This document shows positions 1 to 34,482 of a stretch of DNA of 34,482 bases, in pieces. The notes beneath the pieces were generated by a model. That model had not been told where the DNA came from, ran no database searches, and saw nothing but the letters and a program-made list of their open reading frames with translations. The stretch's first letter is position 1; the number at the start of each line of letters is the position of its first letter. The stretch comes from a virus: positions 1-34,482 of the IMG/VR virus record IMGVR_UViG_3300044846_000857. The stretch is one strand, 5' to 3'. The translations under genes were made by a program, and so were the position numbers.

Positions 1-294
1 TTGCAAGATAGACTTGAAGAAATAAATGATAGTCTTATGCAACAGGTAATGGAGAACTCAATTAAGATTGACTCTCTGTACAATAAAATAGACTCATTAA
101 ATCTGGTCTCAGATACATTAATTAACCAACAACCCATTGTCAATGAATACTATCGTCAAGAGGTTTACAATATCCTTAATGCTGATGCTCGTGGTGCTAA
201 CCGCAAGCTCACAGAAGTCCTTAAAGTTTCGGATTCCCTCCTCAAAGCAGGATTCTTTTCCCGTACTATCAACATACCAAACGAGCTTAATTAA
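1..294 (+). CDS. Inner-membrane spanin-like coiled-coil protein (5' end outside window)
   Basis: The frame is open from the first base, where the codon is TTG, and stops at 292-294, so the true start very probably lies upstream of the window. The visible 97 residues are strongly helical, with a heptad-like Ile/Leu/Asp-Ser-Leu pattern over about residues 5-45. A segment with Tyr-Tyr-Arg-Gln-Glu-Val follows near residue 51. This resembles the periplasmic coiled-coil part of Rz-type i-spanins, whose N-terminal membrane anchor would be in the missing part. Spanins connect inner and outer membranes and fuse them in the last step of lysis. The last 152 bases overlap the next gene in the +1 frame, as in Rz/Rz1 pairs. 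The i-spanin reading is inference from pattern and overlap; it could be another coiled-coil envelope protein. Confidence 0.55.
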   Translation: MQDRLEEINDSLMQQVMENSIKIDSLYNKIDSLNLVSDTLINQQPIVNEYYRQEVYNILNADARGANRKLTEVLKVSDSLLKAGFFSRTINIPNELN

Positions 295-598
295 TCTCAA
301 CTTTAACTCGATGATGTACTGGTACGATGCCGCTACCAGGATGGAGAGGCTGTATCAACTCCAAAAGCAAAAGTTAGACTATTACTCTAAAATAACTGGG
401 GTTCAGGCCACCAGTGTGGAAATGTTACAGAGTGTCTATGAGAACAAACTAGTGATTGACACTAAAATAAAAACTGAGAATGAAAACGAGATGCTCAGAC
501 TTAAAAAGCAGGTCAAAGTTCTAAAGATAAAAAACACAGCCTTAACTATAGGTCTAGGAGGCTTAGCTGCAACCACACTTTATTTTGCAGTTTTTTAA
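143..598 (+). CDS. Exported coiled-coil protein with C-terminal membrane helix (candidate spanin partner)
   Basis: The ATG at 143 is preferred over the TTG at 137. The 151-aa product has a clear signal peptide: basic n-region, Leu/Met/Val-rich core, then Thr-Ala-Ser-Ser-Gln, a typical Bacteroidota signal-peptidase I site. A helical region rich in Lys/Glu/Leu follows (about residues 75-130), and then one hydrophobic C-terminal helix (about 133-151). An N-terminal export signal plus a C-terminal membrane anchor recalls unimolecular spanins. There is no cysteine anywhere, however, so it cannot be a lipoprotein of the Rz1 or T1 gp11 kind. The first half overlaps the upstream coiled-coil gene in another frame. 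Together they look like a lysis pair adapted to this host group. The alternative is a secreted membrane protein unrelated to lysis. Confidence 0.6.
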   Translation: MNTIVKRFTISLMLMLVVLTASSQKSLKFRIPSSKQDSFPVLSTYQTSLINLNFNSMMYWYDAATRMERLYQLQKQKLDYYSKITGVQATSVEMLQSVYENKLVIDTKIKTENENEMLRLKKQVKVLKIKNTALTIGLGGLAATTLYFAVF

Positions 599-606
599 TA
601 AAACTA

Positions 607-636
607 TTGACTATATAAAAAGTCTTATTACATTTG
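607..636 (+). promoter_or_regulatory. Bacteroidota-type promoter (TTG -33 box, TACATTTG -7 box)
   Basis: TTG at 607-609 and TACATTTG at 629-636 are separated by 19 bases. This fits the known Bacteroides consensus of TTTG or TTG at -33, a 19-21 base spacer and TAnnTTTG at -7. It lies in the gap between the spanin-like gene (stop at 598) and the GroES-like gene (ATG at 655). Transcription would start near 642, giving a short leader. It is the only box in the window with both elements. Confidence 0.6.
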
Positions 637-654
637 CATAAAACCAAACGTAAT

Positions 655-924
655 ATGAACTTTAATCCTACCAGAGATTGGGTAGTTCTCCCAATTCCAC
701 ACAAAAAAGTAACAGATAGCGGAATCCTTCTTTCAGATGAAGCCGCTAATTCTATGAAGTCTAACATTCTCACAGTGGTTAAAGCTGGCCCAGAGTGTAA
801 ACAGGTTAAAGAAGGAGATACCGTATACGTGCACCCGCACACGGAAGGCGTAATCATCGATATTGAAGAAACTCAATATGTGATGGTTAATGAATTCATG
901 CTTCTTGGAGTAATCAGCAAATAA
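655..924 (+). CDS. GroES-like co-chaperonin
   Basis: The 89-aa product has the Cpn10 pattern. An N-terminal Asp-Trp-Val-Val-Leu-Pro strand matches the 'DRVLV.P' of GroES. Next comes Ser-Gly-Ile-Leu-Leu, aligned with the Gly-Gly-Ile at the start of the mobile loop. A Val-Lys-Ala-Gly-Pro strand and Val-Lys-Glu-Gly-Asp-Thr-Val (GroES 'VKVGDIV') follow, and it ends in a hydrophobic 'LLGVI' strand where GroES has 'ILAIV'. Length is slightly below the usual 95-97 aa. The ATG at 655 is chosen over the TTG at 634 because that TTG lies inside the promoter -7 box. Phage GroES homologues (T4 gp31 is the classic case) pair with host GroEL to fold the major capsid protein, so a place at the head of a late operon makes sense. 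The family assignment is by visible pattern. Confidence 0.75.
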   Translation: MNFNPTRDWVVLPIPHKKVTDSGILLSDEAANSMKSNILTVVKAGPECKQVKEGDTVYVHPHTEGVIIDIEETQYVMVNEFMLLGVISK

Positions 925-928
925 AGTT

Positions 929-1234
929 ATGGTAGGGACAGTAACAATATCCCTAGCTGACTTTGAATCTTTGCGAAAGCAAGCAGACTCAGGGAATAGA
1001 ACATCAGAGGATATTATAAAAGCCGCCAAAGAATTGGAGGTTTTTCTTTCGTTCCTAGTAACCAGGGAAAATATAGACGAACATATTGATGAGTTTAACA
1101 GCTACTCTAAAAGGTGCAAGATTAAAATCATTGAAGGACGAGCCAAAATACAAATTATCGATGAAGAACCAAACCAAACTCCGAAGAGTGAATATCAAGA
1201 CGGATACGACGCAGAAGTTTCTCCAGATATTTAA
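929..1234 (+). CDS. Unknown 101-aa protein
   Basis: Starts four bases after the GroES-like stop. The product is mixed alpha/beta and charged. A short strand (Val-Thr-Ile-Ser-Leu) leads into helices with Phe-Glu-Ser-Leu-Arg-Lys and Ile-Ile-Lys-Ala-Ala-Lys-Glu-Leu. The C-terminal third is polar, ending in Asp/Glu and Pro, and looks disordered. I do not recognise a family. Its last 74 bases overlap the next gene in a different frame. It probably belongs to the transcription unit that begins at the promoter near 607-636. Confidence 0.6.
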   Translation: MVGTVTISLADFESLRKQADSGNRTSEDIIKAAKELEVFLSFLVTRENIDEHIDEFNSYSKRCKIKIIEGRAKIQIIDEEPNQTPKSEYQDGYDAEVSPDI

Positions 1235-1490
1235 CGGGATTCTAGAGCTTACAGACACCGAACTCAAAGTCTTAGCAGAATTCATTGACTCAAGTGAAAC
1301 TGTAAATCTGTGCTCCCCTGCTAATAAAAAGAAAGTATCAGAGACTCTAGGAATTAAGGACCACAACACCCTTAATAACTATGTAAAAAGACTCAAAGAC
1401 AAAGGAGCGATACTTCAAACTAAAAATGGATACGAACTTGCTGCGATCTTAAAGAAAGAACCAGTTCAGATTAACATCCTACCAGCATGA
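1161..1490 (+). CDS. Small helix-turn-helix-like protein
   Basis: The frame is open from 1086, but the ATG at 1161 gives a 109-aa product in which the structured part begins soon after the start; earlier ATGs would deepen the overlap with the upstream gene. A first helical block contains Leu-Thr-Asp-Thr-Glu-Leu-Lys-Val-Leu. Then Lys-Lys-Val-Ser-Glu-Thr-Leu-Gly-Ile followed by Asn-Thr-Leu-Asn-Asn-Tyr-Val-Lys-Arg-Leu reads as a winged helix-turn-helix: a turn after Leu-Gly-Ile and a recognition helix with Asn-Asn-Tyr. Lys-Asp-Lys-Gly-Ala-Ile-Leu follows as the wing strand. It may be a late regulator or a DNA-binding packaging component; the position just upstream of the terminase region allows either. 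Its stop overlaps the next start as ATGA. Confidence 0.6.
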   Translation: MKNQTKLRRVNIKTDTTQKFLQIFNGILELTDTELKVLAEFIDSSETVNLCSPANKKKVSETLGIKDHNTLNNYVKRLKDKGAILQTKNGYELAAILKKEPVQINILPA

Positions 1491-1633
1491 GCCCAGTATT
1501 TATTCCTCCAACCAAAGTACTTACCTTCTTTTATATAGGGTTTTACTCCCTGATGGTGATTCAGGATGGTGAGGGTAATGTAGAAGGCCTGCATTTAACA
1601 GAATTAATAGAAGTAAATTCACAAGAACAATGA
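1487..1633 (+). CDS. 48-aa microgene coupled at both ends by ATGA
   Basis: The ATG at 1487 overlaps the TGA of the upstream gene (1488-1490), and its own TGA at 1631-1633 overlaps the ATG of the next gene (1630). The frame spans exactly the gap between two well-supported genes. The product has a hydrophobic, aromatic first half (Phe-Phe-Tyr-Ile-Gly-Phe-Tyr-Ser-Leu near residues 14-22) and an acidic end. I recognise no family; a compact beta-rich protein or a short membrane-associated peptide are both possible. The double ATGA coupling is the main reason to believe it is translated. Confidence 0.55.
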   Translation: MSPVFIPPTKVLTFFYIGFYSLMVIQDGEGNVEGLHLTELIEVNSQEQ

Positions 1634-1920
1634 GTCAGAAAACACCATCGTTAATTAAAATGCTTGCAAATTTTGCAAAAGCATCTGCAGAGTACATAGC
1701 AGCTGGCATGCCCTCCGTAACAGAAGAGCAGTACAGAAAACGTGTAGAAACTTGTCACGAATGCCCAAATATTCTAAAGGATACAAAGCAATGTGGCTTA
1801 TGTGGCTGCTACATTGAGCAGAAGGCTAGCTGGCAAACAGCTAAGTGCCCGGATGAGCCGTCTAGATGGGATCCAATAAAGTTAGGAGACAGTGGAAAGC
1901 CTCTTAATCTTAAGAAATGA
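1630..1920 (+). CDS. Cysteine-rich putative zinc-binding protein
   Basis: The 96-aa product starts with an amphipathic helix (about residues 1-30). The centre carries Cys-His-Glu-Cys-Pro, then after about a dozen residues Cys-Gly-Leu-Cys-Gly-Cys, and later Ala-Lys-Cys-Pro. This Cys array could bind one zinc or an iron-sulfur centre. The pattern (CxxCP ... CxxCxC ... W ... KCP) is frequent in small late-region phage proteins that I believe fall in DUF6171-like families, with no established function. ATGA overlaps on both sides show translational coupling with its neighbours. Confidence 0.6.
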   Translation: MSQKTPSLIKMLANFAKASAEYIAAGMPSVTEEQYRKRVETCHECPNILKDTKQCGLCGCYIEQKASWQTAKCPDEPSRWDPIKLGDSGKPLNLKK

Positions 1921-2156
1921 ACAAAGAAAAGGTCATAATTCAGAAGTTAGCTACTAAGTATAACCTTCCTCTTCATAAAGTAGAAGAGATAGTGTACTAC
2001 CAGTTTAAGTACGTGACTAAAGTTATGAAAGAGGGGAAGTTTGAGGCTATCAGACTGCAATATTTTGGGGCGTTCTCTGCAAAAAGTGAGCGGATAGCCC
2101 ATCTAAACGAGAAAACCAGACGCAAAAATGAAAGACTTGCTAACAATAAACAATAA
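1917..2156 (+). CDS. HU/IHF-like DNA-binding protein, short form
   Basis: The 79-aa product follows the HU/IHF layout. The N-terminal helices include Asn-Leu-Pro-Leu-His-Lys-Val-Glu (HU: 'GLSKKDAE'), and a second long helix ends in Met-Lys-Glu-Gly-Lys. A strand and turn follow with Tyr-Phe-Gly-Ala-Phe-Ser-Ala-Lys, matching HU's 'GFGTFSVR'. The DNA-binding arm is largely replaced by a short basic helix rich in Lys and Arg. HU-type proteins bend DNA as dimers, and an IHF-like subunit in the structural region is a known trait of crAss-like phages. Placed just upstream of the terminase, it could assist packaging or late transcription; both are inference. Confidence 0.6.
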   Translation: MNKEKVIIQKLATKYNLPLHKVEEIVYYQFKYVTKVMKEGKFEAIRLQYFGAFSAKSERIAHLNEKTRRKNERLANNKQ

Positions 2157-2625
2157 TGTAGTTATACCATCCCCGTATGCTCTGACTATTACGGAATTCG
2201 AGAAATTGACTACAAAAGAGTTGGCATTTGTCTACTTTTTTGCAGACCATAGGTCTAGCTATGCAGCTTACGACGAGACAGAGAGAAGAGATAAGCTACT
2301 AGAGGAGTTAAAGGTCAAGTCAACCCCCAACTTACATGCAGGATTGCAGAAATACAGGGAGTTGTCAGAGACACACTCTATCAAGCTACTCAAATCAGCT
2401 AGATCTGCAGTTAACAAGCTAGAAAAGTACTTCAAAGACATCGATCTTACAGCCATGGACGAGAACGGAAAGCTTCTCTACCAAGCAAAAGACCTAGTTG
2501 CTAACCTATCTAAGATTGGGGATGTAATCGAAGGTCTAGATAGACTAGAAGAGCTGGTACAAAAGCAACAAGCTAAAGACAACCCTAACAGAGCAGGGGT
2601 TAAGACTAACAAATACAGTGAATAA
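2128..2625 (+). CDS. Conserved helical protein directly upstream of TerL (candidate small terminase)
   Basis: The 165-aa product overlaps the upstream gene by 29 bases and joins TerL through TAATG. It has a beta-like N-terminus (Val-Val-Ile-Pro-Ser-Pro), a segment with Phe-Ala-Asp-His-Arg-Ser and Ala-Ala-Tyr-Asp-Glu, and then a long helical region with a coiled-coil pattern (about residues 75-150). The end is polar. Small terminase subunits are often helical oligomers encoded just before the large subunit, so position and fold fit, but no helix-turn-helix is obvious and I cannot confirm the role. It could instead be a structural or regulatory protein. Confidence 0.5.
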   Translation: MKDLLTINNNVVIPSPYALTITEFEKLTTKELAFVYFFADHRSSYAAYDETERRDKLLEELKVKSTPNLHAGLQKYRELSETHSIKLLKSARSAVNKLEKYFKDIDLTAMDENGKLLYQAKDLVANLSKIGDVIEGLDRLEELVQKQQAKDNPNRAGVKTNKYSE

Positions 2626-4592
2626 TGCTGAAGGACACCCACTTATTCTCTGCAGTAGCTAAGCATTACATAGAGTATGGGCACTATACCGATGCTCTAC
2701 CTGGTACCAAGCAGTATTACGACTATTGGGATGGGGAACAGTTTAAGTGCATGCATGGGCATGAGATAAATGGGGTTAAGATATCAGGATTCCACTATTT
2801 CTACCTGAATTACTGCCCAATTGATAGGATTATCGATGAAGAACAGCCAGATGGGGAGGTAATATCACGTCGTGACCGCAGTTTTCCAGCCTTTTATGAT
2901 GGGGATTTTGAGTACTTTAATGCCGTAGATAAGGCCCGTAGAGAGAACAAACACATGGTTGTCTTGAAGGCTAGACGTAAGGGTTTCTCCTACAAAGCTG
3001 CAGCAATGCTATGTAGGAACTACTTCCACCTAAGAAACAGTAAGAACTTCGTATTTGCCTCAGATAAGCAGTACTTAACTGGGGACGGAATGCTGTCGAA
3101 GGCTTGGGATATTATATCATTCATTGATGATAACACAGCTTGGACACAGCCACGTCTCATTGACCGTGAGATGCATAAACAATCAGGGTACAAGAAAAAT
3201 GTAAACGGGGCTGACGTAACTCTAGGGTTTAAATCACAGATAATTGGGGTATCACTGAAAGATGATCCAGATAAAATACGTGGTAAAGCAGGGGAGTTAA
3301 TCTTCTTCGAAGAATCAGGTTCATTCTCAGGCTTGCTTAAAGCTTGGGAGGTGGCTATGCCTACAATGAGACAGGGTTCTAAGACACTTGGTACCATGAT
3401 AGCCTTTGGAACTGGAGGAGAAGAAGGTCCTGGCTTTGAAGGTCTAGAAGAACTCTTCTATCACCCCGATGCTTACAACTGTATGGGGTTTGAGAACGAC
3501 TGGGATGCTGGGGCCATGGGGACAATATGTGGCTACTTCGTCCCTATTTATAAAAACCTAGATGGTTTCATAGATGAGAACGGGAATAGCTTAATTAATG
3601 CTGCAGTTGAGTACGAGGAAGAGCAGAGAGAAAAGAAGAAGAAAGGGAATGACCCTAAATCTTACGATCAGTACATAGCTGAACATCCATTCACCCCCCA
3701 GGAAGCAACCTTGCAAGTTACAGCAAACACCTTTGACGTTAACTCATTAAAAGAACAGTACAACAGAGTTATATCCGGTAACCTGGATAAGATAGGGGTA
3801 GTAGGGGAGATGTACTACAACTCTAAAGGAAAAGCAGACTTTACCCCTAACAGTAATCTCAGAGCAATCTCTAAGTTTCCTCACAGAAAGGATGATAATT
3901 TAACTGGAGCTGTAGTATTGTACGAGCCTCCATTTAAAACAGAGGTAGAAGAGGTAACACCAAAAAACATGTATATCATCTGCCATGACCCGTATGCACA
4001 GGGGAAAGCTGAAAGCTCTAGCTCTCTTGGGGCAGCCTATGTTATCAAGGTTCCCAATAACATGTCCAAACCAGATGACATAATAGTAGCATCTTACGTA
4101 GGCAGACCTCAGACCCAGGACGAATACAATAGAACTTTATTTATGCTTGCAGAATACTACAATGCTAAGATAGGATTTGAAAATGACCGAGGAGAAGTAA
4201 TAGCCTATGCTAAACGATTCCGTAAAATGCATTTACTGCAGGAGGAATTCGAGATGCTTGACAAAAAAGAGCTACGAAGCAAGAATGTAAAACGTCAGTT
4301 TGGTATGCACATGACCGAGCAAAGAAAATCCCAAGGAGAGCTTTATATCAGAGACTGGTTAATTTCTGGGAGAGGAGCTGACGAAGATGGCAATATTACC
4401 CTTAACTTGCAGAAGATTTACGACCTTGCTTTACTGCAAGAGTTGATCAAGTTCAACAGGAAGGGTAACTTTGACCGTGTTATGGCACTGATGGTGGGGA
4501 TGTACCACACTAGAGAGCTGTATAACAAGGAGTTAAGCTTCAATGATTCTGATAACTCAAGCAACGACTGGTTCGATAAGATGTATAAGTAA
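2625..4592 (+). CDS. Terminase large subunit (TerL), packaging ATPase and nuclease
   Basis: The 655-aa product has both TerL domains. The ATPase half shows a Walker A-like segment at residues 115-122 (Lys-Ala-Arg-Arg-Lys-Gly-Phe-Ser) and a Walker B at about 223-230 (Gly-Glu-Leu-Ile-Phe-Phe-Glu-Glu), whose adjacent Glu residues supply the catalytic carboxylate. The nuclease half has an RNase H-like first strand with Asp455 (Cys-His-Asp-Pro-Tyr), then Glu519/Asp521 in Phe-Glu-Asn-Asp-Arg-Gly, and a late Asp617 in Phe-Asp-Arg-Val; together these form a plausible metal-binding set. It powers DNA entry through the portal and cuts the concatemer. Walker A departs from the classical GxxxxGK[ST], as in many TerLs. 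The portal gene follows after a 77-base gap. Confidence 0.88.
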   Translation: MLKDTHLFSAVAKHYIEYGHYTDALPGTKQYYDYWDGEQFKCMHGHEINGVKISGFHYFYLNYCPIDRIIDEEQPDGEVISRRDRSFPAFYDGDFEYFNAVDKARRENKHMVVLKARRKGFSYKAAAMLCRNYFHLRNSKNFVFASDKQYLTGDGMLSKAWDIISFIDDNTAWTQPRLIDREMHKQSGYKKNVNGADVTLGFKSQIIGVSLKDDPDKIRGKAGELIFFEESGSFSGLLKAWEVAMPTMRQGSKTLGTMIAFGTGGEEGPGFEGLEELFYHPDAYNCMGFENDWDAGAMGTICGYFVPIYKNLDGFIDENGNSLINAAVEYEEEQREKKKKGNDPKSYDQYIAEHPFTPQEATLQVTANTFDVNSLKEQYNRVISGNLDKIGVVGEMYYNSKGKADFTPNSNLRAISKFPHRKDDNLTGAVVLYEPPFKTEVEEVTPKNMYIICHDPYAQGKAESSSSLGAAYVIKVPNNMSKPDDIIVASYVGRPQTQDEYNRTLFMLAEYYNAKIGFENDRGEVIAYAKRFRKMHLLQEEFEMLDKKELRSKNVKRQFGMHMTEQRKSQGELYIRDWLISGRGADEDGNITLNLQKIYDLALLQELIKFNRKGNFDRVMALMVGMYHTRELYNKELSFNDSDNSSNDWFDKMYK

Positions 4593-4656
4593 GAGTGTGA
4601 TATAATAAAGGATTAAACAAATCCACTTATTTTAAAGACCCGCTGTAAAACAAACC

Positions 4657-4664
4657 TACTTTTG
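4657..4664 (+). promoter_or_regulatory. TACTTTTG -7 box five bases before the portal ATG
   Basis: TACTTTTG fits the Bacteroidota -7 consensus TAnnTTTG. The portal start at 4670 is five bases after its last G, so the expected transcription start falls on or next to the ATG, which would give a leaderless mRNA. No TTG box stands 19-21 bases upstream. The same element and spacing recur before 8716 and 21777. Confidence 0.5.
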
Positions 4665-4669
4665 TATTA

Positions 4670-6919
4670 ATGTTCGGACAAGCTACAATCCCCAAGCAAC
4701 GAATTCCCTTCTCTCAGAAAGATGACAAGTGGAAAGAAGACTGTGTCAATGCCTTTATCAACCTGTCTAAGTTTGGTATTAGTGAGAGACGCAGTTACTT
4801 AAAGTCTCTGTATGATTACTATAACGGGGTAATCGACGAGGAGGACTACAACTATGTCCTTAAACCTTATGGCAAAACCCGAAGCCACTTTCCTTCGAAG
4901 CTCCGTAACTATCCGATCATTAAGCCGATCATCGATCTCTTGCTTGGGGAGAAATCTAAACGTCCTCTCGAGTACACAGTTACTGTGCAAAATGCTGATG
5001 CAATTAGTATCAAAGAAGAAGCTTTAAAGAATCTTCTACTGATGAATGTTAAAGCTAGGTTCTTGAGTGAGCTTGCAAAAGCAGGACAGCTAGATGAAAA
5101 TGCTCAAGAAGAGCCGCCTCTTCCAAAGCAGGTTGCAGATGAATTTCAAAGAAGTTATGTAGACCATAGAGCAATTGTAGGTCAAGCAGCCATAAACTAC
5201 ATCATGTACTACAATGAGGTTTATGACAAATTTCAAAAGCTATTTTTCCACTTCCTTGTAACAGGGGAGTGCTATTCACATAAAGGGGTAAGACGAGATG
5301 AGGTATTTTACGAAGTAGTTAATCCATTAGATATAGACTATGACAAGGATCCTGATATCGATTTTGTTGAGGATGCCGACTGGGCAATCATCAGAAAGTA
5401 TTCTCATGCATCTACCATTATTGACATATTTGGGGAATACCTATCTGATGAACAGGTTCTTGAGTTAGAATCCCCAACTCACACTTCAGCTGAAGCTTAC
5501 CTTTTATATAGAGCCGAAGCTAGTGGAGCAGATGATAACGTATACCGTAACAGGTTAATTGAGATAATAACAGTTTACTGGAAAAGTAGAAAACGTATTG
5601 GATTTGTTAGTTATGACGATCCAAATACGGGGAATACTGAAATGTTCGATGTAGAAGAGGGGTATAAATTACCTCAAGAGCTCAAAGAACTTGGGGCTAA
5701 GATGGAGTGGGAGTGGGTAAACGAAGTGTGGGAAGGAACCAGAATTGACAGAAGATTCTTTGTCAATATGAGACCATACAAGAACCAACGTAACAGTCTA
5801 GACAACCCTTCAAGATGTAAACTTCCAATCAATGGAAGAAAATACTCAGACATTAACTCTCAGAGTATTTCTTTGGTAAGCTTAGGAATAGCTTATCAGC
5901 TCAATTACAATATTTACAAATACCGTCTTGAACTAGCTATTGCACGAAGCAAGGATATCATTGCTCAGTTCGACATTAACATGATCCCTAAGAACTGGGA
6001 CATGGATAAGTTTATGTATTTTGTAGAGGGTACAGGTATTGCTTGGGTGGATTATAACAAAGAAGGAATTCAGCTATCACCCCAGCATCAGTCAGTACTT
6101 GATATGTCTATTAAGACAATATCTCAATACCTTACCTTGCTTGAATCAATAATGATCGAATGGGAGAAGGTAAGTGGGGTGACTAGGCAGAGACAGGGCC
6201 AAATGAGTTCTTATGAAGGAAAAGCTACGTCTCAGCAGAGCATTGTGCAGTCTTCTCACATTACAGAGGATATCTTTAGAAAATTTGCTCACTACGAAAG
6301 AAGAGAGTTACAAGGACTTTTGGATTACTCAAAAGAGGCTTGGCTCAATGGAAAGAAGGCTATGTACGTAATGCCTGATGGCACAATGGATGAACTTGAC
6401 GTTGATCCACTTACACATATGGAGGCAGAGTACGGAGTATTTGTTTCTGATGCAGGTAAAGATGCAGAAAAAAGACAGAAGATTGAAGGGCTTGCACAAG
6501 CAGCTGTTCAAAACGGTCTCCCACTCTCTGCTGCTATTTCTATTTACGAAAGTGATAGCCTTGCTCAAATTAAAGATAAAATCCAACAAGCTGAGAAGCA
6601 AGCTGAAGAATTAAGAAAAGCTCAAGAGCAAGCTCAACAAGAACAAGCTCAGCAAGAAATGCAACTTAAGCAGCAAGAACTTCAAATGCAGGCCTTGGAT
6701 AAAGAAAAGGATAGACAGGTTCAAGTTGAAACTGCTCTTATTGCAGCAGAATCAAATGATAAAAAATCTAGTGCAACTTTAGAGAAAATGCTCAATGACT
6801 TTGAAATTAAGCAAAGAGAGATATCTTTGAAGGAGCAAGAGCTTGGACTTAAAGCTCAGCAAGGAGAGCAGGATTACCAAATAAGACAGCAGGAACAAAA
6901 CAATAATATGATTGAGTAA
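4670..6919 (+). CDS. Portal protein
   Basis: The 749-aa product follows TerL in the usual place and reads like large crAss/P22-type portals. The N-terminal region contains Tyr-Tyr-Asn-Gly and a 'NYPIIKPIIDLLLGE' stem-like helix typical of portal clip/stem segments. A long mixed alpha/beta wing follows. Near residues 470-530 there is a helical part with Leu-Thr-Leu-Leu-Glu-Ser and Glu-Lys-Val-Ser-Gly-Val. The final 120 or so residues are a Gln/Glu/Lys/Ala-rich coiled coil that would suit an extended barrel or internal crown. A portal is a dodecameric ring at one capsid vertex, through which DNA enters and leaves. TAATG coupling joins it to the Dps-like gene. Assignment rests on size, position and sequence character. 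Confidence 0.82.
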   Translation: MFGQATIPKQRIPFSQKDDKWKEDCVNAFINLSKFGISERRSYLKSLYDYYNGVIDEEDYNYVLKPYGKTRSHFPSKLRNYPIIKPIIDLLLGEKSKRPLEYTVTVQNADAISIKEEALKNLLLMNVKARFLSELAKAGQLDENAQEEPPLPKQVADEFQRSYVDHRAIVGQAAINYIMYYNEVYDKFQKLFFHFLVTGECYSHKGVRRDEVFYEVVNPLDIDYDKDPDIDFVEDADWAIIRKYSHASTIIDIFGEYLSDEQVLELESPTHTSAEAYLLYRAEASGADDNVYRNRLIEIITVYWKSRKRIGFVSYDDPNTGNTEMFDVEEGYKLPQELKELGAKMEWEWVNEVWEGTRIDRRFFVNMRPYKNQRNSLDNPSRCKLPINGRKYSDINSQSISLVSLGIAYQLNYNIYKYRLELAIARSKDIIAQFDINMIPKNWDMDKFMYFVEGTGIAWVDYNKEGIQLSPQHQSVLDMSIKTISQYLTLLESIMIEWEKVSGVTRQRQGQMSSYEGKATSQQSIVQSSHITEDIFRKFAHYERRELQGLLDYSKEAWLNGKKAMYVMPDGTMDELDVDPLTHMEAEYGVFVSDAGKDAEKRQKIEGLAQAAVQNGLPLSAAISIYESDSLAQIKDKIQQAEKQAEELRKAQEQAQQEQAQQEMQLKQQELQMQALDKEKDRQVQVETALIAAESNDKKSSATLEKMLNDFEIKQREISLKEQELGLKAQQGEQDYQIRQQEQNNNMIE

Positions 6920-7338
6920 TGGGCTATTTAGATAAAGTAAAAGAAAAGAAAAACTCTATTCCAGGATTGGTTGTAGAGTTAATGGACGCGGCACTTAAAT
7001 TCCACGTGCTTCACTTAACCATCGTAGGCCCAGGATCATTTGCAGCTCATAAGGCTCTTAACGAATTATATGATGCACTCCCTGGGCATGCAGATGCAAT
7101 TGCAGAGGGGTATCAAGGAGCAACTGGGGAGATCCCAAAGTATCCTGTAGATATGCCCCCAAGTGTATGTGCCCCAGCAATGTTTACTGTTAAAGATGCC
7201 CTTAGCTATATAGATGAGCTTCATGCTAAAATTAACAGAGTTCAAGATGGATGTGAATTCTCTGAGATCGTCAATGATCTAGACAATATAAAGTCAACTC
7301 TCAATTCTGCTAAATACAAACTTAAGTTCTTGTCTTAA
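6919..7338 (+). CDS. Dps/ferritin-like protein
   Basis: The 139-aa product carries the signature of Dps-type mini-ferritins. Residues His32, His44, Asp59 and Glu63 match the spacing of the E. coli Dps ferroxidase residues His51, His63, Asp78 and Glu82 exactly (12, 15 and 4 residues apart). The surrounding Val-Gly-Pro-Gly-Ser-Phe-Ala-Ala-His and Asp-Ala-Ile-Ala-Glu also fit. The one difference is Asn48, where Dps has Asp67. It is shorter than Dps (167 aa) and lacks its basic N-terminal tail. Similar phage proteins are grouped, I believe, as DUF5856. Dps proteins oxidise and store iron in 12-subunit cages. Coupled by TAATG to both portal and L,D-transpeptidase-like gene, it is likely made during head assembly; whether it enters the virion is unknown. 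Confidence 0.72.
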   Translation: MGYLDKVKEKKNSIPGLVVELMDAALKFHVLHLTIVGPGSFAAHKALNELYDALPGHADAIAEGYQGATGEIPKYPVDMPPSVCAPAMFTVKDALSYIDELHAKINRVQDGCEFSEIVNDLDNIKSTLNSAKYKLKFLS

Positions 7339-8672
7339 TGGACAATGCTATAAGGAAAGACATACTAGCTCGAGCTAAAACTTCAGGCTATCCCGGTAAT
7401 ATAGTAGAAGCATTCCGTGCCTACGACCAGGGTAGAGATCTTGTACAGGAATATGTACAACAACAGCAAGAAGCCTCTCAGCCGCAAATGCAAATTGCTC
7501 AAACTCCAGAAGAGCAAGAGCAAGGATTACGTCCTGCACATGCAGCAGGAAATGTTGACCAAGCTATGGCCTTCCCTAATGTCCAACCTGGGCAGAGTTT
7601 TAATACAATGGGGATGAAAGTTCCTATTGACATAGATAAAGTTGACAAACAAGGAAACTTAGTAGAGTCATATAAGGCTGTACCTCCTGGTTTGCAAAAC
7701 CTTCCAACTGGGCCTTACGAAGGAACAGTAATAGAATCTCCTGCTAAGCAGATTACGAAGACTGGGGGAGTAAAAAGGTATCAGACTGCTGGGCCAGAAG
7801 AGGAAGATACACGAACTCTTGAGTCAGGAACCATAGTTGATAAAGGTACAAATACCTTAAACATAATCGACAAAGGAAAGATTACTAAAACTTTTCCAGT
7901 GTTAACTGGTCAAGCAGGTAAAAACCCAAAGACAGACATAAATAAAGCTGTAGGAACATTAGATGATTTAGAAACTAATCCTGCAGGTAGATCTACCCCA
8001 ACAGGAATTTATATGATGAGTCCAGAATCTAATCTTTACGGTTGGCCTGGATATAGCCTTAATCCTATACCTGCATTTGGACAGCCTGCTCCTGAGGCTA
8101 ATGAAACGGCTATACATATAACCTATGGGGCAACGCCAAAATCTAGTGAGTATGAGGGTCACTCAGAGCCCGCAGAATTCAACAGACGAAATGCTGCTTA
8201 CAAAAAAGATAGCAGCATGAGATACTTAAGCTACGGATGCACCAATGCTCAGGGAGAAGCAATTGAGTGCTTAGAGGACACATTTCCTAAAGGGGATACT
8301 GCAATTTATGTAGACTCTAGATTTAATAGAGATTCTAAATTTTTAAGTAGATTTAAAAACCAAGAAGCTCCCATGCCTGTGGTAGAAGAAGAGCCGACAA
8401 TTGCACAACAACCAGAAGAAAGACCTATTAGCTATACTTTTGACCCAGAGTTTGGAACTGTTGTAAGCAACCCAATAGAAGTAACACCTACAATAGTCAA
8501 AAAGAAAGCTAGAAATAAGTCTAAGAAAAAAGAAACTGGAGGACCAGATACTACAGCAGAGATATCCATGTATGAATGGAAGTCGGGGCTCCCAGAAGAC
8601 TCTAGAAAGAGGTACTTTATAGGGGGGTTAAAGAACAGAGTGCTATACAATAAAGCTAAGTATAAAAGATAA
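7338..8672 (+). CDS. L,D-transpeptidase (YkuD-like) domain protein, likely virion-associated
   Basis: The 444-aa product has a Gln-rich, probably disordered N-terminus and a motif Gly-Gly-Val-Lys-Arg-Tyr-Gln-Thr-Ala-Gly near residue 145. From about residue 160 to 330 there is an L,D-transpeptidase domain. It opens with strands of the 'NTLNIIDKGKITKTFPVLTG' type, then Thr-Pro-Thr-Gly-Ile-Tyr, His260 (Ala-Ile-His-Ile) and a catalytic Ser-Tyr-Gly-Cys301-Thr-Asn. The Ser-Tyr-Gly-Cys-x-Asn form is known in one branch of the family, where others have Ser-His-Gly-Cys. These enzymes remodel peptidoglycan cross-links through an acyl-cysteine intermediate. The tail has Lys-rich, Gly-Gly segments. There is no signal peptide, so action from within the cell is unlikely; delivery with the virion is more plausible. 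It sits between portal and scaffold. Confidence 0.75.
   Translation: MDNAIRKDILARAKTSGYPGNIVEAFRAYDQGRDLVQEYVQQQQEASQPQMQIAQTPEEQEQGLRPAHAAGNVDQAMAFPNVQPGQSFNTMGMKVPIDIDKVDKQGNLVESYKAVPPGLQNLPTGPYEGTVIESPAKQITKTGGVKRYQTAGPEEEDTRTLESGTIVDKGTNTLNIIDKGKITKTFPVLTGQAGKNPKTDINKAVGTLDDLETNPAGRSTPTGIYMMSPESNLYGWPGYSLNPIPAFGQPAPEANETAIHITYGATPKSSEYEGHSEPAEFNRRNAAYKKDSSMRYLSYGCTNAQGEAIECLEDTFPKGDTAIYVDSRFNRDSKFLSRFKNQEAPMPVVEEEPTIAQQPEERPISYTFDPEFGTVVSNPIEVTPTIVKKKARNKSKKKETGGPDTTAEISMYEWKSGLPEDSRKRYFIGGLKNRVLYNKAKYKR
7758..7793 (+). other. GG...YQTAG motif, copy 1 (in L,D-transpeptidase-like protein)
   Basis: Encodes Lys-Thr-Gly-Gly-Val-Lys-Arg-Tyr-Gln-Thr-Ala-Gly, just before the L,D-transpeptidase domain. 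The same pattern appears twice in the 1289-aa protein. The bases CAGACTGCTGGG are identical in this copy and the one near 31926. Confidence 0.7.
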
Positions 8673-8702
8673 ATTTATACTTTTTAACTATAAGTAAACC
8701 AA

Positions 8703-8710
8703 TACCTTTG
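8703..8710 (+). promoter_or_regulatory. TACCTTTG -7 box five bases before the scaffold ATG
   Basis: TACCTTTG matches TAnnTTTG and is followed by TAAAT and then the ATG at 8716, the same geometry as at 4657 and 21764. It lies in a 43-base gap that heads the scaffold and major capsid pair. No clear -33 TTG is visible, so an unusual or activator-dependent promoter, or a translation-related element, is possible. Confidence 0.5.
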
Positions 8711-8715
8711 TAAAT

Positions 8716-9861
8716 ATGGCAACCAAAGAACAAAAATTGAACATTGCAGACATCACCTTCGACGATTTTATAGGTGATGGTCTCAACACTCTTGATGAAC
8801 AAGAGCAAACACCAAAAGACGAATTAGAAAATGAAGAAGAACCAGAAGAAGACGAAGATGAGTCAGACGATTCAGAATCCGAGCCCTCAGGCAGAAAAAG
8901 TAGAAGAGACGATGACGATGAAGACGATGAAGAGCTCCAGTCTAACAAGTATGCTAAAGAAGACCAAGAAGACGATGAAGACGTTGATGACGAAGATTCA
9001 GAAGAAGCTGGGTCTGTAGCAGACTCCATTGCAAAGGCATTGGGGTATGAACTTGAGAATGACTATGCTGATACTGAGGAGGGTCTGATAGAATTTACTA
9101 AAGACATTGCTCAGAATATTGCAGAGGATCAAATCAATGAATTGTTTCAACAGTTTCCACTAGTACAAAAGCATTTAGATTATGTAATGGCTGGAGGAGA
9201 TTCTGAAAAATTCTTTGAAGCATACAATCCTAGCAAAGACTATGGTCAATTTGAAATTGAAAAAGAGGATACTAGAACTCAAAAAACATTTGTAGCTGAA
9301 TACTTTAGAAGTAAAGGCCACGATGATGAGTTCATTAAAGATATGCTGGAAGACTACGAGGACTCTGGAAAACTTTATGACAAAGCAATAGTTGCTCAAA
9401 AACAATTGGCAGTTATTCAAAATAAAGAAAGAGAGCAGATCGTAGTCAACCAAAAAAGACAACAAGCAGAGATGAAAGCCCAAAATGACGAATTTTGGGA
9501 GAATGTAGCAGCTACAATCGACCAAGGAAAAGAGTTTGCTGGCATACGCATCCCTGAAAAAGAAAAGGCTAAGTTCTTTGATTATATTTCCGCACCTGTG
9601 GATAAAACAGGCAAGACACGTAGAGACATGGATTATGCTAATTCAGAGCTCGATGTTAAACTGGCTATTGACTATCTGATGTACAAAGGAATGAATCTCC
9701 AGGATATCATTACTACTAAGGCTAAAACCCAAAGTGTAATGAATTTGAGAGATAAAATTCAACGTAACGAAGAAAGAGTTAAGAACTACGGAAAAGTAGA
9801 AAGAAATAAAACCAAGAAATTTGATCCAGACCAACTGGATATGAAAAAGCTGTTTGAATAA
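8716..9861 (+). CDS. Putative capsid scaffolding protein
   Basis: The 381-aa product lies immediately before the major capsid gene. Its first 100 or so residues are extremely acidic, with long Asp/Glu/Ser runs. A helical middle follows, including a charged coiled-coil-like stretch with Lys-Glu-Arg-Glu-Gln (about 235-260). A basic C-terminus with Arg-Asn-Lys-Thr-Lys-Lys ends in Asp-Met-Lys-Lys-Leu-Phe-Glu. An acidic, helical protein with a basic C-terminal tail that can dock on the capsid interior fits a scaffold. No protease domain is visible, so removal after assembly would need another enzyme or exit without cleavage. The assignment is by position and composition. Confidence 0.65.
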   Translation: MATKEQKLNIADITFDDFIGDGLNTLDEQEQTPKDELENEEEPEEDEDESDDSESEPSGRKSRRDDDDEDDEELQSNKYAKEDQEDDEDVDDEDSEEAGSVADSIAKALGYELENDYADTEEGLIEFTKDIAQNIAEDQINELFQQFPLVQKHLDYVMAGGDSEKFFEAYNPSKDYGQFEIEKEDTRTQKTFVAEYFRSKGHDDEFIKDMLEDYEDSGKLYDKAIVAQKQLAVIQNKEREQIVVNQKRQQAEMKAQNDEFWENVAATIDQGKEFAGIRIPEKEKAKFFDYISAPVDKTGKTRRDMDYANSELDVKLAIDYLMYKGMNLQDIITTKAKTQSVMNLRDKIQRNEERVKNYGKVERNKTKKFDPDQLDMKKLFE

Positions 9862-9897
9862 TATCAAACACCATTTAACTTTTAAAATTATAGAATC

Positions 9898-11322
9898 ATG
9901 TCATTAATGCAAGTACTTAAGACGTACTATAACGACTCGCAGATGACCGACAGTAACTCGTTGGCAAATGCACTTATGGAACGTCCAGCGGAGTTATCTC
10001 CGATCATCACTCACTTGGCAGGCCGTGAAGAAAAGAAATTCCCTCTCTCCTTCTTGACTGAAGGTGTTGGTAATACTCGTTCTATCGACCGTTTCGAGTA
10101 TGAGTATCGTGTTAAAACTCACGAAATCAATGTTCGTCCTGTTACTTCAACTGCACCTGGTGCTGTTGTTGGTGTTGGTGGAGCCCCATTTACACTTACC
10201 TTCCCTGATAAGTGGTTTATCTTCCCTTACACTTTGGTATCTCAGTCTGGTGCTCTTGCACGTATTATGAGTGAGCCAGTAGCTGAAGGTTCAGGTTGGA
10301 GATACACTTTGAAAATTGTTTCTCCTGACGTGGCTTCAGTATCTATTGCTGATTGCTCTCCAGGTGCCCTTTGGGGTATGTTGTATGCTAACGTGGGTAT
10401 TGACTTCTCACGTGGTAATGCATCTAACTGGACTGCTCCAGGTCTTGTTCGTTCTAAGATTGGTACTGTACGTAAGTCATACCACTTCTCTGGTAACGCT
10501 AAAGACTATGTAGCTCAGTTCGAATTGCCTTTGAAAGAAGGTTCTAAGACTAAGTTGTGGATGGATTACGAAGAGTACCGTCACATGCTTAAGTTCAAAG
10601 AAGAATGTGAAATGTACTACTGGTATGGCCAGAAGACTCACGATGCAACTGGTACTTCTACCATGCTCGATGAGAACGGTCAACCTGTAATCTCTGGTCC
10701 TGGTTTGCTTGAGCAGATCATCAACAAAGACACTTACTCTCAGTTGACTCAAGCTAAGCTTGAAGAGACTATCGGGGATTTGTTCTATGGTATGACTGAT
10801 GCTACTGACAAGCAAGTTACTCTCTATACTGGTATTGGTGGTGCTCGTGAATTCGACCGTGCCCTCAAGACTTACTATGGTGGTAACCAGTTCTTGCAGA
10901 CAACTCAACCTACGTTCATCACTGGTAGCGGTCGTAACCTCGGTATCACCGGTTACTTCACTAGCTACGATCACATTGATGGTCATAGAATTAATGTAGT
11001 TAAATCTCCTTTGTTCGATCACGGTCCTGTGGCTCAAGCTTCTAGAAAGCACCCAGCATCTGGTCTTCCATTGGAATCATACCGTATGGTGTTTGTTGAC
11101 CAATCAACTTATGATGGTGAAAACAACCTCCAAATGGTAAATAAGAAAGGCCGCGAATTGCTTCGTTGGTGTGTAGCAGGTTCAGTTGTTCCAAAAGGAT
11201 TTACTGAAACTGACACCCGTGCAAGTGACATTGACGGTGCATCTGTTCACATGCTGAAGACCGCTGGTATCTTACTTCGTCGTTTTGATACTAGTTTGGA
11301 CATGCAGTGTGTTGCACTGTAA
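9898..11322 (+). CDS. Major capsid protein
   Basis: The 474-aa product comes directly after the scaffold and before a strong terminator. Its codon use differs from its neighbours: arginine is mostly CGT instead of AGA, and Gly and Ala favour GGT and GCT, as expected for the most heavily expressed gene. The sequence is mixed alpha/beta, with an N-terminal helical arm (Met-Gln-Val-Leu-Lys-Thr-Tyr-Tyr) and a beta-rich part near residues 80-130. No signal peptide or catalytic motif is present. The length suits an HK97-fold capsid protein with small insertions. I did not recognise an exact family; the call rests on position, length and expression signature. The GroES-like protein encoded upstream could assist its folding. 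Confidence 0.8.
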   Translation: MSLMQVLKTYYNDSQMTDSNSLANALMERPAELSPIITHLAGREEKKFPLSFLTEGVGNTRSIDRFEYEYRVKTHEINVRPVTSTAPGAVVGVGGAPFTLTFPDKWFIFPYTLVSQSGALARIMSEPVAEGSGWRYTLKIVSPDVASVSIADCSPGALWGMLYANVGIDFSRGNASNWTAPGLVRSKIGTVRKSYHFSGNAKDYVAQFELPLKEGSKTKLWMDYEEYRHMLKFKEECEMYYWYGQKTHDATGTSTMLDENGQPVISGPGLLEQIINKDTYSQLTQAKLEETIGDLFYGMTDATDKQVTLYTGIGGAREFDRALKTYYGGNQFLQTTQPTFITGSGRNLGITGYFTSYDHIDGHRINVVKSPLFDHGPVAQASRKHPASGLPLESYRMVFVDQSTYDGENNLQMVNKKGRELLRWCVAGSVVPKGFTETDTRASDIDGASVHMLKTAGILLRRFDTSLDMQCVAL

Positions 11323-11341
11323 TTTGTGTTTGGTTTGCAAT

Positions 11342-11371
11342 AAAAAGGGGGGTAACCACTCCCCCCTTTTT
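11342..11371 (+). terminator. Strong hairpin terminator after the major capsid gene
   Basis: A perfect 11-bp inverted repeat: five A and six G, an eight-base loop (TAACCACT), then six C and five T. It starts 20 bases after the capsid stop. The A tract upstream and T tract downstream make it look like an intrinsic terminator that could work in both directions. It would set capsid transcript levels apart from the genes beyond. Confidence 0.85.
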
Positions 11372-11434
11372 AAAAATATATAAAACCTTGGGTTATTCTT
11401 TCCCCAAGCTTAACTAATAAAAAGAACCCTAATT

Positions 11435-12241
11435 ATGGAACGTAAAGTTATCCTCAGACGCAAAGAGGTTCTGAATCACCTTCCAAAGGAAATCAGAGCT
11501 GGAGCAAAAGTTAAACTCGGATCTATGTATATAGACCGCCTCCCACTCAAAGGAGTTGATGGAGAAGAAGAGGCAAAACTCTTGAAAAATTTTATTGATG
11601 TACCAGCTGGTCACCAAGAATGGCCTGCAAAAACAAAAGACTTTTGGGCTAGCCTTAGCTTAAAAGTTCCTTTTGAAGGAGCAGAACTTGAGATCGGTAC
11701 TTATGAAGATGGTAGTCCAATTAATACAATGGATTACATTTATTATAAGTGGTGCTTAAAGCACAGACATGTAGCAATGTCTGAAGAAGAAATGAGGGTG
11801 GATGCAAACAAAAGATTTTATATCTACGATCCACAGAAAGATCTTCTTAAGAAGAATGCTAAAGTACAGGTTAGAAAAGATGCTGACAAAGAGTTTATTA
11901 AACTCACTGGCAACGTCGAGAAGATGAAAATGCTCTTGAGAGTTCTTGTGGATGGAGATCCAGAAAGACTTTCAGACATGGAAATCGAAAATACCTTGTA
12001 CGATTATAAGGGAAACAACCCAGAGAAATTCTTGAAATACTGCACGGATGACAACCTAGAAGTCCAGTCAGAGATTGAAGAAATGGTTGCAAAAGATGTT
12101 CTCCGTCGTATTGGGAATCAAGTGATTTTCCAAGACGAAACAATCGGAGAAGATATGAAAGATGCAATTGTTTACTTCAAGAACAAGAAGAACTCTGGTC
12201 AAGTAAATACAATGAGAGCAAGGCTCAAAGAAGTATCTTAA
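11435..12241 (+). CDS. Conserved protein after the capsid gene, function unknown
   Basis: The 268-aa product opens with a basic segment (Arg-Lys-Val-Ile-Leu-Arg-Arg-Lys). It continues with a fold containing Trp-Pro-Ala-Lys-Thr-Lys-Asp-Phe-Trp and Met-Asp-Tyr-Ile-Tyr-Tyr-Lys-Trp-Cys, and a helical second half with repeated Glu/Asp and Lys. It has no membrane segment or signal. The gene starts in a 64-base gap just after the capsid terminator. It reads into the next gene with only three bases between stop and start. A head-completion or internal head protein is likely from position; I do not recognise a family, although similar proteins seem to occur at this place in crAss-like genomes. Confidence 0.6.
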   Translation: MERKVILRRKEVLNHLPKEIRAGAKVKLGSMYIDRLPLKGVDGEEEAKLLKNFIDVPAGHQEWPAKTKDFWASLSLKVPFEGAELEIGTYEDGSPINTMDYIYYKWCLKHRHVAMSEEEMRVDANKRFYIYDPQKDLLKKNAKVQVRKDADKEFIKLTGNVEKMKMLLRVLVDGDPERLSDMEIENTLYDYKGNNPEKFLKYCTDDNLEVQSEIEEMVAKDVLRRIGNQVIFQDETIGEDMKDAIVYFKNKKNSGQVNTMRARLKEVS

Positions 12242-12244
12242 TAG

Positions 12245-13414
12245 ATGACCGTAAACGAAATGCATATAGCTGTCAACCTGGGGGTGCAAAAGATTGCATC
12301 CTTCCAGGCTGACATCCTTTTACCTCAGGAGGTAGATTTTGAGTTAAACATTGCTATGATGAGATTCATCAAGCAACGATATAACCCAATGTCTAACAGA
12401 CAGGGTAAGGGATTTGAACAGTCTCAAAAAAGAGTAGATGATTTGAGAAACTTAGTAGTTACTACTAATTCTAATACAATCTCTACTGGAGGCTTTCTCT
12501 TCGATGCATTAGGGGGTTATATCTATAATACCAGCACTACAAACATTTACATAGAAAAAGCTACTCTTCCTTTAGATTACCTTTTCCTAGTGTCAGTATC
12601 AGCTGAGGTTCATTACAACTGTAACTCACGTATAAACGTAGATACAGAATTAGTGAACGAAGTCACTACTACAGACTGGGTTAAAATGAGTTTAACTCCT
12701 CCGTTTCCAGGTTATATCCTTACAGAAATATCATATTTTGATGGGGTAAACTGGGCATCAGCTGTAAATCTTCCATTAGGGGAGGAGATAACTAGTGACA
12801 ATTTAATTTTAACTACTAATTATCAAGGAGGATTTATACCTTCTTATAATGCTAATATAGTAGAAAATGAAAATAATACCGGGGCCCAATTAGATCCTCC
12901 TGTAGATAGCAATCATTTGTACTTAGGTAACTCGAGTACAGTTTTGCAACAAGATCCTATAACTGGAGGATATATTAGAGCTACATGGATATTGCCAACT
13001 CTTGGATTAGGATCAGCTTTTCCAGTGTATGAAACAGTTAAATCAACTTACTCTATTACTAGAAGAACTGCCCCAAGTTTAGATAGAAGAATAAGTCAAT
13101 GTTGGTTTGCTCAAAGTGATGACATTCCAACTGTAATGAAAGATCCATTCAATAGAACATCTTTTGACTACATTCCTTATTCTGTAAAAGAGAATTTTAT
13201 CAATGTTTACACGGATAACACATTTGTTGTACCTACAGTATTCATTGTATATATAAGAAAACCAAAAGCCATATCTATAACAACTGGAGTAGGGTGTGAA
13301 CTTCCAGAACACACTCACCAAGAAATTGTAGAGATGACTATTAAAAGCATACTGGAGGGCATTGAGTCCCAAAGGTATCAATCACAATCGATAGAAAACC
13401 TCGAAAGTGAATAA
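12245..13414 (+). CDS. Conserved head/neck structural protein
   Basis: The 389-aa product begins with Met-Thr-Val-Asn-Glu-Met-His-Ile-Ala-Val-Asn and a helical 60 residues including Leu-Asn-Ile-Ala-Met-Met-Arg-Phe-Ile-Lys-Gln-Arg-Tyr. This start is familiar from structural proteins of crAss-like phages. The rest is beta-rich with many Thr, Asn and Tyr, and the C-terminal 35 residues form a helix with Glu/Gln. It may be a neck ring or a capsid-attached protein. The assignment to virion structure is from position and sequence character; the exact role is open. Confidence 0.6.
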   Translation: MTVNEMHIAVNLGVQKIASFQADILLPQEVDFELNIAMMRFIKQRYNPMSNRQGKGFEQSQKRVDDLRNLVVTTNSNTISTGGFLFDALGGYIYNTSTTNIYIEKATLPLDYLFLVSVSAEVHYNCNSRINVDTELVNEVTTTDWVKMSLTPPFPGYILTEISYFDGVNWASAVNLPLGEEITSDNLILTTNYQGGFIPSYNANIVENENNTGAQLDPPVDSNHLYLGNSSTVLQQDPITGGYIRATWILPTLGLGSAFPVYETVKSTYSITRRTAPSLDRRISQCWFAQSDDIPTVMKDPFNRTSFDYIPYSVKENFINVYTDNTFVVPTVFIVYIRKPKAISITTGVGCELPEHTHQEIVEMTIKSILEGIESQRYQSQSIENLESE

Positions 13415-13448
13415 CTAAAATCAATGTTTAACGCCTAAAATTAAAAAA

Positions 13449-14552
13449 ATGGCTCCTTCTAATTTAAATCAAACATTTGTAGTTAATACTGCTGCTGTAT
13501 CTGCTGGTACAGATTTTAACAGAACTGCAACTTCACCTGCTGGCTCTGCCTACTCTAGTCTTGCAGCCTCTGCAAATGCTGGTGGTATTTGGACTAGACC
13601 TATCGGAACTGGTGTTCAGACGTACACTGGAACTGCTTTGTTTACCGTCTCAACTGGTGCTGTCGCTGCTCTTGGTCTTACCACTGACTACTTCCAAGTT
13701 GTACAAGGTACTAACAAGTCTAACCCAATTGCTACTCCTATGATCTCTCCTAGAGATGTTCGTAGAGTTAGAGCAACTGTAGGTGTTGCAACTCAACGTC
13801 ACCAAGAACAATTTACCTTTACAAATCTTGCCCCAGCAGCTGCTGGCTTATCAGGTTCTGTAATGGTTAAGTGTGACATTCGTGTTGCTCCAACCTTTTA
13901 CGAAATGTTTGCTAACCCAGCAAATGCTAACTTGGACTTGACTGGTAATGGATTTACTTTCCCAATCCTTGGTAACTTCTCTGCTGGTAGAACTATGATT
14001 CCAATCGTAGAAATCCCAGCTGGAACCACAGGTGCAAATGCAGCTATTGCTGTTGGAAATGCTATCACTGGTAACACTATCCTGAATGCTATTTTTGCTG
14101 TAACAGTAGTTGGTGCTGGAGTAACAATCATTGCTCGTCACCCAGGTGTAATCTTTGACATTGCTATCTTTGATACAGTGGCAAAAATTCCTTCAAGTCA
14201 GTTCAGCAACCTTACTGGTGGTACATCTTTCAGCATTGTTACTACTGGATACAATGCTGGTGTTGGTAACTACTGGCAGGTTATCTCTGAGGAGAAATCA
14301 CAACGTGCTCGTTATGGTAACTTCAACCGTATGTACTTCCCATTTGAGCAGCCAACTTATGCTCAAGTTGGTACTCAGTACTCTGTAATTGAAGTAAGTT
14401 ACGAACATAACTGGCCTAGCAGCACTGGTATTGCCCGTGCTGGGGAGTTGAACAACTTCAAGATTTACATGCCTGCTGCAGGTCTTACTGGTGCTGGTAA
14501 CTACGGCACCGTATTGACTGGTGGTGTAATTGCTGGAGAAGCTAACTTCTAA
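13449..14552 (+). CDS. Highly expressed virion protein (candidate auxiliary capsid protein)
   Basis: The 367-aa product is Ala/Gly/Thr-rich, beta-predicted and without charged clusters. It starts Met-Ala-Pro-Ser-Asn-Leu-Asn-Gln. Codon use (GGT, GCT, frequent CGT) follows the major capsid gene more than its other neighbours, and a hairpin terminator stands 15 bases after its stop. Both suggest high expression. Such a protein at this place is likely a capsid decoration or second major head protein; a tail component is also possible. No catalytic motif is seen. Confidence 0.55.
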   Translation: MAPSNLNQTFVVNTAAVSAGTDFNRTATSPAGSAYSSLAASANAGGIWTRPIGTGVQTYTGTALFTVSTGAVAALGLTTDYFQVVQGTNKSNPIATPMISPRDVRRVRATVGVATQRHQEQFTFTNLAPAAAGLSGSVMVKCDIRVAPTFYEMFANPANANLDLTGNGFTFPILGNFSAGRTMIPIVEIPAGTTGANAAIAVGNAITGNTILNAIFAVTVVGAGVTIIARHPGVIFDIAIFDTVAKIPSSQFSNLTGGTSFSIVTTGYNAGVGNYWQVISEEKSQRARYGNFNRMYFPFEQPTYAQVGTQYSVIEVSYEHNWPSSTGIARAGELNNFKIYMPAAGLTGAGNYGTVLTGGVIAGEANF

Positions 14553-14566
14553 TTAAATTAATCATT

Positions 14567-14596
14567 AAAAAGTGGGGGAGTAATCCCCTGCTTTTT
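14567..14596 (+). terminator. Hairpin terminator with GTAA tetraloop
   Basis: Stem AAAAAGTGGGGGA pairs with TCCCCTGCTTTTT, with two G-T wobble pairs in the middle, and a GTAA loop of the stable GNRA class. The run of five T after the C-rich arm completes an intrinsic terminator. It closes the unit that ends with the highly expressed protein at 14552. Confidence 0.82.
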
Positions 14597-14598
14597 AT

Positions 14599-14606
14599 TA
14601 TCTTTA
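14599..14606 (+). promoter_or_regulatory. Weak -7-like box (TATCTTTA) before the fibre block
   Basis: TATCTTTA differs from TAnnTTTG at the last base. It lies directly after the terminator and 13 bases before the ATG at 14620, a fitting place to restart transcription of the fibre genes. No TTG box is visible upstream, where the terminator stem lies. Confidence 0.25.
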
Positions 14607-14619
14607 CAAAAACTATCTA

Positions 14620-15105
14620 ATGGCTACAGTAATAGACTCAGTAACTATTGCTCCTGACGGTAAAAAGCTAACTGTCATAGCTTCAGGAGATTCAGTAACA
14701 GTTAACTTTACCTACTACAACTACATCACAGAAACTACTGTGCCTAGTGGTCCATTAACTACGGTTGGTGGGGATGTTACTTGGATATTAGACCATGAGG
14801 TAGCTGGAGAGTTATTTAATGGTGTAATTAGTATTACAGATACATTGGATACCCTACTTCCAACAACCTATGTAGTTGGAGGAGCTGAAATATACTGCTG
14901 CATAGCAGCCTTAGTTCAAGCTGCCATCGACTGTCACTGTCATTGTGATAGATGTGATGAAGACCTAAGAAAGGCTGAAAAAATTGAACTATTGCTTAAA
15001 TCAGCACAGCATACTACTTATTCAGTAGCTAACATCACTGATGCTATAAACAAGTATAACAAAGCTAAAGACTTCTGCACTGAAACATGTGCATGTGGTT
15101 GTTAA
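14620..15105 (+). CDS. Beta-sandwich plus Cys-rich helical virion protein
   Basis: The 161-aa product has an N-terminal beta domain (about 1-85; Val-Thr-Ile-Ala-Pro-Asp-Gly-Lys-Lys-Leu) that could be an immunoglobulin-like fold. The C-terminal half is helical and cysteine-rich: Cys-His-Cys-His-Cys-Asp-Arg-Cys near 106-113, a helix Arg-Lys-Ala-Glu-Lys-Ile-Glu-Leu-Leu-Leu, and a Cys-Ala-Cys-Gly-Cys terminus. The cysteines may bind metal. The next gene has a related Cys-plus-helix module. As the first gene of the fibre block it may attach fibres to the head. I do not recognise a family. Confidence 0.55.
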   Translation: MATVIDSVTIAPDGKKLTVIASGDSVTVNFTYYNYITETTVPSGPLTTVGGDVTWILDHEVAGELFNGVISITDTLDTLLPTTYVVGGAEIYCCIAALVQAAIDCHCHCDRCDEDLRKAEKIELLLKSAQHTTYSVANITDAINKYNKAKDFCTETCACGC

Positions 15106-15114
15106 TAAAATAGA

Positions 15115-16989
15115 ATGGCAACACCCGTCTGTAAAGATTGTATACAAGCTGCAGCACTAGACGTTAGAGCTAGTACTAGTGCTAGCCCGTGTGATGGCCT
15201 TATTGTAAATTTTACCGCAGCAGCTGGTAGAACAGGAACCTCTGAAACCGTAGTTTTAAAACCTGTAGATAACCCATCATCTGTACTGGGATACGATTTT
15301 GTCTTTGATTCGGCAGAATCAGGAGATACGTATAATTTAATACTCTCAGGGGGTCAATGGATTGTATTAAACGGTCGTGGTGAAAAAGTATTTTACTCTA
15401 CCGCTACAGGAAGCAACAATAATGCATGCCCCCCATTTACAGGATGGACAAGTATTAATGGAGAGTTTGCAGATTTTTCGGTAACTAGAGAAACTGTTCC
15501 TGGTCCTTCAGATCCATGTTCAGTAACAAATGGAACTTTTGATTCAAATGCTACTGGATGGACTGTCATAAATGGTGCTTGGGATTCATTTTCAGGTGGT
15601 TCTGTAAAATTTGACTCTGCCCTTTTGGGGACTTTATCGCAGGCAAATGTTTTAACAGTTGGGGAAACTTACGATATAAGTTTTAATTATTACACTAGCA
15701 CTAGAGCTGGGTTTTGCACTCCTACTCAAATAGAAGCTGCCTATATAAAAGTATATGCTGGGACAAAAGTATATACAGCTCCACTTGAAGATAATTTTGG
15801 AACTATAAAAACTCTTCAAGTAGAACTTACTTGTGAGACTAACACTACTCTTAAAATAGAAATATTTGACCCAAATCAGTGCTTCGGTACGGTAGCGGGA
15901 GGTAAGGGTAGGTATATAGATGAAGTTTGTGCAGTATTAAAAACAAATGTTACTGACCCTACAGGGCCGTCCCCTCTTGCTAAGGTAGAATATAGAGACA
16001 TGGCAGAGGTGCCTGCTCAAGTAAACGGGGTAGACTATAATACAAAACTTGATCAGTATCAAGAATGCCTTGCAACAAAAGGCACTACGTTCTATAACAA
16101 AATAGCAGGAGCTGTTAAATGTGATCATAGGGAACTTTCAAAGCTTAAGTTAATCATTGAGCTTTTGGGCCAAAAGAACGAGGATAGATCATTAGATTGC
16201 ATTTACGATAAATCTAGCTTTCCGACAGTACTATACCCTGAACCACCCTGCAATATCACAATCCCATTTATAGAAGGGGGAAGCAATGTAATAGTTTTAG
16301 ATGGAGATTACTCTCAGTTTGAAACTTTTACATTTGAAACATTTAGCCCTGCAGGATATGCTGTAGCTACAGGAAATATAATATACTTTACAAACCCAGC
16401 ATATTTCTATACAAATCCCGGAGAGATAGGATTTGATCCAACCGGATATTACTACTCATTAAGTAACGCTCTAACAATACAGCCTATAGATGACAATGCT
16501 CCGTTTGATGTATTTAATCCACTCCCTATAACAACATTTTTACCAGGCATGCCTATTCCTCCAGCTAGCACTGGAGATATAGTGGTATCTGGAACTGTTA
16601 TAAGTGAGTTTGCATTGCTGACTCCTGCAAATAACACACAATATACAATCTATGATCCAGGAGCTCCAGGAGAAACTTTCTCAGCTACAATAATAGACGC
16701 TGTATATGATCCAGTCACAGACACCACAACAATAACTTTGTCGGAGGTATTCCCTGGAGATGCTGCAGGATCTACTCTATGCATTAAGCAAAATAAAGAA
16801 GATACTAATAACTATCTTGAAACCTTTATAAATTTTGCTAACCAGTTCTGTGCAGATTGCATAGTTACTGGTCCAGCCCCAACACCAACAGCTCCTACGA
16901 GACCAGACTTAGACATACAACCACTCCCACTATCAGGAGAGTCAGGAGAACCAATAACTACTGAGTTTAATCAACAAATTACTTTCTAA
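15115..16989 (+). CDS. Multi-domain fibre/adhesin with carbohydrate-binding-like jelly roll
   Basis: The 624-aa product has an N-terminal Cys-Lys-Asp-Cys segment. About residues 140-275 form a CBM4/9-like (galactose-binding-type) jelly roll: Asn-Gly-Thr-Phe-Asp...Thr-Gly-Trp, then Gly-Thr-Leu-Ser-Gln and Gly-Glu-Thr-Tyr-Asp-Ile-Ser-Phe-Asn-Tyr-Tyr, ending Tyr-Ile-Asp-Glu-Val. A helical Cys module follows near 318-365 (Leu-Ser-Lys-Leu-Lys-Leu-Ile-Ile-Glu-Leu-Leu), then more beta-rich sequence, a Cys-Ala-Asp-Cys near 575 and a Pro-rich tail. Such jelly rolls usually bind sugars, so binding of host capsule or surface glycan is plausible. It could sit on head or tail; there is no enzymatic motif. 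Confidence 0.6.
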   Translation: MATPVCKDCIQAAALDVRASTSASPCDGLIVNFTAAAGRTGTSETVVLKPVDNPSSVLGYDFVFDSAESGDTYNLILSGGQWIVLNGRGEKVFYSTATGSNNNACPPFTGWTSINGEFADFSVTRETVPGPSDPCSVTNGTFDSNATGWTVINGAWDSFSGGSVKFDSALLGTLSQANVLTVGETYDISFNYYTSTRAGFCTPTQIEAAYIKVYAGTKVYTAPLEDNFGTIKTLQVELTCETNTTLKIEIFDPNQCFGTVAGGKGRYIDEVCAVLKTNVTDPTGPSPLAKVEYRDMAEVPAQVNGVDYNTKLDQYQECLATKGTTFYNKIAGAVKCDHRELSKLKLIIELLGQKNEDRSLDCIYDKSSFPTVLYPEPPCNITIPFIEGGSNVIVLDGDYSQFETFTFETFSPAGYAVATGNIIYFTNPAYFYTNPGEIGFDPTGYYYSLSNALTIQPIDDNAPFDVFNPLPITTFLPGMPIPPASTGDIVVSGTVISEFALLTPANNTQYTIYDPGAPGETFSATIIDAVYDPVTDTTTITLSEVFPGDAAGSTLCIKQNKEDTNNYLETFINFANQFCADCIVTGPAPTPTAPTRPDLDIQPLPLSGESGEPITTEFNQQITF

Positions 16990-16990
16990 A

Positions 16991-18277
16991 ATGGCAAAAA
17001 TAACTAGCCTAGCAGCCTTAGCAAAAACAAGTGTAGGAGCAAATGACTACTTGCTTACAGCAAATGCAGTAACTCCTGCTAACAATAAATTCTTGCTTCA
17101 GGATTTATTCCCAACAGTTAACACTCTAGGAGCTACTAGTGAGGCATTGTTTGTTAGCATTACTAATAAGAATGTACTTAACTTCAAAGGTATTAAGTCT
17201 CTTAATAGCTTGCTAACTGTTGCCACAGCAAGTAACAACATTACCTTGCAGGTTAACGAGTCTGCTATAAACTTAGCTAACTGTAACAATGCTACTTCAG
17301 CATTCTTGTCATCTGTAGCTTTAGCAACAAACGTAACAGGCACCCTCCCAGTTGCTAACGGAGGTACAGGAGCAACTACTTTGGGAGCTAATGCTTTGTT
17401 ATTGGGAAATGGAACATCAGCAGTAGGATCACTAGGTGCCGCAACTAATGGCCAGATTCCAATTGGAAGAACCGGGTTATCTCCAGTGCTTGCTAATCTT
17501 GTTGCTGGTGCTAACGTAACTATTACTAACGGCTCTGGTACAATCACTATTGCTGCTTCACTTTCTGCATTTACAAATACAGTAAATGCTGCAGGATATA
17601 ACTTATACGGAACAGGGTGGATTAGTGGAGATACTGGAAGCAGAGGTATTAAAGTAAATACCACTGGTCAAACATTCATTGGTAGCGGCTCTCCAACTCC
17701 ATTCTTTAATGGAGACTTAAATGTATCTAGTAATATTTTTGTTAATGGTAATTCAGCTCAAGTTATAGGAGCTGTACTTACCGCAGTAACTGCTCCCGCG
17801 CCTTTAACTATTAAAGCGGCTGATGCTAATTCTGCTAACGTAGGAGGTAGATTGGATGTTAGAGCTGGAAGCTCACAAGGATCCACTGTACTAGGGGGAG
17901 ATCTTAACTTATACCCGGGTAACCACGACGGTACTGGAGGATCTGGAGATATCAATATTTGGGGATTTAATGTTGGAGCTGTAGCTCAGAGTGCTATAAA
18001 AATTAAAGGAGCAACTAAATACGTAGGTATAAATAATCCCTCTCCTGTAACATTCCTTGATGTAAAACAAGATGGGACAACGGCAAATATTCCTGTAGCA
18101 AGGCTTGAACAACTTGACACAGACGAATCTTTCATTAACTTTGTAGGAACTAGCAGTGCAGCTAGTGCTAACTCAATCTCTAGCTCATCAGCATCAGCAG
18201 GTGCTAAGACTGGAGCAATTAGAATTAAAATTAACGGGGTAGATGCTTGGATCAGAGTGTATGCTACCGCAGAATAA
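16991..18277 (+). CDS. Fibre protein (head or tail fibre)
   Basis: The 428-aa product is Asn/Thr/Ala/Gly-rich with beta-helical repetition. It contains Leu-Pro-Val-Ala-Asn-Gly-Gly-Thr-Gly-Ala-Thr-Thr near residues 118-129, a motif common in phage fibres. The N-terminus (Ile-Thr-Ser-Leu-Ala-Ala-Leu) looks like a virion anchor. Further on are repeats with Gly-Asn-Gly-Thr-Ser, and a compact C-terminal domain ends Ile-Lys-Ile-Asn-Gly-Val-Asp-Ala-Trp-Ile-Arg-Val-Tyr-Ala. It starts one base after the upstream stop. It is likely a trimer. Whether it attaches to the capsid surface or the tail cannot be told from sequence alone. Confidence 0.7.
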   Translation: MAKITSLAALAKTSVGANDYLLTANAVTPANNKFLLQDLFPTVNTLGATSEALFVSITNKNVLNFKGIKSLNSLLTVATASNNITLQVNESAINLANCNNATSAFLSSVALATNVTGTLPVANGGTGATTLGANALLLGNGTSAVGSLGAATNGQIPIGRTGLSPVLANLVAGANVTITNGSGTITIAASLSAFTNTVNAAGYNLYGTGWISGDTGSRGIKVNTTGQTFIGSGSPTPFFNGDLNVSSNIFVNGNSAQVIGAVLTAVTAPAPLTIKAADANSANVGGRLDVRAGSSQGSTVLGGDLNLYPGNHDGTGGSGDINIWGFNVGAVAQSAIKIKGATKYVGINNPSPVTFLDVKQDGTTANIPVARLEQLDTDESFINFVGTSSAASANSISSSSASAGAKTGAIRIKINGVDAWIRVYATAE

Positions 18278-18302
18278 TGCAAACTTTTTAAAACCAAATA
18301 CA

Positions 18303-18731
18303 ATGTTAAATCAGACAGAAAAGTACGGAGTACATGTAACAGCAACAAACAGAGAGTTCTTGAACATCTTCAAAACTCTCAATGAAACGAGATCGGTTAA
18401 AGGTGTGGCTTATGCTAAGGCAGTAATTAAAAACTCTGAGGTTATTAAAGCCCATCTTGATCCAATCGAAGCTGAAGCTATTCCGTCAGAAGAGTTTATG
18501 ACCTTGTCTATCGAAGCTCAAAAGTTTATTGAAGCTGAGGACGGAGAAGGATTGAAAAAATTTGAAGAAGAACATGCAGAAGTAATCAATAAAAGAAAAG
18601 AACAGCTAGCTGCTGTTAATGCTAAACTTGATGAAACTTCTACATTGGAACTTAAAGTAATAAACGAAAAAGTCCTTCCAGAGGATCTGTCAGCAGAACA
18701 ACTGGAGGCTATTATAAAAATTATAAACTAA
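18303..18731 (+). CDS. Small acidic helical protein in the fibre block
   Basis: The ATG at 18303 is preferred to the upstream in-frame ATG at 18243, which lies inside the fibre gene. The 142-aa product is helical and rich in Glu, Lys and Ala. The last 20 residues (Val-Leu-Pro-Glu-Asp-Leu-Ser-Ala-Glu-Gln-Leu) form an amphipathic end. Its size and helical, acidic nature suit an assembly chaperone for the fibre just upstream, but that is inference only. TAATG couples it to the next gene. Confidence 0.55.
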   Translation: MLNQTEKYGVHVTATNREFLNIFKTLNETRSVKGVAYAKAVIKNSEVIKAHLDPIEAEAIPSEEFMTLSIEAQKFIEAEDGEGLKKFEEEHAEVINKRKEQLAAVNAKLDETSTLELKVINEKVLPEDLSAEQLEAIIKIIN

Positions 18732-19171
18732 TGGGTTATATTCCGTATACTGCGAGTAAAGATTATTTTGAAGAGCCAAATACTGGAGGGGATCTAGTAC
18801 TGCTATTTGATTTTTCAAGTGGAGCTTTGGAGGTTACTTGTATACAAGAAACAGACATTGTACCTTTAGGTCTAATGCCCCCATCATCCAAACTAGGAGT
18901 AACTTACGGAAAAAGCTTAGATTTAGTTAAAGTATACGCTGGTGCTAATTCCTTTACTGCTGATACTACTCTTTTGTTTACTAACCTAAACTCTACGTTT
19001 GTATCAGCTCTTCAAAGTGGGGTATTCAATAATGTAAAGAATTTTGCAGCTGCTGCTAATGTAAGTCTTACATCTAGTGCTTATGCAGGTAAAATCTTAA
19101 GAGTTGACTACTTGCCAGAAAGCACTGGAAAATTTGGAGGAGCAATAATAACCCTTTTACTCTATATTTAA
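18731..19171 (+). CDS. Unknown beta-rich protein of the fibre block
   Basis: The 146-aa product reads Met-Gly-Tyr-Ile-Pro-Tyr-Thr-Ala-Ser-Lys and then alternates hydrophobic strands with Gly/Ser/Thr turns, ending in a hydrophobic strand (Ile-Ile-Thr-Leu-Leu-Leu-Tyr-Ile). It has no signal peptide and no cysteine cluster. Context suggests a virion surface or receptor-binding component. I do not recognise it. Confidence 0.5.
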   Translation: MGYIPYTASKDYFEEPNTGGDLVLLFDFSSGALEVTCIQETDIVPLGLMPPSSKLGVTYGKSLDLVKVYAGANSFTADTTLLFTNLNSTFVSALQSGVFNNVKNFAAAANVSLTSSAYAGKILRVDYLPESTGKFGGAIITLLLYI

Positions 19172-19172
19172 A

Positions 19173-19580
19173 ATGATTAAGCTAGACAGTTTAGGCAGTG
19201 GTGGAAAGCAAATAATTTATCGACACAAAATATCTGGAGGAACATGGGATTATGGTTCTTTTGAAGAGATAGTTACAGATAATGCTGCACCCCCATCTAA
19301 AATATTTCCTACAGATGACGCTGCTGCTGGAGGAATATTTGACCATGTGTTTATGACAAGTAGTATGGGAAACGGAGATACTAGCATGGACGTTCTTAGA
19401 ATAGGGTCGGCATTTCCTATTTGGACCAGTCTAGGTAATGTTGTTAACAGTATAAAGGGATGGGAAAGTAGTATTACTTATATATACCTTGCTGTAACAG
19501 AGATAGAGTATGTAGGATTTAATCAAAGTAATTTTAAATCTTACTATCATTTAGGGTTTGATGTTTATGTAACAGTATGA
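19173..19580 (+). CDS. Unknown beta-rich protein, possible companion of the preceding one
   Basis: The 135-aa product starts one base after the previous stop and overlaps the phosphoesterase start through ATGA. It carries Ser-Gly-Gly-Thr-Trp-Asp-Tyr-Gly and Gly-Gly-Ile-Phe-Asp-His-Val-Phe motifs and alternating strands, much like the preceding protein in length and style, though I see no clear sequence similarity. A small structural or receptor-binding protein is plausible. Confidence 0.5.
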   Translation: MIKLDSLGSGGKQIIYRHKISGGTWDYGSFEEIVTDNAAPPSKIFPTDDAAAGGIFDHVFMTSSMGNGDTSMDVLRIGSAFPIWTSLGNVVNSIKGWESSITYIYLAVTEIEYVGFNQSNFKSYYHLGFDVYVTV

Positions 19581-20725
19581 ATCTAAAAGAACTGGTAGAC
19601 ATATTAAAAATAAAGCCAGGCTACCTTAAGAGTGGGCCTAGCAGAGTGTCTAGCATGTTCGATGTAGAAGAAAAGATAGCATTAGAGGCAATCAGGGAGG
19701 CTAAGAAACTTCTTAAACAAGCTAGACTTGGCCTCGCTGATAACTCTAACGATAACGAAAGTGTTATCACAGAGTTTGAGAGCTACCTACTAGAAAATGG
19801 AATTAACAGAGACGATGTAGCATCTGTTAAGTTCTGGCAGACAATGACAGGAGAACAACGGTTCTCCGTGGTAACTAAGAATGATAGAATATCTATTGAA
19901 GAGATAAAAAAAGAGATTGAGGAGTTTGCAGCTATATTCAGTCCAACTGTATATAAGCAATCTCCCCCATTTCAGGAGACCGAAGGAGTAGCTTATGAAA
20001 TCTCTCTTCCTGATATTCACTATGGCAAACTTACTGAGTTAACTGTAGAAGCAGCAGAAGAACAGTTTATGAACACTGTTCAAAACCTAGTTGATAAAGC
20101 AAAGGGATTGAATATTGAAAAGTTCATTCTCCCTATTGGGAATGACGGGATGAATTCTGAAGGGATGAGGTTTACTACAACCAAAGGCACCTTTCAGCAC
20201 GACTCAATAGGATGGAGAGAAAGCTTCCATGGTTACTGCCACTTAATGACTAGAGCAATAGACTATCTAAAAGCTAAAGCTCCAGTACAAATAGTAGTTG
20301 TATCAGGGAATCATGATTTTGAAAGAATGTTCTACGCTGGAGATGTCATCAAAGGATGGTATCGTAACGATAAAAATGTTGTTGTAGATAACAGCATGGA
20401 AAGTAGAAAGTATGTAGAGTACGGAGTAAACATGATAATGTATACTCACGGGGATAAGGAGAAGCCAAGTGAAATGCCACTGATTATGGCAACTGAGCAA
20501 CCAGAGATGTTTGCCAGATGCTCAGTTAGAGAAGTACACTGTGGTCACTTACATAAGGAAATGGTCAATGAATACCGTGGAATTAAAGTAAGGTTTATCC
20601 CCTCCATTTGTGCTAATGACGACTGGCACAAGACTATGGGATACTCAGCTATTAGAACAGGCCAGGCTTATATCTGGAGTAAAACTAATGGACTAGAAGG
20701 CTATCTACAAACTATTGTAAAATGA
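19577..20725 (+). CDS. Calcineurin-like metallophosphoesterase
   Basis: The 382-aa product has an N-terminal helical region of about 110 residues with a helix-turn-helix-like start. The C-terminal domain has the metallophosphoesterase motifs in order: Asp146-x-His148, Gly-Asn189-Asp190 (where many family members have Gly-Asp), Gly-Asn245-His246-Asp247, Thr-His291-Gly-Asp, and Gly-His324-Leu-His326. These bind two metal ions. The family cleaves phosphomono- or diesters, including nucleic acids in Mre11/SbcD-type members. The substrate here is unknown. Its place between fibre and ring genes is unusual for a purely nuclear enzyme. ATGA overlaps on both sides show tight coupling. Confidence 0.8.
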   Translation: MNLKELVDILKIKPGYLKSGPSRVSSMFDVEEKIALEAIREAKKLLKQARLGLADNSNDNESVITEFESYLLENGINRDDVASVKFWQTMTGEQRFSVVTKNDRISIEEIKKEIEEFAAIFSPTVYKQSPPFQETEGVAYEISLPDIHYGKLTELTVEAAEEQFMNTVQNLVDKAKGLNIEKFILPIGNDGMNSEGMRFTTTKGTFQHDSIGWRESFHGYCHLMTRAIDYLKAKAPVQIVVVSGNHDFERMFYAGDVIKGWYRNDKNVVVDNSMESRKYVEYGVNMIMYTHGDKEKPSEMPLIMATEQPEMFARCSVREVHCGHLHKEMVNEYRGIKVRFIPSICANDDWHKTMGYSAIRTGQAYIWSKTNGLEGYLQTIVK

Positions 20726-21021
20726 GTGACGAAGAATACGACGAAGAATTTGACCAGACAATGGACGAGTTCTTCGAAAAAGTAGCATCGATTGATGCTT
20801 GTTACAACAATGGGTATAAGTTAATAACAGCTAAGCAGACACTAGCTGAGTTAACTACTGAAAAGCTTGTGGTGTTATTTCCATTTAACCCCAGCAAGCT
20901 TGAGGATTTTTTGAATGTTGCAGACCTTATGATAAGTTATTTTGAACAAAACGAAGAATACGAGAAATGTAGTGACTTGGTTAAAGCCAAGCAGGAAATG
21001 ACTAATAAAATAAGTAACTAA
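20722..21021 (+). CDS. Small acidic protein, unknown
   Basis: The 99-aa product is strongly acidic at the N-terminus (Asp-Glu-Glu-Tyr-Asp-Glu-Glu-Phe) and helical, with a central Leu-Phe-Pro-Phe-Asn-Pro. It is translationally coupled to the phosphoesterase by ATGA, and may act with it or with the next structural protein. I recognise no family. Confidence 0.5.
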   Translation: MSDEEYDEEFDQTMDEFFEKVASIDACYNNGYKLITAKQTLAELTTEKLVVLFPFNPSKLEDFLNVADLMISYFEQNEEYEKCSDLVKAKQEMTNKISN

Positions 21022-21032
21022 AACATTCATAG

Positions 21033-21755
21033 ATGACCTTAGATGAGATTGCATATAACCTTCTAAATGCCTTTCGTGGGGGCAGGTCCTCAAACGATGA
21101 CAACATATCTCTTGACCAGATTAAGTTTAATATTAAGCATTACCGTGCTGTATTCATTCGTAGAGACTTTGCTAGAAATGGACTAGTAACCAGGCACTTA
21201 GAACAAGACTTAAGATGTGTTCAACTTGAAAGAGTTGACCTATCTAAATGCTGTAACATTCAAATCGATTGTCCAGCCTGGAGAAGTGTCAGACCTCTCC
21301 CAAGAACTGTAAGGTTTAACTTCGAAGAAGCTATTACCTATGTGGGGGATATAACAGGAACTGGAAGGATACAGATGATTAAGCCTTATGAGGTAGCTTA
21401 CATTGCATATGATAAGTTTACCGGAAACAACATGAAGGCTTACATGATTGAAGATTACTTATACATCTTAAATAATAAAGGGGCAGATTACGTCAATGTC
21501 AGAGGAATATTCGAAAATCCAGAGGAGGCTTCTAAGTTTACTGATTGTAACGGCTTACCTTGTTATACTGATGACACCCCGTTTCCTATGCCGATGGACA
21601 TGGTGCAAGCCATTACCCAGGGCATGATGGCTGGAGAACTTAGAATGCTTGCTGGTACATTTACAGATGCCACTGCAGATAGAGCACAGGATATTACTCC
21701 TCAGGCTCCCCAGACTCCTCAACAAAATTCTAACTACGATAACCAACCTCAATAA
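21033..21755 (+). CDS. Conserved ring-type tail/neck structural protein
   Basis: The 240-aa product begins with Leu-Asp-Glu-Ile-Ala-Tyr-Asn-Leu-Leu-Asn and an Arg-Gly-Gly-Arg-Ser turn, followed by Gln-Ile-Lys-Phe-Asn-Ile-Lys-His-Tyr-Arg-Ala and Ile-Arg-Arg-Asp. This resembles a structural protein conserved in crAss-like phages. Beta-rich sequence follows with several Cys, and the last 30 residues are Gln/Pro/Asn-rich and disordered. A neck or tail ring subunit is the likeliest role, inferred from resemblance and from its place upstream of the gp4-like protein. Confidence 0.6.
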   Translation: MTLDEIAYNLLNAFRGGRSSNDDNISLDQIKFNIKHYRAVFIRRDFARNGLVTRHLEQDLRCVQLERVDLSKCCNIQIDCPAWRSVRPLPRTVRFNFEEAITYVGDITGTGRIQMIKPYEVAYIAYDKFTGNNMKAYMIEDYLYILNNKGADYVNVRGIFENPEEASKFTDCNGLPCYTDDTPFPMPMDMVQAITQGMMAGELRMLAGTFTDATADRAQDITPQAPQTPQQNSNYDNQPQ

Positions 21756-21763
21756 ATTTAAAC

Positions 21764-21771
21764 TAACTTTG
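21764..21771 (+). promoter_or_regulatory. TAACTTTG -7 box five bases before ATG 21777
   Basis: TAACTTTG fits TAnnTTTG, followed by TAGCA and the start codon. The box lies in a 21-base gap after the ring-type gene and would start a unit of small basic proteins. The spacing equals that at 4657 and 8703. Confidence 0.48.
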
Positions 21772-21776
21772 TAGCA

Positions 21777-22043
21777 ATGGCATCCGCAGCATGGCAACGA
21801 TCTGAAGGTAAGAACCCAAAAGGGGGTTTAAATGCCAAAGGCAGAGCATCTTACCGTGCTGCTAACCCAGGCTCTAAGCTTGGAGCCCCACAACCTAAAG
21901 GAGGAAAAAGACGAGATTCTTTCTGTAACAGGATGTGTGGCATGAAGTCTAAGCTTACATCAAGCAAAACTGCAAACGACCCAAATTCAAGAATAAACAA
22001 GTCTCTTCGCATCTGGAAATGTGGAAGCTGCTCAAACTGGTAA
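21777..22043 (+). CDS. Small basic protein of a recurrent phage family (DUF6321-like)
   Basis: The 88-aa product is basic, with Lys-Gly-Gly-Leu-Asn-Ala-Lys-Gly-Arg-Ala-Ser-Tyr at residues 15-26, Ala-Pro-Gln-Pro-Lys-Gly-Gly-Lys-Arg-Arg-Asp-Ser-Phe-Cys near 38-51, and Asp-Pro-Asn-Ser-Arg-Ile-Asn-Lys-Ser-Leu-Arg near 67-77. This pattern occurs in many large phages and I believe corresponds to DUF6321. Four cysteines (Cys-x3-Cys and Cys-x2-Cys) could bind zinc. Function is unknown; binding to DNA or packaging into the capsid would suit the charge. Confidence 0.65.
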   Translation: MASAAWQRSEGKNPKGGLNAKGRASYRAANPGSKLGAPQPKGGKRRDSFCNRMCGMKSKLTSSKTANDPNSRINKSLRIWKCGSCSNW

Positions 22044-22047
22044 CCTA

Positions 22048-22278
22048 ATGAAAAACTTTGAATTTGATAACGACATGACTCACCAACTTGAATGGATCGG
22101 ACTTAATGCAATATGGGCAGGATGGACTTGGGCAATGATGTCTAATGCAGTCACTTGGGGCCTAGGAATCGTAGGGGCAGTTACCCTTATTTGGTTTAAC
22201 ATAGAACGTGCTCTAACTGCTAGAAAGCAAAGAGCTATGTACGATAAAAAACTGCAAGACAATGAAGAAAATGCTTAA
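22048..22278 (+). CDS. Small membrane protein (candidate holin)
   Basis: The ATG at 22048 is preferred over the in-frame GTG at 22021, which overlaps the upstream gene. The 76-aa product has a polar, acidic N-terminus, a hydrophobic stretch from about residue 16 to 52 (one long or two short membrane helices, Trp-rich), and a charged Lys/Arg C-terminus. This layout fits a holin but also fits other small phage membrane proteins. It overlaps the next start by 17 bases. If it is a holin, lysis genes are split between this place and the left edge. Confidence 0.5.
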   Translation: MKNFEFDNDMTHQLEWIGLNAIWAGWTWAMMSNAVTWGLGIVGAVTLIWFNIERALTARKQRAMYDKKLQDNEENA

Positions 22279-22912
22279 ACGGGCCGACGGCTCAAAAAGT
22301 CGAAGAGGCCTGTGGGATAATATAAGAGCTAATAAAGGCTCGGGTAAAGAACCAACTAAAGAGATGCTTAAACAAGAAAAGAAGATTAAATCTAAAGGAA
22401 TGGGGGGACCTGGTGATCAAGGTAAGCCTGCTAAGGCTGCATCAGACACCACTACTGTTCCTACATCTGAAATGACCAAGTCAGCAATGGCACAGCTTTC
22501 TAAAAATTTGCCTGCAACTCAAGAAATGTTAAAAGCTGCCTCGAATAAAAAAGATACACGAGAGGATAAACTAACCATCCCCTCTCTTGATAGAGCTAAC
22601 TTAAACATGGAGCCTAAAAGAAAAAAATCTGGTGGAAAATCTACCTGGTTGATGGAATCCAAAGAACTTAAGTTTGGTGGTCCTACTAATAAGAAAAATA
22701 AATACTTAGACGGAGGTCCTTCAATGGATACAAAAACAGCAGTAGGTCAAGTATTCCAAGGTAAAATGACAGCTGAGCAAGGACAAGCTGCTATTGGGAA
22801 AACTGCAAAACCTGCTATGACTCCTGAGCAAAAAACAGAGTTTATGTCAAAGCTTAAAACTTATGGCAAAAAAACCGGTGGTAAAAAAAGAATGGGTGGT
22901 AAAAACTGTTAA
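22262..22912 (+). CDS. Lys/Gly-rich basic protein with KxGG motifs
   Basis: The 216-aa product is highly basic and probably mostly disordered. It contains Lys-Ser-Gly-Gly-Lys-Ser-Thr-Trp-Leu-Met-Glu-Ser near residue 121, followed by Glu-Leu-Lys-Phe-Gly-Gly-Pro and Lys-Tyr-Leu-Asp-Gly-Gly-Pro, and ends in Lys-Lys-Thr-Gly-Gly-Lys-Lys-Arg-Met-Gly-Gly. The Trp-Glu-Ser-Phe-Gly-Gly portion recurs in the next gene, and the Tyr-Leu-x-Gly-Gly-Pro portion at the start of the 1289-aa protein. It is a candidate for an internal DNA-associated virion protein or a maturation substrate; neither is proven. Confidence 0.6.
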   Translation: MKKMLKRADGSKSRRGLWDNIRANKGSGKEPTKEMLKQEKKIKSKGMGGPGDQGKPAKAASDTTTVPTSEMTKSAMAQLSKNLPATQEMLKAASNKKDTREDKLTIPSLDRANLNMEPKRKKSGGKSTWLMESKELKFGGPTNKKNKYLDGGPSMDTKTAVGQVFQGKMTAEQGQAAIGKTAKPAMTPEQKTEFMSKLKTYGKKTGGKKRMGGKNC

Positions 22913-22923
22913 TACTAAATAAA

Positions 22924-23781
22924 ATGGTACCAATGTATAAAAAGGGTGGTAAGAAACCCAAAAGCTCTTGGATGAAAGAGTCTAGTGAAATAAAGTTTGG
23001 AAATGGAGGTCTTTACTCTGCAGCTGAAAAAGCTGACAATGTCGCTAAACTGAAAAAGATGCACGGCATGGAAGGCACTAAAAAGAAAACTGGAGGAGCT
23101 GATAAGCCTCCATTTAAGTGGAAAACTAGGGAAGAGCGCCAGACAAAAAAGCTTAATAAGAATACTGAGAAGATAACAGAGCTTGAAAAGATTAAAGAAA
23201 GCATGCTTATGAATGAAAAAGCAGAGCAAGAAATTGTTCCTGACATAAAAGGAAACTCTGAGATGCAACTTCTTGAGGATCAACTTAACAAGTTAAAAAA
23301 GAGAAACACCAAATTAAATAAGACTTTAGATAAGTCTATTCAAAAAAATTCTGAGTCAACAATAAAGATTGCTAAAACTGGTGGTAAATCTATGGAGCCA
23401 GGTGGTGGTGGAAGATTTGCTGCAATGGTTTCAAATCTTAAAAAAAAAGGAAAGTCTGAGGGCTCGGCCAAAAAAATAGCTGCCGCTATTGGAAGAAAAA
23501 AGTACGGTAAGTCTAAGTTTCAAGAGATGGCTGCTAAAGGCAAGAAAGGTCTTGGTGGCATGTCAGACTCTACTAGTTCTAACGATGCTGGTATGGGGAT
23601 GATGAAAAACCCTGACAAGCCTGGAACAGCAGTTGGAAGATTTATTAAAAGCATTTTTAAGCCAAAGTCTAAATCATTAAAGCCAGGATATACTCCACAA
23701 AGAAGTAAGACTAAATCTTGTAAAGGAGGAAGCTGTTTTGAAAAAGCCAATGAAAGAAGTGGCATGAATTGGAGAAAATAA
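22924..23781 (+). CDS. Lys/Gly-rich basic protein with coiled coil and RFAAM...IGRKKYG module
   Basis: The 285-aa product opens with Lys-Lys-Gly-Gly-Lys and Ser-Ser-Trp-Met-Lys-Glu-Ser-Ser-Glu-Ile-Lys-Phe-Gly, paralleling the upstream protein. A coiled coil rich in Lys, Glu and Leu spans about residues 75-145. Then comes Gly-Gly-Gly-Gly-Arg-Phe-Ala-Ala-Met and, about 27 residues on, Ile-Gly-Arg-Lys-Lys-Tyr-Gly-Lys-Ser-Lys-Phe. The latter is a small module that recurs at the ends of unrelated phage proteins (recollection, not searched). The C-terminus has two Cys. It is likely virion-associated. Confidence 0.58.
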   Translation: MVPMYKKGGKKPKSSWMKESSEIKFGNGGLYSAAEKADNVAKLKKMHGMEGTKKKTGGADKPPFKWKTREERQTKKLNKNTEKITELEKIKESMLMNEKAEQEIVPDIKGNSEMQLLEDQLNKLKKRNTKLNKTLDKSIQKNSESTIKIAKTGGKSMEPGGGGRFAAMVSNLKKKGKSEGSAKKIAAAIGRKKYGKSKFQEMAAKGKKGLGGMSDSTSSNDAGMGMMKNPDKPGTAVGRFIKSIFKPKSKSLKPGYTPQRSKTKSCKGGSCFEKANERSGMNWRK

Positions 23782-23784
23782 TTT

Positions 23785-24291
23785 ATGCAAACCAAATCAC
23801 ATACAATAAGAGCTATATTTAAAGACTACGACGAAAACACTGAAGACAAAATAAGCTACCGAGTATTTGCTGACATATGTTCTGAGTTCAACATTGCAAT
23901 ATTTGACGAGATACTGAACGGGTACGAGTTCAATTTGCAGAACAACTTAGGGACAGTGTCAGTTAGAAGAGTAGAGAGAGACCCAAGGATACCACAAATT
24001 AACTGGGGAGAAACTACAAAATACAAGAGAGAGTTACTTGACAAAGGTGTTAATCTTTATGATAGCCAAACAGGGGAAGGGGAAAAGTGGCACATTTACT
24101 ATACAGATAAGTTCTATTGTAAATTCCACTGGACCAAGAGCCGTGCTAAGATTAAAAATAAAACCGCATATAGGTTTGACGCCACTAGAGGTGTAAAGGG
24201 CAATAAGGAAAAGCTTACTGCCCTTTTACACACTGATGACCTAGCCTACTTACGGTTTAAGAAATACGTACCTGGTTTTCATAAACATTAA
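23785..24291 (+). CDS. Conserved late-region protein of unknown function
   Basis: The 168-aa product contains Ser-Tyr-Arg-Val-Phe-Ala-Asp-Ile-Cys near residues 24-32, Gly-Tyr-Glu-Phe-Asn-Leu-Gln-Asn-Asn-Leu-Gly and Val-Ser-Val-Arg-Arg-Val-Glu-Arg near 46-65, then Trp-Gly-Glu-Thr-Thr-Lys-Tyr-Lys-Arg. I have seen this arrangement in large Bacteroidota phages beside the tail ring gene, but no function is established. The basic, Trp- and Tyr-rich second half suggests nucleic-acid or protein contact. It lies three bases before the ring gene. Confidence 0.6.
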   Translation: MQTKSHTIRAIFKDYDENTEDKISYRVFADICSEFNIAIFDEILNGYEFNLQNNLGTVSVRRVERDPRIPQINWGETTKYKRELLDKGVNLYDSQTGEGEKWHIYYTDKFYCKFHWTKSRAKIKNKTAYRFDATRGVKGNKEKLTALLHTDDLAYLRFKKYVPGFHKH

Positions 24292-24294
24292 AAG

Positions 24295-25191
24295 ATGCTG
24301 TACAAACTAATATCAAGTAAAGTCATTATCAGGAAAGTTATGAGGGACTTAAAACCTCCTGGAGATAACTGGATTGATGATTCAGTAGAATGGATGGGGG
24401 AAGCACTCGAGCACATTGGCTCTGCTCCTCAACTTAGCCAGAAAGGCTGTGTTCTTCCTATTAAGAACTTTAGGGCTTTACTCCCAATTGATTTGTACTA
24501 TGTGCAGCAAGTAGCAGTAAACAATGCTATTAATCCATCTATCTCTGTAGAACTTGATGCTTTGTTTGAGGAGGTAAAAACTTTAAATGCTCAGATTGTT
24601 TCTAATCCAAATGATAAGATCTCATTTAACAATCAGCTTAGAGAATTAAATGCTAGGATAGTAGTCCTTGAAAACCTGTACATGAATACAGGCCAGCCTC
24701 TAACTCCGCTGCAATACGGCACCACTACATTCCCTAACAGCTTAGACTGTGAAGATTGCAAAAACTTATATGGGGTAGTTAAGCCTAGTTACATCATTGA
24801 CGGAGATTACATCAAAACTTCTTTTCAAGATGGAGCTGTATGTGTAAGCTACACAGCCTTCCCAATTGATGACGACTGCTATCCAATGATTCCAGATGAT
24901 GTAAGCTTTAAAGAAGCTTTGTTCTGGTATGTATACAAGCAGATGCTTCTTGGAGGATACACCCCATCTATGAATGGTATCGGGTATGACTTTGCTGATG
25001 CTAAATGGAAGTTCTACTGCTCACAGGCTAGAAACCAATCTAACTTCCCAAGTATCGACAAGTACGAATCATTCATGAACCAGTGGGTACGTCTTGTTCC
25101 TAACTTGAACAGACATGCTAACTTCTTCGAGAACCTTGGCACTAGAGAGACACTTGACAGAGGAAGATACACTAATTACGGAATTTTATAA
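24295..25191 (+). CDS. P22 gp4-like head-tail adaptor / tail ring protein
   Basis: The 298-aa product begins with a helical segment ending Val-Ile-Ile-Arg-Lys-Val-Met-Arg-Asp-Leu, then Trp-Ile-Asp-Asp-Ser-Val-Glu-Trp-Met-Gly-Glu-Ala-Leu-Glu-His-Ile-Gly and Leu-Pro-Ile-Asp-Leu-Tyr-Tyr-Val. This is the pattern of the gp4-type tail ring of crAss-like phages. The middle contains a coiled coil (about 90-130) and a beta part with Phe-Gln-Asp-Gly. The C-terminus has helices with Tyr-Lys-Gln-Met-Leu-Leu-Gly-Gly. Such proteins form a ring beneath the portal. Position directly before the 1758-aa protein agrees. Confidence 0.7.
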   Translation: MLYKLISSKVIIRKVMRDLKPPGDNWIDDSVEWMGEALEHIGSAPQLSQKGCVLPIKNFRALLPIDLYYVQQVAVNNAINPSISVELDALFEEVKTLNAQIVSNPNDKISFNNQLRELNARIVVLENLYMNTGQPLTPLQYGTTTFPNSLDCEDCKNLYGVVKPSYIIDGDYIKTSFQDGAVCVSYTAFPIDDDCYPMIPDDVSFKEALFWYVYKQMLLGGYTPSMNGIGYDFADAKWKFYCSQARNQSNFPSIDKYESFMNQWVRLVPNLNRHANFFENLGTRETLDRGRYTNYGIL

Positions 25192-25193
25192 TT

Positions 25194-28100
25194 ATGGCAG
25201 ATTCAGTTAAACCCTTAAAAGGAATGTTTAAGGACACTAGTCCTGTAGACCAACCTAACGGTACATATAGAGATGCCCTCAACGCTGTAATAGATGTAAA
25301 GAGAGGAGCCATTTCAAATGAGTATGGAACTAAAGCTCATGGAGAGTTTTTATCAACATACTTTAATACCTACAGTACAGTTCCAGTAGGGTGCATTACA
25401 CTTCCTGATGATAACCTTATTGTGTTTACTGCAAGTGAGGCTCCACATCTTTTAGGTCCATTTTTTCCTGCAGCTATATATGAGTTTAGATTGTCTAGTA
25501 TTTTTCATGTAAACACCAAATACAACAAAGACTCTATAAGTGGTAATCCTATTACAGAGCTGTATACTACAGCAGATGTAGATGCTTTTACAGGTCTCCC
25601 ATATACAACTGGTGACTTAAATTTTAAAATAACTCACCCAATAACAGGAGAAGCAAGAATAAATCCTAGTGGGGAAATAATAGTTTACTTTACTGATAAT
25701 TATTCAAACATTACAGTAGAATCTCAAACTGAAATAGAATACGTAGAATCTTACAACCCTCCTAGAGTATTTAATGTAACTAGACAGCTTGCTTATTTAA
25801 ATCCTAGCTTTGGTGTATTTCTACCAGCATTTAATAATCTCTATAGTTCTCCTACTAAAAATGTAAACTTTTTAAATATTTTTCCAGACACTGGGAGAGT
25901 AGCAGAAATTTTGCAAGCTAACATTGTAGAAGGTGGTGGAGTAGAAACTGGGGTATATCATTTGGCTTTAGCTTATGCAGATGTAGACTTTACAGAAACA
26001 GATGTATTTACAGTTAGTTTACCAGTATCCATTGTTCCTCTTGCAGAGAATACAATCCCAAGAGAAACAATTACTGGAGCTCCAAATGAAACTCAAACTG
26101 GCAAGAGTATAAAATGGTCAATACCTGGATCTACTGTAAATTTTGATTACACTTACATCATCCCTTACATTATACAAAGAATAGGGGATGCTGTGTTTAC
26201 CTATAAGTTAGAACCAGTAAAACCTAGACTAGGCACATCACTTGTAGTTATATCCTATAGTGGGTTAGAGGGAGCAGCTCAGTCATCACTTGATGAGGTA
26301 ATAATAGATACGGCTAAGTACCTAACAGCTAAAACTCTTACACAACTTGACAACAGGTTGTATATGGGAAACTTAACTAATCGTAGAGATTTAGGGTATC
26401 AAAGATTTGCTAACTCTATTGTTGTAGACGCAGTAACTAGAACTGTACAGGATTTTGATCCCAGAAGTTACGATATATATAATTTGAACAAAGGATATGC
26501 TCAAATGATATATGCCGACGTTTTGGACAATGGTAATTCAACTCCATACTTTGCAGTAGACGCTGAGGTAAGATACTCAATAAAAGGAGACATAGTAAGT
26601 TATATAGAAAATGTAATTCGTCCTATTCAAACAGGAACTTCAAAAGGATACAGAGATACTCAATTAAACACAAAGAGAAGAAGCTATAGAAGAGGAGAAG
26701 TATATGCATTCTATATCTCCTTTGTATTCAAAGATGGAAGTGAGTCTTATGCCTATCATATTCCAGGTAGGATGAAAAAAGATATTTCTAAAGGAGGAAC
26801 TGGTGGTCTAGATGAAGATTATGGTATAGATGATCTAAGCTTACAATATACAGAATTCAATGGAGAAGAAATAAAGTCTTCTCAGCCGAATGGTAAGATA
26901 TATCAGTTTATAGATACAAGTTATTTAGGAACTACTCCAACTACAATGGGATTTTGGGAAAACGAAAATGAGTTTTACCCTACAAATGATCCTGACTTTT
27001 CTGCAATATGGTCTGTGCAGCCTGGTGGAACTCCGCTGTTTACTCCAGGTTTTGGCATGAATGGAAATAGAGTTAGGCATCATAAAATGCCTTCTAATCA
27101 CAATTTTGATTTTAGCTACGTAGAATACAATCAAGACTTTAGCTCACCAAATCTTATATCAACATCCGGTAGCACTGGCCAAGTTTCTTTCTCAGAAACA
27201 GTAAGACTACTGGGAATAAGATTATCAAATATCAGCATACCTAAGTTCATGCTTAAGCAAGTTCAAGGGTATAAAGTTTACTATGCTAAAAGAAACCAAT
27301 ATGATAAGACTATCATTGGTCAAAGTGGATGGCATCCAGCTACTCCGTACTTAGCAGGTAACATAGCTACTACAAGACAAGATGCCTCAAGAGGTCCATA
27401 CTACACGATATGGCATATGAACGGCAACTTGCATAGAACTGGGTTGATACATAACACAGCTTTGTGGACAGATAAAAGTTATTTATCACAGCCAGTAGGT
27501 AAGTTTCACGACTTTAATCTTCTTCGTAAAAAGCCAACCTTATCTACAGCTACTCACGTAGATATTCAGGCTATCATGACTATGCAGCCTTGGACTGGAG
27601 GGTTTAAGGGCATGCAACTTGGAGAAGTGCCAGATGCAGTAGTCTCGGGAATAAGCTCCTACATGTATACCAGCATGAGATCTGGACACGGAGATTCAGA
27701 GTACGTATGGATTCATCCAAACTTAGGAAACACTGTAGACAGAAATATAAGTGAAGGGGATGTAGGATACGACGTATGGGGCCCAAGAGTCCTATGGGGA
27801 AATGTATATATAGCTGCAAGATGGAGACCTGCTGGATTCCCAGGAACAGATGCTGGGTATACTGGACTTTTTGCATATGTTTCAGGATCACCCCCAGAAA
27901 ACGAATTTGAAAGAAACCAGTCAGATGTTTTAACTTATCTGCAGACTATCTTTATGGTATCCCCAGATTCTGCTAGCTACATCAACGGCCTTGGAACTCT
28001 TAAAAATCAATCTGCTACTGCATACCAAGGAGCTACATTTTTAAATAATAGTAGTGGAGAAAGTGCAATAGCTCTAGGCTTAATATCCGGGTTGCCTGTT

Positions 28101-30470
28101 CTTCATGGATTTTTAGAATCTACTTGGAACTATTACGATTACCAAGAATATGTTCTTCAAGGCACTCCTCAAATATCCATGCCATCTGAGGATCCTGAAA
28201 ACAACAGGGCTCAGTTAATGGCTAACAATAGAGAGTTCATTAGAAAGCTTGATGAACTCGGAAAACCAAATGTATATCTGCTAAACTTATGCTCTTATAA
28301 AACAGACGTGTTTGAGCCATTTGAATCTCAGCAGCTTGTGTGGACTGGTCACTATCAAAGCTTAGCAGATGTAGATGTTGAAACTGGAGAAGGCATTATT
28401 CGAGAATCTGCTCTTACTCCTTCAATAAATGTTAACTACTACACTGGGGCACAGTCTCTAGATATATTTGGGGGAGATACTTTTATATGCAGATATGGTT
28501 ATAGAACAACCAATCAAGATAGTCAATTAGTATACTTTAGAATTGGAGAAAACACTATTGCAGGTGGCAGAAATCTTTGGGGGGACATTCCTTTAAATAT
28601 GCTAAATGGTTATACTGCTGGGGAAAGAGTACTTTGGAACATTGGAAATGCTCAGCAAAGATATGACACAGTAGTAGGAGACGTATCTTTTATAAACTAT
28701 AACTGGGTTACTCCGGTACACGATGTAATGACTACTATATATCAGTTCCTTGTGGAATCTGATGACAACATTAACTTTAGATATGTTGGGGATGTAGAAA
28801 AAGGAGTTAGTCCTGCTAACAGTGTATACTTTGATAGAAACGTAGCATCAGAGGTACTATACAAGTCTCCACTGTATGACTTAACTAAAATGGATAATAT
28901 GCTGTATGAGGATCAATACTCTGCAGCTCAAAATCTTAAAGTAGCTTTACCATATCCTAAATCTGAAAAATCTGTAATTAGATTCCCAGGTAGGGTTATT
29001 AGATCAAGTGTTCTTCAAGGTAACTTTGATGATACCTATAGATACTTCCTTGCATTAGACTTTAAAGAGTTCCCAGTAAACAGAGGGGAGATTACCAAGC
29101 TGTTTAACTTGAGTGCTCTTCTTCACGTGCACACGACTAGAAGCATGTTTAGAACAAAGGGTAAGCAAGTAGTTCAAATGACTGATGCCTCTCAGGCTTA
29201 CATCGGATCAGGAGACCTGTTTGCTCAAGAACCAGAAGAGTTTATCCAATCTGTTGATGCATATATTGGGATGCATGGAATTACTTCTGGGGTAGTAATA
29301 AAGGATGGGTATGCTTTTATATCTAGAAAGTCAAGAAACATATTTATGCTCGGTGGAGAAGGATTAAAGAACCTAACCGACATAGGTATGTCCTACTGGG
29401 CTAGAGAGAATATACCATTCATACTAGAAGAATACGGGTATGTATTTGACCAACCAGATAGACTCTCTTACCCAGACTCCCCAAGTGAGTACTTTGGTTT
29501 CCACATTACTTACGATCCTCTGTTCAGAAGAATAATAGTAACTAAGAAAGAACAAGTACCAACTGAATTATTTTTAACATTCTGGAATACTGATAGAATA
29601 TTTATAGAAGAAGGTACTAACCAGTACTATACAAACGTAATAGGAGTAGGTGGAGAATTACGACGTTACGATATTAATCTTGATGACCCTCAGTTCTTTA
29701 CTAAAGGTGGATGGACAATATCGTACTCCCTAGATCAAGATGTATGGGCTAGTAGACATAGCTATCTACCTAAAGTGTATGGGTTTAATTCTAGGTACAT
29801 GTATAGCATGCCTGGAATAACTCTTGATCCAAACTCTTTGACTACATCTACAATATTTGAGCACTCTGATATGGAGAACCCTTGCTCTTTCTACAGTTTA
29901 ACGGGAGCAGGGTATTATCCAGCAGTTTATAACTTTGAGATAGATGTAATCTTCACAGGTCAGGAAAGTGATAAAGGATCTGCCAGGTACTCTAATAAAG
30001 TTTACGGATCTGTAAACTATATGATGGATGCTTATCTTAAGATAGGAAACTCAGACCCAGTTAAGCAGCAGTTTAATCCTGGGTTTACCAGTTACTATAC
30101 TTACAATACGACTCAGATATCTGGGGAGAATCCTTTAGTTCACCTAACCAGCATTCGTAAAGTAGAAGGTCATTGGAGCTTTAATAGCTTTAGAGACCTG
30201 TCAAGAATAGAATTTAACACAACCTTAGTAGCAGGAAGCATAAATGTGCAGGGTGATCCATACAGTGGGACTTATACTACCTCAAGCTCAGCTATGTTCT
30301 CATCAGAAGGGGTTATAAACTTTAACTATATAGACGGCAACAAACCTTGGTATGAGCAGAGAAAATTCATAGATAAATTCTTGGGAGTTAGATTAATTTC
30401 TAACAACTCATTGAAAAATTTACTAAGTTTGTATATCGTATCTTCTCCATCCAGAATATCTCCAAGATAA
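25194..30470 (+). CDS. Very large tail muzzle / DNA-stabilisation protein (P22 gp10-like candidate)
   Basis: The 1758-aa product starts with a segment Lys-Gly-Met-Phe-Lys-Asp-Thr-Ser-Pro-Val-Asp-Gln-Pro-Asn and Tyr-Arg-Asp-Ala-Leu-Asn-Ala-Val, then Gly-Ala-Ile-Ser-Asn-Glu-Tyr-Gly. This layout resembles the start of gp10-type stabilisation proteins. The rest is beta-rich and full of Tyr, Asn and Thr, with short repeats such as Asp-Asn-Arg-Leu-Tyr-Met-Gly-Asn that suggest a beta-propeller. It has no signal peptide, coiled coil or enzymatic motif. In podoviruses such proteins close the tail and hold packaged DNA; in crAss-like virions very large beta proteins form the tail muzzle. It is the largest gene here and directly follows the ring gene. 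Confidence 0.62.
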   Translation: MADSVKPLKGMFKDTSPVDQPNGTYRDALNAVIDVKRGAISNEYGTKAHGEFLSTYFNTYSTVPVGCITLPDDNLIVFTASEAPHLLGPFFPAAIYEFRLSSIFHVNTKYNKDSISGNPITELYTTADVDAFTGLPYTTGDLNFKITHPITGEARINPSGEIIVYFTDNYSNITVESQTEIEYVESYNPPRVFNVTRQLAYLNPSFGVFLPAFNNLYSSPTKNVNFLNIFPDTGRVAEILQANIVEGGGVETGVYHLALAYADVDFTETDVFTVSLPVSIVPLAENTIPRETITGAPNETQTGKSIKWSIPGSTVNFDYTYIIPYIIQRIGDAVFTYKLEPVKPRLGTSLVVISYSGLEGAAQSSLDEVIIDTAKYLTAKTLTQLDNRLYMGNLTNRRDLGYQRFANSIVVDAVTRTVQDFDPRSYDIYNLNKGYAQMIYADVLDNGNSTPYFAVDAEVRYSIKGDIVSYIENVIRPIQTGTSKGYRDTQLNTKRRSYRRGEVYAFYISFVFKDGSESYAYHIPGRMKKDISKGGTGGLDEDYGIDDLSLQYTEFNGEEIKSSQPNGKIYQFIDTSYLGTTPTTMGFWENENEFYPTNDPDFSAIWSVQPGGTPLFTPGFGMNGNRVRHHKMPSNHNFDFSYVEYNQDFSSPNLISTSGSTGQVSFSETVRLLGIRLSNISIPKFMLKQVQGYKVYYAKRNQYDKTIIGQSGWHPATPYLAGNIATTRQDASRGPYYTIWHMNGNLHRTGLIHNTALWTDKSYLSQPVGKFHDFNLLRKKPTLSTATHVDIQAIMTMQPWTGGFKGMQLGEVPDAVVSGISSYMYTSMRSGHGDSEYVWIHPNLGNTVDRNISEGDVGYDVWGPRVLWGNVYIAARWRPAGFPGTDAGYTGLFAYVSGSPPENEFERNQSDVLTYLQTIFMVSPDSASYINGLGTLKNQSATAYQGATFLNNSSGESAIALGLISGLPVLHGFLESTWNYYDYQEYVLQGTPQISMPSEDPENNRAQLMANNREFIRKLDELGKPNVYLLNLCSYKTDVFEPFESQQLVWTGHYQSLADVDVETGEGIIRESALTPSINVNYYTGAQSLDIFGGDTFICRYGYRTTNQDSQLVYFRIGENTIAGGRNLWGDIPLNMLNGYTAGERVLWNIGNAQQRYDTVVGDVSFINYNWVTPVHDVMTTIYQFLVESDDNINFRYVGDVEKGVSPANSVYFDRNVASEVLYKSPLYDLTKMDNMLYEDQYSAAQNLKVALPYPKSEKSVIRFPGRVIRSSVLQGNFDDTYRYFLALDFKEFPVNRGEITKLFNLSALLHVHTTRSMFRTKGKQVVQMTDASQAYIGSGDLFAQEPEEFIQSVDAYIGMHGITSGVVIKDGYAFISRKSRNIFMLGGEGLKNLTDIGMSYWARENIPFILEEYGYVFDQPDRLSYPDSPSEYFGFHITYDPLFRRIIVTKKEQVPTELFLTFWNTDRIFIEEGTNQYYTNVIGVGGELRRYDINLDDPQFFTKGGWTISYSLDQDVWASRHSYLPKVYGFNSRYMYSMPGITLDPNSLTTSTIFEHSDMENPCSFYSLTGAGYYPAVYNFEIDVIFTGQESDKGSARYSNKVYGSVNYMMDAYLKIGNSDPVKQQFNPGFTSYYTYNTTQISGENPLVHLTSIRKVEGHWSFNSFRDLSRIEFNTTLVAGSINVQGDPYSGTYTTSSSAMFSSEGVINFNYIDGNKPWYEQRKFIDKFLGVRLISNNSLKNLLSLYIVSSPSRISPR

Positions 30471-30471
30471 C

Positions 30472-33400
30472 ATGAAGAAAAAACTAAAAACCAAATACTT
30501 AGCTGGTGGACCTCCACAGAATTCCTACTTTGGAATGTCAAGAGATAACACGATGGCTATGTCCAATCTAGACTCCGTGTCTAGGGGAGTTGCAGGAGCA
30601 GTATCTTCTTTAAATCAAAGTCAAGAGCAACAGCAGTTAGACAGCTTTAAGAATGTTGCAAACTCTGCTATGTCAATGATTAAAAAGAAAGGGGGATTTA
30701 CTCGTAAGTTCCAAACAGCAGGGGCATGTCCTGCAGGACTTGCTTGGGATAAAGCATCAGGTCAGTGCCTCCCAGATCCTAACTGGGCAGGATCTACTCC
30801 AGGTCTTGGAGTTTTAGCAGAAGAGTACTTGCCTGGAATGCAAGCTGCTTGGGAAGGTGAGTTTCAGCCAACAGATCTTTTAGCAGAGCAAAAAGATACC
30901 GGAATAACTAAAGTAGGAGATATTCCTGGAGCCATGATGTTGCAGGATAAATACTTAACAGATCCAAATACTCTAAATTCTTTACAAGGAGTAGAACCTA
31001 TAGTAGGAAATATTGCAAAACAAGCTAAAAGAGCTGGCAAAGTAACAGACCTTGTAGAGCAGGGAGTTCCGGTGGCTTCTAATAAAATCAATCTAACTGG
31101 AGCTCTTCCAGGGGCAGGTTTAGTAGGAGCTGGATTAGCTGCTATGGCTACTAATATGACCAGTGATAAAAACGCTGCTACATTTACAAGAGGTGAAAAA
31201 GCTGGTACTTATGCAAGTGGAATCATATCAGGAGCTGCATCAGGTGCTAGCAAATTTGGATTACTGGGGGCTGTAGGAGGAGGAATAATGGGAGCATTTG
31301 GTGCTAAGAATGCCGCAAGAGAAGCAGAAAATGTTGCTAAAGGAATACGTAGAGAAGAAGAAGCATTAGGTGTAGCTAGCAGAGAAGCTTCTAAAAATTC
31401 TTGGCAAGGACAAGAATCAGGCTTTGCATATAAAGGCTCTACTAACATGAACATGCAAGGAACTGGAGCTAGAAGAATGAAGAGTGGTGGAGTAGAGAGA
31501 GTTCCAGGGGGACTAATTGTCCCCATCAAGGGAACTAATGCTGTTGAATACATTGGTAATAAACACTCAGAATCTAAAATAGACGGGGTATCAGGAATTC
31601 GAATAGATGAGGATACAGAGGTAGAACACAAGGAAACTAAACAACCAGTAATGATGGCTAAATCAGGAGGAGCTGACAGCTCTAAGGGTAAAATGAGAGA
31701 TTACTTTTTCTCAGCCTATCTTAAACTTGGAGGCAAATCATTTGCCCAAAGACATAAAGAAATCTTAGCAAGTGGTGGAAAGAAGTCAAAAGTGCAAGCA
31801 TTGGTTCAAAAGCTTGCTCAAAAGCAAGAAGCCGTTGCCAATCAGAATGGAGAAAAGGATAGAAGCCCTGATACAATAGCAAGTCCTAATTCTGTATCTA
31901 AAAAATATGGTGGCATTCATATGTACCAGACTGCTGGGGAAAAAGAAGAAGAGACTAAAGATGAAACGGCTGCTACCCCAGAAACTTTTTATGAGTTTCC
32001 TGTAGAAAATGCTGGAGATGAGACTTTATATTATAACGGAATAGCCTTAAAAGCAACTCCATCTCTAGACTACAATGGAAACCCAATTGAAAGTCAGTTC
32101 AGCACACCAGCTACGGATGTAGGAGATCCGAATAAAAGATATATGAGACCTGGGATAAGCAGGCCTGAAAGAAGTGGGGTAGGAAGAGAATTAGATACAA
32201 AATCAGGTCCTTGGAGTCTTGTAGACAAAATTGGGGGAAGAGGGGTATTTAGAAGGGGAAATCAAACTGTTGGTGCTAGTGACGTCTATGAAGCATATGA
32301 CCCCACTGATACTCCAGATTCTGAAAGATCAGTAAGAAGACATAGCTATTTAAAAAACCAATTCCTTCCGCTAGAAGAAGAAATGAAGGAGTCTGATTAT
32401 AGTAACCTTGCTCCAATAAAACCCTTGAATGGAGTTAAACCCGAGACCGCTGTAAATGCGGATGGATCAGTTACAGTATCAGGAGTTCAAGCTAATAACC
32501 CTGTAAAAGAAATAGGACCTGATGGAAAAGAAATATTCAGAGTTTATGATGATAATGGAGTAGTAATAGGAGAATCTTCTGTTAGCAGCGTTGCTAAATC
32601 TAAAGCTCAAAACGAACTTATAGCCAGAGAGTCTAAAAAAGCTAAAACAGCTGCCGAACCAAATGAGGATAACTATGGTCAAAACTCAATGAGTCTAGAT
32701 GACATGGTGGAGATGGATGACGGCAGTTATGTGACTAAAGAGGAATATGAGAAGTCTGTATCTGGGGCTAAGCCTGCAGCAACTCCAGAAGCTTCAGCTA
32801 ATGCTCAGTCTAATGCTGATGCTAGCAATGTAACTGTTAGAGATCAGAACCAAGCTAATGCTGAGTCTCCATCTGCTCAAGAGTCTAAAGCTCCAGGAGC
32901 AACTAGCAACAATGCAGGTCAAGCTGCTGTAGATGCTTCTGCTAAGGCAGGCACACAGGATACCACTGCAACTACTACTAGCGAAGACGGAACTCCTGTT
33001 ACTAGTTCTACAACTACTACATCTAAGTCTGGAACAGCTACAACTGGAAACACTGGAACACCTGCTGATAAGAGAGCTAAATTACTGGAAGAAACTCAGC
33101 CAATTGCTGCATGGGAGAAACCTGCTCAAACAAAAGATAAACTAGGATCTACTCCTAGAGAGAGTATTAAATCTGGTATTTGGTCTGGAGATAATTATAA
33201 TAAAGAGTGGAAGCCTTTGGTGGAAGAGACTATGGCTGATGCCGATTTAGCTAAGAAGGTATACGACTATCTTACAACTTATCAAGGACCGTCTAATGAA
33301 GTAGCTGCTGTTAAAAAACGTATAACTGATGATCCTGCTACTTCTATTAAGTCAATTATAGAAAATGCTACTGATGGAGATGTAGGGCCATTTCACAATG

Positions 33401-34341
33401 CTGTGCTGAATGCTATTAAATCAGTGCAGCCTAAACCTGTTGTTACTCCAACTCCTACCCCTACTCCAACTCCGACTCCTACACCAACGCCAACACCTGA
33501 AAAAGAGCCTTGCCCAGAAGGCACATTCCGTAGTCAATCTGGGGAGTGCTTACCTATTCCTAAAAACATAACTACTAAGTCCTATTGGAGTAAGACAGCT
33601 GGTCTATCTCAGTACTTAGCTCCTGTATGGGCTCTTCTTAATCCTTATGAAAAGACTAGAGGAATGGCAGGAGTTCCTACAGCTTCAGCTGGACCTAATC
33701 CTAGAGTTAACTTAAATCAGGAGAGAGCTACTGAAAGAGAAGAGAATATTGCAATGACTAACATGGTTAGAAATCAAAGTGGTATTCAAGCTGCTATCGG
33801 TCAGTCGTTCAACAATAAGCAAAATGCTTCAATGCTTAAGATAGCTCAGCAAGAAGGAAACATCAATAAAGCTTTGATAGCTGATGAACAAGATCGTGCA
33901 GCTAAAGTTTCTATGTTCAATGTTCAGAACGAAGTCGAAAGACAGAAGTTCAATAGAGCTCTTGCTAAAGAAGAAAATCAATATGCAAGAGAAGATAAGT
34001 TGGCAGCATTGCAACAAATAGGACTTGTTACTGCAGGTAACTATAGGGACATGATGATGTATGAAGCCACTGAAAGACTTGCAGATGCTATGCAAATAGG
34101 TGGGGAATATACACGTAGAAAGTTCTACGAGGCTTTAAAGAGTGACCCAGCTTTTAAAGGAATGTCAGATATGTCAATTAAAGAGTTTGCTAATGCTTAC
34201 TACAATCTTACTGAAAGACCATATGAAAGAACTAATGCTAATGAAAGCACTCGTAACGTGCAGAAGTTAGGTGGTACAAGAAGATATACTAGCAGACTAG
34301 GAGAGCTTACAAAAAGGAAAAGTTTAAAATTTAGTAAATAA
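30472..34341 (+). CDS. 1289-aa cargo-type protein with GG motifs, Cys modules and TP linker
   Basis: The product opens with basic residues and Tyr-Leu-Ala-Gly-Gly-Pro. It has two copies of a Gly-Gly...Gln-Thr-Ala-Gly motif (about 71-85 and 478-489) and a Gly/Ala-rich, possibly membrane-active helical part (about 215-285). At about 337-463 is a module with Gly-Asn-Lys-His-Ser-Glu and Tyr-Phe-Phe-Ser-Ala-Tyr-Leu-Lys. A Ser/Thr/Ala low-complexity region (about 770-865), nine Thr-Pro repeats (992-1009), two CPxG...SGxCLP modules (Cys86 and Cys1014) and a helical C-terminus complete it. No enzyme motif is seen. It is plausibly an internal or ejected virion protein. Codons are AGA-rich, unlike the capsid gene. 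Confidence 0.58.
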   Translation: MKKKLKTKYLAGGPPQNSYFGMSRDNTMAMSNLDSVSRGVAGAVSSLNQSQEQQQLDSFKNVANSAMSMIKKKGGFTRKFQTAGACPAGLAWDKASGQCLPDPNWAGSTPGLGVLAEEYLPGMQAAWEGEFQPTDLLAEQKDTGITKVGDIPGAMMLQDKYLTDPNTLNSLQGVEPIVGNIAKQAKRAGKVTDLVEQGVPVASNKINLTGALPGAGLVGAGLAAMATNMTSDKNAATFTRGEKAGTYASGIISGAASGASKFGLLGAVGGGIMGAFGAKNAAREAENVAKGIRREEEALGVASREASKNSWQGQESGFAYKGSTNMNMQGTGARRMKSGGVERVPGGLIVPIKGTNAVEYIGNKHSESKIDGVSGIRIDEDTEVEHKETKQPVMMAKSGGADSSKGKMRDYFFSAYLKLGGKSFAQRHKEILASGGKKSKVQALVQKLAQKQEAVANQNGEKDRSPDTIASPNSVSKKYGGIHMYQTAGEKEEETKDETAATPETFYEFPVENAGDETLYYNGIALKATPSLDYNGNPIESQFSTPATDVGDPNKRYMRPGISRPERSGVGRELDTKSGPWSLVDKIGGRGVFRRGNQTVGASDVYEAYDPTDTPDSERSVRRHSYLKNQFLPLEEEMKESDYSNLAPIKPLNGVKPETAVNADGSVTVSGVQANNPVKEIGPDGKEIFRVYDDNGVVIGESSVSSVAKSKAQNELIARESKKAKTAAEPNEDNYGQNSMSLDDMVEMDDGSYVTKEEYEKSVSGAKPAATPEASANAQSNADASNVTVRDQNQANAESPSAQESKAPGATSNNAGQAAVDASAKAGTQDTTATTTSEDGTPVTSSTTTTSKSGTATTGNTGTPADKRAKLLEETQPIAAWEKPAQTKDKLGSTPRESIKSGIWSGDNYNKEWKPLVEETMADADLAKKVYDYLTTYQGPSNEVAAVKKRITDDPATSIKSIIENATDGDVGPFHNAVLNAIKSVQPKPVVTPTPTPTPTPTPTPTPTPEKEPCPEGTFRSQSGECLPIPKNITTKSYWSKTAGLSQYLAPVWALLNPYEKTRGMAGVPTASAGPNPRVNLNQERATEREENIAMTNMVRNQSGIQAAIGQSFNNKQNASMLKIAQQEGNINKALIADEQDRAAKVSMFNVQNEVERQKFNRALAKEENQYAREDKLAALQQIGLVTAGNYRDMMMYEATERLADAMQIGGEYTRRKFYEALKSDPAFKGMSDMSIKEFANAYYNLTERPYERTNANESTRNVQKLGGTRRYTSRLGELTKRKSLKFSK
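30681..30726 (+). other. GG...FQTAG motif, copy 2, leading into the first Cys module
   Basis: Encodes Lys-Lys-Gly-Gly-Phe-Thr-Arg-Lys-Phe-Gln-Thr-Ala-Gly-Ala and is followed at once by Cys-Pro-Ala-Gly. It is one residue longer than copies 1 and 3 between Gly-Gly and the aromatic residue. Confidence 0.68.
31900..31938 (+). other. GG...YQTAG motif, copy 3
   Basis: Encodes Lys-Lys-Tyr-Gly-Gly-Ile-His-Met-Tyr-Gln-Thr-Ala-Gly and is followed by an acidic Glu/Lys stretch, as copy 1 is followed by an acidic stretch. Confidence 0.68.
33445..33498 (+). repeat. Thr-Pro repeat linker (nine TP units)
   Basis: Nine consecutive Thr-Pro dipeptides at residues 992-1009 of the 1289-aa protein. The codons vary (act/acc/aca/acg with cca/cct/ccg), so selection on the protein rather than recent DNA slippage keeps the repeat. 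It forms an extended linker before the second Cys module. Confidence 0.85.
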
Positions 34342-34345
34342 AACT

Positions 34346-34482
34346 ATGGCATTCAAATACGAACCGTACCAAAGTACATACGTAGATCCGCAATCTGTTA
34401 AAATTGCTGAGATACTTAGAGATAGATTTATTCAAAATTTTAATGCAGCAGATGCTGTTGGTACTGAGCTCAGCAAATTAAA
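34346..34482 (+). CDS. Start of a further structural/cargo-type protein (3' end outside window)
   Basis: The ATG at 34346 is four bases after the previous stop and the frame is open to the window edge (45 codons). The visible N-terminus reads Met-Ala-Phe-Lys-Tyr-Glu-Pro-Tyr-Gln-Ser-Thr-Tyr-Val-Asp-Pro, then a helix with Leu-Arg-Asp-Arg-Phe. Starts of this type, with Val-Asp-Pro and an amphipathic helix, are familiar from large internal proteins of crAss-like phages. With only 45 residues visible, function cannot be settled. Confidence 0.6.
   Translation, partial: MAFKYEPYQSTYVDPQSVKIAEILRDRFIQNFNAADAVGTELSKL

Follow-up and report, generated by a model that had tools for sequence, protein, structure and literature searches.

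Why do several otherwise unrelated proteins of one phage locus carry the same short peptides with a Gly-Gly pair, and are these peptides cut by an adenain-like protease, as a preliminary description had suggested, or used in some other way?

The locus and its relatives

The window analysed here, which is the entire 34,482-base virus record IMGVR_UViG_3300044846_000857, is a block of virion genes of an uncultured Crassvirales-like (crAss-like) phage. Its TerL is about 40% identical to that of gut crAss phages, and the crassvirus capsid protein, Ring 1, Ring 2 and muzzle were all recognised by Pfam. Relatives were drawn from viral contigs via TerL and Ring 1, with 16 long records among them examined from end to end. 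The closest of them is G002 (86 kb, TerL 97%); the ends of this record overlap, and its genome is likely complete or near-complete. The landmarks of the region in question are as follows.

21777..22043, + strand: DUF6321 protein of 88 aa, a small Lys/Gly-rich neighbour (Pfam, E 5e-19)
24295..25191, + strand: Ring protein 1 (PF24228, E 5e-57)
25194..30470, + strand: Muzzle protein (PF25731, E 1e-11)

The window also contains a 96-aa ORF (634-924) with the look, by sequence alone, of a GroES co-chaperonin (phi14:2 has a GroEL gene), a DUF5856/ferritin-like protein adjoining the portal (6919-7338) and a calcineurin-like phosphoesterase (19577-20725) present in 16 of the 17 records.

A strictly spaced motif is enriched in three gene intervals

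The peptide KYLxGGP is present in both proteins for which it had been reported, as KYLDGGP at aa 147 of p216 (nt 22700) and as KYLAGGP at aa 8 of the 1289-aa protein (nt 30493). The many further GG sites described in these proteins turned out to be in excess in p216 (6 against 2.7 expected) and p285 (9 against 3.6); the 1289-aa protein (13 against 10.8) and the YkuD protein (3 against 2.9) showed no such excess. Since the GG pairs of the 1289-aa protein were not in excess and lay partly in a folded domain, raw GG counts were dropped in favour of a spaced motif. As judged from sequence comparison, KYLxGGP is one instance of the strictly spaced motif [KR][YF]xx[GA]G. The claim that shared motifs link p216, p285, the 1289-aa protein and the YkuD protein was borne out, and the GG-type sites, whose absence from relatives would have spoken against the preliminary description, are kept there.

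In the 17 crass-like records, which are related genomes and give counts that are not independent, [KR][YF]xx[GA]G occurred 77 times against 6.4 expected (12-fold) within three gene intervals that were chosen when some of the data were already known. It was found 29 times (1.9 expected) between the portal and the scaffold-like gene, 14 times (1.1 expected) between Ring 2 and Ring 1, and 34 times (3.6 expected) in the interval beside the muzzle, which includes C1; elsewhere in these records, in 1249 other proteins, it stayed at chance (29 against about 31). Reversed or swapped versions, versions re-spaced by one residue, and Lys-aliphatic versions were near chance in the same proteins. At 87 dereplicated sites, the x positions favoured Gln (4.9-fold) and Thr (3.6-fold), and the residue right after the motif was preferentially Phe (4.5-fold) or Pro (3.9-fold, 17/87); the motif followed by Pro occurred 13 times against 0.4 expected. 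The codons used for the motif were not the same among the copies in the window. A matrix trained on the N-termini of C1 proteins alone detected an excess in p444 (8 against 0.4) and in p216/p285 (6 against 0.7).

The position of the motif was also biased. Among the proteins longer than 230 aa that are encoded in the portal-scaffold interval and the interval next to the muzzle, 17 of 37 had the motif within the first 45 aa and 22 of 37 ended in GG followed by a basic tail of at least +3, each compared with 1 of 500 elsewhere. The motif was not in excess in the tested stretches of the cultured or reference phages crAss001, Fpv1, cr118_1 and phi14:2, nor in the distant record G012. RNA polymerase cargo proteins were without the motif, which therefore does not mark cargo in general. 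An earlier description of the motif was not found in the literature searched.

The 1289-aa protein is a homologue of cargo protein C1

30472..34341, + strand: homologue of the C1 cargo protein, gp45-like, 1289 aa (gene order, hhalign, BFVD structural matches)
30493..30510, + strand: N-terminal KYLAGG behind the basic leader MKKKLKT
30706..30723, + strand: KFQTAG motif, C1 aa 79-84
31486..31845, + strand: folded domain, C1 aa ~339-458, proposed counterpart of the portal-bound domain of gp45 (alignment, model, BFVD)
31921..31938, + strand: MYQTAG, C1 aa 484-489, in a low-confidence linker after the folded domain
34264..34338, + strand: C-terminal GG and basic tail KLGGTRRYTSRLGELTKRKSLKFSK of C1

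By sequence comparison and gene order, the 1289-aa protein is a homologue of the crassvirus cargo protein C1 (crAss001 gp45). Its gene directly follows the muzzle gene, in the same place as gp45 in crAss001, and in the relatives the C1 gene is followed by C2-like and RNA polymerase-size genes. A comparison with gp45-like proteins by hhalign gave a probability of 97.7% (E 2e-12, 80 columns). A strong PDB match of the C1 profile was discarded as circular, gp45 being in the alignment used, and a profile built without gp45 did not retrieve gp45 from the PDB; the support for homology thus comes from hhalign, from gene order and from the BFVD matches. Confidence in the predicted structure of the central domain is high, and in BFVD this domain matches C1-like proteins from crAss002 and from cr phages; a Foldseek search of the domain model against the PDB gave no match. 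In the alignment, this domain corresponds locally to residues 425-552 of gp45, which lie on the portal in crAss001, where gp45 is found in both head and tail (PMC10172136). The conserved GG pairs at aa 339, 346, 420 and 435 lie in the confidently predicted part, and are therefore best read, from the model, as structural.

The N-terminal copy of the motif recurs in this family: 27 of 34 dereplicated C1 homologues have it within their first 60 residues, against a mean of 0.34 and never more than 3 in 1000 shuffles. These N-termini are typically KKYQxGG or KKYxLAG behind a leader with a median of 13 residues and a net charge of +5. The MYQTAG site has Lys or Arg at its first position in most relatives. 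In the C1 proteins of some close relatives, a DUF2272 module directly follows KYxKGG. A tblastn search of the phage collection with C1, with the low-complexity filter on, gave no match, and a check for tandem DNA repeats found only one, the Thr-Pro stretch in C1. The C1 proteins of gut crassviruses (L310-L314) carry variants including NQYLLGG, NRYDDGG and QFAYGG. In phi14:2 (NC_021806 g069/g070, L317), the functions of C1 are seemingly split over two genes, one of them with two HExxH-like stretches.

p216 and p285 descend from one protein

22262..22912, + strand: p216, corresponding to the N-terminal half of a protein encoded by one ORF in most relatives (comparison with relatives)
22262..22390, + strand: RGLWDNIR domain, p216 aa 1-43, a widespread phage module
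22646..22681, + strand: WLMESKELKFGG element in p216
22700..22717, + strand: KYLDGG motif in p216, followed by Pro
22924..23781, + strand: p285, corresponding to the C-terminal half of the ancestor shared with p216 (comparison with relatives)
22933..22950, + strand: MYKKGG, in which Met takes the first position of the motif, close to the start of p285
22969..23001, + strand: WMKESSEIKFG element in p285
23374..23559, + strand: conserved basic domain GGGGRFAAMV...GRKKYGKSKFQEMAAKGKKGLGG in p285

The second element that had been noticed, W[LM]xESxE[LI]KFG, indeed occurs in p216, at aa 129-139, as well as in p285, at aa 16-26, and a pairwise BLASTP of the two gave E=0.010. In most relatives, the p216 N-terminus (RGLWDNIR) and the p285 C-terminus (GRFAAM...GRKKYGKS) belong to one ORF with a single W-x-ES-x-E-x-KFG element, and the closest relatives have two ORFs with one copy apiece. 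On this comparison, p216 and p285 are two descendants of one protein, and this is why the element occurs in both. Searches of the phage collection by tblastn (low-complexity filter on) with the single-ORF form and with its end domains gave no match.

The RGLWDNIR domain was found in more than 400 viral loci in varied contexts. Some copies (about 46 aa) stand alone as a small protein, and others are joined to DUF6321-like sequence or to large GG-rich proteins (L236-L308). In the contigs with this module, the motif was found 26 times against 3.8 expected in GG-rich large proteins, which hints at a range wider than this lineage, though some of these contigs may themselves be crass-like. A dockerin/EF-hand-like module, FPDLNGDGKTTFADVLKGRGV, is repeated between KxGG motifs in some p216/p285 relatives (L101, L096, L132).

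p444 keeps its ends around an exchanged middle

7338..8672, + strand: p444, with a conserved N-terminal helical/DUF192-like region, a YkuD module and a C-terminal tag (Pfam, alignment of 11 relatives)
7776..7793, + strand: RYQTAG where the conserved N-terminal part of p444 meets its YkuD module
8607..8669, + strand: C-terminal tag KRYFIGGLKNRVLYNKAKYKR, retained in 11 relatives with differing middles

The p444 gene lies between the portal and the scaffold-like gene, and its YkuD domain scores above the curated Pfam cut-off (24.8 against 23.4 bits). In its relatives, which range from 235 to 1048 aa, the first ~140 and the last ~19 residues (Y[FIL]xGGL[KR]NRVxYNKAKYKR) are conserved, and the middle is wholly replaced by a YkuD, glucosaminidase or unrecognised module. 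The exchange separates otherwise close phages, with YkuD in the window and glucosaminidase in L075/L070 (see also L008 and L072). The motif in p444 is mostly internal or C-terminal. The AlphaFold model is confident for residues 1-46 alone and says nothing on the tag. The last 13 codons of the tag are near-identical even at silent sites, so a recombination anchor could account for part of its conservation.

Cleavage site, linker, plug or recognition peptide

While the linkage of the proteins by shared motifs and the conservation of the sites stood, their proposed processing by an adenain-like, LxGG-specific protease did not. The enriched motif is [KR][YF]xx[GA]G, LxGG itself being barely enriched (32 against 21 expected), and the adenain-like LKLGG of the 1289-aa protein lies inside the confidently predicted folded domain. 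Most endopeptidases would not cut a bond directly followed by Pro, the residue that is 3.9-fold enriched right after the second Gly. A protease was indeed not visible in the window, and beyond it, a Pfam scan of G002 gave only peptidoglycan-type hydrolases. Profiles of S78, C39 and C1 proteases had no match in the 16 relatives, and neither did that of C48, in a search run without a working control. Together, the enrichment of Pro after GG and the lack of a recognised protease in the likely complete G002 disfavour cleavage after GG. A broader processing role, in which a phage or host protease would detach leaders and tails from C1, p444 and p216/p285 and split their modules apart during head maturation or ejection, agrees with the conservation of residues upstream of GG, with the phi14:2 C1 functions appearing on two separate proteins that both have MS/MS evidence, and with the terminal and inter-module sites, which are where prohead proteases act on the T4 internal proteins and Alt (PMC9026906). 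The cut may instead fall at a different bond, or be made by a host enzyme or by a diverged one; the phiKZ protease, for its part, long escaped recognition (PMC9026906). Given the Pro residues and the empty searches, we nevertheless consider processing unlikely.

The K/G-rich composition of the proteins, the near-identical DNA at the p444 tag and the many contexts of the RGLWDNIR module would also fit a flexible Lys-rich linker idiom that has no specific receptor and spreads with modules by recombination, its basic leaders and tails binding packaged DNA. Such an idiom leaves the exact spacing unexplained, and the preference for Gln and Thr between Tyr and Gly and the differing codons of the window copies likewise make it doubtful. 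As the C1 motif falls within the first 45 aa in 15 of 21 proteins beside the muzzle, the C1 leader and motif might instead block the gate of the muzzle and govern the ejection order, with the remaining copies as derivatives; the gp45 of crAss001 is considered to exit N-terminus first, and an unassigned 14-residue segment adjoins the muzzle (PMC10172136). However, the motif of p444 is mainly elsewhere than at the N-terminus, and crAss001 has the variant NIFDTGG, which lacks the Lys-Tyr pair, so that this role seems very improbable.

The Lys/Arg-Tyr-x-x-Gly-Gly peptide seems to have more in common with an address label that directs loading or docking than with a cutting site. Quite possibly, and this is the reading we tentatively adopt, the motif and the short Lys/Arg-rich leaders and tails form a recognition peptide, a docking or capsid-loading tag, on a few internal virion proteins. 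In its favour are the spacing-specific enrichment in the three intervals with permuted motifs near chance, the p444 ends conserved around a changing middle, the homology of C1 to a crassvirus cargo protein, the tolerance of Pro after the motif, and the location of the motif at C1 aa 484 in a low-confidence segment. C1, p444 and p216/p285 are probably carried inside the virus particle; for p444 and p216/p285 we infer this, together with a binding partner and a loading function. The peptide, carried by the C1 cargo, the lysin-like cassette protein p444 and the Lys/Gly-rich p216/p285 family and displayed at termini and flexible module joints, would be bound during assembly by a common virion component, such as the scaffold-like protein, the portal or the tail rings. 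Binding would then cause otherwise unrelated modules to be loaded or held with the C1 complex.

Comparison with known systems

Our best guess, by analogy, is that the motif works like the capsid targeting sequences of T4 (IPI-III, Alt), in which a short terminal peptide is common to otherwise different internal head proteins. In both cases a conserved terminus sits on exchangeable bodies, here on proteins encoded among head and tail genes. In T4, these sequences terminate at an L/I-x-E site that gp21 cleaves (PMC9026906), whereas the conserved site here is GG within [KR][YF]xx[GA]G, a motif that recurs internally and that often has Pro behind it. A prohead protease, of the S77 type of T4 or of another, was not recognised by Pfam in G002, nor S78 in the 16 relatives.

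The C1 protein of the window resembles crAss001 gp45 in its place beside the muzzle, its hydrophobic Gly-rich segment, its proposed portal-bound domain and its C-terminal helical region. It differs in being longer and in having several KYxxGG motifs, in some relatives with the inserted DUF2272 module; the motif was not enriched in the crAss001 region tested. In the substrates of adenain/ULP1 (C5, C48) and of double-glycine (C39) processing, too, a short consensus precedes a Gly-Gly pair, but here this consensus is another one, Pro is enriched after GG, and such a protease was not found (for C48, in the search lacking a working control). Encapsulin cargo-loading peptides are short, lie on flexible ends and direct cargo into an HK97-fold shell. 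In contrast to them, the present motif is also N-terminal and internal, and the likeness is one of description, with no sequence similarity claimed.

Meaning for crassvirus biology

The crassvirus order is highly abundant in the gut. It is possible, and we suggest it tentatively, that crassviruses of one lineage, and maybe further phages of Bacteroidota, possess an undescribed terminal-tag system that loads exchangeable enzyme cassettes of L,D-transpeptidase, glucosaminidase or DUF2272 type into their particles through [KR][YF]xx[GA]G recognised by a virion component. The motif is a marker with which such proteins can be found where homology fails. If it is a recognition peptide, the selection of C1 and of exchangeable lysin cassettes as cargo becomes directly testable, and the peptide could be exploited to bring proteins of choice into phage particles. 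The finding bears on how crassviruses choose and order their large protein cargo.
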